A DNA stretch of 56,855 nt from a virus: the IMG/VR virus record IMGVR_UViG_3300008450_000047, positions 1 through 56,855 of that record; one strand, given 5' to 3'. A program made the position numbers and the translations under genes. Position 1 is the stretch's first letter; the number at the start of each line of letters is the position of its first letter. The notes under the pieces are model-generated. The model worked only from the letters and a program-made list of their open reading frames with translations, did not search any database and was not told the origin of the DNA. Of the stretch, positions 1-56,855 are shown piece after piece.

Positions 1-7
1 TTAATTA

Positions 8-661
8 TTAGTTCCAGAAACTATCTTTAGATAAATTACTCAAACTATTTTTTAGGTTTTTAATTTTATTTTTAACCTCATCTGTCTTAATTAATTTAGT
101 ATCAGAATCAATTAATTTTTTCATACCCCACTGCTTAGATTCCTTAAATAAATAAGCTCCGGGTGTTGAAGGTGATGAAACAATATCAAAACCAATTAAT
201 TCAAAATCTTCCTGAACAACATCTTGATCTTCTCTGTTTTTCTTTACAGAACCTACACCACGAGATGAAATACCTAATTTGATACCACTTTTTAAAAGAC
301 CTTTCACAGTGTCGCCTGCAGGTGTATCTGCGATCTGAATTTTTCCATATAAAACCTCACCTTTCCATGACATTTCTGTTACAATGTGAGATACATTTGC
401 TAGGGAAATAACAGCAGAATCCGGGTGATCCAACTCACCCATTGCACTTCTCTCTTTTACTAATTGCTGATATTTATCTACCTCTCTTTTTAAAATATCG
501 AATGGATAAACTCTACCATTTCTGTTCAGAGTGTTGGCTTTTTGTAAAATACATGGAACGATTATAGGCTCATTTTTAGCAATAGCCTCATTTATTTTCT
601 GTACATCTGGATCGATTGCCAAAAATTCAGAAATAATATATTTATTATCGAGATTATTCAT
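8..661 (-). CDS. Prohead core protease, T4 gp21-like
   Basis: This is a T4 gp21-type maturation protease (assemblin-like serine protease fold), which cleaves scaffold and head proteins inside the prohead before DNA packaging. In the 217-residue form the family blocks are NRNGRVYP (46-53), GELDHP with the likely catalytic His79, GISSRG with the likely catalytic Ser132 or Ser133, and GFDIVSSPS around Asp159. An upstream in-frame ATG at 694 would add 11 residues. I prefer 661 because the recurring TATTTATT box lies at 681-688, which is 19 bases before this ATG but inside the longer reading. Three other proteins in the window carry capsid-targeting-like N-termini that could be its substrates. The family is clear; the start is inferred. 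Confidence 0.9.
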   Translation of the reverse strand: MNNLDNKYIISEFLAIDPDVQKINEAIAKNEPIIVPCILQKANTLNRNGRVYPFDILKREVDKYQQLVKERSAMGELDHPDSAVISLANVSHIVTEMSWKGEVLYGKIQIADTPAGDTVKGLLKSGIKLGISSRGVGSVKKNREDQDVVQEDFELIGFDIVSSPSTPGAYLFKESKQWGMKKLIDSDTKLIKTDEVKNKIKNLKNSLSNLSKDSFWN

Positions 662-680
662 TGATAATTTGTTAATTACC

Positions 681-688
681 AATAAATA
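681..688 (-). promoter_or_regulatory. TATTTATT candidate late promoter box (protease)
   Basis: The minus strand reads TATTTATT 19 bases before the preferred ATG of the protease gene. The same octamer recurs at a similar distance upstream of many structural genes here. Role inferred from recurrence. Confidence 0.5.
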
Positions 689-713
689 GATCAAAAAAAA
701 AACAATAACTATT

Positions 714-1274
714 TTATTTCTTTTTAGAAATATAGAAATTTTCTTTTTCTCTTAATAAGTCACTATTACCAACTATGTTAGCTATAGTTATTAATTCGTA
801 GAAAAAGTCATTTTTTATATCATTCTTCAAAGTATAATAATCACTTAAGTTTTTAGAATAGATATTATTATTAATTGTGTGTAAATGAATTTCTATACTA
901 ACAAAGCTCTTTTTATTATTATAATTTAAATTTTCTGGAAAATCAAAAGAGTAAATATTTTCATAATAAAAAGGGAAAAATCTATTATCTGTAAGAAAAT
1001 CATATAGATCACTTTTGTAAATTCTTTTCAAATGTTTTGAAAATTCTTTTGAAATATTTCTATCGAAATCTTCATCGAAATCCTTATTTTCTCTATTTTT
1101 TATATCTACCCAAAAACTAATGTTTAAATAAACAGTTTTAGGGCAATTTTTATTATCTACTGTACCAATATCAACGGAAATATTTTTATTATCAATTAAT
1201 TTATTATTTATTTTAATTTTTTTTCCGGGTCGTGTTTGTTTCTGAATTATCTCTTCATAATCAATATTTTGCAT
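714..1274 (-). CDS. Hypothetical protein upstream of the prohead protease
   Basis: I do not recognise this 186-residue protein. It is rich in Asn, Lys, Phe and Tyr, with no signal peptide, membrane segment or Cys cluster. It lies just upstream of the protease gene on the same strand, separated by about 50 bases, so a head-related role is possible but unsupported. It has no exact TATTTATT box; the upstream bases read AAATATATGTC. The ORF is intact and its composition fits the neighbours, so I take it as a real gene of unknown function. Confidence 0.7.
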   Translation of the reverse strand: MQNIDYEEIIQKQTRPGKKIKINNKLIDNKNISVDIGTVDNKNCPKTVYLNISFWVDIKNRENKDFDEDFDRNISKEFSKHLKRIYKSDLYDFLTDNRFFPFYYENIYSFDFPENLNYNNKKSFVSIEIHLHTINNNIYSKNLSDYYTLKNDIKNDFFYELITIANIVGNSDLLREKENFYISKKK

Positions 1275-1350
1275 AGGTTAGACATATATTTAATTGTAAT
1301 TTTTTAAAATTAAAAAAATTTTTAATTAAAAACAAAAAAAATATAAAATA

Positions 1351-1380
1351 AAAAAAAGGAGATTAGTTTGAATAATCTCC
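1351..1380 (-). terminator. Rho-independent terminator after the 141-residue gene
   Basis: On the minus strand an 8-bp stem (GGAGATTA with TAATCTCC, 7-base loop) is followed by a run of seven T. It lies directly after the stop codon of the gene at 1404-1829, and the T-run orientation fits minus-strand transcription. Confidence 0.8.
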
Positions 1381-1403
1381 TTTCTAAATATGATTAATAT
1401 AAA

Positions 1404-1829
1404 TTAAGCTACAACTGGAGAAATTTTCTGTCCAATCATAGAATATCTTTTACCAGTCAATTGTTTATATTGATCAGCTAATTGTTTTATTTTAACAACT
1501 ATTTCATCTCTTTGCTTTTCCATTTTAGCAATTTTTGCTGTCTGCTCACCTTCTTTATATTTAGATGCTATTTTACCACCTAATTCTTTTGCTTTTTCGC
1601 CAGCCCCGGCAATTGCTTCTCCAGCTTTTTTAGCCCCAGCACCAAAAACACTTTTTAAACCTGCTATAAGTTCGTTCAATTCTTCGTCTGACATTTTCTT
1701 TTTGCCCTCAGAAATTAATTGAAGTTCATTATTAATTTTGTTTTGTGCTTCTTCAAGTTTTTGAATTTGGAACATTTTGATGGCTTCTTCTTTAATTAAT
1801 TGTTCCAAATCAGATTTAGATATTTTCAT
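1404..1829 (-). CDS. Candidate internal head/scaffold protein with capsid-targeting-like N-terminus
   Basis: The protein has 141 residues. Its N-terminus (MKISKSDLEQLIKEEA) resembles T4 capsid-targeting sequences of the MKTYQEFIAEA type, and similar starts occur in the proteins at 19350 and 55189. Possible gp21-type cleavage sites (LxE or IxE) follow at LEE (25-27) and ISE (39-41). The middle is an Ala/Gly/Lys-rich amphipathic stretch (about 57-95), followed by a coiled-coil-like segment (about 98-125). Nearness to the prohead protease supports an internal head or scaffold role, which is inferred. It has its own upstream TATTTATT box (1853-1860) and its own terminator. Confidence 0.75.
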   Translation of the reverse strand: MKISKSDLEQLIKEEAIKMFQIQKLEEAQNKINNELQLISEGKKKMSDEELNELIAGLKSVFGAGAKKAGEAIAGAGEKAKELGGKIASKYKEGEQTAKIAKMEKQRDEIVVKIKQLADQYKQLTGKRYSMIGQKISPVVA

Positions 1830-1850
1830 TTTTTTATTTTTTAAAATTTA

Positions 1851-1894
1851 ATAATAAATAGTAAAAAAAAATGAATTTTATTACTATTTATTAT
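1851..1894. promoter_or_regulatory. Divergent pair of identical promoter-like 14-mers
   Basis: The 14-mer TTACTATTTATTAT occurs on the minus strand (complement of 1851-1864) and on the plus strand (1881-1894), separated by 16 bases. Each points at one of two divergent genes, with TATTTATT ending 23 bases before the ATG at 1829 and 15 bases before the ATG at 1908. This looks like back-to-back promoters. Confidence 0.6.
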
Positions 1895-1907
1895 AAGAAA
1901 TATTTGT

Positions 1908-2234
1908 ATGGCTTCAATATGTTACAGCTGGGAAGACGCTATATATTCTTGGGAAAATGCTTCTTTAACTTGGAAAGAATTTTGTGTAATACAAAAATTA
2001 ATTTCATCTAATCAACAAAAAAAAGCCTTTTATAGAGATAAGAACAAAAAACAGGAATTAACCGATGATGAAAAACAAATATTAATTAAATTAATAACAA
2101 GATTAAAAACAGAAGAAGAGGAATTTGAAAATAAATTGACTAAAATAAAAAATACCGATATAAATATTAACGTTAGTAATCTAGATCTACTTAAAACTGA
2201 AAACAAAATAATTTCAATAAAAATCAATTTGTAA
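1908..2234 (+). CDS. Small protein with triple SW(E/K) motif
   Basis: This 108-residue protein is of unknown function. Its N-terminus has three short tandem copies of an aromatic motif (YSWEDAI, YSWENAS, LTWKEF), followed by a Lys/Glu-rich, probably helical or coiled-coil region (about 30-85). The stop codon overlaps the start of the next gene by one base (TAATG), so the two genes are translationally coupled. Transcription probably starts from the TATTTATT box at 1885-1892, which groups the gene with structural genes. Confidence 0.75.
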   Translation: MASICYSWEDAIYSWENASLTWKEFCVIQKLISSNQQKKAFYRDKNKKQELTDDEKQILIKLITRLKTEEEEFENKLTKIKNTDININVSNLDLLKTENKIISIKINL

Positions 2235-2707
2235 TGAGCTATAAATTATATACAGATAAACCAAATAAATTTTCTTGTAATATAGAAGTTGATGGGACAT
2301 CTCTTTCAAAGTCTAAAGCAAGAATTATTATCGAATGCAATGATATAAATTATATGTTCAACGGAAAGATCGATGATGAGGGAAATTGTGAAATTACTAT
2401 ACCAAAAACAAAAAACTTCTTATCTGAAAATAATTCAGGAAAAATGAGACTCGAAGTTATAGCTGATGATGTATATTTTGAACCTTGGTCATCAGATTTT
2501 ATTGTTAAAGCTTCCAAAAATGTTCAAGTAATTGTAAAAGAACAAGTAGAGGAAGAAAAAACCAAACTCAAAGTAAATGTGGCTCCTCAAAAAGAAGAAC
2601 CAATAAAAAACAGGATAATTGAGAATAAATTTTTAGATGAAAAATCTGCAGATGATGAGATTTTCTTAACAAAAGATCAACTATCCAAGCTTTTAAGAAA
2701 AGGATAA
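2234..2707 (+). CDS. Hypothetical protein with Lys/Glu-rich linker
   Basis: The protein has 157 residues and I do not recognise it. Residues 1-95 look like a compact beta-rich domain (alternating hydrophobic strands, for example KARIIIECND and GNCEITIP). A charged Glu/Lys linker follows, then a short C-terminal helix ending LTKDQLSKLLRKG. The start overlaps the preceding stop by one base, so the two genes form an operon. It faces the minus-strand fibre operon tail to tail with a 3-base gap and no visible terminator. The helical tail could be a peptide that docks on another virion protein, which is speculation. Confidence 0.75.
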   Translation: MSYKLYTDKPNKFSCNIEVDGTSLSKSKARIIIECNDINYMFNGKIDDEGNCEITIPKTKNFLSENNSGKMRLEVIADDVYFEPWSSDFIVKASKNVQVIVKEQVEEEKTKLKVNVAPQKEEPIKNRIIENKFLDEKSADDEIFLTKDQLSKLLRKG

Positions 2708-2710
2708 AAT

Positions 2711-2866
2711 TTAACTGGAAAAACTCGCCTCTAGAACTAAAGTGAGTTCATTCAACGTCATTACATCAGTTAACTGATCTAATGGTTGATTTAGGGTTCC
2801 GGGACCTATTTCCTCTATTGGTTCAGCTATGTCCCCCTCCATAACCAGAATATCTTCAAGTGCCAT
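2711..2866 (-). CDS. 51-residue acidic protein closing the fibre operon
   Basis: This short ORF begins MALEDILVMEGD, ends LTLVLEASFSS, and is acidic and rich in Leu and Glu. Its ATG lies two bases after the stop codon of the 792-residue adhesin-like gene, which is typical operon spacing, and its base composition shares the higher GC of that gene. The function is unknown; a small chaperone or capping factor for the upstream protein is only a guess. Coupling and composition make it likely to be real despite its length. Confidence 0.55.
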   Translation of the reverse strand: MALEDILVMEGDIAEPIEEIGPGTLNQPLDQLTDVMTLNELTLVLEASFSS

Positions 2867-2868
2867 TT

Positions 2869-5247
2869 TTAATTTTGTGTTAGAATGAATTTAACTTTGA
2901 TATTGTCACCTAGAGAAGCAGGTGTATATCTTATATATGTTGTAGTATTTGCTCGGTCCGTATTGTCATATGAACTCCAAGTAGAACCGCCATCAGTTGA
3001 TTTTTCAAAAGTTCCTGTTGGAGAACCGGTGTTGTCATCAACCAGTAAATTGTTGGTCACTGCATCGTATAGCCTGACTCTTAAAGTTGGAACAGTTGAA
3101 CCCCAAGCTAACGCAAACCACCAAGCAAATCTCTTATTAACGTAATCTGAATATTTTATTGATGGTTGATAATGCACATCTGTTGAAGAATCGTCATACA
3201 GGCAAGTGACAGCATATATCCTTGTAGGGGCACATGCTTCACCCAAGGTGTCAAGTTCCAGCATGAACTGTATGTGTGTAGATGGCGAGAACGAACTCAA
3301 ATCACCGCTTTCAGGAACTTCGGTCCATGAACCAGTGTTATCGTCTATACCTGCAGTTCTGAAAAAAATCCTGAATGGGTCAGGCGGGAAGCCCAATTGA
3401 TAAGTTCCCAAATAATCCGAGTTTTCAACATATGCACGATAAAGTTTCGAAGCATTAGGAGTTGCCATTTTTGGTGTAATTACCCTTTCATTCGAATATG
3501 TGGCAAAATACCCATCACCACCCCCGGGGAAAATCAAAAGCCAATTTAAACCCGAGGTGGTTGTTACAGGTGCGGCAAAAAACAAGCCTGCTTCACTCCA
3601 AAGTGTCAAAGTCGCTTGTGGGAATAATCCGTCAACGGTACCTACAGGTGTATAACCCAATTTGTATCGGTTTAAGTTAGCGGCAAATATCTTGTCAAAA
3701 GGAAGTGTTCCGCTTGTGTTGTATTGAGCTGCGTAAACCCCAAACCTTTGTGTAGTCGTGGTAATCAAAAGCCTGTCCAATGTAGATGAATAATCAACCG
3801 AAGCCATTGATGACAATAAATTATAGGCGGCGTTTGCAAGACCTCCGGGTGGAATCTCAATCATTTGATCACTCAGAAACGATGAAGAGTTGTCTAAAAT
3901 TGTTGATTCCGTACATCTGTAAATTCTCGTTGTGGTTGCAAAATAAAAACTTTTTATACCTGAAGCGGATCCATGTTGAACTGCCACTATCCTACCGTTG
4001 TTCAATAGTGAAATTGTACCTGTAACTAATAGCGGAGTAGTTCTCAATGACAATGCCCCAGTTGCTCCATTGGCACTTGCTGGAGTCAATGAAGCTTTAA
4101 CGTTGTATTTTACAAGTCTGGCGGTTGTGTTTGTTACTTCTGAATTCAATAAATAAACATTATGTTCTGTTGCACTTACAGGTTCATCCATACCTATTCC
4201 ACCACCTAAAACACTCATGGCTGAATGCAAAGTATGGACACCGGAACCTGCGGTACTTGTATTAATAGGTGCTCCATTTATCGTTGCAGAAAGCGTAAAA
4301 GTATTTGCAGCCAATGAAGTTGAAGTCACATAATATGTAGTGTTCGCAACAAATCCCGTTGGGAGGGCACCTGTGGTTGTAAAAAAAACGGCATCATTCA
4401 GCCTCAATCCGTGACTAACTAATGTAACAACACCCGGAGAAGCTTGAGATATAGTTACGGTAGAAGGTGTAAAATCTTTCAATAGATATGAAGCCCTTAT
4501 GTTGTCTGTTGTTGTTGATTCAGTTATATTGTTTCCACCTAGTGCGAATGTTGAATAATTTAGACCCTTTATTATATATAATCCACCATTGTTTATAGTT
4601 GCATTTGTTTGTAAAAAATAAAGCCTGATTTCCTCTATGACATAAGATGAGCCTGCGGATACTGTAACAGTATTGCCTATGGTTAAACTTGTGTCTGAGG
4701 CAATTGCTGTAATTTCATACCAAGTGGATATTTGAGTTGGGTCGGTTGAACCGAATCCAATTCTTGCACCGACAGCAATCCTGTCAGTTTGAAAAGCTGT
4801 TCCTGACCCTGTTATGGTTGAAGATGTGGTTGCCGATACTGTTCCGCCTGTTGTTTCATAGACATAAGTCCTAAACCCTCTTACGGTTTTACTACCGCCA
4901 AGTTGTGTTCCTTGCAATGTTATAAAACCTTTCCAAGTTGTTGTGTTGGCATTTAGGTCATATTCAAATAAACCGAATTGTCTCGTTGCGGCTGCAGTAA
5001 CTGTGGTTGCCATAAAAACCCAGAATATATTATCCGACCATTTGTGAACATATGGATATGCATATGTGGAACCTGCTACATCAGTTATATTTACCATACT
5101 TGTTGGCAATAGACTTATGTAATTATCTTGAGCGGTTGCTCCTGTAAATTGTTTGTACAATGAACCTATCATTGTATAATCAGAATTGTAGGTTGTTATA
5201 CCTGTGGTCGATCCTGTAAAAATATGTTCTACTGCTACTTTTGCCAT
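2869..5247 (-). CDS. Tail fibre/adhesin-like structural protein
   Basis: This 792-residue protein is rich in Thr, Ser and Gly and probably beta-structured throughout. Two segments resemble modules seen in phage tail proteins: TITGSGTAFQTD through YEITAIASDTSLTIG (about 141-190), and SPGVVTLVSHGLRLND through TTYYVTSTSLAANTF (about 269-320). These modules usually sit in receptor-binding or fibre proteins. The gene starts one base after the stop of the fibre C-terminal module and is followed closely by a 51-residue ORF, so it is the fourth cistron of the receptor-binding operon. Base composition is visibly richer in G and C than the rest of the window, which suggests acquisition from another source. 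A virion-surface role is likely; the exact function is unknown. Confidence 0.75.
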   Translation of the reverse strand: MAKVAVEHIFTGSTTGITTYNSDYTMIGSLYKQFTGATAQDNYISLLPTSMVNITDVAGSTYAYPYVHKWSDNIFWVFMATTVTAAATRQFGLFEYDLNANTTTWKGFITLQGTQLGGSKTVRGFRTYVYETTGGTVSATTSSTITGSGTAFQTDRIAVGARIGFGSTDPTQISTWYEITAIASDTSLTIGNTVTVSAGSSYVIEEIRLYFLQTNATINNGGLYIIKGLNYSTFALGGNNITESTTTDNIRASYLLKDFTPSTVTISQASPGVVTLVSHGLRLNDAVFFTTTGALPTGFVANTTYYVTSTSLAANTFTLSATINGAPINTSTAGSGVHTLHSAMSVLGGGIGMDEPVSATEHNVYLLNSEVTNTTARLVKYNVKASLTPASANGATGALSLRTTPLLVTGTISLLNNGRIVAVQHGSASGIKSFYFATTTRIYRCTESTILDNSSSFLSDQMIEIPPGGLANAAYNLLSSMASVDYSSTLDRLLITTTTQRFGVYAAQYNTSGTLPFDKIFAANLNRYKLGYTPVGTVDGLFPQATLTLWSEAGLFFAAPVTTTSGLNWLLIFPGGGDGYFATYSNERVITPKMATPNASKLYRAYVENSDYLGTYQLGFPPDPFRIFFRTAGIDDNTGSWTEVPESGDLSSFSPSTHIQFMLELDTLGEACAPTRIYAVTCLYDDSSTDVHYQPSIKYSDYVNKRFAWWFALAWGSTVPTLRVRLYDAVTNNLLVDDNTGSPTGTFEKSTDGGSTWSSYDNTDRANTTTYIRYTPASLGDNIKVKFILTQN

Positions 5248-5248
5248 T

Positions 5249-5896
5249 TTATTTTTGAATTTTTAAAATTAATTGTACTCTTGTTAAAGTTTGTGCTGAA
5301 ACTACATAAAAACCAAGAATTTCATCTTCATTGAATGTTGTTGAATTCCATCCGGATAAATTCGAACTTTGATTTTTTATATTGTTGTTCAAATTTGGGT
5401 AACCTGAATTTATTATAGTATCTCCTGATGTAGGTGGATAATTTGCATAATCTGTTTTATAAATATCAATTTCGGTACTTCCTGAATTGTTTGATAATAT
5501 AGTCCAAGACAGAATTGTACCGCTATAAGGTAAATAGACGAAAGATTTAAGTCCTGAACTTATTGTTGCTGCACCACCAGTGTCTACTGTAAAGCTTAAA
5601 GTATCTATATTGGTTGAACTTGTTCCGGAACTACCTGAAGTTCCTGCTGCTCCTGAAGATCCTGATGAACCTGAACTTCCAGATTGACCAGATGATCCTG
5701 AACTACCTGATTCACCAGAAGAACCAGATGAACCTGAAAACCCTGAAGTTCCAGAGCTACCACTTTCGCCAGAACTTCCAGAACTTCCAGATATACCAGA
5801 AGATCCAGAACTACCATCAAATCCAGAACTACCAGAAGAACCTGAGCTACCACTTTGACCAGAACTTCCCGAACTACCTGAAGAACCAGATACACC
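5249..5896 (-). CDS. C-terminal fibre module after an in-frame TAA (no ATG)
   Basis: After the TAA at 5897-5899 the same reading frame stays open for 215 more codons to a TAA at 5249-5251. The first 90 or so residues are a collagen-like Gly-Ser-Ser repeat, and the last 120 form a globular domain with the elements LSWTILSNNSGSTEIDIYK, NYPPTSGDTI and LSGWNSTTFNEDEILGFYV. That pattern is a familiar C-terminal domain of tailed-phage fibres. There is no ATG in frame, so expression would need stop readthrough or a rare start. The stop codon lies one base before the next gene's ATG, as in an intact operon. It may be a readthrough extension, a gene broken by a recent nonsense change, or a sequencing error. 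Confidence 0.75.
   Translation of the reverse strand, partial: GVSGSSGSSGSSGQSGSSGSSGSSGFDGSSGSSGISGSSGSSGESGSSGTSGFSGSSGSSGESGSSGSSGQSGSSGSSGSSGAAGTSGSSGTSSTNIDTLSFTVDTGGAATISSGLKSFVYLPYSGTILSWTILSNNSGSTEIDIYKTDYANYPPTSGDTIINSGYPNLNNNIKNQSSNLSGWNSTTFNEDEILGFYVVSAQTLTRVQLILKIQK
5620..5896 (-). repeat. Collagen-like GSS repeat, third segment (after the TAA)
   Basis: Gly-x-y triplets, mostly GSS with GQS, GES, GFD and GIS variants, run from just after the TAA to the globular fibre end. The composition matches the two segments inside the main fibre ORF. Confidence 0.85.
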
Positions 5897-8800
5897 TTAC
5901 TGACCTTCGTTTTTATAAAATGTGTTTCCAGAAACATCTACAACAACATATCTCGTTAGAGATTCATCATTAGATAAATTAGCTACATTAAGTGTGTTTG
6001 TTGTAATGCCAGTAGAAGTTATTTGATTTATATTATATATATCAAAGCCACCAATTCCAAGATCTCCTGTCATCTGCCTACCACCATCAACTAAAATGTA
6101 TTGTTGATGATCATCTGATGTAAGACCTAAAAGATTTCCATGAACTGATGTGGCATTTACACCACTGGATTTAAAACCAATTACAGGTCTTATATCTTCA
6201 ATTTGAACAATTCCTGATTCACCATCTTTAATATAAATTGATGCTATAGAAACTACACCATCTGTAAAAAAATCGGGAGGTATAGGTAAAGGTGCGTCTT
6301 CTGTTTCAATTAAAGTAGCATACTCGTTTTGACCAAGAACTAAAAAATATTCTTCATTTATTCCATCGCCAACTACATACAAAGTATGTTTTGTGTAATA
6401 AGAGCTTGTAAGAGAAGATAGTGAATTTTGATTTGGATTGAATTGACTACTATTAACATATGTTGTAGCACTTGTTGTGAATCCTGATCCATTATTCCAA
6501 TACTGAGTAAAATTTATTGATGTTCCACCTGTAGGTAAAAAATTATTTTCTGATAACCAATAGTTTCCTGTACTAACATCCAATGTAAATGCTGTAGTTC
6601 CAGTAGTTACAATTGAACCAGTTGAAAATACTGGGCCAAGTGCTTGCCTGTTAAATGAAGATAATAAATTTGCTGTATGTTGTGCATTATATGGTGATTG
6701 ATCAATTAATTCAATGCCTGTTGAATTTGTAACAACTCTACCCATTATTATACTATAGAATGGATCAGGTAATCCAGAATTAGCGACTAAAGAACCATTA
6801 TTGGAAATATAAATATAATTATTTGTATTTGCAGACAATGTTATTTGATTATTATTCCAATCATATCTTTTTATAATACTATTATCAATTTGATCTGCTA
6901 CATATCCAAACCCTGATGTGGTGTTTATTGTTAAACCACTAACTATTGTAATTGTACCTCCGTTTAGAAGGCCCATTGAACTACTTTGAAAAATTAATGT
7001 TGAAGCATCCGTATGTGTTCCATCTGAAAATGTAACTGATATTTTTCTTGTAATATCATTTTCCCCATCTACATCATCAAGAAAATTCCAAAACACATTA
7101 TTGCTTACATTATATATTTTAGTATGATCAGATATACCTTGATATCTAAAGGATGCAGCAGGGTTTAGAATTTCAATATCGTAGGTGATAGAATTGTGAA
7201 TCATTGAACCTACAATCCTAGCAACTGGACCACCACCGGAATTAGGAATTTCAAACGACTTATTCCAATCTTGAATATCTAAATTGCCAGCTTCAAGTTC
7301 AGCTTGATCTGAAAGTTTTATTGCTGTAGAACCAGTCAATTGAGCACCTTCAAATTCACCTGTGTATAAATTAAGTCTTGCACCTAAACCATCTGCACTA
7401 TTACCAATCACATTATCATAGGTTGGAAAAAGATAATAGTTTTCCATATTGGCTAATGCCGAAAATGAATTTGTCGCATCTACACGAACTCCATAGGTAA
7501 AATCTCCATTAAAATCCATGTATTCACCATAGAATTTTGTGTCTTGGGTGGAAGATTTTACCCATACACCTATATCACAATCGTAAACAGAAATTTTGTG
7601 AGCTTGTGCAAAATCCCCTATATCGTCAACATATATAGCAGAATAACTAGAACCAGCACCTGATAAACTTAAAAAAGATATTTCATTATTTATTCCTAAT
7701 TTTATAATATGCTGTGAAGTAGAATTAGGAAAAATTTGTGTGGTTTGTATGTTGCTACCTACAATACTGACATAAGGTTTAGATGTAAGATCAATTTCAT
7801 TTTCAAAAAACTCACCCGGACCGACAGAAACCACAAACCTATTACTGCTAGAACTTCCTGTAATCCAATCTACAGCAGATTTAATAGATGAAAAATCTCC
7901 TCCTTTTTTTGCAACTATAATTCTTTTTGGGTCTTGATTAACTTCGTATAAAGGAGCATTAATTGGTATTTCGGTTTTTAAAAATGTATCAGCTCCATCT
8001 ATATGTCCAGTTGCTGAAGGATGTTCTACAATTATATCCTTTGTGTTATTTTCAAAATTTAAAGCACTTCCATATATACTAGGGGATGATCCTGTATTAG
8101 GAGCATAAATAGCTGTAGCCCATCTTTGGAAATTTACAGCAGTCAATCTTAAAGAAGCTCCATTTTCAACCCAGAAACCGGTACCAGCTGCAGCACCGAC
8201 AGCTTTTGTTAATAAACAACCATTAACAATAAAAGCACAGTTTGGTGCATCAGCTTTTGCAAAAATCAATCCTGTTGTAGTAGTTACACCACCATTAGTT
8301 GAAGTGACGTTTCTTAGTTGCATTCTGCCAATACCAGTACCGTCATTTGTTACTACAAAGCCGATAGTAAAAGGATAACCACCATATTTTACATTAGAAC
8401 ATTGCATTATGCAATTTCCACCACCAGTACCGACTGTTTTAGCGTGTGTGTAGTTTTCGCCGAATCTGACGTTTTCTACATATGAAATTGCATTTAATTG
8501 TGGAGTGGTCGAAGAAGAATATATGATAGCAGATGTTCCAGAAGCAGTAGAACCTTGAATTTGCATGTCTGAAATCATAGATTGATCTGCCATGAAAAAA
8601 ACTGTATTCGCAGAATTACTTGCTTCTACAATTGTTGCAGTACTATTGCTTCCTCTTACTGTGATCCAAGATTTCATAATAATTGGATCTTCGTAGTACA
8701 AGCCCGGATAAACTCTAACTTCCCATGGATTATCTTCAGTTGCTCCAGTAATACTATCGACTGCTAATTTTATTGAATTAAAATCTACATTACTACCACT

Positions 8801-10162
8801 GAGACCAACTGTGACATAATTTTCTATATCACCTACTAAACTATAAAAAGTTGTAGCTGAAATTGTGCCTGTAATAAATGTATTGCCAGAAATATATAAT
8901 TGTTGACCATCATATGTAAGTCCAGATTGAGCAATTGCAGTATCTGTTGTGTTATCAGATACTAATACTCTATAATTAGCAGGACTTTGAATGGCAGTAA
9001 AACCTGTACCAGATGATCCTGATGTACCAGAACTACCAGATGAACCAGATTCTCCAGAAATACCTGATGAACCAGAACTTCCGTTTGCACCAGATGATCC
9101 AGAACTTCCACTTAATCCTGCTCCTCCTGATGAACCTGAACTACCATTAACTCCAGAACTACCATTTATACCAGAACTTCCGTTTATTCCAGAGCTACCA
9201 TTTATTCCTGATGAACCAGATGTTCCATCATTTCCGTTGTTGCCAGAAGTACCAGAAGTACCAGAAGTTCCAGCTGAACCATCAGTTCCTGATACACCAG
9301 AAGATCCAGAACTTCCAGATTCCCCCGAAGTTCCTGAAGTACCATTTAATCCATTAAATACATATGATATAGAGAATTGTTCTCCTTGTATGGTACTTAA
9401 ATCGCTATTTATTAAAGTAAGATCAAAATCAAAATAAGTTCCATGATCTGTAGAGCCAGCAATTGTGTATAATCCATAATTTGATGGATTTGTGACATTC
9501 GTAATTTTAAAATAAACTAAGTTTCCTGTAACCCTTTTTAAAACATCAATAGTCTCTAACCAATCATATGAATCATTCGAGTTTATATCTAGTGTACTTA
9601 TGCTAATTCTAGTTACAGTACTAAACTTGACTTCATTTAGTATAAAATTTTGGTTTCCGGGGTTATTTGGAGCTTCTAGATCAGTTCTATAAAACCATCT
9701 TAAGCTATTAGAACCATCAAGACCATTGATACCTGATGTTCCAGATGAGCCAGAAGAACCAGAACTACCGCTAGAACCTCGACTCCCGGAACTTCCATTT
9801 GTACCAGACGTTCCAGACGAACCAGAGCTACCATTTATGCCCGAAGAACCTGAACTACCATTTATTCCAGAACTTCCTGATGAGCCTGAACTTCCGTTTC
9901 TTCCTGACGAACCAGCTGATCCAGAAGTACCTGATCCTGTTACTAATGCCCAAGAAGCATTTCCGAAAGCATCAGATTTAAGAAAATAACCATCTTGTGG
10001 GGAATCTTCGAATTTAAAACCATTTGAAACCGTCAGTCCTGATGTAAATTGAGGGTTTTCTGGAATGTCACCACCAATTCTATAAACAATACCAGTATCC
10101 AAATCAGATTGTAATACATAATTAAATGAATCTTTAATAAGTTGATTTGAAATATCTGACAT
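5897..10162 (-). CDS. Long tail fibre with collagen-like and beta-helix domains
   Basis: This 1421-residue fibre protein has, in order, an N-terminal virion-attachment region (1-75), a collagen-like Gly-Ser-Ser stretch (about 75-150), a beta domain, a second collagen-like stretch (about 270-385), and two related pectate-lyase-like beta-helix modules. These begin at the parallel motifs DFNSIKLAVDSITGA (about 465) and DFSSIKSAVDWITGS (about 755). A Ser/Thr-rich beta region follows, then the fibre motif DDHQQYILVDGGRQMTGDL (about 1348-1366). The ORF ends YKNEGQ at TAA, exactly where a third collagen-like stretch would begin; the frame stays open beyond it. The gene has its own TATTTATT box at 10182-10189. 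It is probably a long receptor-binding fibre, possibly with polysaccharide-binding or -cleaving activity in the beta-helix. Confidence 0.88.
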   Translation of the reverse strand: MSDISNQLIKDSFNYVLQSDLDTGIVYRIGGDIPENPQFTSGLTVSNGFKFEDSPQDGYFLKSDAFGNASWALVTGSGTSGSAGSSGRNGSSGSSGSSGINGSSGSSGINGSSGSSGTSGTNGSSGSRGSSGSSGSSGSSGTSGINGLDGSNSLRWFYRTDLEAPNNPGNQNFILNEVKFSTVTRISISTLDINSNDSYDWLETIDVLKRVTGNLVYFKITNVTNPSNYGLYTIAGSTDHGTYFDFDLTLINSDLSTIQGEQFSISYVFNGLNGTSGTSGESGSSGSSGVSGTDGSAGTSGTSGTSGNNGNDGTSGSSGINGSSGINGSSGINGSSGVNGSSGSSGGAGLSGSSGSSGANGSSGSSGISGESGSSGSSGTSGSSGTGFTAIQSPANYRVLVSDNTTDTAIAQSGLTYDGQQLYISGNTFITGTISATTFYSLVGDIENYVTVGLSGSNVDFNSIKLAVDSITGATEDNPWEVRVYPGLYYEDPIIMKSWITVRGSNSTATIVEASNSANTVFFMADQSMISDMQIQGSTASGTSAIIYSSSTTPQLNAISYVENVRFGENYTHAKTVGTGGGNCIMQCSNVKYGGYPFTIGFVVTNDGTGIGRMQLRNVTSTNGGVTTTTGLIFAKADAPNCAFIVNGCLLTKAVGAAAGTGFWVENGASLRLTAVNFQRWATAIYAPNTGSSPSIYGSALNFENNTKDIIVEHPSATGHIDGADTFLKTEIPINAPLYEVNQDPKRIIVAKKGGDFSSIKSAVDWITGSSSSNRFVVSVGPGEFFENEIDLTSKPYVSIVGSNIQTTQIFPNSTSQHIIKLGINNEISFLSLSGAGSSYSAIYVDDIGDFAQAHKISVYDCDIGVWVKSSTQDTKFYGEYMDFNGDFTYGVRVDATNSFSALANMENYYLFPTYDNVIGNSADGLGARLNLYTGEFEGAQLTGSTAIKLSDQAELEAGNLDIQDWNKSFEIPNSGGGPVARIVGSMIHNSITYDIEILNPAASFRYQGISDHTKIYNVSNNVFWNFLDDVDGENDITRKISVTFSDGTHTDASTLIFQSSSMGLLNGGTITIVSGLTINTTSGFGYVADQIDNSIIKRYDWNNNQITLSANTNNYIYISNNGSLVANSGLPDPFYSIIMGRVVTNSTGIELIDQSPYNAQHTANLLSSFNRQALGPVFSTGSIVTTGTTAFTLDVSTGNYWLSENNFLPTGGTSINFTQYWNNGSGFTTSATTYVNSSQFNPNQNSLSSLTSSYYTKHTLYVVGDGINEEYFLVLGQNEYATLIETEDAPLPIPPDFFTDGVVSIASIYIKDGESGIVQIEDIRPVIGFKSSGVNATSVHGNLLGLTSDDHQQYILVDGGRQMTGDLGIGGFDIYNINQITSTGITTNTLNVANLSNDESLTRYVVVDVSGNTFYKNEGQ
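9003..9356 (-). repeat. Collagen-like GSS repeat, second segment
   Basis: Gly-x-y triplets (GTS, GSS, GIN, GVS, GES) run from about residue 270 to 385 of the fibre. The antisense strand consequently shows a long Pro-Glu-rich ORF that should not be annotated. Confidence 0.85.
9712..9942 (-). repeat. Collagen-like GSS repeat, first segment
   Basis: Gly-x-y triplets (GSS, GIN, GTS, GRN) cover about residues 75-150 of the fibre, between the N-terminal region and the first beta domain. Confidence 0.85.
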
Positions 10163-10181
10163 ATTAGTTGTAAAACTTTAA

Positions 10182-10189
10182 AATAAATA
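10182..10189 (-). promoter_or_regulatory. TATTTATT candidate late promoter box (long fibre)
   Basis: The minus strand reads TATTTATT 19 bases before the ATG of the long fibre gene. Confidence 0.55.
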
Positions 10190-10215
10190 TAGAAATAATA
10201 CTAAAAAAGGAAATT

Positions 10216-10470
10216 TTAATTCATTGTTCCTTGTTTTGAAATCCATTCATCTGATGAAAGTATTTCCAAAATCTGTATCTGATTATAAGGGCCTTCTTTT
10301 GTTATTAATGCAGATATAAAATCAGGTTCTTGATTATTTTCCCATTTTATAAAAGTTTTAGAACCATCAGAACTATATCTTAATGTATCTATTGAATTTT
10401 CACAAATTTGTTCAAAATCAATCTTATTTAACTCTGAAACATTTATTATTAAATAATTTCTATTTTCCAT
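10216..10470 (-). CDS. Small protein between two fibre genes
   Basis: The protein has 84 residues and is of unknown function. Its ATG overlaps the stop codon of the LamG gene by one base (TAATG), so it is translated as part of that operon. It begins MENRNYLIINVSELNK and reads as an alpha/beta fold with Trp and acidic residues (for example FIKWENNQEPDF), ending SDEWISKQGTMN. There is no signal peptide or membrane segment. Small genes between fibre genes often encode fibre-assembly chaperones or small baseplate adaptors. I see no motif that decides this. Confidence 0.7.
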   Translation of the reverse strand: MENRNYLIINVSELNKIDFEQICENSIDTLRYSSDGSKTFIKWENNQEPDFISALITKEGPYNQIQILEILSSDEWISKQGTMN

Positions 10471-12167
10471 TATATAAATCTATAATTTAGTGATTGATAA
10501 TTTTGATTAACTTGTGTTGATGTTAATTCAGTATTATAAAATGAAGCATAAGCTATATTTCCATTGAAATAAAAACCATTAGCACCTGTCCAAGCTGCAC
10601 TATAGCCTGCTCCTAAAAAATAATAATAAGTCGCTGAATAATTATTTTGTGTTTTAGAAATAGTACCAATCAAATTATTATCTAAATATGTTTTATGTGA
10701 TGTTGATGCGAATGTTACAACAATATTATGCCAATTACCATCATTAACAGAAGTAACTGAAGTTGTTGAATTTGATACTGATCCACCCCAAAAACAAGAT
10801 GTAACTATTTTTCCAGAAGAATTAATATAGATAGCAGGAACATAACCCGAGGCAGAAGAAGGGTTTGTTGTATTTTGTTGTCCAAATAAAGTTCCTCCAG
10901 CTGTAGTTGTTTTAAACCAAATAGATACACTAAAAGGTGTTCCCGCATCGTGGTTGAAAAAGTTTGCTGGTAATGAAACATAATCATTTGCACCATCAAA
11001 TACAATGCTTCCACCATTAGATAAATTAAATGTTGGCCCATTTGTCAAAGTACCATTATTCTGAACAGATGAAACTGTGCTTTTCCATAATGTTCCGATT
11101 TGAGGGTAAGATAAAACATTACCTGCATCTAGATTAAGAATTAATCCATTAGTTTCAACTCCAACTGGAACTGCATGAGCATTATAGTTCTGTAGAATTT
11201 CTGTTGAATTTAAAGATCTATTATAAATTTTAGAATTTAACAAATTACCATCAATATAATCTGTAGTATCCCATCTTCTCATTAATCTACCACCGGCACC
11301 AGAAGATAGGGCGGTTGTCAAAGTTGATGCGGAAGAATAATATTTACCATCAACATAAAAAAATAATTGTGAGCCATTATAGGTTACTGAATAATGATAC
11401 CATTGGTCTGTTGTGGGTGTAAAGCCAGCTGATGGTAATTGCCAAGATCCATTAAAAAATCCTCCATATATTTTACCATCCCAAGGAGCATTTAAATATC
11501 CTATAGCATAATTTACATAATTTCCTGAAGGTCCGGGAAAAGTATTAGTTATAAATGTAGGATAAGCATTTGAAACAGGAGTAGAATTTTGTTTAGCCCA
11601 AACTTCAACTGTAAAATTATTTAAATTACCTAAATCATTAAAAGTTGCATAATTACTACTTGAAGAAGCAAAATTTATATATGAACTTCTACCTGATAAA
11701 ACATATGTTGGAGAGTTTAATAAAGTAACATTGAATCCACTATAACTTAAATCAGTCCAAGTTGTTCCGCTTCCACAGTATGAGGGTAAAAAATTAGAAT
11801 CAACCATTAATCTTAATCCGTTTGTTACTATGTCTGGATAATCTTTATTGACACATATTATATCTGATTGTCCAACATACCAAGCTGCAGCTTGGCTAAA
11901 TGTTGTATGATTAATTCCTGATATATAATTTGTCAGTGTAATAAATTCTAAATCATTTCCCGGACAAAATATTGATGGTCCTTGAGAAATTTTATTAACA
12001 TAAATAGTATATCCACTAGCTTTTGGAGTTATGCCATTCCAAAAACCTGTTGAGCTAGTTGGACCGTATGCTGCAAGAGAATTAATTCCCAGTGCAAAAT
12101 TTTTAGCCTTAACTGCATTATTTACTTGAGAAGTGCTGTATTTTATTTTATTTGGGGGAATTGGCAT
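10470..12167 (-). CDS. Tail protein with two LamG/concanavalin-like domains
   Basis: The protein has 565 residues. The N-terminal part (about 1-110) is probably the attachment module. Two tandem LamG-type jelly-roll domains follow (about 112-335 and 340-560). Diagnostic features are NFTVEVWAKQ, QWYHYSVTYNGSQLFFYVDG and IYNRSLNSTEILQNY in the first, and PFSVSIWFKTT, NWHNIVVTFASTSHKTYLD and FYNTELTSTQVNQNYQSL in the second. LamG domains bind carbohydrates, so a host-surface glycan receptor role is likely. It is the first cistron of the fibre operon, with a TATTTATT box 14 bases before its ATG. Confidence 0.85.
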   Translation of the reverse strand: MPIPPNKIKYSTSQVNNAVKAKNFALGINSLAAYGPTSSTGFWNGITPKASGYTIYVNKISQGPSIFCPGNDLEFITLTNYISGINHTTFSQAAAWYVGQSDIICVNKDYPDIVTNGLRLMVDSNFLPSYCGSGTTWTDLSYSGFNVTLLNSPTYVLSGRSSYINFASSSSNYATFNDLGNLNNFTVEVWAKQNSTPVSNAYPTFITNTFPGPSGNYVNYAIGYLNAPWDGKIYGGFFNGSWQLPSAGFTPTTDQWYHYSVTYNGSQLFFYVDGKYYSSASTLTTALSSGAGGRLMRRWDTTDYIDGNLLNSKIYNRSLNSTEILQNYNAHAVPVGVETNGLILNLDAGNVLSYPQIGTLWKSTVSSVQNNGTLTNGPTFNLSNGGSIVFDGANDYVSLPANFFNHDAGTPFSVSIWFKTTTAGGTLFGQQNTTNPSSASGYVPAIYINSSGKIVTSCFWGGSVSNSTTSVTSVNDGNWHNIVVTFASTSHKTYLDNNLIGTISKTQNNYSATYYYFLGAGYSAAWTGANGFYFNGNIAYASFYNTELTSTQVNQNYQSLNYRFI

Positions 12168-12181
12168 TAAAATAGTTTTAT

Positions 12182-12189
12182 AATAAATA
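12182..12189 (-). promoter_or_regulatory. TATTTATT candidate late promoter box (LamG protein)
   Basis: The minus strand reads TATTTATT 14 bases before the ATG of the LamG protein gene, within the divergent region shared with the DnaE-like gene. Confidence 0.55.
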
Positions 12190-12229
12190 TTTTTATTTTA
12201 AAAAAATAGAAAAAATTATAATTTTATTG

Positions 12230-12237
12230 TATCTTTG
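12230..12237 (+). promoter_or_regulatory. Bacteroidota-type -7 box before the DnaE-like gene
   Basis: TATCTTTG fits the known Bacteroidota -7 consensus TAnnTTTG and lies 27 bases before the ATG. I see no convincing -33 TTTG element at the right spacing, so this is tentative. Confidence 0.4.
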
Positions 12238-12264
12238 AAAGTCCATTGATATTTAAATATAATT

Positions 12265-15200
12265 ATGCCAAATTGCAGTTGTAATAATCCAAGATGCAAG
12301 CACCGTCCGATGGTGCATTTACATTTACACACTGATTTTTCAACTTTAGATGGAGCTTCAAAATCAGCTAATTACGTAAAATTAGCTAAAGAATTTAATC
12401 ATCCAGCAATCACAATATTGGACCATGGTAATGCTTCTGGTTGGTTGACACATTTTCAAAAGTGTAAATCTGCTGGAATAAAACCTATTCTCGGTATGGA
12501 AGCTTATTTAAATGATAATTTAGATAAAAATATACCGAAAGAAGAAGCTGAAAGTATTGATAATTCAGCCAAAAATACTCATCAATCTATTATTATAAAA
12601 AATCAGGAAGGGTATGTAAATTTAAATAAATTAATTTATAGATCATTTACTGAAGGATATTATTATAAAGGAAGAATTACTACTGAGTGGTTAATTGAAA
12701 ATAAAAAAGGATTAATTGTTACATCCTCCTGTATGGCATCAAAATTTGCCAGATTGATATCTGAGGGTAAAGAAAAAGAAGCTGAAGAAAGAATTTTATT
12801 ATTTAAAAGAGAATTTGGTGATGATTTTTATGCAGAACTTCAATTTAATGAAATTGAAGAACAAAAAATCTATAATAAATTCATTTTAAAAATGATTAAA
12901 AAGCATGATTTACAACCAATTTTAACTGGGGACGTTCATTATGCTATGCCGGAAGATAATAGATTACAGGATATTTTAATTGCAATAAACCAAAGTCAAC
13001 CAGTAGGAAGAGCGTTTTCATTACAAGCAAGAGAATTATATTATACAAATTTCGAGAATTTTCACGAAATGAATAAACGTTTAGGTTTTAATTATCCTGA
13101 ACACTATGTAGACTTTTGTTTAGATAATACTTTGAAGGTCGCTGAAAAATGCAATTTTGAATTTGAAATGACCGATGATAAGTACCCTAAATATGAACCT
13201 ACACCTGATGTTATAAAATATTTTAAAACAGATAACACAATAGAAATAATTCAAAAACTATCTAAAGCTAAATTAAAACAAAAATTAAAGGATTACGAAA
13301 AGACGGGTGTTGTAAAAATTGATTACGAAAAAGAAAAAATTTATTATGACCGTCTAGATTATGAGTTAAAAGTTATTGAAGATAAAAAAGTACTTGATTA
13401 TTTTTTGGTCGTTTGGGAGCTAATTAGATTTTGTAAAGATAATGATATAGCAACAGGTCCGGGACGTGGTTCCGCTGCCGGAAGCTTATTATCATGGTGT
13501 TTAGATATTACAAAAATTGATCCTGTAAGATTTGATTTATATTTTGAAAGATTCTTAAATCCAGAGAGAAAATCTATGCCGGATATTGATACAGATTTTG
13601 AAGCTGGCACAGATGAAAAGACATTAAATTTTCTTTATGGAAAATATGGAAAAGAACGTGTAGTTCCAGTAATTACGTTTGGAACCTTCAATGAAAAAGG
13701 TTGTATAAAAGATGTTGCTAGAGCTCTAGGTCAAGACACTGGATTCGAAAGTGATATTTTTGCCGTCACTAAGGAAATGCCAACAAAATGGGATTCTTCG
13801 CTTGAGGAATGGTTAATACATTGGCCAAATGATCCTATGTGTAGCGATAGGGTAAGGAAGTGGATTTTAGATCCACACAATAAAGAGGTTATTGATAATA
13901 CATTAAAATTACAAGGTCAATTAAGAAATCTTGGAAAACATGCTGCTGGAATTGTAATAACACCGGGCCCAATTTGGGAGAGTATGCCAGTTAATATTTG
14001 CAAAGGTCAAATAGTTTCTGGTTTCCAAGAATCAGGAAATGCAAAAGACCTTTCTTCTATTGGTATATTAAAACTTGATCGTTTAAAATTAGAAACATTA
14101 AACGTTATAAAAGATTGCATAAAATATATAAGAGAAAGACATGGAGATGAAATAGGTGATAAGGTCCAATTAGAAGTAGATTATGTTAATTTAGAAGATA
14201 AAAATCTGTATGATGAATTGAGATTAGGTTTTAATCAAGGTATTTTTCAGTTTGAGTCTGAAGGTATGAATGCAATGTTAAAATCTATGAAATGCGAAAA
14301 TTTTGACGAATTAGTAGCAGCAAACGCATTGTATCGTCCCGGACCGATGGGAATTAAGGCTCATGAAGAATTTATTAAAAATAAATTTGAGCCTGAAAAA
14401 AGAACTTATGCCCATAGTATATTAGCTCCACTGTTAGAAAAAACAAATGGAGTTTTAATATATCAAGAACAATTGATGTTTATTGCTAATCAAATAGGAG
14501 GAATGAGTTTAGGTGAAGGGGATAATTTGCGTAAGGCAATGGATGGTGCAGGTAAGATAATATCAAAAAAATTAGAGGGAAAAGAGTTATCAAATGATGA
14601 AGAAAATAATAAAAATTACAAATCCTATAAGGATTTGTGGAAAAAATTCATCGATGGTGCGATTGCAAAAGGCTTGTCTGTAGAAGACGTTGAAAAAATT
14701 GAATCTTGGTTAATTAAATATCTTGGCTATTCATTTAATTTGAGTCACAGTTTGAGTTATAGCTATGTTGCAGCACAAACATTATTTTTAAAACATTATT
14801 ATCCAACTGAATTTTATTGTGCTCTTCTAAATCATCCAAAAACTGGTAATGATGATGAAAAAAATAAAGCATGGTTAAATTCAGCACTTTTATCTGCAAT
14901 GTCGAAAGGAATAAAAATTGTTCCTCCTAATAGAAAATCAAACTGGGATTGGACGATTATTGAAGATAAAATTATTGCTATGGGTTATTCTTCAATAAAT
15001 GGTATGGGAGAAATAGCTTTCAAAGAATTAAAGAATAACAGAGTCGAATTAATGGATAAAGAAATGTTTTTCTCAACAAAATGGTCTAAATTCAATAAAA
15101 CAAATTTTGAATCATGTTTGAAAGCTGGTTTGTTTGATGATTGGTCAAATTCTAGAGAAGAACTCATAGAAATGAAACAGATAAAATATAAGCAAAGCAA

Positions 15201-15675
15201 CCAATTAGATATGTTCACAAACGATGTCGATACAGTTTTGACGGTTGCTGAAAGAAAATTTAAAAATAAAGATTTTGAAAAGACTACAGATCAGATTAGA
15301 TATGATCAGTTTCTAGAAATTTGTTCATTAGATTTAAATTTATTAAATAAAATAGCGAGTGTAAAAGAACAATTCATGAAAGCAACTGGTCTAAATATAG
15401 ATTCAGCCTTGAATTTTGAGGATACAAATAAATTTTATTATTTTATGATAAATCATATTGAGAAAAAAACTGCTCAATGGGATGGATCAAATTATTATGT
15501 TTTGACAATTTCTGATGGTGCTGCAACCAAAAAGGTTACCATGAACAATGATCTATATGAAAGGATGAGATTGATTTTAGAGACAAATTGTTTTTATGTA
15601 ACAAAGTTCTTTAAAAATAAAAAAGGGTTCTTGAATTTCACTAATTCTGCCCCATTCAGAAAAATAATTGTTTAA
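12265..15675 (+). CDS. dnaE: DNA polymerase III alpha subunit-like replicase (family C)
   Basis: At 1136 residues it is close to the usual DnaE length. A PHP domain begins at HLHLHTDFSTLDGA (about 18-31). The polymerase core has PGRGSAAGS (about 398-406), PDIDTDFE (about 437-444) carrying the first two catalytic Asp, and LKLDRLKLETL (about 602-612) for the third. A canonical beta-clamp-binding pentapeptide QLDMF lies near residue 980, matching the internal clamp motif of bacterial DnaE. The N-terminus has an unusual Cys/His cluster (CSCNNPRCKH). A family C enzyme is unusual next to a T4-like tail module, where a family B polymerase is the norm. It stands alone between fibre and lysis operons, convergent with the holin gene (4-base overlap), with a host-type -7 box upstream. 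The clamp may come from the host. Confidence 0.95.
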   Translation: MPNCSCNNPRCKHRPMVHLHLHTDFSTLDGASKSANYVKLAKEFNHPAITILDHGNASGWLTHFQKCKSAGIKPILGMEAYLNDNLDKNIPKEEAESIDNSAKNTHQSIIIKNQEGYVNLNKLIYRSFTEGYYYKGRITTEWLIENKKGLIVTSSCMASKFARLISEGKEKEAEERILLFKREFGDDFYAELQFNEIEEQKIYNKFILKMIKKHDLQPILTGDVHYAMPEDNRLQDILIAINQSQPVGRAFSLQARELYYTNFENFHEMNKRLGFNYPEHYVDFCLDNTLKVAEKCNFEFEMTDDKYPKYEPTPDVIKYFKTDNTIEIIQKLSKAKLKQKLKDYEKTGVVKIDYEKEKIYYDRLDYELKVIEDKKVLDYFLVVWELIRFCKDNDIATGPGRGSAAGSLLSWCLDITKIDPVRFDLYFERFLNPERKSMPDIDTDFEAGTDEKTLNFLYGKYGKERVVPVITFGTFNEKGCIKDVARALGQDTGFESDIFAVTKEMPTKWDSSLEEWLIHWPNDPMCSDRVRKWILDPHNKEVIDNTLKLQGQLRNLGKHAAGIVITPGPIWESMPVNICKGQIVSGFQESGNAKDLSSIGILKLDRLKLETLNVIKDCIKYIRERHGDEIGDKVQLEVDYVNLEDKNLYDELRLGFNQGIFQFESEGMNAMLKSMKCENFDELVAANALYRPGPMGIKAHEEFIKNKFEPEKRTYAHSILAPLLEKTNGVLIYQEQLMFIANQIGGMSLGEGDNLRKAMDGAGKIISKKLEGKELSNDEENNKNYKSYKDLWKKFIDGAIAKGLSVEDVEKIESWLIKYLGYSFNLSHSLSYSYVAAQTLFLKHYYPTEFYCALLNHPKTGNDDEKNKAWLNSALLSAMSKGIKIVPPNRKSNWDWTIIEDKIIAMGYSSINGMGEIAFKELKNNRVELMDKEMFFSTKWSKFNKTNFESCLKAGLFDDWSNSREELIEMKQIKYKQSNQLDMFTNDVDTVLTVAERKFKNKDFEKTTDQIRYDQFLEICSLDLNLLNKIASVKEQFMKATGLNIDSALNFEDTNKFYYFMINHIEKKTAQWDGSNYYVLTISDGAATKKVTMNNDLYERMRLILETNCFYVTKFFKNKKGFLNFTNSAPFRKIIV

Positions 15676-16154
15676 TCGTTTCTTGACTTACCTTTCCCAA
15701 AAAATATTTCTTGGACTAATTTCATTTTTTTCTTCATGTGATTATATATTTCATCAGAAATTACATTTAAAGCATGAAGGTTTTCTATGATAGAAATTAC
15801 AAGTGTGCTAATAAAACCAAAATAAAGTGTTCCCGGTAACCAACTAAATATATCGTCAACTTTTGCCAAATTCCAACCCAAACTCAACAAAGAAACATAC
15901 AATACCATAATAACTAATATTCTGGGTAATTTGGCTGAAGAAAATATATTTTGTTTAAAAGCTTTTAAAATTCCTGTCAAAGAATCAAAAGCTATAAACC
16001 CGAGTAATACATAAATTGCTTGAGCATCATCATATATATATGATGTTATAAATGTTGATATAGCTCCTATTGAAGCGATTACTGTGTTTGTATAAATATG
16101 GTCTAATCCAAAAGCACTTTTTACCAAATCCTTAATTGATTCAAAACCACACAT
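15672..16154 (-). CDS. Holin, phage_holin_4-type
   Basis: This 160-residue protein has four predicted membrane segments: near the N-terminus (VIASIGAISTFITSYI), YVLLGFIAFDSLTGIL, ILVIMVLYVSLLSLGW and LYFGFISTLVISIIENL. The FDSLTGILKAF block is typical of the toxin-secretion/phage-lysis holin family. A charged C-terminal tail follows (MKKKMKLVQEIFFGKGKSRND). A TTG at 16193 would extend it by 13 residues. I prefer the ATG at 16154 because a TATTTATT box at 16192-16199 would otherwise overlap the start. It is the last gene of the lysis-like cassette and overlaps the dnaE stop tail to tail. Confidence 0.8.
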   Translation of the reverse strand: MCGFESIKDLVKSAFGLDHIYTNTVIASIGAISTFITSYIYDDAQAIYVLLGFIAFDSLTGILKAFKQNIFSSAKLPRILVIMVLYVSLLSLGWNLAKVDDIFSWLPGTLYFGFISTLVISIIENLHALNVISDEIYNHMKKKMKLVQEIFFGKGKSRND

Positions 16155-16191
16155 TAAATGATTATCTTTCACTATATTTAATTTATCTAAC

Positions 16192-16199
16192 AATAAATA
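16192..16199 (-). promoter_or_regulatory. TATTTATT candidate late promoter box (holin)
   Basis: The minus strand reads TATTTATT 37 bases before the preferred holin ATG, within the 55-base gap after the T9SS-cargo-like gene. The spacing is longer than for the other boxes, so confidence is lower. Confidence 0.35.
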
Positions 16200-16209
16200 A
16201 TTATTTTTT

Positions 16210-17616
16210 TTATTTTTTAATTAAAATTTTTTGTGCTTTTCCTCTCTCATCCACTATGATTATTACTCCTTCGTGATCCAAGCTGGTTTCTCTTCCGAAA
16301 ACATCATAAATTCTATATATTGGGTCTTCCTTACTATTTAAATTAACTGAAATCCAATCGAAACATTCATATTTACCATCATAATCTGTTTGACATAATT
16401 TATAATATTTTGATGGAGTTAAATCAACACAGGAATATTCTCTAGGAAAATTTGAATTTCCTGCACCATCTATCCTAATTAATTCATTTAAATCATTTAA
16501 ATTGTTAGATTCATAAACAGTAAAATAATCATTATTTATTTCACTAGCAGTTTTCCAGTTAAGTTCAACCTTTTCATTTTTCACAAATCCCAAGAAATAA
16601 AGTAATTGTATTGGTAGTGGTGAAAAATTATTTATTGTATCCGTGACAGAGCCTATATATGTTGAACAATTTGCTCCTATACCATTTAGACCAGCAACAA
16701 GTGGAAAGTTGATTCCACCTCCTGATACAGATGAAAGAGTATATGTAATTGTTTCACTTGGTTCATTGATTCCATCTGTCAACCCTGTTATCGGAATTGA
16801 TATTTCACCTAGATTGGTTCCAGAGTTTAAATTTGGATTATAATCTCCAGATGGCAGATTTAAAGTTATATTTCCTGAATTAATTGAAATTGTCCCTCTG
16901 CTAGGATTACCTATTGTAAAATCATTTGGATAAGTGGCAGTACCCGTTAAATTTAAATTAATTGTTGCCGGAGATGTCAATGTACCATTTACAATTAAAA
17001 TTAAATTTGTTTGAACACCTTCATTTTGTCTAGAAGGCGTAAAGTTTTTTAGACTAATTATTGGTTTTAATGATATAGTAATATCATCAATCAAGTTACC
17101 TGTAGATCCACCAGTAACAGCAACAAAACCTATTCTTTTTAAACCTCCTGTACCATTATTTGTCAAAGTGCCCGTATAATTAACCCAACTATTTGTTGCT
17201 GTATAAACTACAGATTGAGATATAACAGTATTATTTAATTCAGTCAATTGTGCTCTCATCTGTTCTGTATTTGTAGTCCTTTTCAAATACCAAATAGAAT
17301 AATTAACAACTTCATTGGGAGCTAAACATAACTCTTGATATAAAAAAGCTGAATTGTTCGCATTTATTTCAGCAAATTGAATTCCTGAACGTGAAGTTTT
17401 GCTTTGAAAACCAGTACCCCAAATTTCTATTACAGCAGTTGGATCTGTAGTTTTCCAACCGGGAACACTAGCTACTGGAAATAAGTTATAACAATTGGTA
17501 CAACCTAATGAAGGTTGTTCAAAACCCGGATTTACTATTAATCTTGTAGGTATTTGACCAAATAAAGAATTAAATAATAATGTAAATAAAAAAACTAAAA
17601 AAATAAAATTTTTCAT
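16210..17616 (-). CDS. Secreted protein resembling a T9SS cargo
   Basis: The protein has 468 residues. It has a classical signal peptide (MKNFIFLVFLFTLLFNSLFG, cleavage near Gln21). A jelly-roll/carbohydrate-binding-like domain (about 25-185) begins LIVNPGFEQP and includes VPGWKTTDPTAVIEIWGTGF. A Calx-beta-like domain (about 195-300) includes ATYPNDFTIG and INEPSETITYTLSS. A fibronectin-like segment begins LPIQLLYFLGF with VELNWKTASEINNDYFTVY. The end (YRIYDVFGRETSLDHEGVII, then a Lys-rich strand) resembles a type A T9SS C-terminal sorting domain. This architecture is typical of flavobacterial surface proteins. It lies between the spanin-like pair and the holin. It may be a host-derived gene for surface modification or superinfection exclusion; that role is inferred. 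Confidence 0.75.
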   Translation of the reverse strand: MKNFIFLVFLFTLLFNSLFGQIPTRLIVNPGFEQPSLGCTNCYNLFPVASVPGWKTTDPTAVIEIWGTGFQSKTSRSGIQFAEINANNSAFLYQELCLAPNEVVNYSIWYLKRTTNTEQMRAQLTELNNTVISQSVVYTATNSWVNYTGTLTNNGTGGLKRIGFVAVTGGSTGNLIDDITISLKPIISLKNFTPSRQNEGVQTNLILIVNGTLTSPATINLNLTGTATYPNDFTIGNPSRGTISINSGNITLNLPSGDYNPNLNSGTNLGEISIPITGLTDGINEPSETITYTLSSVSGGGINFPLVAGLNGIGANCSTYIGSVTDTINNFSPLPIQLLYFLGFVKNEKVELNWKTASEINNDYFTVYESNNLNDLNELIRIDGAGNSNFPREYSCVDLTPSKYYKLCQTDYDGKYECFDWISVNLNSKEDPIYRIYDVFGRETSLDHEGVIIIVDERGKAQKILIKK

Positions 17617-17621
17617 AAATT

Positions 17622-18143
17622 TTAGAATTGTAGCAATTTATTGTCTTCTATCAAGGGTAAATTATAATCTCTGAATGTCTCCTTCCAATCAATTGTATTA
17701 TTAGAGTTACCATTTAAAAGTTCAAAATATCTCCCAATCTCCCATCTGGTCATTTTTTTAAGTTTAACCCTACCAAGATTATTTAATTTAATCTTATATA
17801 AACTTAAATCTAAAGTATATATATCATTTTTATAATTATAAATAAAAGTTGGTCCGTGAGACATATCTTGAAATTTTGTTTCTAAAGAATCACATGATTT
17901 ATTGCTTTTTAAAGCCAAATCCTTTTCTTCTACAACTTTCTTTAAACTATCTAATTGTGATTGCATTTTTTGCAATCTTAAATTGATTGCATCGGCTTGT
18001 TTTACTGTCATTACAACAACAGTATCCTTGCCACTAATTCGTACTATCGGATATTTCTGTGATTGGCACAACGATTTTATAGGGCTTAGAAAAATTATCA
18101 TTAGCCCTATTATTGTTATCAACCTGTTCAATTTGAGTTTCAT
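17622..18143 (-). CDS. Exported protein overlapping a coiled-coil gene (spanin-like partner)
   Basis: The protein has 173 residues. An N-terminal signal sequence or membrane anchor (LITIIGLMIIFLSPIKSLC) is followed by a region with a short coiled coil (about 48-75) and a C-terminal domain with Trp and aromatic residues. The residue before Cys is Leu, so the lipobox of a classical o-spanin is not satisfied. Its start lies inside the upstream membrane coiled-coil gene in another frame, with an overlap of 110 bases, recalling Rz/Rz1 gene nesting. The next gene starts 5 bases after its end. The spanin role is an inference from layout and topology, not from homology. Confidence 0.6.
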   Translation of the reverse strand: MKLKLNRLITIIGLMIIFLSPIKSLCQSQKYPIVRISGKDTVVVMTVKQADAINLRLQKMQSQLDSLKKVVEEKDLALKSNKSCDSLETKFQDMSHGPTFIYNYKNDIYTLDLSLYKIKLNNLGRVKLKKMTRWEIGRYFELLNGNSNNTIDWKETFRDYNLPLIEDNKLLQF

Positions 18144-18408
18144 AGTTATCTACTTTATTTTCTAAAGTTGAAACTTCATTTTTCAGTGAATCTCCTGCTA
18201 CAATCAACGAATCGGTCATAACTTTCAATTCTTGATTTTCGGTTGTCAACTTTTGGTTTTCTTGTGTTAATTTATTGTTTGATTCAGTCAAAGTAACATT
18301 TGACTCTACAACTTTAACGTGTCCTGTTCCGGCAAATAAAATATTTAATACAACAAGGATAACTACACTTCCTAGAACTGAATATAAAATTTTATTTGAT
18401 TTACTCAT
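18034..18408 (-). CDS. Membrane-anchored coiled-coil protein (i-spanin-like)
   Basis: The protein has 124 residues: a short cytoplasmic N-terminus, one membrane segment (LYSVLGSVVILVVLNILFA, about 8-26), then a long coiled coil rich in Asn, Glu, Leu and Thr (about 33-95) and a short basic tail. This topology matches inner-membrane spanins (Rz-type). Its ATG overlaps the preceding stop by one base (TAATG), and its 3' end overlaps the next gene by 110 bases in a different frame. The lysis context (holin and holin-like genes on the same strand) supports the call; sequence homology to a known spanin was not tested. Confidence 0.65.
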   Translation of the reverse strand: MSKSNKILYSVLGSVVILVVLNILFAGTGHVKVVESNVTLTESNNKLTQENQKLTTENQELKVMTDSLIVAGDSLKNEVSTLENKVDNYETQIEQVDNNNRANDNFSKPYKIVVPITEISDSTN

Positions 18409-18704
18409 TATCTTTTCTGTTTTATTGAAGATTGAAGAATAATATCTTTTAGATCTTGAAGTGCTCTAGTATTATTATCTACAGAATTTTTCATATTTAC
18501 AGCATCATTTTTGACGTAATTATTTAATTCTTTTTGTAAATCCTCAACTTGAGATTTTAATCTATCTTCTGAAGCTATTTGTCTTTTCAACAAAAACCAT
18601 AGAGCAGCTCCTAAACCTAATGTAATAACACCCAAAGCCCCATATTGGGTAAGGGTTTCAAATATTCCGAAAGATGGTACTGGTGAAGCTTGTAATAAAA
18701 TCAT
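18408..18704 (-). CDS. Small holin-like membrane protein, copy 2
   Basis: The protein has 98 residues with one membrane segment (YGALGVITLGLGAALWFLL) followed by a charged, probably coiled-coil tail (KRQIASEDRLKSQVEDLQKE and on to NNTRALQDLKDI). The arrangement resembles BhlA/UviB-type holin-like proteins. It is a paralogue of the next gene upstream: both share PSFGIFE, YGALG, a Gly/Ala/Leu-rich membrane segment, a W before the KR boundary, and DRL. The ATG overlaps the previous stop by four bases (ATGA). Confidence 0.7.
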   Translation of the reverse strand: MILLQASPVPSFGIFETLTQYGALGVITLGLGAALWFLLKRQIASEDRLKSQVEDLQKELNNYVKNDAVNMKNSVDNNTRALQDLKDIILQSSIKQKR

Positions 18705-18916
18705 TTGTTCTTATCCATTTCATCTAATTTTCTCTGCAATCTGTCTTTTTCATCTAAATGTCTTTTGATGAATATCCAACATACTGCTCCTAAAGCTAAA
18801 GCTGCTAATCCTAAGGCACCGTAATTGGCTAATTGCTCAAAAATTCCGAAACTAGGAACATTGTTTGTTACTGCTGTCGAAATGCTGTCTGCTACTGTTG
18901 TTGTTAAAGTATCCAT
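18701..18916 (-). CDS. Small holin-like membrane protein, copy 1
   Basis: The protein has 71 residues. A Thr/Ser-rich N-terminus is followed by PSFGIFEQLANYGALG, a membrane segment (LAALALGAVCWIFI) and a charged tail (KRHLDEKDRLQRKLDEMDKN). It is the first cistron of the lysis-like operon and the shorter copy of a tandem duplication with the next gene. The upstream region carries TATTTACT, one base off the recurring TATTTATT box. Topology fits BhlA-type holin-like proteins; the function is inferred. Confidence 0.7.
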   Translation of the reverse strand: MDTLTTTVADSISTAVTNNVPSFGIFEQLANYGALGLAALALGAVCWIFIKRHLDEKDRLQRKLDEMDKNK

Positions 18917-18987
18917 AATGTTTTTGTTTTGTTTATTAGTAAATATTATAAAAAATTTTTACTTTTATCTATGAAAATTATAGTAAT

Positions 18988-19314
18988 ATGAAAAAAGCTA
19001 AATTTGAATATCTAAAAGAAGACGGATCAAAATCAGAAAGACTTATTATTAATCCGTCATTTTTAAAAGAAAGTTTTAATTCTTACAAAGACTTTAATAA
19101 AAATGATGTAAAATACCTTTCTGGTTATGAGATTAATCCAGAGGGTTTATCTCAAGAACAACTTCTTGCTTATGAAAACTGCATAAAAGAGTATTATTCT
19201 GACATTTTTATGACTTTAAATGAATTTTTGGAGTCAAAAGGATTGAATCCGAAAAATGTAAACATGAAATCTTTCAAAAAAGAAGGTATAAAAAATCTTA
19301 ATATAATAGAATAA
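18988..19314 (+). CDS. Hypothetical protein
   Basis: This 108-residue protein is charged and mostly helical in character, with no recognisable motif. It begins MKKAKFEYLKEDGSKSERL and contains a Gly-Tyr turn (YLSGYEINPEGLS) followed by helical segments. It starts the plus-strand gene block and diverges from the lysis-like operon. The next gene begins 35 bases downstream behind its own TATTTATT box. Function unknown. Confidence 0.65.
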   Translation: MKKAKFEYLKEDGSKSERLIINPSFLKESFNSYKDFNKNDVKYLSGYEINPEGLSQEQLLAYENCIKEYYSDIFMTLNEFLESKGLNPKNVNMKSFKKEGIKNLNIIE

Positions 19315-19323
19315 TTTTCTTGC

Positions 19324-19331
19324 TATTTATT
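19324..19331 (+). promoter_or_regulatory. TATTTATT candidate late promoter box (252-residue gene)
   Basis: The context CTATTTATTAT matches the paired boxes near 1.87 kb, with 18 bases to the ATG. Confidence 0.55.
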
Positions 19332-19349
19332 ATTAAATAAGATAATATA

Positions 19350-20108
19350 ATGGCAAAAATTGATATCAGATCCTTAATTAAAGAAGAAGTTAGGAAAATT
19401 ATGTCTGAAATGCCCGGAGACGGATATATTCAGGAAAGGCCCCTGACACCTGCCGAAGAAGAAAAGAAAGAAGAATTGGTAAAAGCTCTTAAGTCTAAGT
19501 ATGGAAAAACTCCAAAAACTTACGCTATAGCTACAGCCCAAGCAAAGAAATTAGCCGAAGATCAAGATGAGAATTTTGATATGGAAGATATGGATTCATA
19601 TGATAGTAAAATAATCTCTCCAAGAGATGGAATAAATGCTTCTGATAAATTTTTAGCAATTGTTTTCAAAAATAGTGAGGTAGACGATAATAAATATTTT
19701 GACACAGAAGATGAAGCAAAAACTTGGTGTGATGATTGTTGTGCTAAAGGGGCTAATATGGAAGAGAGAATGTTAGCATTTCCTGACAAAACAAGAACTC
19801 CGGGAAGAAATAAAGAAAATTTACCATATCATTCACCTGTGTCAAAAACATTAGATGAAGTTGATGAAGATTTAGAAGAAGAATTAGAATTTTCAGATAA
19901 ATACGATGAAGATCCTGCCCTTAAAGGTAAACAATCAGAACTTCCAGATGAATTGCAAAAAGCTATAATTAATAAAAAAAATAAAAAAGAGATAGACGAA
20001 GAAAGAATGTTACCCCACCCTTCAATAAGAGTTTCTGGAACACGTCGTCATCATATATTACCAAATCACGCACCTGTAACAACATCACCTTCTAAAGGTA
20101 AAAAATAA
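19350..20108 (+). CDS. Candidate virion protein with capsid-targeting-like N-terminus and internal repeat
   Basis: The protein has 252 residues. The N-terminus (MAKIDIRSLIKEEVRKIMSE) shares the LIKEE signature with the protein at 1404-1829 and looks like a capsid-targeting peptide; a gp21-type cut after Glu12 or Glu20 is possible. An acidic middle region follows. A segment of about 30 residues occurs twice (about 138-168 and 217-247), sharing EERML, a Pro, Arg residues, then LP-x-H-x-PV. Expression from the TATTTATT box and a strong terminator just after the gene suggest a highly expressed late virion component. The function is otherwise unknown. Confidence 0.7.
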   Translation: MAKIDIRSLIKEEVRKIMSEMPGDGYIQERPLTPAEEEKKEELVKALKSKYGKTPKTYAIATAQAKKLAEDQDENFDMEDMDSYDSKIISPRDGINASDKFLAIVFKNSEVDDNKYFDTEDEAKTWCDDCCAKGANMEERMLAFPDKTRTPGRNKENLPYHSPVSKTLDEVDEDLEEELEFSDKYDEDPALKGKQSELPDELQKAIINKKNKKEIDEERMLPHPSIRVSGTRRHHILPNHAPVTTSPSKGKK

Positions 20109-20148
20109 TTGTTCATAGTTTTAGTTGATTTTTAGTTGTTAGATTGAG

Positions 20149-20178
20149 CCCACTCCTTAAAAAAGAGTGGGTTTTTTT
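20149..20178 (+). terminator. Rho-independent terminator after the 252-residue gene
   Basis: A 7-bp GC-rich stem (CCCACTC with GAGTGGG, 9-base A-rich loop) is followed by seven T. It is one of the clearest terminators in the window. Confidence 0.9.
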
Positions 20179-20189
20179 AAAAAGAAAAT

Positions 20190-20633
20190 ATGTCAAAATC
20201 CAAAATAAACTGGTTGTTAAAACAGGAGAAAAAAAAATTAAAGATTCCAAAAACTCCAACTCAGAAAAAAAACTATGTGGAGAAACAAGCAAAAAAAATG
20301 TATTGGAACCCCACTGGTCCCGAAATTCGTTTAGGTGAGATATTGAATGAAATGGATATATATCATTTCAGTCAAAAAATTATAAAAGATAAAATATTTG
20401 ATTATTTTGTACCTAAAGCTAATCTTTTAATAGAAGTTGATGGTGATTATTGGCATGGGTTTGGAAAAGAATATTCTGAACTAAATGAAATACAAAAAAG
20501 ATCTAAAAGAAACGACAAAGATAAAGATATAATAGCTAAAGGTTTGGGCTATGAAATTTTGAGATTTTGGGAACATGATATTTATGATAATCCCGATTTT
20601 ATAAAATCAGAAATTTTAAAAAAAATAAATTAA
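20190..20633 (+). CDS. Vsr/EDxHD-type endonuclease, candidate homing endonuclease
   Basis: This 147-residue protein belongs to the PD-(D/E)XK superfamily near Vsr, DUF559 and EDxHD enzymes. Visible elements are GPE (Glu45), the strand IFDYFVP (Asp71), LLIEVDGDYWHG (Glu82, Asp84, His89), RNDKDKD (about 108-113) and GYEILRFWEHDI (about 120-131). A basic Lys-rich N-terminus (1-37) could bind DNA. Related free-standing enzymes in phages act as homing endonucleases. The ATG lies only 11 bases after the terminator, a position typical of an inserted mobile gene. Nuclease activity is likely; the homing role is inferred. Confidence 0.8.
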   Translation: MSKSKINWLLKQEKKKLKIPKTPTQKKNYVEKQAKKMYWNPTGPEIRLGEILNEMDIYHFSQKIIKDKIFDYFVPKANLLIEVDGDYWHGFGKEYSELNEIQKRSKRNDKDKDIIAKGLGYEILRFWEHDIYDNPDFIKSEILKKIN

Positions 20634-20710
20634 TAATTTACATTTTTCGTTTATTATTTAATTTTTATCATATATTTTTTTTGAAATATAGTTATAAACA
20701 AAAATAAATT

Positions 20711-21589
20711 ATGAGCGAACAAGATAACGTCATTAACCTTGGTCAGAAAAGACCTGTTGATCAAGAAAAAGTAAATGTTGCTGCTGCTGCAATGAACAAT
20801 GCAGAAATTCCAGAATACATGTTAAATCAAATTGTAGATGATGAATTTCCAGTAATAACAGACACAGTGCAATTACCATCAAAAGGTGTTTTCTACAGAA
20901 ATAAACAATCTGTAGTAAAAATTAAACATTTGACAGCTGAGGATGAAAATATTCTTACCTCTCCTGATCTAATTAGAAACGGAAAAGTATTAGATGTTCT
21001 TTTAGATAATGCAATTATTGATAATTCATTGAATGCTGATGATATGGTTGTTGGCGATAGAAATGCAGTATTGATGTATTTGAGAAAAGAAGGTTATGGT
21101 GATGATTATGAAGTAAAAATCAACTGTCCTGATTGTAGTGAAGATTTTTCTACAATCGTAAAAATTTCTGAAATAGAACCAAAACCATTAGAGTCTATGC
21201 CAGATAGTAATGGAGAATTTTTTGTTGATCTTCCCAAATCTAAATGGAAAGTAAAATTCAGATTATTGAATGGTAAAGATGAAAATTATCTTTCTCAACT
21301 TTCTGGAAAAAACAAGAAGGGTAAAAAGGGAGTTGTATATTCCAACCTCTTAACTGAAAGATTTTTATTACAGATTATGGAAGTAAATGGAAATAGAGAT
21401 AAACTTCAAATTAAAAAAGCAATTTCAAATATGCCTGCTATCGATAGTTTATTTTTGAGAGAGTATGTAGCTGAAGTTGAACCGGGGTTGAAACTCGAAA
21501 CAAATTACACATGTACAAATTGTAGTCATAATTTTGATGGTGACATTCCTATTACACCAAAATTATTCTGGCCTAATGCCAAAATTTAA
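20711..21589 (+). CDS. Baseplate hub assembly protein, T4 gp26-family, paralogue 1
   Basis: This 292-residue protein resembles the T4 baseplate family annotated as gp26. Family-like features are QLPSKGVFYRNK (about 54-65), LTAEDENILTSPDLIRNG (about 74-91), a GDRNAVLMYLRKEGYG block (about 115-130) and a late REYVAEVEPGL. Two CxxC pairs (Cys139/142 and Cys268/271) probably form one zinc site. A close paralogue follows 17 bases downstream. The upstream gap is AT-rich without an exact TATTTATT box. In T4 these proteins help assemble the central hub of the baseplate. Confidence 0.8.
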   Translation: MSEQDNVINLGQKRPVDQEKVNVAAAAMNNAEIPEYMLNQIVDDEFPVITDTVQLPSKGVFYRNKQSVVKIKHLTAEDENILTSPDLIRNGKVLDVLLDNAIIDNSLNADDMVVGDRNAVLMYLRKEGYGDDYEVKINCPDCSEDFSTIVKISEIEPKPLESMPDSNGEFFVDLPKSKWKVKFRLLNGKDENYLSQLSGKNKKGKKGVVYSNLLTERFLLQIMEVNGNRDKLQIKKAISNMPAIDSLFLREYVAEVEPGLKLETNYTCTNCSHNFDGDIPITPKLFWPNAKI

Positions 21590-21606
21590 TTATTAAAAAA
21601 AACTAT

Positions 21607-22560
21607 GTGAATTTTAACTTTATACAAAACATAGATGTCCCATTCGACGCAATTACCTTGCCTAGTATGGGACTTTTTTATTCTTCAAAAACCTCGGTGT
21701 TGTATGTAAAATATATAACCGCAAGGGAAGAGAATGTATTGACCCAACCTTCCTTAATGGAAAATGGATATGGTTTAGATTTAGTTTTAAATTCTGTAAT
21801 TATAAATAAGGAATTTGATATAAATGATTTATTGGTTGGTGACAAACAATCAATTTTACTATATTTAAGATCTACATCTTATGGTGATAATTTTCCGATA
21901 ATTACAGAATGTCCAAGTTGCAAAATTACTGGTGAAACTAAATTTGAATTATCAAGTTTAGGAGCAAAGGAAATAACAGAAAAGCCCGATGAAGATGGTT
22001 TATTTACTTTTGAAATGCCTAAAATGAAATTAAATGGCGAAAAAGTAATAATCAAATTTGAACCTTTGAGAGTAAAACATGAAAAAAGCATAAATGTCTC
22101 GATAGAAAAAGAGAAAAAAGATAATAAAAAATATAATTCAAGTGTTACCTTAAAATTTCAAAATCAAATACACAGTATAAATGGAATTACTGATAAGATA
22201 TATATATCGAAAATTATAAAGAAATTTCCTATTAGAGATTCAACTGATTTGAGAGAGTATATGGAAATGGTTGAGCCGGGAATTGATAGTAATATACCAA
22301 TAAAATGCAATAATTGTAACGAAGAGTATTCTACTTATTTATACATAAATGATACAATTTTTACACTTGATCCTTCTTATAAATCAAACTTGTGGGAGGA
22401 AGTTTTTTTAATTTGGTACTATGGGAAAGGTGTAAATAGAGAAGATATTTACAACATGTCTACGGTTGAGAGAAGGTGGTCATTACAAAGAATTTCAGAA
22501 GAAATTGAAAAAAGAAATCAAGCAGAACAATCTGCAGCTGACAAAGCTAGAAGAAGTTAA
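21607..22560 (+). CDS. Baseplate hub assembly protein, T4 gp26-family, paralogue 2 (GTG start)
   Basis: This 317-residue protein is aligned with its upstream neighbour by TLPSMGLFYSSKTS (about 17-30), REENVLTQPSLMENG, LLVGDKQSILLYLRSTSYG and REYMEMVEPGI. CxxC pairs lie at Cys102/105 and Cys234/237. It has an extra C-terminal region (FLIWYYGKGVNREDIYNMS and a charged tail) that the first copy lacks and that also occurs in gp26-like proteins. The start is GTG; the ATG two bases earlier reads ATG TGA and closes at once. Duplication with divergence suggests a hetero-oligomer in the baseplate. Confidence 0.8.
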   Translation: MNFNFIQNIDVPFDAITLPSMGLFYSSKTSVLYVKYITAREENVLTQPSLMENGYGLDLVLNSVIINKEFDINDLLVGDKQSILLYLRSTSYGDNFPIITECPSCKITGETKFELSSLGAKEITEKPDEDGLFTFEMPKMKLNGEKVIIKFEPLRVKHEKSINVSIEKEKKDNKKYNSSVTLKFQNQIHSINGITDKIYISKIIKKFPIRDSTDLREYMEMVEPGIDSNIPIKCNNCNEEYSTYLYINDTIFTLDPSYKSNLWEEVFLIWYYGKGVNREDIYNMSTVERRWSLQRISEEIEKRNQAEQSAADKARRS

Positions 22561-22615
22561 TTAAATATTGTTTTTTGATATAAAATTGTTTATTTTTATA
22601 AAAATATATTAAAAA

Positions 22616-22990
22616 ATGGAAAAAATAGATTTCAATAAAGAAACCTTAATTAAACTTTGGGAGGTTTCGGTTCAAAATATGAACCCGGATGTATCTCATG
22701 ATGTATCTGAGACACCATTAATTAGTTCTTACAGCATTCAATTACCATCTTTTTTAGCAGAGCCAATTCTATGTAATATCCAAATATTCAAATTGCAAGG
22801 AGAAAAACCTAAAATAAGTATTATTGTAGGAAATTATATTGAATTTGCATCTTATGAAATCACAGATGATGAATTTATTGAATTAAGTCAAAATTTTAGT
22901 GAAAAAAATGATATTATTGAATTAGAAATTCGAAATAATTTAATCCAAAAAGCTGAGAAAAATTTGGAAATATTAGTAAAAAGTATTTAA
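22616..22990 (+). CDS. Hypothetical protein in the baseplate block
   Basis: This 124-residue acidic protein is of unknown function. It reads as an alpha/beta domain: a helical N-terminus (DFNKETLIKLWEVSV), beta strands (SYSIQLPSFL, CNIQIFKLQG, KISIIVGNYI) and a C-terminal helix (NNLIQKAEKNLEILVKS). It lies between the gp26-family pair and the histone-like gene on the same strand. The upstream AT-rich gap has TATTTTTA, a loose version of the late box. Confidence 0.65.
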   Translation: MEKIDFNKETLIKLWEVSVQNMNPDVSHDVSETPLISSYSIQLPSFLAEPILCNIQIFKLQGEKPKISIIVGNYIEFASYEITDDEFIELSQNFSEKNDIIELEIRNNLIQKAEKNLEILVKSI

Positions 22991-23017
22991 TTTGTTAAAC
23001 ATAAAAATCATAAAAAA

Positions 23018-23203
23018 ATGAACTCAAGAGAACAATTGATGCAGCTCGTAGAGCAATTCAACACAGAAATGACTTCCTTTGAAGATAAGGGTAAAAAAGT
23101 TGCTGGACGTAGAGCGAGAAAAGTATTACAAGAAATTGGAAAATTTGTTAAAGACACAAGAAAAGAAATTTCTGACAATATGAAGGCTGAAAAGCCAGAA
23201 TAA
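23018..23203 (+). CDS. Histone H1-like (Hc1 family) DNA-binding protein
   Basis: This 61-residue protein has the organisation of bacterial Hc1/H1-like proteins common in Bacteroidota: a helical N-terminus (REQLMQLVEQFNTEMTSFED), the basic core KGKKVAGRRARKVLQEIGKF (24-43) and a KDTRKEI helix. The AGRRARK element is the best marker. It probably binds or compacts DNA, either phage DNA in the cell or packaged DNA; which one cannot be told from sequence. A clear terminator follows immediately. It is short, but the motif match is good. Confidence 0.75.
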   Translation: MNSREQLMQLVEQFNTEMTSFEDKGKKVAGRRARKVLQEIGKFVKDTRKEISDNMKAEKPE

Positions 23204-23231
23204 AAAAAGGCTTCTGAGACTGCAAAAAAAA

Positions 23232-23260
23232 GGCTAGATTTCGATCTAGTCTTTTTTTTT
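23232..23260 (+). terminator. Rho-independent terminator after the histone-like gene
   Basis: An 8-bp stem (GGCTAGAT with ATCTAGTC, one G-T pair, TTCG loop) is followed by nine T. Confidence 0.9.
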
Positions 23261-23265
23261 ATTTA

Positions 23266-23273
23266 TATTTATT
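23266..23273 (+). promoter_or_regulatory. TATTTATT candidate late promoter box (366-residue gene)
   Basis: TATTTATT lies 13 bases before the ATG at 23287 and directly after the preceding terminator, so it would start a new transcript. Confidence 0.6.
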
Positions 23274-23286
23274 TTAGTAAAATACC

Positions 23287-24387
23287 ATGAAAGATCCAAT
23301 TAATTCACATAGAGATCATGATAAAAGAATGGATGAGATATTTGGCAAAATAGCTAAATTCTTTTCCTCATCCAATGATGGTAATGATTATCAAGCTCGT
23401 GTTTCAAGGACAGGTAAACCTATCAACTTATCATCAAGTGAAAAAAAACAAATACAAACACAAAGGGATCTTTCTTATCAAGCAAATATTGAAAAATATA
23501 AGGCTGGTTATTTATTGAATCCAGATACTTGTGGAAAGGATTATGCCCCCGTTCAAAAAAAGGATAAACAGGATAGCAAACAGAAAAAAACCTCTTATAG
23601 AAAACCAAGAATTCAAATAATTCCTAATGGAGGAATTATGATTGATCAGGATAAAATAATTAAAAATTATTCTGAACTCTATATTGAAAATACTGTAAAT
23701 GGTGTTGGAATGGGAGCTTACAGAAAAATAAATGTTAGAGATTTTGTATGTTATGATTTAGAGGAAGATGTTTATGGCATTTCATGGCTTTTGGATTCTT
23801 CTGCTTCTTATGTGGCAGAAAAAATATCCGGTAAATTACAGGCAAATAAATCCAGACAATCTATAAATTTTGATGGTAATTGGATAACGGGAAAATTTCA
23901 AGGAAAAATATCAGGTTCACAAGCACTTAACAGACTTAAACCATTACCATCTAAATCAGAAATATCTGATAAATTTCTCAAATTGCAGGATTTAATAAAA
24001 GAAACTAAAAATAATTTCGATTTAAAATTAAGTTTGGAAGATTTTAATCAAATGAATAGAATAGTTAGAGAATCTGAAAATGAAAAATTAAAGAATCTTT
24101 TTACTGATATACTTAAAATAAAAAATTATTTATTGAATTTTCAAGTTAATAGGGGAATGGGAAGTTCTTCTTATATAACATCTAATGAAATTTATAGAAT
24201 TAAATCTCAAATAGATAATAACGAGAATGTGGATGAAATAATGTCTGACATCCAAGAATTGACCAAAGAGTTTAAAATAATTAACTCTAAAATAAATAAC
24301 TTTTGGGAGGCGTATAAAAACGCTATTTCTGGGAATAAAAATGAGCCAGAGAAAGAAAAACTACCCAAATTTAAGAAAAAACGCTGA
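23287..24387 (+). CDS. Hypothetical structural-type protein
   Basis: I do not recognise this 366-residue protein. Residues 1-110 are polar, basic and low in complexity, probably flexible. A compact domain follows (RIQIIPNGGIMID, YSELYIENTVNGVGMGAYRK, DFVCYDLEEDVYGISWLLDS). The second half is helical and charged (about 220-345), with a basic tail KLPKFKKKR. Its own promoter box and its place among tail genes suggest a virion or assembly protein. The TGA stop lies within a weak terminator-like hairpin. Confidence 0.7.
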   Translation: MKDPINSHRDHDKRMDEIFGKIAKFFSSSNDGNDYQARVSRTGKPINLSSSEKKQIQTQRDLSYQANIEKYKAGYLLNPDTCGKDYAPVQKKDKQDSKQKKTSYRKPRIQIIPNGGIMIDQDKIIKNYSELYIENTVNGVGMGAYRKINVRDFVCYDLEEDVYGISWLLDSSASYVAEKISGKLQANKSRQSINFDGNWITGKFQGKISGSQALNRLKPLPSKSEISDKFLKLQDLIKETKNNFDLKLSLEDFNQMNRIVRESENEKLKNLFTDILKIKNYLLNFQVNRGMGSSSYITSNEIYRIKSQIDNNENVDEIMSDIQELTKEFKIINSKINNFWEAYKNAISGNKNEPEKEKLPKFKKKR

Positions 24388-24400
24388 AAATCAGCTTTTT
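24383..24400 (+). terminator. Weak terminator-like hairpin
   Basis: A 5-bp stem (GCTGA with TCAGC, AAA loop) is followed by five T. It overlaps the stop codon of the gene at 23287. The stem is short, so termination is probably incomplete. Confidence 0.45.
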
Positions 24401-24449
24401 ACACCTTGTAACTTTTTTTATATTTTTACGTTTAAATTAAAAAAAAGTC

Positions 24450-25010
24450 ATGGGAAACGCAATAGCATCAATATTCATTTGGGCTTGGTCTAATTTCATA
24501 GGTTGGCCAAGAGAAGAAAGCAGAGGTGTAGGATTTATTAGAATGTGTCTTTATTCCTATATTCTATTTAAATATCAATCTTATTTCTTGGGAGAAGAAG
24601 ATTTGCCATTATTTCTTGGATTGTTCTGTTTGGTACAATTTATAATTGGAATATTACAGTTCGGTGGAGCACACTCTATAAATGGACCTCTGGATTTTGA
24701 ATTGAATCGTCAAATTAGAGAAGGTATCGACGACGGCTCAATAAAAGTAATCAACACAAGAGATGATTCTTTCGAAAAACAATATCCGGGACTGACTTGG
24801 TGGTTCAGAGTTCGTGATCAACATATGAGAACATTATCAAATACGGAAAAGGCTAAATTCTTTGCACAAACTGGAGGTTTGACAGAGGGTTCTGTAAGGG
24901 AACTATCTAAATATCCAAACACTAAAAGAGCAATTGAAAGATTAGATTACGAATGTAAAAAACCTGCAAAAGAATTAATCGATTTTATGCGTGGAGCTAA
25001 AATAAAATAA
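24450..25010 (+). CDS. Membrane protein of unknown function
   Basis: The protein has 186 residues. The N-terminal half holds an aromatic amphipathic stretch (IASIFIWAWSNFIGW) and two probable membrane segments (about 28-48 and LPLFLGLFCLVQFIIGILQF, about 52-71). The second half is soluble, charged and helical (about 85-186), with WWFRVRDQHMR and a basic C-terminus. It has no signal-peptidase site. It sits just before the tape-measure transcript and is closed by two terminators. A role in DNA injection, tail assembly at the membrane or host takeover cannot be decided. Confidence 0.7.
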   Translation: MGNAIASIFIWAWSNFIGWPREESRGVGFIRMCLYSYILFKYQSYFLGEEDLPLFLGLFCLVQFIIGILQFGGAHSINGPLDFELNRQIREGIDDGSIKVINTRDDSFEKQYPGLTWWFRVRDQHMRTLSNTEKAKFFAQTGGLTEGSVRELSKYPNTKRAIERLDYECKKPAKELIDFMRGAKIK

Positions 25011-25032
25011 TAATTATTTTTTTAAGTAGGAA

Positions 25033-25060
25033 ACCTCTAGTAACAACTAGAGGTTTTTTT
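25033..25060 (+). terminator. Rho-independent terminator, first of a tandem pair
   Basis: An 8-bp stem (ACCTCTAG with CTAGAGGT, 6-base loop) is followed by a T run. Confidence 0.88.
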
Positions 25061-25080
25061 ATTTTATAATATTTTTCACA

Positions 25081-25103
25081 CCCCTTATTCAAGGGGTTTT
25101 TTT
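25081..25103 (+). terminator. Rho-independent terminator, second of a tandem pair
   Basis: A 6-bp GC-rich stem (CCCCTT with AAGGGG, 4-base loop) is followed by seven T, 20 bases after the first terminator. Confidence 0.85.
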
Positions 25104-25112
25104 ATTCATTAA

Positions 25113-25136
25113 TATTTATTTTGAGCTATATTTATT
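25113..25136 (+). promoter_or_regulatory. Two TATTTATT boxes before the tape measure gene
   Basis: Copies lie at 25113-25120 (20 bases before the ATG) and 25129-25136 (4 bases before). The first has the spacing seen at other genes. They follow directly after the tandem terminators. Confidence 0.55.
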
Positions 25137-25140
25137 TTCA

Positions 25141-28100
25141 ATGGACGCTAATCAAGTCAAACAATTAATTAAAGAATTAAAAGCTGCTGGTACATTAACA
25201 GAAGAACAAGCAAAGCTTTTGAGAAGTCTTGAACGTGAGCAAAGAAAAGTTCAAAAAAGTACAAGAGACACTCAAGCTTCCATGGAGGATTTCAACAGAG
25301 GTTTGGATGAAGTTGGAGAAGCCTTTGGTCTGCGTTTAAGTCAGGCATTTGATACAATTGAAGTAGAAGTCGAGCAAGCGAAAAGAGATATTGCTACGAT
25401 GTTTGATGATCTTGAAGCTACAGCTCCAGAAATTGCTGCTAGTATTGGCGAAGAATTCAATTCAGCTTTTAGAAATGCTTTACCAGATCCGAAAGATATA
25501 CAAGCTCAAATAAATTTAAATTCATTAATAAGTGATTTTAAAGCATCATTCCCAGAAATGGGTAATGAAATGCAAAAAGCTTTCAAGACTGGAGATATTG
25601 CAACTTTCTATAAGAAATTTGGAGACGAAGGGATGAAGAGGCTCCGTGATTTTCTAGGAGATAAAAAAGGATTTCAGGGAATGAAAGATTATTTCAAACC
25701 CGGAGGAGATGGAGATAAAGGAACAAATAGATTTAGGCAACAATTAGAATCCTTTGAACCGGCAGCACAAAAAACAACTAAAGTTATAATGAATTGGAAC
25801 AATTTGTTCAGACAAATTGGTGACAATATTTTAAATTATATTGGGTTTGGTAAGATAATTCAAAATCTTATGGATTTTGATAAAAAATTATCTAATATAA
25901 AAAGAGAGTTCCAGATTCCAACTGCTGGTTTTTCTAAAGCATCAAGTTCAATGTCTGAACTTGTAAAGTATGGGGCCCAATTCGGTTTAGACAATGAAAA
26001 AGCTTTTACATTAGTAAAAAATATTGGTGAATACGCTAAATCAACAAACGTTCAAAATTTAGCTGCTACTGCAAAACAAGTTGCTGCAGTGTCAGACGCA
26101 ACTGGTATAGCATTAGAAAATGTCGGTCAATTGACTGGTCAAATGATGTTTTATGGGGCTAATGCTGAAAAAGCAAGAAAAGCTTTTGTAGATATTTCTA
26201 AAGCATCAACAAGGTTTGGAGTTAATGTAACGGCTGTAGCTAAAAAATTCCAAGATGTTTTTCCAAGATTTGCTAGAATGGGATTCAAAGCTGGTGAAGA
26301 ATCACTTGCTAGAATGGCAGCAAAAGCCGAAAAAATGGGCACTGATATTAATAAATTATTAGATGCTTCAGATAAATTTTTAGATATCAATGCAGCTCTT
26401 GAAGCATCAGCTGATTTGAGTTTGCTTGGTGGTGCTGCAGCACAGGTTTCATTTATGGATTTAATGAAAGCTGCTCAAGATGGTCCAGAAGCTATGGATA
26501 AGCTTATGACCCAAATGACTTCCGATATTGGAAAGTTAAATAAGGATGGTAAGTTGCAACTGTCTATGATCGATAGACAGAAAATTCAAAAAATTGCTGA
26601 AGCATCAGGAGAAGATGTAGAATCTGTAACAAATAGAATAAATTCAAGATTATCAGATGCTGCGAAAAAAGCGGCAATTCCACCCGGTGTGTTTAATGCA
26701 TTGAGTGATGACGAAAAAGATTTTTTACTTTCTAAAGCTGTGAAACAAGGTGGCAAGTGGAAATTTGAAGGGTTGGAGGGAATGCAAGATCTAAAAAATG
26801 TTTCTAAGGGAAGTATTCAAGCAATGATGAATAAATCAAAATCAGATGCTGAAAATATGGAGAAAGCTGCGAAGAGCAGACAAGCCTTAGAAGAAAAATT
26901 AAATAATTTAGCTAACGAGGTATTAGCCACATTCACAATGTTTCAACCTTATTTAGAAATGTTGAAACATGCCCTTGATAAATTGAGAGCAATTTTCGTT
27001 AGAGTGGGCAATGTTATTGATAAAGTATTTGGAGCTGAAACTGGTAAATGGGTTAAAGCAATGGCTTTGTTAGGTGGTATCCTTATGTTAACGTTTGGGC
27101 CTTCAGCAATGGCAAAATTTGCAGGTATTTTATTTAGAGGAATTACTTCACCTCTAAAAATGTTGTCTGGTTTAGGATCACAAATAAAATCTGCCTTTGC
27201 TGGTGTTGGTGGTGGTGCAAGTAAAAAAGCTACAGAAACATTAGCAAGTAAGGTAACTACACAAACCCCAGACATCGGCGGAAAAATGAAAGGAATGAAA
27301 ACGCCTCCAACAATGTTGCAACAGTTTTCAAAAATAAATCCTGCTCAAATTTTATCTTTAGCTGCAGCTTTTGTTGCCTTGGGAATCGCAATGCTATTAA
27401 TTGGGAAAGGAATTCAATTTGCTGCAACAGGTTTCGCAACTTTAGTTAATTCATTCAATAATGCTAAAAATGCAGGAGCAGCATTAGGTGCAATTGCAAT
27501 AGTTATGGGTGGTTTTGTTGCTATGGTTTATATTCTTGCTACTGCAAGTTCTATTGCTGCAATACCGTTGTTAGCTCTAGGTGCTGCTATGTTAATGCTT
27601 GGAGCTTCAGTTTATTTAGCAGCAAAAGGATTTTCTATATTGGTTCCAGCTATTATATCTATGGGTAAAAATATAGGAGCCACTTTTAAAGGTGCAGCTG
27701 GGTTAATTGCTTTAGCAGCAGCTTTAGTTATAATTTCTCCTGCATTATTAATTTTTGGAGCTGCAGGTTTAATTGCTGCTCCGGCAATGATTGCATTTGG
27801 ATATTTTCTACGTGGATTAGGTGCAGCAAAAGGTGTGAATCCAAAAATTATTTCTCAGATAGGAGATTCAATGGGCTCTATTGCTTGGGGACTTACTAAA
27901 CTTGGTTTGGTAGCTGGTCCTGCTGCACTGGCAATGGTTTCAGCTGGTGCTTTGATGGTTGTTGCCGTAGCATTAAAAAATATTTCTGCTGTTGATGTGA
28001 AAAAAGTAAGTCAATTTGGTCAAAGTCTTGCTTTAATATCAATGTCAATGATAAAAGGGTTAGTTAAATTGGCTTTGGTTTCACCATTTGCAGTATTAGC

Positions 28101-31100
28101 TATGGCTTCTGCTGTAAGTATAAATATAATTTCACAAGCATTATCAAGAATTAAAATAATTGATCTCGCAAAAATGCAAAACTTTGGTGACAGTATGGGC
28201 AAGGTTGGTTCTGCTATGATCAAAGGGTTGATAAAATTAGGCTTAGTAAGTCCTTTCACTGTTCTAGCAATTGTTTCAGCTGGAGCAATTAATTTAATAA
28301 GTAGAATGTTAGCAGATGTAAAAATTGTTGACCTTAAAAAAATGCAAGCATTTGGTCAATCATTGGCAGCAGTTTCTGCATCTTTTATTTTTGGACTTAT
28401 AAAGTTAGGTTTGGTTAGTCCATTTGTTGTTTTAGGCGTTGTATCAGCAGCTGGAATAAATTTAATTTCTAGATTATTAAATAATGTACCAGTATTAAAC
28501 CCAAAAAACTTGGGAATGACAGCTTCAACGATGGCTTCTACTTCCGGTAAGTTTGCAAAAGCAATGTTAAAATTAGGATTAGTTTCAGTTCTTACTCCTT
28601 TAGCGTTACTAGCAACATTGGGAATTTTAGGTGTAACAAAAATGTTAAAAGCTGTGCCTACACTTAATGCAAAAACATTAACTACAACTGCAGGAACAGT
28701 TTCTAAAGTTGTTTGGCCATTTACAAAAGCATTTTTAAAATTACAACCATTAGCAGCATTTACTCCATTAGCTTTAGTAGCTGCTGCGGGTATTTTAGGA
28801 GTAACAAAAATGTTGAAGGCAGTTCCAATGTTGAATCCTGCATTTTTGATAGTCACATCTTCAGTATTATCAAAAATTGCTTGGCCTTTTACAAAAAGCT
28901 TAATCAAGCTCGGAGCACTTTCCGTTTTTACTCCATTTGCAATATTAGCAGCGTTTGGAATATTGACAGTAACTAAAACACTTGCTAAAGTCACACCTTT
29001 AAATGCTGCAATTTTAATAACAACCGCTTCAATACTAAATACCGTATCTGGTAAATTTGGAAAAAGTTTATTTAAATTAGGGTTATTAGGAGTGTTTGCA
29101 ATACCTGCAATTTATGCTGCTAGATCTTTGGTTAGTATAACTAGTTCTTTATCTAAAATTACTCCATTGAACATGGCAATTTTGATAAATACAGCTAATG
29201 CTTTGAGTTTATCTTCTTCTGCATTTTCAAAAGGATTAAAAAAATTAGGATTCATTGGTTTCTTAGCAATACCCGCTATGATTGCAGCTAAATCTATTTC
29301 AATAATAACTAAATTTCTTGCTAATGTTACTCCTCTAGATCCAGTAAAGTTGGTGATGACTGGAGTTGCAATTTCTCTTTCGGCTCAAGCATTTTCGAAA
29401 GGTATGAAAAAATTAGGATTTATAGGATTTTTTGCTGTACCAGCATTGATAGCTGCTAAATCTATTTTATTAATTACAAATATTTTATCTAGAGTCCCAG
29501 TATTAAATCCCGGAATTTTAATTACAAACGCTATAACTCTTTCTATAATTTCTACACCATTATCAATGGGACTCAAAAAAATAGCATTATTAAGTCCCGT
29601 TGCTGCATTATCATCAATATCTTCAATTTTTATTCTAAAAACTGTTAGACTATTAAATCAAATACCACTTTTGAGTCCAGTAAAATTATTGACAACTGCG
29701 TTAACGTTATCAGCAATGTCTACTCCCTTGGCCAAAGGTTTATTCAAAATATCTTTACTGACATCAGTAGCAATGTTAGCCTCAATGTCATCATTGTTTA
29801 TTTTAAAAGCTACTAAATATCTTGCAGGAATTCCAATGTTGAATCCAATAAAATTAATTACTACTGCAGTTACTTTGGCTACGATGTCTGGACCTCTGTC
29901 TAATGGATTAAAGAAAATTGGATTAACAGCACCATTTGCAAAACTTGCATCCAACGCTGCTCTTAATATTTTTAAAACAGCAACATTTTTGAGAGGTGTA
30001 CCATTTTTATCCCCAACAAGATTTTTGACTCTTGCATATATTTTATCAAATACTTCCGAACCAATTGCTAAAGGTCTATCTAAATTAAGTAATGCAGCAT
30101 CTGTTGCAAATAAAGCTGCACAAGCAGCTTCCGGTCTAAGAAGAGTAACATTTATATTATTAATGACACTTCCGATAAATGCGGGAAAATTATTGAACAT
30201 AGCTAGTGTGATGACTTCGACCATGGGACCAATATCAAAAGGTCTACTAAAATTATCAGCAGCTGGATTTCTTGCAAATAGAGCTGTAAAAGCTGCTAAT
30301 AGTTTATTGAAAATCACAAAAACACTATCAAATTTACCTGTAGTAAGTCAAAGTGCATTAAAACAATTAGCAACAACTTTAAGTAGTACTGCTTGGAAAT
30401 TGACTAAAGGTTTAGGGAAATTTGCTGGTATTACAACTGTAATTGGTCCTGCAGTAGTTGTTGCCAAAGGTATCAACAGTATTTCCAGAAATTTATCATC
30501 TATGCCTGCGATAAACGCTTCGAGTTTGATAAATTTAGCCTCTACTTTATCTAAAACTTCTGGAAAACTTTTTTGGGGTTTAACAAAGTTTGCAGCTTCA
30601 TCAGTTCCAATTTTACCAGCAATTGCAGTAGCCGAAGGAGTTAAATTTATTACAAAGCAACTTTCTCAGGTTGTTCCAATAGATACAAAAAAATTAAGCA
30701 ACATAGCATTTTCATTAGCATTTATTTCTCCAGTTTTGACTGCGGGTTTTAAAACATTTGCTAAAATGGGTTCTAGTGTCATCGGTGCTATTTTTGCAGC
30801 AAAAGGCATAGTATCAGTAACAAATAGTTTAAAAAATGCCCTACATATTAATTCTAAAAAATTAATCAATATAGGTGATACTTTATATTATGCTTCTCCT
30901 AATTTGAGCAGAGGGTTCATAACTTTCAGTAGAGCTGGTTATTATGCTGGACTTGCAATTGTTGCTGCAAAGTCTTTGGTATTTATTACAAGATTATTAA
31001 GAGGAACAGTTCCTCTTAATTTTGCTAAAATGTTCAATATAGGCTTTGTATTAGCAACAACATCTTCTTCAATTGTAGTTGGAATTAAAAAACTCAGCTC

Positions 31101-32658
31101 CGGTATGCCATTTGTAATACCTGCTATATCAGCTGCAAGAGGTTTAGTTCCAATAAGTAAATTTTTAAGTCAAGTTGTTTTTGTTCCATTAAAAAATATG
31201 CAGCAATTGGGAACAGTTTTAAATAATACCTCCGGTGCTATAGTAAAAGGTCTAGTTAAATTTTTAGGAATAAGAGCACTTGTTAGTCCAGCGATTACAT
31301 CTGCAAACAGATTAGTTCAACTTAGTAAGATTATAAATCAAATTCAACCTATTGTTGCAAAAAATCTAAATAAATTAGCTAGTGTTACAAGTTCTACAAG
31401 TTGGAAATTAGGTAAAGCACTATTTAAATTTGCAGGAATTAGAGCAGTTACAACACCAGCAATATCTGCTGCTAGAGGTTTAGTAACTCTTACACAAGTA
31501 ATAAATCAAATACAGACAATTTTTAATAAAAATTTATTACAATTGTCAACAGTTCTAGGTTTTAGAAGTATTCCTTTGTTAAAAGCAATAGTCAAATTTT
31601 CATCAATTACACCTTTTGTTGCACCCGCAATTTTGACTGCAAAAGGCCTTGTAAGTTTAACAAAAAATATAAATCAAATACAAACAATATTTTTCAAAAA
31701 TTTATTAAGTTTAGGTACAGTTCTTACTGCAACATCTGGTAGATTGATAAAAGGTTTGATCAAATTTTCTGCAGTTGCATTTTTTACAGGTCCGGCAATT
31801 GTAAGTGCTATAGGGGTTAGAAAATTAAGCAGAATTTTATTAGGTATAGTTACTCTATCTCCTGTACCATTGATTACACTTGCTAGTCTATTAAGTGCTA
31901 CAGCGAGTACTATGATTTCTGGATTGGTTAGATGGTCTATGATGATACCATTTATTATTCCAGCAATTTTCTCAGTTCTCGGAGTCACAAGAATATTCAG
32001 ATCGTTAGCATCAATAGCTAATTTAAAAATTGATGGTATTTTAGCTCAAGTTCCTATAATTAATTCTTTAATTGCACCAATTATGAGGTTTTCTATGATA
32101 GGAATAGTAGCACCTCAATTAATTGCTGCAGGATTTGCATTAATGATTTTAGGAAAGAGTTTAAAATCAGCTACAAGTGGATTTACATCTTTTTCATTAG
32201 TTCCTTGGCCTTTATTCGCAAGTGCCCTTCCAACTATTAGTGGATTAACATCTACGTTAATATCATTTGGAACCAGAGGTTTGACTGCTTCTTCAGGTAT
32301 AATTTCAATGGCATCTAGCTTGAATGTATTAGGAAGATCTCTAAATAATGTTTCTTCAAGCTTTGGAATTTCAACCAAATCTATGGCTGATTACAACAAA
32401 GAAAAAGATAGACTAAAAACTGTAGCTACTGCTCCAAAACCGGGGGGTAATAATGAAATAAGTTTAATACAGAGAGCAAAAGCAGCTGCAGCCTTAGGAA
32501 CAGATTTAACAACCACAAGAAGAGAGGGTGCAGTAGCAGGAGGTAGAGAGACTGCTGGAACACAAGTTGTTCAGATAAAACCTATACAAATAGACTTGAA
32601 ATTGAACGGAAGACAGTTGCAGCAGATAATTGTCGAGGCTAATTATAATAGAACTTAA
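25141..32658 (+). CDS. Giant tail tape measure protein with 56-residue repeats
   Basis: The protein has 2505 residues. Residues 1-650 are helical and charged, with coiled-coil character near the N-terminus and a tape-measure-like globular region. Hydrophobic Ala/Gly/Leu-rich segments begin near 640 and grow dense from about 740. Residues 953-2296 are 24 consecutive repeats of exactly 56 residues without insertion or deletion, preceded by a 52-residue version. Each repeat has a polar start, KGLxKL-like and P-x-x-A elements, and a hydrophobic end such as ITKxLxxVPxLN. The C-terminus is a short polar segment. Position before baseplate genes, length and hydrophobicity identify the tape measure. 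By the usual rule of about 0.15 nm per residue the tail would be about 375 nm long. Confidence 0.88.
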   Translation: MDANQVKQLIKELKAAGTLTEEQAKLLRSLEREQRKVQKSTRDTQASMEDFNRGLDEVGEAFGLRLSQAFDTIEVEVEQAKRDIATMFDDLEATAPEIAASIGEEFNSAFRNALPDPKDIQAQINLNSLISDFKASFPEMGNEMQKAFKTGDIATFYKKFGDEGMKRLRDFLGDKKGFQGMKDYFKPGGDGDKGTNRFRQQLESFEPAAQKTTKVIMNWNNLFRQIGDNILNYIGFGKIIQNLMDFDKKLSNIKREFQIPTAGFSKASSSMSELVKYGAQFGLDNEKAFTLVKNIGEYAKSTNVQNLAATAKQVAAVSDATGIALENVGQLTGQMMFYGANAEKARKAFVDISKASTRFGVNVTAVAKKFQDVFPRFARMGFKAGEESLARMAAKAEKMGTDINKLLDASDKFLDINAALEASADLSLLGGAAAQVSFMDLMKAAQDGPEAMDKLMTQMTSDIGKLNKDGKLQLSMIDRQKIQKIAEASGEDVESVTNRINSRLSDAAKKAAIPPGVFNALSDDEKDFLLSKAVKQGGKWKFEGLEGMQDLKNVSKGSIQAMMNKSKSDAENMEKAAKSRQALEEKLNNLANEVLATFTMFQPYLEMLKHALDKLRAIFVRVGNVIDKVFGAETGKWVKAMALLGGILMLTFGPSAMAKFAGILFRGITSPLKMLSGLGSQIKSAFAGVGGGASKKATETLASKVTTQTPDIGGKMKGMKTPPTMLQQFSKINPAQILSLAAAFVALGIAMLLIGKGIQFAATGFATLVNSFNNAKNAGAALGAIAIVMGGFVAMVYILATASSIAAIPLLALGAAMLMLGASVYLAAKGFSILVPAIISMGKNIGATFKGAAGLIALAAALVIISPALLIFGAAGLIAAPAMIAFGYFLRGLGAAKGVNPKIISQIGDSMGSIAWGLTKLGLVAGPAALAMVSAGALMVVAVALKNISAVDVKKVSQFGQSLALISMSMIKGLVKLALVSPFAVLAMASAVSINIISQALSRIKIIDLAKMQNFGDSMGKVGSAMIKGLIKLGLVSPFTVLAIVSAGAINLISRMLADVKIVDLKKMQAFGQSLAAVSASFIFGLIKLGLVSPFVVLGVVSAAGINLISRLLNNVPVLNPKNLGMTASTMASTSGKFAKAMLKLGLVSVLTPLALLATLGILGVTKMLKAVPTLNAKTLTTTAGTVSKVVWPFTKAFLKLQPLAAFTPLALVAAAGILGVTKMLKAVPMLNPAFLIVTSSVLSKIAWPFTKSLIKLGALSVFTPFAILAAFGILTVTKTLAKVTPLNAAILITTASILNTVSGKFGKSLFKLGLLGVFAIPAIYAARSLVSITSSLSKITPLNMAILINTANALSLSSSAFSKGLKKLGFIGFLAIPAMIAAKSISIITKFLANVTPLDPVKLVMTGVAISLSAQAFSKGMKKLGFIGFFAVPALIAAKSILLITNILSRVPVLNPGILITNAITLSIISTPLSMGLKKIALLSPVAALSSISSIFILKTVRLLNQIPLLSPVKLLTTALTLSAMSTPLAKGLFKISLLTSVAMLASMSSLFILKATKYLAGIPMLNPIKLITTAVTLATMSGPLSNGLKKIGLTAPFAKLASNAALNIFKTATFLRGVPFLSPTRFLTLAYILSNTSEPIAKGLSKLSNAASVANKAAQAASGLRRVTFILLMTLPINAGKLLNIASVMTSTMGPISKGLLKLSAAGFLANRAVKAANSLLKITKTLSNLPVVSQSALKQLATTLSSTAWKLTKGLGKFAGITTVIGPAVVVAKGINSISRNLSSMPAINASSLINLASTLSKTSGKLFWGLTKFAASSVPILPAIAVAEGVKFITKQLSQVVPIDTKKLSNIAFSLAFISPVLTAGFKTFAKMGSSVIGAIFAAKGIVSVTNSLKNALHINSKKLINIGDTLYYASPNLSRGFITFSRAGYYAGLAIVAAKSLVFITRLLRGTVPLNFAKMFNIGFVLATTSSSIVVGIKKLSSGMPFVIPAISAARGLVPISKFLSQVVFVPLKNMQQLGTVLNNTSGAIVKGLVKFLGIRALVSPAITSANRLVQLSKIINQIQPIVAKNLNKLASVTSSTSWKLGKALFKFAGIRAVTTPAISAARGLVTLTQVINQIQTIFNKNLLQLSTVLGFRSIPLLKAIVKFSSITPFVAPAILTAKGLVSLTKNINQIQTIFFKNLLSLGTVLTATSGRLIKGLIKFSAVAFFTGPAIVSAIGVRKLSRILLGIVTLSPVPLITLASLLSATASTMISGLVRWSMMIPFIIPAIFSVLGVTRIFRSLASIANLKIDGILAQVPIINSLIAPIMRFSMIGIVAPQLIAAGFALMILGKSLKSATSGFTSFSLVPWPLFASALPTISGLTSTLISFGTRGLTASSGIISMASSLNVLGRSLNNVSSSFGISTKSMADYNKEKDRLKTVATAPKPGGNNEISLIQRAKAAAALGTDLTTTRREGAVAGGRETAGTQVVQIKPIQIDLKLNGRQLQQIIVEANYNRT
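27997..32028 (+). repeat. 24 tandem 168-bp units encoding 56-residue repeats
   Basis: Units start every 168 bases from 27997, with the last starting at 31861. I checked the phase at units starting at 27997, 28165 and 31861. Units are diverged at the DNA level but constant in length. Neighbouring units are often most alike, for example those sharing ILGVTKMLKAVP. Confidence 0.9.
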
Positions 32659-32683
32659 AATATTTATTTATTGAGTTTTTTTT

Positions 32684-32711
32684 TATAGTTTATATTTATT
32701 GATAAACTATA
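32684..32711 (+). promoter_or_regulatory. Inverted repeat with a TATTTATT box in the loop
   Basis: A perfect 9-bp inverted repeat (TATAGTTTA and TAAACTATA) encloses a 10-base loop containing TATTTATT (32693-32700), 15 bases before the ATG at 32716. A second TATTTATT copy lies upstream at 32661-32668. There is no T run, so it is not a terminator. It may combine a promoter with an operator or an mRNA hairpin. Confidence 0.5.
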
Positions 32712-32715
32712 ATTG

Positions 32716-35700
32716 ATGATTGAGAATTTTCCTTTTGAGTCTGAAGAAGAATATAGACAAAGGGTCAAATTTGAGGAGTTTTTTGGTAATTATACAGATT
32801 CAGTAAGGCAAATACTGATAAGTAAAAATGTACCTAATCCCAAGAATTTATACGACGCTTACAAGATAAGAAAGGATAATCTTGCAAGAAATCAAACTAT
32901 TTCGGCCAATTTAGATGAAAATTCTCAATATTTAAGGTCTGTTTTACTATCAAAAAATGTTGATAATATAATTGATCCAGATAAAATTTCTAAAGAAATT
33001 AGAGAAACCCTTATTTCAAAAAATATATTATTAAATACTGATAAAGATCTAGAAGAATTATCTGAAAAGACCAGATTATCACTTTTAGCTAAAAATGAAT
33101 CTCAGCTTTATGGTAAATTAGATAGAACCGGAGCAGCTGCAAGAAGGAATTTGCTACCAAAAAATGAAATTGTCAATCCAGATAGCATAGAAAGATATGC
33201 TAATGTTACAAGATTTAATTTATTAAGTAGAAATTTGACTGATATTGCTGATGTTGAAAAGGCGGCAGAAAATTATCGAAATGCTCTGTTAAATAAAAAT
33301 AATTACGAAGGAACTAATCAGATATTAGATTCTAGTTCGGAAGTTCAAAGAAATAATTTATTAGCAAAAAATAGTAATTTCAACTCTTTTGATATTGATA
33401 AGTCATCCGAAGAAATTAGAAGTAGTCTGCTTTCAAAAAATCAAATTATTGATAATGTAAAAAATAATGATTTCTCAGTAGTAAGGCAATTTCTTCTAGC
33501 AAAAAATAATTTTGAAGAAATAAATCTTGATCTTCTTGCTTCAGAAATAAGAAATAATACTCTAAATAAAAATTATTATGATGAAAGTATAGATAATAGT
33601 AATGATTATAATAATTACAGACTTTCATTACTTAGTAAAAATGAAAATAAAGTTACAGATTTAGATGAACTATCTAAAGAAAATAGAGATTATCAGCTTA
33701 AATTCAATCAAATTTCAAAAAACGTTTCGAATGAATTAGCCGATCAGGAAGAGATAAGAAAAAATTTATTAGCAAAAAATCAAACCAACCCTAAGGATCT
33801 AGATCAGGAATCAGAAACCTTAAGAAATAAATTAATTTCCAAGAATTTATCTAATTTAATAAACATTGATTTGTTATCTATAAATCAAAGATCAAATTTA
33901 TTAAAGAGAAATGACTATACAGAAGCAAATGGTGAATTAGATAATATTTCTGCAATAATAAGAAATAGCACTCTGGCTAAAAATGAAAATTCCGAACGAA
34001 ACATTTTAGAAGAAACTGCTATTAAAGAAAGACTCAGAATTTTGAGTAAAAATCTTAAGAATGTTTTTGATATAGAAGGATTGGCTAGTGAAATTAGGAA
34101 CAATCTTCTTTCAAAAAACACTTTTGAGGGAGGTGTAAACAACTTACTTGACGAATCTTCAATAATTCAAAGATTAAACTTATTAGCTAAAAACGAAAAT
34201 TTAAATAGAGAGGATTTAGAATTAATTGCTAATAGAATTAGAACTACTCTTGTAGCAAAAAATCAAGTTATAGATTCTGCAGATAAAAATTTTGATAATA
34301 CAAGAAAATCATTATTAGCAAGAAATCAAAATGATTTAATTGACCTTGATAGTATCGCTAAAGATTTTAGAAATGCGTCGTTAAATAAAAACCAAATTGA
34401 TGCATTTTCTATAGATGAAGTATCTGAAAAGATAAGGACATCTCTAATAAATAAAAATAATATAAAATTATTTGATTTAGATAAACTTGCTGAAAATAAT
34501 AGGAATGCTCTTCTTAGTAAAAATGAAATTATTTCGGATAATGATGTTAATAGTGATCTAATAAGATCAAGTTTATTAAGTAAAAATCAAACTAAAACTG
34601 TTGATCTTGATGAAGAAGCCATATCTAGTAGAAATAGGCTTATTTCAAAAAATGTAAGTAATTTAATTGGAATAGATGATTTATCAATAAATCAAAGATT
34701 TAATTTATTGAGTAAGAATCAAAATAAAGAAATTGATTTAGATAAATTAGGAGAAATACAAAGAAATAATATTTTAAAATATAATCAATTTGTAGATATT
34801 GTATCTAATTTTGAAGAGGTTGAAATATTAAGAAAAAATTTACTTGCAAGAAATCAAAATCAATTAATAGATCTTGATGAACAAGCAAAAATCCAGAGAT
34901 TAAATCTTTTAAATACAAATCAGAATTTAAATTCTATAAATTTAGAAAGTGAAGTAGAAAACTATAGAAAAGAATTACTAGCCAAAAATCAATCAGTATA
35001 TAAAGATATTGATGAGGAAGCAATACCTCTTAGAAATAGTCTAATTGCTAAAAACGTAAGTAATTTAATTAACATAGATATTTTATCTATAAATCAGAGA
35101 TCTAATTTATTAAGTAAAAATTATTATACTGAAGCAAACGGTGAATTAGATGAATTATCCAGTAAAATAAGATTGCCATTACTCTCTAAAAATCAGAATT
35201 TCGGAGATATTAGTCTCGATGAAGTTGCATCACCAGAAAGAATAAGACTTATCACTAGAAATCTTAAAAAATTAATTGATTTAGATTTAGCAGCTATTCC
35301 TTATCGTGAACAATTATTGGGTAAAAATAATTATGACGATACTTTTAATAGAATTCTTGAGGAAATTGCTTTAAATCCGAGAAAAAATCTTTTAGCTAAA
35401 AATAAAGAAGATTTTTCGGAAGAACTGGAAACAATTGCTAGAATAACCAGAACTAATCTTCTAACTAAAAATTATGATATCAATAAAATAATTGATACTA
35501 CATTAGACACTAATGCTTTAGAGATTAGAAGAAATTTATTAGCTAAGAACGATGTAGTAGAAGCTAATTTAGATTTAATTTCATTAAAAGCAAGAACCAA
35601 TTCTCTTTCAAAAAACATATCATATGCAAGTTTAGATCTAGACCTTTATGCTTCACAATTCAGAGAAGAATTAAAAAGTAAAAATGTACCTTCTTTAAAT

Positions 35701-38700
35701 GATTTAGATAAACTTGCAAATTTATATAGACAAAACCTTTTAAAATCTAATGATCCCGGATATACATCTGTGGGTACGGATGAATTGATAGAGATTACAA
35801 GAACTAATCTATTAAGTAAAAACAAAGGTAAAATAATAGATATTGAATTTGAAGCACTGACTGTCAGAAATAGATTAATTTCTAAAAACATCGATGCTTT
35901 AATTGATATTGAAAAAATATCAAATGTTCAAAGAGAAAACCTTATCAGTAAAAACAAATATACTGAAGCAAATGGTTTACTTGATGAACAAGCTGGTGTC
36001 ATTAGAAATTCTCTTCTTAATAAAAATGTAGAAGAACTATTCAATCTAGATGCCTTAGCATTAGATATTAGAAGAAATTTAGTTAGTAAAAATCAAATAA
36101 CATATTTTGATTTAGATGCTGAAGCAAAAGATATTAGAAATAAATTACTTGCATCTAATTCTGATACCCCTATAGATTTGGATAAGTTAGGATTACAAAT
36201 CAGAACTTTAACATTAAGTAAAAACGAAAGTAAAAGTATCGATCTTGATAAAATTTCAGCTCAAGAAAGAGATGATTTATTATCAAAAAATGTTGAAACA
36301 AGAATAAATTTAGATTTAATTTCTGAACAATACAGAAAATTGCTTTTAAGTAGTAATGTATTTAAATTATTTGATTTAGATGCAGAGGCTACAGAAATCA
36401 GAAATAGATTAATATCAAAAAATTTAGATAAACTTTTTGATCTGGATGAGCTGGCAACTATTAATAGAACATCTTTATTGAAGTTCAATGAAATTTTACC
36501 AGTCGACCTAGAAAAGGATACAAATAAATTAAGAAATAAATTATTAGCTTTTAATAAAGCTCAATTTATAGATTTAGATACTTTGGCTATACGTCAAAGA
36601 GAAGATCTAATTCAAAAAAATCAAATAAAAGAATTTGATTTAGATGCTTTAGCTCTATCGATAAGAAACACATTACTTACAAGAAATGTTTATGAAATAA
36701 TAAACCTAGATAATTTAGCTTCTCAAGAAAGAAGTATACTTTTATCAAAGAACGAAACTAAAGTAATAGATCTAGATAGACTTGCAAATGAAATTAGAAA
36801 TAATCTAGTTACTAAAAATGTTTATGGTTTAATTGATTTAGATATTTTAGCTAGTTCGGAAAGAAAGAATTTATTAAGTAAAAACGAAATTACATTATTT
36901 GATCTTGATGCTAATGCAGAACCTTTAAGAAATAGTTTATTATCATTCAACCAAAATCAATTTATTGATCTTGATACGATTGCTTTACCTATTAGAACTA
37001 ATACGTTAGCTAAAAATGATACTAAGCAAATTGATTTAGATGCTACTGCAACTGTTCAAAGAAATAACATTTTAAGTAAAAACATAGCATCTAGCATAAA
37101 TCTAGACGCAGAAGCGGAAATTTTAAGAAAATTATTAACTGAAAAAAATCAACCTCAATTTCCTGATTTAGACAAAGAAGCTGCACCTTACAGAAAAGAT
37201 TTATTAGCGAAAAATGCAGAAATTGCTATCATAAATTTAGATGCAATAGCTGCTGCAAATCGTTCAGATATTTTACAGAAAAATGTTGAAAATATTATTG
37301 ATATCGAGAGATTAGCAACACAATCTCGAACAACATTATTAAGTTTCAATCAACCGCAATTTATTGATTTAGATCAGATCTCTGTCGAGCCAAGACAAAA
37401 TGCACTCAATAGCAATAAAAATATTAAGATAATAAATCTTGATGCAATTGCTGCTGAAAACAGAGATGATATTTTAGCTAAAAATAAAACAATAAGAGTT
37501 CAAGATCTTGATCAGGTTGCGGTGCCATTAAGAGCAAATTTATTAGCATTCAATATTCCGGTTTTTGGAAGTTTGGATGCAGTTGCAGAGCCAATAAGAA
37601 AACAATATGAGGCAGCAAATTCTAGAATTTTACAAATTGATTTAGATGCAACAGCTCTTCCAATAAGAACATCGTTATTAAATGCTAATGTAGAAAGATT
37701 ATTTGACCTTGATCAAATAGCAGCCGGAAACAGAAGTGATCAACTCTCTAAAAATTTAGAAACAACCATTGATTTAGATAGCTTAGCTACATCAATAAGA
37801 TATGGTCTTTTAGCAAATAATACGTCTGATTTGCTAATTGATTTAGATTCTCAAGCACAACAAGAAAGATTATTATTATTAGCTAAAAATGTATCAAATT
37901 TATTAGTTGATTTAGATGCAGAAGCACAAGGTTTAAGAACTAATTTATTAGCATTTAATCAACCACAATTTGTTGATTTAGATGCCGAAGCTATTAGTCA
38001 AAGAAATAATTTACTTTCAAAAAATCAACCATCAACTATTGATTTAGATACTAATGCTATAAGTTCAAGAAATAATTTATTAGCATTTAATCAACCACAG
38101 TTTATTGATCTAGATAGTGTAGCAACACCCATAAGAACTAATATGCTTTCCAGCAATGTTCCAAGTATAATTGATTTGGATTCATTAGCTGCAGTCGAGA
38201 GATTAGATTTATTATCATTCAATATACCAACATTAATAGATCTTGATCAAGTTGCTCAATCTGAAAGACAAAATTTATTAGCATTTAATGTTGCTCAATT
38301 TATTGACCTTGATACAGTAGCTGCTCCTCAAAGAGCAAATTTATTAGCAAACAATCAAGCTACAATAATTGATATAGAAGGAATCGCTGATCAAGAAAGA
38401 AATAATTTATTAGCAAGTAATCAACCTCAATTTGTAAATCTTGATGAAGAAGCTGAACCATACAGATTAAGTTTACTAGCAAAAAATAATCCGGATCCGG
38501 ATGGAAGTCCCTTGGGCACAAATGTGTTTATTGGAGGGACCAGCGTTTTCTTAGGAGTATCAAATCTTGATATTAACGGAGCAATAATTAGAGCACTTAA
38601 TAAGCTAAAGAATCAATTTATAGCAACATTAGATAGCCCTGATACTGATTTTCCACATTGGAATTTGTTAGGTCCTGCATTTAATCAAAATTTAAGAGGT

Positions 38701-40458
38701 AACGGAGATTGGGTTTTCTTTGCTCAGCAAAGACAACTTGAAATGAATGTTATGGGTCTTCAGGGAAGAAGATGGGGTGATATTGGGAATGCATTTTATG
38801 TACTGAATGGTCTTTCGCCTACACCATATATACCTAATTATTTTGCCAATATGGTTAAAGGGAGAAAAGAGGCAACAAACTCTGTTCCCATAGAAGTAAT
38901 AGTAGCAAATAATGGATTGTATCTTTCCAATTCTCCTGAATTAATTCTTAAACCTTTGATTGGTTTAGCAGGAACACCTGCAGATGAATTAGGTACAGAT
39001 ATTTCAATGATGGCACAAACACTTCCAACACAACAATTGGAAGTGGATTTTAGAAAAAGAAAAAGAGGTGTTCACAACATAATAAACACTATTAGAAATG
39101 GAGAAAACTCATTATTAAATCAAAACTATTTATCTCAATCAAACAAAGAATTCATTATTGGTTATGATAATTTTGGTGCTCCACTAAGAGCAAAACAAAG
39201 ATACACTATAGTAAATCCTTATACTGGGCCTGCGTCTACTAAAAATTTAATTTTCTCAATTGAAAACTTGGCTATACCGGATACCGCTAATGATAGAGTT
39301 ATGTATTTCCCGCCATACATAGAAAAGTTTTCACATAACTCAAAAGCAACTTGGACAGAACATACATTCCTTGGAAGACCTGAGTCATTATATACCTATT
39401 CAAAGGGTGACAGATCTGGTACAATTTCTTTTGTTGTTCTCACAGATTATGCTCAAACTGTAGACATGGGAGTTGACTGGGAAAATTTCAGAACATATGT
39501 AGAAACATTTGATAAAAACTTTACTGATACTATGGTTTTTGATGAACCAGTAAGCGGATTGGGAACTCAAGATCAAGTAGATGCTGAACTTGCAGCCACA
39601 AAACAACAATTAATTAATATTGATGAACAAATTAATGTTGTTACTGCAGAAATTAATCAAACAAATCAAGTAAATCAAGATATTAGTGATTTACAACAGA
39701 AAAAAAATGATTTAATTAAACAACAATTATCTCTACAACAAAAAATAGATGATTTAGATAAATCTTTTAGACCAACTACTAATCCATATTCAGAACAAAG
39801 AAAAGGTTTTGATAACGTATATAAAAACTTATTAGACACAGCTAGAGTTCCTGATGGACAATACGGTGATGTAGTGAGTATTCTTTCAGATACAACTCAA
39901 AGATTGGCTGGAATGAAAAAAGATTTATTATTTCAACCAGCATTCTTTTCGGGATCAAAAGTTGATTTCAGAAACAGAATGAAATTTTTAGAAAAATTGA
40001 CTAAACCTTCCAAATCATCATCAGAAAAAACAGGATTTAATTTCACTAATCCCCCAGTATGTAAAATGAGATTAGGAGATTGGGTTGATCACTATGTGAT
40101 TTTTGATAGTGTAGATTATGATTATAAAGAAAATAGTTGGACGTTAGATGGTTTTGGAGAAGAAAATGGTTTGGTAACTGATGGTGTGCAACCTTTAATG
40201 GTTTCAGTAACTCTCAGCTTTAAATTGCTTGGTAAATATGGTGCGAGTATCAATCCAAGCTTGGCACCTCCATTGGCAAGTGATGAAACTGGATTCTTTG
40301 GAATATTAAATGATACACCTGATCAAGATATAGCAACTGGTGAGGTTAAAAAAGCAGATTCTGACGTAACTCCAAATGCACCAACTACTAACAATATACT
40401 AATAACACAAAACCTAGATCAAGCAGCAAATCCTCTACTAACTGAAAATGTTGCATAA
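32716..40458 (+). CDS. Giant 22-residue-repeat tail protein with tube/baseplate-like C-terminus
   Basis: This is a 2580-residue protein. About residues 20-1925 consist of roughly 85 tandem units of 21-26 residues, most often 22, with consensus IDLDxxAxxxRxxLLxxN. Units are degenerate at the N-terminus and more uniform toward the end. The C-terminal 650 residues differ: they include SVFLGVSNLDINGA, WTEHTFLGRPESLYTYSKGD (like tube or tube-initiator proteins of contractile systems), a coiled-coil insertion (about 2280-2350) and MRLGDWVDHYVIFDSVDYDY. Neighbours are tape measure and baseplate genes. A TTG at 32713 precedes the chosen ATG; the box at 32693-32700 fits either. A baseplate or tail-tube-end role for the C-terminus is inferred; the repeat function is unknown. 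Confidence 0.8.
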   Translation: MIENFPFESEEEYRQRVKFEEFFGNYTDSVRQILISKNVPNPKNLYDAYKIRKDNLARNQTISANLDENSQYLRSVLLSKNVDNIIDPDKISKEIRETLISKNILLNTDKDLEELSEKTRLSLLAKNESQLYGKLDRTGAAARRNLLPKNEIVNPDSIERYANVTRFNLLSRNLTDIADVEKAAENYRNALLNKNNYEGTNQILDSSSEVQRNNLLAKNSNFNSFDIDKSSEEIRSSLLSKNQIIDNVKNNDFSVVRQFLLAKNNFEEINLDLLASEIRNNTLNKNYYDESIDNSNDYNNYRLSLLSKNENKVTDLDELSKENRDYQLKFNQISKNVSNELADQEEIRKNLLAKNQTNPKDLDQESETLRNKLISKNLSNLINIDLLSINQRSNLLKRNDYTEANGELDNISAIIRNSTLAKNENSERNILEETAIKERLRILSKNLKNVFDIEGLASEIRNNLLSKNTFEGGVNNLLDESSIIQRLNLLAKNENLNREDLELIANRIRTTLVAKNQVIDSADKNFDNTRKSLLARNQNDLIDLDSIAKDFRNASLNKNQIDAFSIDEVSEKIRTSLINKNNIKLFDLDKLAENNRNALLSKNEIISDNDVNSDLIRSSLLSKNQTKTVDLDEEAISSRNRLISKNVSNLIGIDDLSINQRFNLLSKNQNKEIDLDKLGEIQRNNILKYNQFVDIVSNFEEVEILRKNLLARNQNQLIDLDEQAKIQRLNLLNTNQNLNSINLESEVENYRKELLAKNQSVYKDIDEEAIPLRNSLIAKNVSNLINIDILSINQRSNLLSKNYYTEANGELDELSSKIRLPLLSKNQNFGDISLDEVASPERIRLITRNLKKLIDLDLAAIPYREQLLGKNNYDDTFNRILEEIALNPRKNLLAKNKEDFSEELETIARITRTNLLTKNYDINKIIDTTLDTNALEIRRNLLAKNDVVEANLDLISLKARTNSLSKNISYASLDLDLYASQFREELKSKNVPSLNDLDKLANLYRQNLLKSNDPGYTSVGTDELIEITRTNLLSKNKGKIIDIEFEALTVRNRLISKNIDALIDIEKISNVQRENLISKNKYTEANGLLDEQAGVIRNSLLNKNVEELFNLDALALDIRRNLVSKNQITYFDLDAEAKDIRNKLLASNSDTPIDLDKLGLQIRTLTLSKNESKSIDLDKISAQERDDLLSKNVETRINLDLISEQYRKLLLSSNVFKLFDLDAEATEIRNRLISKNLDKLFDLDELATINRTSLLKFNEILPVDLEKDTNKLRNKLLAFNKAQFIDLDTLAIRQREDLIQKNQIKEFDLDALALSIRNTLLTRNVYEIINLDNLASQERSILLSKNETKVIDLDRLANEIRNNLVTKNVYGLIDLDILASSERKNLLSKNEITLFDLDANAEPLRNSLLSFNQNQFIDLDTIALPIRTNTLAKNDTKQIDLDATATVQRNNILSKNIASSINLDAEAEILRKLLTEKNQPQFPDLDKEAAPYRKDLLAKNAEIAIINLDAIAAANRSDILQKNVENIIDIERLATQSRTTLLSFNQPQFIDLDQISVEPRQNALNSNKNIKIINLDAIAAENRDDILAKNKTIRVQDLDQVAVPLRANLLAFNIPVFGSLDAVAEPIRKQYEAANSRILQIDLDATALPIRTSLLNANVERLFDLDQIAAGNRSDQLSKNLETTIDLDSLATSIRYGLLANNTSDLLIDLDSQAQQERLLLLAKNVSNLLVDLDAEAQGLRTNLLAFNQPQFVDLDAEAISQRNNLLSKNQPSTIDLDTNAISSRNNLLAFNQPQFIDLDSVATPIRTNMLSSNVPSIIDLDSLAAVERLDLLSFNIPTLIDLDQVAQSERQNLLAFNVAQFIDLDTVAAPQRANLLANNQATIIDIEGIADQERNNLLASNQPQFVNLDEEAEPYRLSLLAKNNPDPDGSPLGTNVFIGGTSVFLGVSNLDINGAIIRALNKLKNQFIATLDSPDTDFPHWNLLGPAFNQNLRGNGDWVFFAQQRQLEMNVMGLQGRRWGDIGNAFYVLNGLSPTPYIPNYFANMVKGRKEATNSVPIEVIVANNGLYLSNSPELILKPLIGLAGTPADELGTDISMMAQTLPTQQLEVDFRKRKRGVHNIINTIRNGENSLLNQNYLSQSNKEFIIGYDNFGAPLRAKQRYTIVNPYTGPASTKNLIFSIENLAIPDTANDRVMYFPPYIEKFSHNSKATWTEHTFLGRPESLYTYSKGDRSGTISFVVLTDYAQTVDMGVDWENFRTYVETFDKNFTDTMVFDEPVSGLGTQDQVDAELAATKQQLINIDEQINVVTAEINQTNQVNQDISDLQQKKNDLIKQQLSLQQKIDDLDKSFRPTTNPYSEQRKGFDNVYKNLLDTARVPDGQYGDVVSILSDTTQRLAGMKKDLLFQPAFFSGSKVDFRNRMKFLEKLTKPSKSSSEKTGFNFTNPPVCKMRLGDWVDHYVIFDSVDYDYKENSWTLDGFGEENGLVTDGVQPLMVSVTLSFKLLGKYGASINPSLAPPLASDETGFFGILNDTPDQDIATGEVKKADSDVTPNAPTTNNILITQNLDQAANPLLTENVA
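32770..38490 (+). repeat. About 85 tandem repeats of about 22 codons
   Basis: Hand counting at the conserved LLxxN position gives about 85 units. The Arg and the LL pair, the final Asn and the DLD triplet are the most conserved positions. Late units such as those starting QPQF recur almost unchanged, which suggests recent expansion. Confidence 0.9.
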
Positions 40459-40466
40459 TATTTATT
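40459..40466 (+). promoter_or_regulatory. TATTTATT candidate late promoter box (gp53-like gene)
   Basis: TATTTATT begins immediately after the stop codon of the giant repeat gene and lies 28 bases before the ATG at 40495. Confidence 0.45.
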
Positions 40467-40494
40467 TTAAAAAAACATAATTTAATTTAGAAAA

Positions 40495-40797
40495 ATGGCT
40501 TTCTCAAGATACTCACAACTTGCATTTAACGGAGAAATGAAATCTTTTCCTAAAATATTAATTAGTAAAAGAACAACTGATATATATGTAACTTATAATT
40601 CAAATAAGACTAGATTAGATAGGATAGCATCAGAAGCGTATGGTGATGATACTCTTTATTGGATTATATTATTAGCTAATCCAAATTATTATATGGAGTT
40701 TGATATTCCGAATGGTGCAGTAATAAGAGTTCCAAATCCATTAAGTGAAGTAATCACAGAATTCAATAATAAAGTATTAGCAAATAGAAATTCATAA
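40495..40797 (+). CDS. Baseplate wedge protein, T4 gp53-like
   Basis: The protein has 100 residues. It matches gp53-type/LysM-like baseplate proteins by RLDRIASEAYGDDTLYWIIL (about 42-61), LANPNYYMEFDIPNGAVIRV (about 61-80) and a closing PNPLSEVI. In T4 gp53 joins the wedges during baseplate assembly. It lies between the giant repeat protein and the hub, with one base separating its stop from the next ATG, so it is coupled to the hub gene. Confidence 0.85.
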   Translation: MAFSRYSQLAFNGEMKSFPKILISKRTTDIYVTYNSNKTRLDRIASEAYGDDTLYWIILLANPNYYMEFDIPNGAVIRVPNPLSEVITEFNNKVLANRNS

Positions 40798-40798
40798 T

Positions 40799-43700
40799 AT
40801 GCCTTTAGTAGTACCAGTTGATAGTGATATTAGACCTCAAGACCTTACTCTAGATTTTTATCTTGAAGCTACACCTATTGGCGGTGGTAAAAAAGATTTT
40901 TCAGGTAAAAACACTTATATAATTCAAGCATTTACTGAAAATTTAGGATTTGGAATCACTAGTTTAGATATAGATATAAAACCAAATTTACAACCAGTTG
41001 TAAATATTACATTTAAAGATTTATATGGTAACTTGGTTTATAGCAGAGATGAAAGATTCAAATTTGATATTTTATTCCAATTACCATATCCAAAATTTAA
41101 TTTATACATAAAAGGTTATGTTGGTAAACCAGTAAATTTTTTATTGCAAGTAAAATCTGTTAAGACTACTTATCAATCTTCTGATGGTAGTTATGAAATA
41201 AAAGCCGAATTTATTCCTAATGTATTTGGGTTTTTTGGAGATATACCTTATCAATATCTTTTTGCAGTAGCAAAATTGAAAGATAAATTTGGAGAGAATA
41301 CTGAAGGTTCTGAAGGAAATTCTTCTATCATAGAGATAGCAAAAAATGGAATTGAAATAAAACAAAAAATACAGCAAGTAGAAGATAAATACAAATTACA
41401 AAGAGATACTTTGACTATTTTAGCTGGAGACCCAACTTCAATAGCAACTAGTTATAATCAGGGGACACTTAAATTTGATTCAATAAGTCCTGACGAGTCT
41501 TTGACTTCTGCTGGATTTACTGGTGTCACATTTAATATTAACACAAAAGATCCTAAGGGTAAAGATTATACAATAATTGACTCATCACTAGAAGTAATAG
41601 GTAATTCTATACTTGCAAGTATAAATTCTCCAACTACTATAGAGTTTAAATCAACCATACCATCATTAAGTGCTTTTACACAATCGGACAAAGGAAAAAA
41701 ACAAATAGAAGATGCAAAAACAATTATAACTTCAAATTTAAATGCTATAACCAAAGCCTCAAGTGCTCAAGGTTACAGTAGTGTTGAAGATATTTTAATT
41801 GATACTCAAACGATCTATAATGTGATGACCAGACTCGCTGGTGATTGTGCTTATATACTGGGATATATTTTAGAGGGTGGAATTAGTGGCTATAACGCAG
41901 ACACATCAAGACCTACAAACAACGAAATTTTTGGAAATTATTATCCTTTAATTGAAGAAAATAATTTAGGGCAAACTTCTGCATTTGGTGAGCAAAAACC
42001 TTGGTCACAGGCACCAATAGAATTGAAAAAAGTTGAAGATTTTTGTCAAGCTTTATATGAAGGTGTACAACAAGCAGAAACAATAATTCAAGAAGCATCT
42101 GATCAAAATAATGCAATTACTGACCAACCTGCAATAGAAGGAGAAAAAATTGCAAAAAGATTAACGAATGCTGAACACGTAAAAAATAATCCATATTTGG
42201 GACAAAGTGTTGATAAGATAATAACCAATCTAATACAAAGGGCAGGCTTAGCATCTTGCGGATACGCTTTCAATACATTAGCAGTAGCTCAAACAAACTT
42301 AACAGATGCTGAATATGAAAATTTTTCTGACGCAGTCCTTAAATTAAAAGGAACTGACAGAACAACTTTAAAAACATTTGCAGAGGAAGTAAAACAAATT
42401 TTTAATAGCAAAGGAGAACTTACAAAGGAATTTACAGATAAAACAAAAAATAATCCAAATTTAACTTATCAAGATTATTTTGCTAGTTATTTTGAAAAAA
42501 TGGATTTAGCATCCACAAATAAGGAAATATTTTTGAATTCAGATCCAAAAAGTTTAGTTTGTGTTTCCATGTTTCAGAATGGAGTCATGTATCATAATCC
42601 AAAAGATGTATTAGCTAAATTGACTAGCAAAGCTGCAGGTGCAAACTCATGTTTAAATAAGGGTGGTAAAGCAGAAATTGTTGCATATATTAGAAATAAA
42701 AATGCACCTTTAGATGTGGATCAATTAAATGGAGATCCATCTTCTGATACACAAATGCCTCAGAAAGTAAAAAATCCGAATTTTCAATTTTTTAAAGTAG
42801 AATATAATCCACCAACTGAAGCAAAATACGGAGTATTTATCAATTATGCGGAAATGGTGAATGCTCCCACGCCAACTTATAAATCATTGGATAGTTTAAT
42901 TTTACCAGTAATAACTGGTCAAACCATTTCTGGATACGAACAAGCACAAAAAGAGGATTATTTAGTAAGGTTAGTTTCACAAACACAATTATCATCACCA
43001 GCAGATTATGTTACAAGTCTAAAAAATGAAACAGTTAGGAGCAATCTATGGTTTTATTGTAGTAAAATCTTGAACTTAACTTCCGGAACTGAAGAAGAAC
43101 AAGAAAAAAGATTAAAAGATAAACAAGAGGCAGAAAATAAAGATGCTGTTTCGAGAGGTGAAACTCCTACAGAAATTGTGACCGTCGGTGCCGTTGAGCC
43201 GTACTCACGAGATGATGGACAAATAAATGCAGTATATACACAGTTTCACCATATTTGTCAAGCTTGGATTTCTTTAGCTACTACAGAAAATAGTGATGCA
43301 TTACCAGATGGAACTGACGTTAATTTAAGGACAGTGTTGGAGAAAAAATACAGAAGTACTGATGGTACATCTGCATTCTATTTAAATTTCAATTATCCAC
43401 TTGTTATAGATAATCCGGCAGTGGATATAAGGGATGCTATTATTAATACAGATCCCTTATTGGAAAATAACACTTCTACTTCTACGCTGAATATGATGCA
43501 AAACATATGTCAGTTAAATAACTTTTTATTACAACCTATACCAGCAGGTTTTACCAGTGATTTAAAAGATTTATTTAAACCCCAGCCAAATATAGATTAT
43601 AGCAATGCAGTAGGTAGAAATGCACTTTCAATTATTTGGGCACCAACACCTGAAAATAGATTGACCAAAAATGATAATAGTCCTATTTATCCAGATAAAA

Positions 43701-46018
43701 ATTTTCTAAAAACTTTAGACAATTTAAAAACAGATATAATAGCCTTTCAATTTGGTAGTCCTAATAATGTTTTTCTTAAATCAGTAAAAGCTGGCACCGA
43801 CGATAATAAAGTTACATCTGAAAGTTTACAAGCTACTAGTGATATTGTTAACAATCAAAATCAAAATAAAAAGAAAGGGTTCGATTGTTCAATGTTAGCT
43901 GTAATGCAAGGAAGAAGTTATAAAATAAGCTTAGATATTCTTGGTAATGCTCAAATTTTTCCAACCATGAATCTAGCTATTGATGGTTTACCTATTTTTA
44001 CTGGTCTATATTGGGTTTTAGAAGTTCAGCATAAATTAACTCCTAATAATATGGAAACAGAAATTTCAGCCATGAAAATGAAAATTGGAAATGGGGGAAA
44101 TTTTGCATTAATTATGCCTATCACTAAAAGAAGCGTAAGAACAATCACTCCATTCGGAGGTGGTGGAGATGGTGGTAGTGGAGGAGGAAATTTCGGAGAA
44201 GGATTAAATATAGAACTTTTGAAAAAATTAAAAGATGTAAAACTTAGGAATCCTGCTGAAATTAACGCTGTAATAAAAACATATACTAGCAATAAGTATA
44301 CTGATTTTGTAACTTGGGTAAATGCAGAAGTTGTCGGAAAAGCATCAATGTACAATAGAGGAAAAGTTGATTCTGCAAATTGGAATAAGTGTTGGGAAAC
44401 AATTATACCTGTTACTTGGTCCGAATATGGTACTGGAGGTATAAATTTTCTTGAATTTGTATGTTTATTTTGTATAATATATGGCGAGACAGGTGGTAAG
44501 TTTTCAAGTGTGAGAGAAGGCATGAATTCACTTGATAACGGTACAAATCCGGGTATTGCATATGCTTATAAATATAATAGAGATTATAATAAAACTTCTG
44601 GAGATTTGTTTAGTGATGCTAATTTTATATCAGCTCATGCAAATAAGCCTTTAGGAAATGATAAAAATACTAAAAATTCAAATGACCCATCATGGAAAGG
44701 AACAAGTTTTCCAAAAAGTTTGTTTCCAAGTAATATTAAAGAAGCAGCAAGAACAACTCCTGCAACATTTATAAATGAATCAGATTTTTATAAATTTAGT
44801 GGTCGTGGTTTAATTCAAACCACTTGGAGAAGCAATTATGAAAAAATACTTACTTGGGTTTTAAGTTATACTGGAAATGATACAATTGTAAAAAAATATA
44901 AAGGAATTTGGCAAGCAGCTCCTTATAATGGAAACAAAGAAATAATATTGACTAGAAGTACAAATGCTGATTGGGACGAACTATTTAGTTCACAAATTTT
45001 ATTAGGTCAAGCTATAAATATTCATTCAGGAAAAAATAGATATCAATATATGCCAGCACTTGATTCTTCAAAGGAGGAATTGATTAAAGCTATTAATAAA
45101 GTTGGTTTAACAATTAATGGTGCAGCTGGTATAGATGGAGAATACGTTTCAAGTTATAGAACTAGAGTATATGGATTATTAAATGCACTATATCCACAAG
45201 GTGCTCCACAAATTTCTTCAACAAACACAGATATTTCTGCAAGCAATGATGGGGATAGGATTAATCAGGGAACGTCTAATGAATGTACAGTTGTAACAAG
45301 AGGAAAAAATAAAATTGCAATCCATACAGGTAAAGAAAGACAATTTAAAAAACGAGAAGTAAGATCTATAACTTTACATATTACTGATGGCTGGGGCTAT
45401 ACTGGTTGTGCTCAAAGAACTTGTGATGGTGTAGGTGCATGTGATAAAGAATTCAATCAAGGTGGTATTCACTATGCTGTGGATTGGACTGGAGCTAGAG
45501 TAACAGGTATACCAGAAGATATAAGATCGGTTCATGGTAATAATTGGAATGCACATGGTATAGGTATTGAAATTTGTGCTCATTTTGGAGTAAAAAGTAA
45601 AGGTCCGGCAGGGCCTGAACAAAGAGTCGTATATTCAAATGATGCTGTAGCACCAGTTGGAAAAGCTAGTTATGGTGGTACGCCTAATCCGGGTTACTGC
45701 ACATTAGATTACAAATATTGTGGATACAGTGAATTCATGGAATTTACTGATGCACAAATAACTGCTACTTACAACCTTTGTACTGAAATTTTAGGAAGAT
45801 ATCCAAAAATGAAAGCTGCAATACAAGGAAAAAATCCATATTATGTATGGGGCTGGAATTCAAAACCGGCTGCTGGAAGTAATGTGAAAGCAAATAAAAT
45901 AGAATATACTGAATTTGGAATTTTTGCCCACGCTGCATCTAAGGGTGCAAGTCACGTTGACCCGCCACCAACTCCTAAATTAATTGCAATGTTGAGAAAA
46001 TTAGGTATGACAGGTTAA
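40799..46018 (+). CDS. Baseplate hub with GH19-like lysozyme and amidase domains
   Basis: The protein has 1739 residues. The N-terminal part (about 1-180) resembles tail hub proteins (GFGITSLDIDIKPNLQPVVN and PYPKFNLYIKGYVGKPVNFL). The middle is a long domain of unknown fold that ends in a Gly-rich linker (GGGGDGGSGGG, about 1120-1130). A GH19/chitinase-like muramidase follows (about 1140-1470), with GETGGKFSS carrying the likely catalytic Glu and FSGRGLIQTTWRSNYEKI. The last domain (about 1495-1739) is an N-acetylmuramoyl-L-alanine amidase (Amidase_2): LHITDGWG, GGIHYAVDWTGARV, HGIGIEICAHF and HAASKGASHVDPPPTP supply the probable zinc ligands. It probably opens the peptidoglycan locally during injection. 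Enzyme domains are well supported; the hub role is inferred from position. Confidence 0.88.
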   Translation: MPLVVPVDSDIRPQDLTLDFYLEATPIGGGKKDFSGKNTYIIQAFTENLGFGITSLDIDIKPNLQPVVNITFKDLYGNLVYSRDERFKFDILFQLPYPKFNLYIKGYVGKPVNFLLQVKSVKTTYQSSDGSYEIKAEFIPNVFGFFGDIPYQYLFAVAKLKDKFGENTEGSEGNSSIIEIAKNGIEIKQKIQQVEDKYKLQRDTLTILAGDPTSIATSYNQGTLKFDSISPDESLTSAGFTGVTFNINTKDPKGKDYTIIDSSLEVIGNSILASINSPTTIEFKSTIPSLSAFTQSDKGKKQIEDAKTIITSNLNAITKASSAQGYSSVEDILIDTQTIYNVMTRLAGDCAYILGYILEGGISGYNADTSRPTNNEIFGNYYPLIEENNLGQTSAFGEQKPWSQAPIELKKVEDFCQALYEGVQQAETIIQEASDQNNAITDQPAIEGEKIAKRLTNAEHVKNNPYLGQSVDKIITNLIQRAGLASCGYAFNTLAVAQTNLTDAEYENFSDAVLKLKGTDRTTLKTFAEEVKQIFNSKGELTKEFTDKTKNNPNLTYQDYFASYFEKMDLASTNKEIFLNSDPKSLVCVSMFQNGVMYHNPKDVLAKLTSKAAGANSCLNKGGKAEIVAYIRNKNAPLDVDQLNGDPSSDTQMPQKVKNPNFQFFKVEYNPPTEAKYGVFINYAEMVNAPTPTYKSLDSLILPVITGQTISGYEQAQKEDYLVRLVSQTQLSSPADYVTSLKNETVRSNLWFYCSKILNLTSGTEEEQEKRLKDKQEAENKDAVSRGETPTEIVTVGAVEPYSRDDGQINAVYTQFHHICQAWISLATTENSDALPDGTDVNLRTVLEKKYRSTDGTSAFYLNFNYPLVIDNPAVDIRDAIINTDPLLENNTSTSTLNMMQNICQLNNFLLQPIPAGFTSDLKDLFKPQPNIDYSNAVGRNALSIIWAPTPENRLTKNDNSPIYPDKNFLKTLDNLKTDIIAFQFGSPNNVFLKSVKAGTDDNKVTSESLQATSDIVNNQNQNKKKGFDCSMLAVMQGRSYKISLDILGNAQIFPTMNLAIDGLPIFTGLYWVLEVQHKLTPNNMETEISAMKMKIGNGGNFALIMPITKRSVRTITPFGGGGDGGSGGGNFGEGLNIELLKKLKDVKLRNPAEINAVIKTYTSNKYTDFVTWVNAEVVGKASMYNRGKVDSANWNKCWETIIPVTWSEYGTGGINFLEFVCLFCIIYGETGGKFSSVREGMNSLDNGTNPGIAYAYKYNRDYNKTSGDLFSDANFISAHANKPLGNDKNTKNSNDPSWKGTSFPKSLFPSNIKEAARTTPATFINESDFYKFSGRGLIQTTWRSNYEKILTWVLSYTGNDTIVKKYKGIWQAAPYNGNKEIILTRSTNADWDELFSSQILLGQAINIHSGKNRYQYMPALDSSKEELIKAINKVGLTINGAAGIDGEYVSSYRTRVYGLLNALYPQGAPQISSTNTDISASNDGDRINQGTSNECTVVTRGKNKIAIHTGKERQFKKREVRSITLHITDGWGYTGCAQRTCDGVGACDKEFNQGGIHYAVDWTGARVTGIPEDIRSVHGNNWNAHGIGIEICAHFGVKSKGPAGPEQRVVYSNDAVAPVGKASYGGTPNPGYCTLDYKYCGYSEFMEFTDAQITATYNLCTEILGRYPKMKAAIQGKNPYYVWGWNSKPAAGSNVKANKIEYTEFGIFAHAASKGASHVDPPPTPKLIAMLRKLGMTG

Positions 46019-46048
46019 TTCATCCTTTTATAATTTTATAATTTTTAT

Positions 46049-46056
46049 TATATTTG
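46049..46056 (+). promoter_or_regulatory. Bacteroidota-type -7 box before the PolA-like gene
   Basis: TATATTTG fits TAnnTTTG, 5 bases before the ATG, which would give a nearly leaderless transcript. TATTTTTG is placed similarly before the helicase gene (50881-50888). Tentative. Confidence 0.35.
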
Positions 46057-46061
46057 TAGTA

Positions 46062-47681
46062 ATGAAAATTATAAAAACAAATTTTTGTCAAATTTTTACA
46101 TCTGAATCTAATATAAATTCATATTCTTTAGAATTTGATAATTATTGTGTTGGAATATTTTCTTATAAAGATTTAAACATTGAAGAAGATTTTCAAATAC
46201 CAACTTTAATAATAGGGTGGGATTTTATTAAAAATAATTTTTCAGGAATTAAAATATCAAAAAAAAAGATAAGAAAAAATTTATTTTGGACTTTCTCAGA
46301 TAATGAAGAGAAGGGTACGACGGAAAAAGATATAAAAAAATTTATTATCAAATCTCTAGAAGAATATTTGCCTGTAAACTATAGAAATTTTGATTGTATA
46401 ATAGATGGCAATGTTTCAAATCATCAAGATAAAATATTTTCCCAAAATCTTAATTTTTGTTTTTTCTCAAAAAATGTAATTTATGTTTATAATGATTTGG
46501 GTTTTTATGGAATCAATTTATCATCAATAGATTACATTTTTGAAAGTTCTAATAATTTTATCGATTCAATTTCAAAAAAATATAGATTAATATTTTTTAA
46601 TTATGATAATTTAAAATCATTTAAAATTGAAGATAATAAAGAATTTATAACTCTTGAAAACATATGTTGGATCTGTAACAATTTTACAATTACTGAAACC
46701 AGTCTACATAAATTTTCACCTTATCCATTAAATGAAAAGTATTTTGTTTTTTTAATGAGTAAATTCTATGATATTTTAAATTGTTCTATAATAGACAATC
46801 AAAATATCCTTTCAAGATTATTTAAAAAAGATTTTATAACTGATTGGTTATCTAGCAGACACATTAATTTTGAGGGAAATAAAAGATTAATTTTAAAATA
46901 CTCTAACAAAAGAACAATAACTGGGAGAATAAATTGTGCAGATAAAAAATTCAATCCACAATTACTTCCCAAAAACAGTGAAATCAGGTATCAAATAATT
47001 TCTGAGTTTAAAAATGGTAAAATAGTTTTATTTGATTTTATATCTTTTGAGACTAAACTATCCGTTTATTTAACTAAAGATGAGGTTTTTATAGATAAAT
47101 TAAAGAATAGTGATTTGCATATTGAAACATCAAAAATTATATTTTCTAAAGATGAAATTTCTTTAAAAGAGAGGAAAATAGGTAAACAAATTAATCACGC
47201 TATAATATACGGTGTCGGAAACGATAAGTTAAAATCGATTCTTTTAGAAAATAAATTAAGTATAAAATTAATTGATAAAATAAAGAAATTTTTAGATCCT
47301 ATAATTCAAAATTCAAAAAAAATATCAGATTCATTTAAAAAAAGCGGTTATATAATAAACCCTTATAATACAATAATATATCCTAATAAAGAATGGGCGG
47401 TCTATAATAATTATGTACAATCAATTGCTGCAGATATTGTTGTGGATAAGTTATTTAAGATCAGAGAATTGTTAAAGGACAGAAAATCTAATTTTATGTA
47501 TCAAGTATATGATTCTTTCATATTTGATATACATCCGGATGAGCAGGAACTATTAGAGAATATAAAGAATATATTAGAAAAAAATGGAAAATATTTTTTT
47601 GAGGTAGATTTGAAAATTGGTAAAAATCTTATGGAATGTACTGAACAAAATACAGAAGAAGAAATTGAATATATAAATTGA
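46062..47681 (+). CDS. Divergent family A (PolA-like) DNA polymerase
   Basis: The protein has 539 residues. The C-terminal half carries the three palm/finger motifs of family A polymerases in order. Motif A is VLFDFISFETKLSVYL, with Asp near 325. Motif B is KERKIGKQINHAIIYGVG (about 369-386), keeping the Arg, Lys and Tyr positions but with His for the usual Phe. Motif C is YQVYDSFIFDIHPDE (about 480-494), where the usual HDE is YDS: the Asp is kept and the Glu is lost. SNKRTITGRIN (about 284-294) matches the thumb/palm region. The first 280 residues are not recognisable as a 3'-5' exonuclease. It leads the replication block; a separate flap nuclease is encoded nearby. It may be an active but divergent gap-filling polymerase or one with altered activity. 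Confidence 0.72.
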   Translation: MKIIKTNFCQIFTSESNINSYSLEFDNYCVGIFSYKDLNIEEDFQIPTLIIGWDFIKNNFSGIKISKKKIRKNLFWTFSDNEEKGTTEKDIKKFIIKSLEEYLPVNYRNFDCIIDGNVSNHQDKIFSQNLNFCFFSKNVIYVYNDLGFYGINLSSIDYIFESSNNFIDSISKKYRLIFFNYDNLKSFKIEDNKEFITLENICWICNNFTITETSLHKFSPYPLNEKYFVFLMSKFYDILNCSIIDNQNILSRLFKKDFITDWLSSRHINFEGNKRLILKYSNKRTITGRINCADKKFNPQLLPKNSEIRYQIISEFKNGKIVLFDFISFETKLSVYLTKDEVFIDKLKNSDLHIETSKIIFSKDEISLKERKIGKQINHAIIYGVGNDKLKSILLENKLSIKLIDKIKKFLDPIIQNSKKISDSFKKSGYIINPYNTIIYPNKEWAVYNNYVQSIAADIVVDKLFKIRELLKDRKSNFMYQVYDSFIFDIHPDEQELLENIKNILEKNGKYFFEVDLKIGKNLMECTEQNTEEEIEYIN

Positions 47682-47736
47682 TTTTCTAATTTTTTTATAG
47701 TATTTTTATTATCTAAACTTTTAAAAAATATAATAA

Positions 47737-48063
47737 ATGCAATTAGTAGTTAAGAAAAAAATTGGAAAAGAGGTTGTTACTTTCATGGTGGAAGGTAAAA
47801 ATCCTTATGAATGTCAAATGGAAGCTCAAAAATTATCTTTCGGTGATATTGAAGAGTGCGGAGTTTGTGAAAGTGATAATATTCACTTAAACGCAAGATT
47901 AGCTCAAAATAAATATAAATACCTTGAAATCAAATGTTATAAATGCAAGGCTAGTTTAGTATTTGGTCAAACACAGGAAGATCCTAATACTTTTTATTTA
48001 CGTAGAGATAAAGAAACCAAAAAATATGACTGGAAACCTTATAATCCAGAAATAAGCGAATAA
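47737..48063 (+). CDS. Zinc-ribbon protein of the replication block
   Basis: The protein has 108 residues. Two CxxC pairs (CGVCESDN, about 47-54, and CYKCKAS, about 68-74) form a probable zinc ribbon. The closing block FYLRRDKETKKYDWKPYN is shared with small phage proteins found next to recombination or single-strand DNA genes, as far as I recall that family. It sits between the PolA-like gene and UvsX, with a 16-base gap to the next gene. A DNA-binding accessory role is likely but not shown. Confidence 0.75.
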   Translation: MQLVVKKKIGKEVVTFMVEGKNPYECQMEAQKLSFGDIEECGVCESDNIHLNARLAQNKYKYLEIKCYKCKASLVFGQTQEDPNTFYLRRDKETKKYDWKPYNPEISE

Positions 48064-48079
48064 TATAAAATTTTATAAA

Positions 48080-48436
48080 ATGGCTACAAAAGATAAAAAA
48101 ACTCCCGCAAAGAAAACTGCGAAAAAAACAGAGAATAAAACTACTTTAAAAGTAAAAGCTACAAAAAAGGAAGAAAATCCTGTTGTAGAAGTATGGCTTG
48201 AAGAAAGTTATGTTCACTATATGTCAAAAGGCCCAATAATGATCAGTGCAGAAACTCATCCTGAATTGGAAGGTATGACTTTAGAAGAAATGAAGGAATA
48301 CATTAAGGATAATGTTTATGATATGGCTGCTGTAGATTCAGAATATTGCGAAAACATAATCGAAGAACTAAAAGAATATGATACTGTAAAAGATAAATAT
48401 TTAGATGAAGAAGAAAATATATTTTTTGGAAATTAA
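48080..48436 (+). CDS. Hypothetical acidic protein with Lys-rich N-terminus
   Basis: The protein has 118 residues. The first 33 are a basic Lys/Thr/Ala-rich tail (KKTPAKKTAKKTENKT). The remainder is an acidic helical domain (LEGMTLEEMKEYIKDNVYDM, then YCENIIEELKEYDT). It is 15 bases upstream of the UvsX-like gene in the same operon. A nucleic-acid-binding tail joined to a protein-interaction domain is suggested by composition only. Function unknown. Confidence 0.7.
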   Translation: MATKDKKTPAKKTAKKTENKTTLKVKATKKEENPVVEVWLEESYVHYMSKGPIMISAETHPELEGMTLEEMKEYIKDNVYDMAAVDSEYCENIIEELKEYDTVKDKYLDEEENIFFGN

Positions 48437-48451
48437 AATTAAATAAAAGAA

Positions 48452-49546
48452 ATGGCAAAAAAGAAAACAACCGAAGATATTGATAATATCGATACTGAAG
48501 CACTAGAGGGTGCAGACATTGAAGAAATGTCACAAGAAGAATTAGAGGCAAAATTTGATTCTGGAAAATCATCTGAAAAACCAAAAAAGAAAATTTTAGT
48601 CAAGGAAAAAAAACAATTTTCTTTATCTGATTTTAAGAAAAACATCAAACACGAAGAGGTACCAAAAAAACCGGTTTCATGGATTCCAATGTCACCAGCA
48701 TTTCAGGAGACAACACATCTTCCCGGAATTCCAGAAGGACACATTTCGATGGTATTTGGACGAAGTGATGTTGGTAAAACAACTATGTTAGTTGAATTGG
48801 CTGTAAGTGCTCAACAAAATGGAATTATTCCAGTTCTTGTAATTACAGAAAATAAATTTTCAAAAGAACGAGCAGCTACTATGGGATTAGATTTAGATAA
48901 TTGTATCCTAAAAGATGGTATTATGTATATTGAAGAAGGTTTAGATTTCATGAATGAAATTCTCGATTTTCAAGAAAGTGGAGAATTGCCTCAGGACATA
49001 GTATTTCTTTGGGATAGTATCGGATCCACACCTTCAAGGGCTGAATTCTTAGCAAATAAAGAAGGTAAAGGACGTGCAATGATGGAAACTGCTAAATTGT
49101 TACGTGAAAAAATTCACAGATATATTTGGCATAGAATTACAGCAACACAAAAACAAGATTTCCCTTACAATGCTACTGCATTCTTTGTTTGTGGTGCTTA
49201 TCCTCAAAGTGCCCCGGGCCAATCTCAACCTTCATTAGTTCATAGTGGTGGTGATGGAATTTATCTTGCAGCAACACTTGCATTTAGAATGGGTGGTGTA
49301 ATGTCAAGATCATCAAAAGTTACAGCAATAAAAGATGGTAACGAAGTTGGTTTTGCAATTAAATCAGCTTTAGTGGTTGATAAAAATCACATAACAAATG
49401 TAACTTCAAAAGGTAAAATTGTTTGTACTGATCACGGTTTCATCATGGATGATAAAAAGGCTATTGATGAATATAAGAAACAACACAAAGATGGCTGGGA
49501 TTTAAATTTTGATAAATTCTGGGATTCTGTTACTGCGGAAGAATAG
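48452..49546 (+). CDS. uvsX: UvsX/RecA-like recombinase
   Basis: The protein has 364 residues. An acidic/charged N-terminal extension (1-70) precedes the RecA core. Walker A is GRSDVGKT (103-110); Walker B is DIVFLWDS (182-189, with Asp188); a later block FVCGAYPQSAPGQSQPS (about 247-263) lies near the DNA-binding loop region. The C-terminus is LNFDKFWDSVTAEE. It catalyses strand exchange and recombination-dependent replication in the T4 scheme. The next gene starts 3 bases downstream. The family call is secure; UvsX versus other RecA-like phage recombinases rests on length and context. Confidence 0.88.
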   Translation: MAKKKTTEDIDNIDTEALEGADIEEMSQEELEAKFDSGKSSEKPKKKILVKEKKQFSLSDFKKNIKHEEVPKKPVSWIPMSPAFQETTHLPGIPEGHISMVFGRSDVGKTTMLVELAVSAQQNGIIPVLVITENKFSKERAATMGLDLDNCILKDGIMYIEEGLDFMNEILDFQESGELPQDIVFLWDSIGSTPSRAEFLANKEGKGRAMMETAKLLREKIHRYIWHRITATQKQDFPYNATAFFVCGAYPQSAPGQSQPSLVHSGGDGIYLAATLAFRMGGVMSRSSKVTAIKDGNEVGFAIKSALVVDKNHITNVTSKGKIVCTDHGFIMDDKKAIDEYKKQHKDGWDLNFDKFWDSVTAEE

Positions 49547-49549
49547 TAG

Positions 49550-50581
49550 ATGAAAACTTTAATTATTGACGGAGATTGGAATCTCAAAAGAAATTTCATG
49601 AAATTAAACGAAATGTTTTCCTTGAAAGGGGAACATTGTGGTGGCTCTTTTGGGTTTATTGATAGTCTACGTTCAGTTGTAAATTATGTTTTTCCAGATA
49701 GAGTAATTGTTATGTGGGATGGAGAAGCTTCTGGTAAACAAAGAAAAGAGATTTATCCTGCTTACAAAGGTAAGCGGGATAAATCTTGGTTACACAGTTC
49801 TCAACATATGAGCGATAATATTGTAAAATATGAAGAACAAAAAAAATATAGTATTCTTAACCAGAAGATAAAAGTTAAAAATTATTTAGAAGAATTATTC
49901 ATACGTCAATTAGAGATTGATTATATAGAAGCTGACGATTTAATTGCAGGATATGTTCATAATTTAGAAGAAAATGAACAAGTCATCATTTTTAGTTCAG
50001 ATAAAGATTATTATCAATTAATAAACGAAAAGGTATCTGTACTAAGGCCATCTGATAAAAAACTTATTACGTTAAATAATTTTAAAGATATTTTTGGCTT
50101 TTGTTATAAAAATTCTTTAATGTTAAAGTGTTTTGAAGGAGATGAATCAGATAACATAAATGGAATTGATGGAGTTGGCTTGAAAACAATTATTAAATTT
50201 TTTCCAAAGTTTGTTGATGAGGAATATGATATCGATAAAATTATTTCTGAAGCAGTTGAATTATACAAAGAAAAAAAATTAAAAACATTAGAAAAAATAA
50301 TAGGTTCAAGAAGAATATTTGAAAGAAATAAAAAATTAATGGATTTAAATGAGCCTTTTTTAACGGAAAAATCTGTAGATGAATTAGAAGAGTTGAGAAA
50401 CTGTGTAATTTATACTAATGATAATTTTAATGATCGTAGTGTAACAAATGCAATGAAGATGATGATAAAAGATGGATATAGTAAACATGTTTTCAATAAT
50501 GATATGGATACTTTTTTTAAACCATTTTATAGATTAGTTACCAAAGAAAAAGAATATAGTAAAAAAGTTTTAAATGGTTAA
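49550..50581 (+). CDS. 5'-3' exonuclease / flap endonuclease (RNase H-like)
   Basis: This 343-residue FEN-family nuclease has the acidic metal-binding positions IIDGDW (Asp7, Asp9), MWDGEASGKQRKEIYPAYKG (from Met55, Asp57), EADDLIAGY (Glu128-Asp130), SSDKDYYQL (Asp151, Asp153) and GDESDNINGIDGVGLKT (Asp198, Asp201, helix-hairpin-helix at 205-213). It matches the 5'-nuclease domain of bacterial Pol I and T4 RNase H, which remove RNA primers. It is encoded apart from the PolA-like polymerase. The start follows two consecutive TAG codons at the end of uvsX. Confidence 0.92.
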   Translation: MKTLIIDGDWNLKRNFMKLNEMFSLKGEHCGGSFGFIDSLRSVVNYVFPDRVIVMWDGEASGKQRKEIYPAYKGKRDKSWLHSSQHMSDNIVKYEEQKKYSILNQKIKVKNYLEELFIRQLEIDYIEADDLIAGYVHNLEENEQVIIFSSDKDYYQLINEKVSVLRPSDKKLITLNNFKDIFGFCYKNSLMLKCFEGDESDNINGIDGVGLKTIIKFFPKFVDEEYDIDKIISEAVELYKEKKLKTLEKIIGSRRIFERNKKLMDLNEPFLTEKSVDELEELRNCVIYTNDNFNDRSVTNAMKMMIKDGYSKHVFNNDMDTFFKPFYRLVTKEKEYSKKVLNG

Positions 50582-50586
50582 TAATC

Positions 50587-50874
50587 ATGGAATCTAACAA
50601 CGAAAAAGAAATATTAAATAAACTGAAAGAGGCTGGAACTAGAAATTATTTCACCTTATCATTAAGTTTAAATGGAACAGTCATAGAAGAAATTGATTTT
50701 CCAGCAGATAAATTTCATCATGAAACATTATTAGAAACAAGAACATATTTTTTGATGAGTGATCTCAAGAAAAAAGTATTAGAAGTTTATAGTGAAAAAG
50801 AAAAAGAAATACAAGAAAAATTTAAGAACGATCAAATAAATAATTTGTGGAGTAACTTTGAAAAAGATAAATAA
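50587..50874 (+). CDS. Small hypothetical protein of the replication operon
   Basis: This 95-residue charged protein is of unknown function. An N-terminal helix (EKEILNKLKEAGTRNYFT) is followed by a strand pair (TLSLSLNGTVIEEIDFPADK) and a long C-terminal helix (MSDLKKKVLEVYSEKEKEIQ) that could form a coiled coil. It is flanked within 5 and 18 bases by the exonuclease and helicase genes, so a replisome accessory role is plausible but not shown. Confidence 0.68.
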   Translation: MESNNEKEILNKLKEAGTRNYFTLSLSLNGTVIEEIDFPADKFHHETLLETRTYFLMSDLKKKVLEVYSEKEKEIQEKFKNDQINNLWSNFEKDK

Positions 50875-50892
50875 AAAATATATTTTTGTCTA

Positions 50893-52308
50893 ATGGAAAT
50901 TAATAATTCAAACGAAATAAAATCAACTATAATAAATATAAAAGATAACAATGTCCTTTTAGATGATAAATTCCAAACCAGATTAATAAAATTAATTATT
51001 GAAGATGAAAGGTTTTCAGAGCAAATATTAGAAATTCTAAAACCAGAATATTTTGACTCTATTTTCACAAAAATAATACTCACTTATATAATTGAGTACT
51101 ACACAAAATATAATTTAATTCCTGAGTATGATACAATAAATAATCTGATAAATGAAAAAGAATCAGATTTAATTGTAAAAGAAAAGCTTATTGATCTTTT
51201 ACATTTGTTAAAAGAATTAAATGTCACAGATAAACAATATGTAAAAGATATTTCAATAGATTTTTGTAGAAAACAATCATTGAAAAAAGGATTATTAGAA
51301 GCTGCAGAAAGTTGGGAAAAAGGTGATTATGAGCATATCCAAAAAATAATCACAGATTCAATTAAGCTTGGGGAAATAAAAGACAGTGGTCATAACTATT
51401 TAGAAGATTTAGAAAAAAGATTAATTAGACAATTTAGAAAACCTGTTCCATGTTTAGATAGATTAGATGAACAAATTGGAGGAGGTTTATCCGGTGGCGA
51501 GTTGGGTGTAGTTTTATCACCTACTGGAGGGGGTAAATCAATGATGTTGGTAAAATTCGCATCAACTGCAATTCAATTAGGAAAAAAGGTAGTTTATTAT
51601 AGTTTAGAGTTGGCTGAAAGGGTTATTGGAAATAGATTTGATGCTTGTTTAACAGATATTAATTTGAAAAATATCTTAGATAATCCGGATGCTATTAGAG
51701 AGAGATTAGAAGAAATAAGGCAAGTTGGCGGAAATCTTATTATAAAAGAATTCCCAACTGGATCAGCAACAGTTAATACTATTAGAAACCATATCAAAAC
51801 TCTTGAAAGAGAGAATTTTATTCCAGATGAAATTTTTGTTGATTATGCAGATATAATGAAACCAACTTCAACTTATGTTGAAAAAAGACACAGTCTTACT
51901 CAGATATATGAAACACTAAGAGCTTTATCTATGGAATTGAATATTCCTATTTGGACTGCATCTCAAGCAGGAAGAACTGCAATTAATTCAGCAAGATTCG
52001 ATTTAAGTGTCATTTCTGAAAGTTTAGGAAAAGCTCAAACCGCAGATGTGATTTTGGGTTTAGCTAGAACAGATGAAAATAAAAGAGAAAAAAAAGCTCA
52101 ATTAATAGTTCTCAAAAACAGAAATGGAAATGATGGTTTTGAATTACCTCTTTTATTTGATACTTCTAAAGTGTTTATAGCTATTGATAACTCTAATAAT
52201 CCTTCTTATGGATTAGAAGGTATAGCCAATCACGCTCAAATGATTGAACAAAAAGTAATTCAAAGTATAGACTCTCAACTTTCCGGAGAGGATTTTGAAG
52301 AGAACTAA
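50893..52308 (+). CDS. DnaB/gp41-like replicative helicase
   Basis: The protein has 471 residues. An N-terminal helical domain (1-175) is followed by a RecA-type helicase core: GGGLSGGELGVVLSPTGGGK with Walker A SPTGGGKS (209-216), a VVYYSLEL block (about 233-240), Walker B IFVDYAD (314-320), WTASQAGR (sensor region, about 353-360) and AQTADVILGLAR (about 377-388). This is the SF4/DnaB fold of phage and bacterial replicative helicases. No separate DnaG-like primase is visible in the window. It closes the replication operon. Confidence 0.9.
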   Translation: MEINNSNEIKSTIINIKDNNVLLDDKFQTRLIKLIIEDERFSEQILEILKPEYFDSIFTKIILTYIIEYYTKYNLIPEYDTINNLINEKESDLIVKEKLIDLLHLLKELNVTDKQYVKDISIDFCRKQSLKKGLLEAAESWEKGDYEHIQKIITDSIKLGEIKDSGHNYLEDLEKRLIRQFRKPVPCLDRLDEQIGGGLSGGELGVVLSPTGGGKSMMLVKFASTAIQLGKKVVYYSLELAERVIGNRFDACLTDINLKNILDNPDAIRERLEEIRQVGGNLIIKEFPTGSATVNTIRNHIKTLERENFIPDEIFVDYADIMKPTSTYVEKRHSLTQIYETLRALSMELNIPIWTASQAGRTAINSARFDLSVISESLGKAQTADVILGLARTDENKREKKAQLIVLKNRNGNDGFELPLLFDTSKVFIAIDNSNNPSYGLEGIANHAQMIEQKVIQSIDSQLSGEDFEEN

Positions 52309-52449
52309 CCAACTCATTTTCAGCAAGAAAAAAGTTTCTATTTTTTTATATTTTTTTCTAATTTTTTATTATTTATGTAAAAGAAAAAAATTACTTTTTT
52401 TGTTCTTAGCAATATAAATAAAGTATTAATTATCAATAAATTAAATAAA

Positions 52450-52478
52450 AACATCATAAAAAAAATGGTGTTTTTTTT
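52450..52478 (+). terminator. Terminator-like hairpin between the helicase and ribonucleotide reductase genes
   Basis: An 8-bp stem (AACATCAT with ATGGTGTT, one G-T pair, A-rich loop) is followed by six T. The 211-base gap (52309-52519) is otherwise extremely AT-rich; I see no cobalamin riboswitch or other structure in it. Confidence 0.6.
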
Positions 52479-52519
52479 ATCTCTAGTGAAGAAAAAAAAA
52501 TTTAAAAAAATATCAAATT

Positions 52520-55093
52520 ATGGAATTACAAAAAGAAAAAAAACAAACAAAAAAAGAAGAAAATCTACAGATATTTTCGAGAGATCAAGTGTTTAAAGCT
52601 TGTTTAGAGTACTTTGAGGGCGATGAATTAGCTGCTCAAGTTTGGATTAACAAATATGCATTAAAAGATAGTGCTGGAAACATTTATGAAATGACTCCAG
52701 ATGATATGCATAAGCGAATTGCAAAAGAATTTGCTAGGATCGAGGAAAAATATCCAAACCCATTATCTGAAGAGGAAATTTTTGACCTTATCAAAAGATT
52801 TAAATATATAGTGCCACAAGGAAGTCCAATGGCAGGAATTGGTAATAATTTTCAATATGTATCAATTTCTAACTGTTTTGTTATTGGTAATCCGGGCGAA
52901 GGTGATTCTTATGGTGGTATTCTGAAATTAGACCAAGAATTGGTTCAATTACAAAAAAGAAGAGCTGGGGTTGGTTTGGATTTATCTTTCATAAGACCTA
53001 AAGGAACATCTGTAAAAAATAGTGCTTTAACAAGTACTGGTGTTGTTCCCTATATGGAAAGATTTTCAAATTCAACGAGAGAAGTGGCACAAGATGGAAG
53101 AAGAGGTGCTTTAATGGAATCATTTTCTGTTGTTCATCCTGATGCAGAAGATTTTATTGATGCTAAAATGGATCCAACAAAAGTAACTGGAGCAAACGTG
53201 TCAGTAAGAATTAGTGATTCATTTATGGATTCAGCTTTATCAGAAACTCCATTCACAGCTAAATTTCCAGTTGATAGTGAAAATCCAACTTTCACTAAGG
53301 AAATTAATGCTACAAATCTTTGGAAAAAAATCGTTCATAATGCTTGGCAAAGAGCAGAGCCGGGAATTTTATTCTGGGATACAATCATCAGAGAATCTAT
53401 ACCTGATTGTTATGCTGACCTAGGATTTAAAACAATCTCAACAAATCCTTGTGGTGAAATTACTCTTTGTGCAGATGATTCATGTAGATTATTATGTTTG
53501 AATTTATATTCTTATGTAGAAAATCCTTTCACATCAGGGGCTTATTTCAATTGGGATTTATTCAAAAAACATGCTGTAATTGCTCAACGATTAATGGATG
53601 ATCTAATTGATCTTGAAATTGAAAAAGTTGACAAAATTCTTGAAAAAATTGATACTGATCCAGAAGATGAATTTTTGAAATTAACAGAAAAAAATCTTTG
53701 GACAAATATTAAAAACAAATGTATCAAAGGAAGAAGAACCGGTCTTGGTGTTACTGCAGAAGGTGATATGGTTGCTGCTTTAGGAATTACTTATGGAACT
53801 GATACAGCGAATGATGTAACCGAGGAAGTTCACAAACAATTGAAACTTTCAGCTTATCGTTCATCTGTTAATATGGCAAAAGAACGTGGTGCATTTCCAA
53901 TTTATGAAGTTATAAGAGAAGGAAATAATCCTTTTATAAACAGAATAAAAGATGAGGATATCGAATTATATTCTGATATGATGAAATATGGAAGAAGAAA
54001 TATTGCACTATTGACTATTGCTCCTACTGGATCAGTTTCAATTATGACACAAACAACATCCGGAATTGAGCCTGCATTTTTAATATCATATATGAGAAGA
54101 AGAAAAATCAATCCAAATGATAAAGATGCTAGAGTTGATTTCGTAGATCAGGTTGGTGATAGTTGGCAAAACTATCCAGTTTTCCATCATAAGTTTATAG
54201 ATTATTTGAGAGCTAAGGGTTATGAAAAATCTCACATTGAAAATCTTAGTGAATCTGAAATTAAAAAATTAATTGAAGAGTCTCCTTATTACAAAGCAAC
54301 CTCAAATGATGTAAACTGGGTTAAAAAAGTAGAAATGCAAGGCAGAATTCAAAAACATGTCGATCATAGTATTTCTGTTACCGTAAATCTTCCAAATGAA
54401 ATTACTGAAGAAATGGTTGGAAAAGTTTATGAAACCGGATGGAGAAGTGGTTGTAAAGGAATTACCGTATATCGTGACGGATCAAGAAGTGGAGTTTTGA
54501 TTTCTGAAGAAACTAAAAAAGAAGAAGAAAAGAAAAAATTATTTGAAGATAATCATGCTCCAAAACGTCCTAAATTTTTAGATGCTCAAGTTCATAGATT
54601 TATGAATAAGGGTGAAAAATGGATTGCGTTTGTAGGTTTGTTGGAGGGTAGACCTTATGAGATCTTTACAGGTTTAGAGGATGCATTCAGAATTCCTAAA
54701 AATGTTGAAAATGGTCAAATTAGAAGACTCAAGATAGATGAAACGTCAAGATATGATTTTATAATAAATCCAAAATCTGATGATGTGATGGTAATTGAAG
54801 GTTTATCAAATGCTTTTGATGTAACGTATCATAATTATGCAAAAATGATTTCTGGAATTTTACGTCATGGTATGCCACTGGAATATGTTGTTGAAATGGT
54901 TGAAAAACTCAATCTTGATGAAGAAAGATTAGATACTTGGAAAAGTGGTATCATCCGTACAATAAAAAAATATATTAAGGATGGAACAAAGGCCAAAAAT
55001 GCAAAGTGTGTAAATAATGATCCAGATTGTGCTTTGCAATATACTGAAGGTTGTTTAAGTTGTCCTAAATGTGGATTAAGTAAATGCGGATAA
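52520..55093 (+). CDS. nrdJ: Class II (B12-dependent) ribonucleotide reductase
   Basis: The protein has 857 residues. Features of class II enzymes are SISNCFV (Cys119, redox Cys), NPCGEI (309-314) with the radical-site Cys311, SCRLLCLNL (321-329, the second redox Cys), IAPTGSVSIMTQTTSGIEPA (about 507-526), a GCKGITVYRDGS block, and a C-terminal Cys cluster CLSCPKCGLSKCG that re-reduces the active site. No ATP cone is apparent at the N-terminus and no radical-generating beta subunit lies nearby, as expected for an adenosylcobalamin enzyme. It provides deoxynucleotides for replication and depends on host cobalamin. It is closed by a terminator and probably has its own transcript. Confidence 0.9.
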   Translation: MELQKEKKQTKKEENLQIFSRDQVFKACLEYFEGDELAAQVWINKYALKDSAGNIYEMTPDDMHKRIAKEFARIEEKYPNPLSEEEIFDLIKRFKYIVPQGSPMAGIGNNFQYVSISNCFVIGNPGEGDSYGGILKLDQELVQLQKRRAGVGLDLSFIRPKGTSVKNSALTSTGVVPYMERFSNSTREVAQDGRRGALMESFSVVHPDAEDFIDAKMDPTKVTGANVSVRISDSFMDSALSETPFTAKFPVDSENPTFTKEINATNLWKKIVHNAWQRAEPGILFWDTIIRESIPDCYADLGFKTISTNPCGEITLCADDSCRLLCLNLYSYVENPFTSGAYFNWDLFKKHAVIAQRLMDDLIDLEIEKVDKILEKIDTDPEDEFLKLTEKNLWTNIKNKCIKGRRTGLGVTAEGDMVAALGITYGTDTANDVTEEVHKQLKLSAYRSSVNMAKERGAFPIYEVIREGNNPFINRIKDEDIELYSDMMKYGRRNIALLTIAPTGSVSIMTQTTSGIEPAFLISYMRRRKINPNDKDARVDFVDQVGDSWQNYPVFHHKFIDYLRAKGYEKSHIENLSESEIKKLIEESPYYKATSNDVNWVKKVEMQGRIQKHVDHSISVTVNLPNEITEEMVGKVYETGWRSGCKGITVYRDGSRSGVLISEETKKEEEKKKLFEDNHAPKRPKFLDAQVHRFMNKGEKWIAFVGLLEGRPYEIFTGLEDAFRIPKNVENGQIRRLKIDETSRYDFIINPKSDDVMVIEGLSNAFDVTYHNYAKMISGILRHGMPLEYVVEMVEKLNLDEERLDTWKSGIIRTIKKYIKDGTKAKNAKCVNNDPDCALQYTEGCLSCPKCGLSKCG

Positions 55094-55118
55094 TTTATAT
55101 TATCATATAAAATAAAAG

Positions 55119-55142
55119 ACCCACAGATTTTGTGGGTTTTTT
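55119..55142 (+). terminator. Rho-independent terminator after the ribonucleotide reductase gene
   Basis: A 7-bp stem (ACCCACA with TGTGGGT, 5-base loop) is followed by six T, about 25 bases after the stop codon. Confidence 0.9.
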
Positions 55143-55163
55143 ATTTTAATAAATTTTGTTTTA

Positions 55164-55171
55164 TATTTATT
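55164..55171 (+). promoter_or_regulatory. TATTTATT candidate late promoter box (549-residue gene)
   Basis: TATTTATT lies 17 bases before the ATG at 55189 and just after a terminator. Confidence 0.6.
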
Positions 55172-55188
55172 AAAAATGTAACTTTACA

Positions 55189-56838
55189 ATGGGAAAGAAA
55201 ATTAAATATCACGAATTAAAAGAGATTGTTTTGAAAGCAGTCAAAGAAAGATTAAAAAAAGTTAAAAACGAAGGGGAAACTGAAACTGCTCCAGTAAAAA
55301 CACCTCCAAAAACTACTCCTGATAAAAAACCAAACCCTCTAAAAATTCCTAAACCGGGTCCTGCTACTCGTCCAAATCCAAAAGCAGAAACTGATAAAAA
55401 CGAATTAAATGAAAATAAAAAAATCGTTTTAAAGGGTACTGGTTTAGAAAATATAAAAAAATATTTAAAGGAAAATGACGAAAAAATTAGATTTCGTCGA
55501 ATGTTAAACGAAGCACCACCTATGGACATAGATAATCCAAGATATGGAGACCCTGCACCATCTTTTAAAGCTGGAATTGAAGGTACTGGACCTTCACCTT
55601 TTACAAACATTGAGTTTTTACAGAAAAAAGAACTTAATAAATCAACCTTAGAAAAGTTAGGTAGCGAGGAATTTAATTCAATAGTAAATACTTTAATTGA
55701 TGCCGGAGATTTAAGTATGCAAGCTATAATGACTTCTTTGCAATCAGTTATGACAATAGAGTCTCGTCACAAAAGACAATTAGAAGAACTTGCAATTGAA
55801 ACAGTAGCAAGAAATTTTGGATTACCTGATGAAGTTAAGGATATGATTAAAGCAAGATTGACTCCTGATGAAAACATATCAATGGATGATGAAGAAAATC
55901 CTATTGAAGATGTTATGGAAGATTTGACTGATGAGGAAAAGGAATTGGCTAAGAAATATATTGATAAGAGACTTATTCAAAATGCATTGATGATGGGGTC
56001 TGGATATAGGGCTCATAAATTATTTGATGATGTTAAAGCATCATTAGATGCTATTGACGAGAGATTATTTCCACTTTATGAAAAGTTCTTACCTAATGTA
56101 GAATTTCAGTTGTGGAAAATAGAGATTCCTATTGCTCAAAGACAGAACTGGGGTAAATCTGAGATTAATCCAGAAACTGGAGGAGGGGAAGCTCAAGCAA
56201 AATTATTTATTATTCTTTTACACGAAACAGCTAAAGTAGCAGTAGAATTATTGTTTTTACAAAGCTTAGAAGATATTAAAGAAGAACATGGTGAAAAGAT
56301 GAGTAAGTATGTAATAACTCAAGCAGATAAATATGAAGAAGAGCAATGGATGAAATTGATTGGTCCTAGACTTTGGAAATATTTGCATGATTGTATCGAT
56401 TATATAGTAAGAGAAAGACAAAATGATTATTCTATAGTTTCTTATTTGTTGAATAAGATTGGAATGTTACCACCTAACGAATTTTTACAATTAATGGATG
56501 AAGTTGTAAATGACGGAGCAACAGCTATCGACAAGTTAGAGAAAATGTTAGATGATCTTGAGAAAGATATTGAAGATTATAGGAATCAAAATAATGAAAT
56601 GCCTGAACCGGAAGATATTGCTGGAGAACCTGATTTAAATAAAATAGGAGATTTGGTAAACAGTGCTTTAGATGATATTTTGGGTAAAAAAACTGAAACT
56701 GGTTTACCTGAAAAAATTACAGATAAAAAGTTATCTGATATGAGTATTGATGAATTAAATACTTATATGGCATGGGCTATTGAAAATGAAGAATATGAAA
56801 AAGCTGCTGAAGCTAGAAATGAAATTAATAGAAGATAA
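55189..56838 (+). CDS. Probable virion structural protein with processed-type N-terminus
   Basis: The protein has 549 residues. The N-terminus (MGKKIKYHELKEIVLKAVKE) is a charged amphipathic helix like the two other capsid-targeting-like starts. A Pro/Lys-rich linker (about 30-70) follows. RMLNEAPPMDIDNP (about 104-117) contains LNE-A, a plausible gp21-type cut. The body is acidic and helical, with LWKIEIPIAQRQNWGKSEIN and LLHETAKVAVELLFLQSLED. The last 30 residues (NTYMAWAIENEEYEKAAEAR) resemble a UVR-type helical hairpin. The TATTTATT box places it with late genes. I infer a head or neck structural role, but no family is recognised. Confidence 0.7.
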   Translation: MGKKIKYHELKEIVLKAVKERLKKVKNEGETETAPVKTPPKTTPDKKPNPLKIPKPGPATRPNPKAETDKNELNENKKIVLKGTGLENIKKYLKENDEKIRFRRMLNEAPPMDIDNPRYGDPAPSFKAGIEGTGPSPFTNIEFLQKKELNKSTLEKLGSEEFNSIVNTLIDAGDLSMQAIMTSLQSVMTIESRHKRQLEELAIETVARNFGLPDEVKDMIKARLTPDENISMDDEENPIEDVMEDLTDEEKELAKKYIDKRLIQNALMMGSGYRAHKLFDDVKASLDAIDERLFPLYEKFLPNVEFQLWKIEIPIAQRQNWGKSEINPETGGGEAQAKLFIILLHETAKVAVELLFLQSLEDIKEEHGEKMSKYVITQADKYEEEQWMKLIGPRLWKYLHDCIDYIVRERQNDYSIVSYLLNKIGMLPPNEFLQLMDEVVNDGATAIDKLEKMLDDLEKDIEDYRNQNNEMPEPEDIAGEPDLNKIGDLVNSALDDILGKKTETGLPEKITDKKLSDMSIDELNTYMAWAIENEEYEKAAEARNEINRR

Positions 56839-56855
56839 TTAATTATTCTAATTAT

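Follow-up and report, generated by a model that had tools for sequence, protein, structure and literature searches.

Introduction

The A1 protein of Qβ is a readthrough coat extension of an RNA phage, and the broken side-fibre gene of phage lambda, stf, is otherwise intact downstream of its lesion. That lesion is a frameshift, which disrupts stf in the laboratory lambda strain (PMC10721106). Low-adsorption mutants arose rapidly from lambda with side fibres, 19 of 21 clones being mutated in stf, and from these mutants the authors proposed that the fibres are disposable and pass through cycles of gain and loss (PMC2762979). In crAss-like phages the stop codon itself has changed its meaning, TAG being reassigned to Gln (code 15) in structural genes, as described in PMC9523058.

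Here we analyse a fibre locus in a virus record of 56,855 bases, which we call the window in its full length. Like the stf gene of lambda (PaPa), the locus holds a tail-fibre gene that is broken by one small lesion and has intact forms elsewhere (PMC10721106, PMC2762979). The lambda frameshift belongs to a laboratory strain. The lesion here lies in an uncultured phage, known from five metagenome-derived records, and is an in-frame stop that removes only a distal module. With Qβ A1 the locus shares an upstream structural ORF, a stop and a long in-frame extension, but the stop is UAA, is absent from relatives and comes with no stimulator that we could find nearby. Stop-recoding phages likewise carry an in-frame stop codon inside a structural gene, as described in PMC9523058, whereas here the stop is a single TAA in a genome that uses TAA as its normal terminator and in which no suppressor tRNA was found. 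In domain content the gene resembles the collagen-like fibres of Caudoviricetes with exchangeable tips, having Pfam Collagen matches, a conserved head and variable distal modules, and its tip domain is also found in collagen-repeat phage proteins. The 50 comparable relatives of this kind keep the head and the distal part in one frame, and the lineage of the window does not. A search of titles and the beginnings of abstracts in the open-licence literature returned no published account of such a split fibre.

Organisation of the fibre locus

A head maturation protease, baseplate proteins, DNA polymerase III alpha, a DnaB-like helicase and ribonucleotide reductase are recognisable in the window, a gene set that suggests a contractile-tailed phage. 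The fibre gene lies on the minus strand. Its ORF of 1421 amino acids (5900–10162) has collagen-like segments in the first third, where four stretches match Pfam Collagen (PF01391), followed by a conserved region of about 1000 residues, here termed the head; the ORF matches tail fibre PHROGs. The sequence-only reading had described this ORF as ending at a TAA (5897–5899) behind which the same frame stays open, and both features are reproduced on the minus strand, where 215 further sense codons follow the stop. The TAA occupies the first Gly-X-Y triplet past the head. The detached module behind it consists of 96 codons of collagen-like GSS repeat (5609–5896, minus strand), which match PF01391, and a 119-residue beta-rich tip domain (5252–5608), and is terminated by a second TAA (5249–5251). 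A single base (5248) lies between the end of the module and the ATG of the next gene at 5247, again as first described; this minus-strand gene (2869–5247) encodes 792 amino acids and has no Pfam or PHROG match. The module has no in-frame ATG, which bears out the original reading, and no GTG either, so that its sole common start codon is a TTG at module codon 169.

At the base composition of the window, an open run of 215 codons has a random probability of about 2e-8. Open in-frame stretches of at least 60 codons follow the stop in 9 of 146 ORFs of a 222-kb sister record, G001 (ORFs of at least 150 amino acids in all frames, overlapping ones counted), and the fibre ORF is the only one of the nine that lacks a start codon in the first 33 codons of the open stretch. 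Both parts of the split gene carry Gly-X-Y repeats that score well above the PF01391 cut-off of 27.2 bits, with 83.2 bits for the fibre ORF and 58.7 bits for the module.

The last 119 codons, the tip, match phrog_35197 (E 3.5e-18) and phrog_10330 (E 8e-13). The predicted tip structure is rich in beta strands, with a mean pLDDT of 75.5 from an alignment of three sequences. In BFVD the model matches predicted proteins of uncultured Caudovirales, and two of the best four are named for a collagen triple helix repeat. A fold search against the PDB gave no match at E ≤0.001 (best 0.011), and therefore no fold is assigned from it. The whole module has no match among GenBank phages at 1e-5, and the tip alone matches 12 records at 28–33% identity (E 3e-4 to 1e-3). 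No further copy of the tip is present in G001 at E 0.01, and none of 54 pattern-matching stretches in bacterial and archaeal genomes was confirmed as a relative.

The tip domain is also carried by short proteins. Cyanophages S-CAM1 and S-CAM3 encode hypothetical proteins of 239 amino acids (L110 2638–3357 and L111 2638–3357) that start with ATG, have a different, non-collagen N-terminal half and end in the tip domain at 32% identity; these could be named as tip-domain carriers. Among 30 distinct IMG/VR tips, 24 lie on ATG-started ORFs of 226–243 amino acids with a non-collagen N-terminal half, two are fused to collagen (L005 and the contig of L014) and four are cut by the end of their contig.

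One near-clonal lineage carries the stop

The TAA at 5897–5899 is also found in four other IMG/VR records from other data sets (loci L001–L004 in records G001–G004). Around the stop, these records match the window without exception for at least 2 kb downstream and, upstream, over about 6 kb with a single mismatch, and the 648 nt that make up the module and its end are identical in every copy of the locus that contains them. In the stretches that were compared, private SNPs relative to the window occur in each of G001, G002 and G003; the 11.9 kb compared for G004 show one difference, at a site where all four records differ from the window. A sequencing error, one of the options raised by the sequence-only reading, does not account for a stop that recurs in four other records, three of them with SNPs of their own; sequencing or assembly error is thus ruled out as far as the assemblies show. 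The five records are one near-clonal lineage, and they are replicate observations, not independent evolutionary events. Their occurrence in five data sets suggests that the phage is viable without the distal part. As a separate observation, an intergenic stretch of the window (701–709) has two extra bases and one SNP relative to the otherwise near-identical G001.

Related fibres run through the stop position

We then compared the locus with relatives of the fibre gene. In L005, which is 69% identical to the window in the head and 73% in the tip, the head is joined to collagen by a Gly-X-Ser triplet, and no stop intervenes. The L005 fibre retains the tip of the window, likewise ends in TAA, and is followed by a homologue of the next gene, whose start is conserved. 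Four further loci (L081, L082, L084 and L085) have heads that are 73% identical to that of the window, with zero differences among the four, and show the same Gly-X-Ser junction with no stop before the collagen; in L081 the collagen part is much longer than in the window and has a different end. This related fibre (L081 3535–11445) is an open frame of 2636 codons with 351 consecutive Gly-X-Y triplets. Read in triplet register, the position of the TAA at 5897–5899 is a sense codon, Ser, in both of the nearest relatives.

Used as a query, the head alignment retrieved 62 related loci, from which we set aside seven contigs that end too early, four loci of the window lineage and L254, whose match stops at query residue 296. 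All 50 remaining comparable loci, with 36 distinct head ends, continue past the position of the TAA, by at least 139 codons as obtained by subtraction, a value that presumes equal head lengths and an approximate place of the stop, the last 10–55 head residues being unaligned in most loci. Where the match reaches to within four residues of the border, all nine loci continue into Gly-X-Y repeats; these nine represent four distinct head ends (the L197 group, L201, L202/L206 and L212), and the two closest relatives, at 69% and 73%, are included. Comparison at this codon had been proposed as a check, and no relative examined has a stop there. Since the comparable relatives are all uninterrupted, the split is derived and, as far as we searched, confined to the lineage of the window. 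The sequence after the head is highly variable among relatives, which fits an exchangeable distal cassette.

We scanned 254 loci, of which 136 have collagen-like frames and many are overlapping copies, for a stop followed by collagen, and the pattern occurred only in copies of the window fibre gene. The stops flagged in L104 and L049 were rejected, since an ATG lies two or three codons past each of them and the frames behind are separate genes.

The detached module is intact

The tip of the window aligns over its full length to the tip of L005, with a one-residue insertion that keeps the frame, and the 215 codons of the module contain no second stop or other lesion. Relative to L005, pN/pS is 0.328 in the tip and 0.303 in the head, where blocks of 119 codons range from 0.13 to 0.53. 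When amino-acid changes in the tip are polarised by 14 outgroups drawn from the 30 distinct IMG/VR tips, 9 fall on the window branch and 15 on the L005 branch, with 7 unresolved; single outgroups assign 2 to 9 changes to the window branch and 7 to 11 to the L005 branch. A cruder comparison of bit scores points the opposite way, the window tip having a mean of 67.0 bits against outgroups and the L005 tip 74.4 bits, with the window higher in 1 of 19, but L005 itself is among the 19 and several loci have no hit; for these reasons it is superseded by the aligned test with 14 outgroups.

At the sequence level, the detached module shows no decay, and it appears to have stayed under constraint through most of its divergence from L005. 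An intact module fits either a recent stop or a module still in use. Our search found no relative between near-identity and about 73% that would date the stop or separate these two.

Explanations for the split

The split is probably an ordinary nonsense change that cost one lineage the distal shaft and the tip of its long fibre. Of the options offered by the sequence-only reading, a recent nonsense change is the best supported, by relatives that are whole and a module that has not decayed; programmed readthrough found no specific support, and error is ruled out at the assembly level. The ancestral gene would have encoded a single fibre, with an anchor bearing collagen-like shafts, the conserved head, another collagen-like shaft and the beta-rich tip. 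In the window lineage, translation would end at the nonsense change that lies in the first Gly-X-Y triplet past the head, so that virions would carry fibres, presumably trimers, that lack the distal shaft and the tip. The head keeps its own frame, the cut falling at a domain border, and the 215 detached codons have so far escaped decay; the truncated fibre may be made and tolerated. The tip is a probable receptor-binding cassette, and its loss may be favoured or harmless, by analogy with the disposable side fibres of lambda, if other adhesins, for instance the LamG-like protein encoded next to it, provide binding. Speaking against truncation, nothing in the module is broken and the tip changes no faster than its homologue, as if it were still made. 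The stop also falls at the head–collagen border, a place that a random nonsense change would rarely hit, although this point is post hoc. Codons one step from a stop number 73 of 215 in the module and 410 of 1421 in the fibre ORF.

Programmed or tolerated readthrough of the UAA would give a minority of fibres the full collagen shaft and tip, and would account for the still-intact module. We regard this as unlikely, and equally improbable is the broader proposition that a dsDNA phage with a genome above 200 kb obtains two fibre forms from one gene, most tipless and a few tip-bearing, through readthrough of an in-frame UAA placed at the head–collagen border. The undecayed frame and tip over 215 codons and a stop common to all five records agree with such use, but the stop occurs in no relative examined and is shared only by near-identical records. 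In favour of a leaky stop, a G follows the fibre TAA, the sole such case among 32 TAA stops of the window and one of 14 among 191 in the ORFs of G001, in which G makes up 14.3% of bases; a G would be equally expected from a stop that arose inside coding sequence before a glycine codon. An imperfect inverted repeat (5455–5477 and 5898–5920; 23 nt, 74% complementary) touches the TAA with one arm, while its second arm lies within the module at a distance of 420 nt; repeats of this kind often arise by chance, as this one probably did. RNA structure 3′ of the TAA had been suggested as a check; none of four folds predicted around the stop scores better than shuffled sequence (z −0.64 to +0.13), in a model of local, pseudoknot-free pairing. 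TAA, known as the least leaky stop, terminates most genes here: 32 of 36 in the window and, among ORFs of G001 chosen mechanically, 191 of 237. A tRNA search found none in the window and only Arg, Met and Asn tRNAs in the 222 kb of G001, a possibly incomplete record, and thus no suppressor tRNA in either.

A switchable state, with mixed stop and sense populations in which point mutations remove and restore the tip as the ecology shifts, is about as improbable as readthrough. The module does lie intact behind one lesion, and gain and loss cycling was proposed for lambda stf (PMC2762979), but the five records, all of one near-clonal lineage, have the stop in 5 of 5 and the sense form in none, and a pattern search that allowed any codon at the junction returned three records of the lineage, all with TAA, and nothing else. 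Also against a switch, the longest homopolymer within 60 nt is a run of five A, and the eight pairs of inverted repeats in 4900–6900 (12–28 nt, 74–92%) are all short or imperfect, for which reason an inversion switch was rejected. A reverse transcriptase (PF00078), as part of a diversity-generating element, was found in neither of the two records searched, G001 and G008; 3 of 14 control genomes were positive.

It is very doubtful that the module yields a working tip protein of its own, whether through a non-ATG start or through reinitiation. The tip domain does end short stand-alone proteins, as in the cyanophages and most of the distinct tips above, but these begin with ATG and their N-terminal half is not collagen, while the module offers the lone TTG at codon 169. 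Least probable of all is that the stop is an artefact of sequencing or assembly, or a reassigned codon, and we found nothing in favour of either. Five records have the same codon, and codon reassignment, which the original reading had already held to be unlikely, is rejected with TAA as the usual terminator of the window's genes.

If the nonsense change is the correct explanation, the locus looks like the equivalent, in nature and in an uncultured phage, of the broken lambda stf gene: a lineage that recurs in five data sets after the tip of its giant fibre was lost. Should reads from the same sites hold both codon states, the idea of disposable fibres would become testable in nature. The locus also carries a warning for annotation: where a long frame without ATG follows a phage fibre gene, it can be a severed tip instead of a recoding element.

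Other features of the genome

On the plus strand of the window, 32713–40458 encodes a protein of 2581 amino acids that consists mostly of a repeat of about 22 residues around a motif of the L-L-x-K-N type, with 60 motif matches spaced mostly by 22–24 residues or about multiples of this, and no PHROG match. The protein of 2505 amino acids encoded at 25141–32658 (plus strand) has seven motif matches spaced by multiples of 56 residues; from its size and place, we would guess that it is tape-measure-like. In G001, an ORF of 146 amino acids (L099 18534–18974, minus strand) resembles a small heat-shock protein of the alpha-crystallin type.
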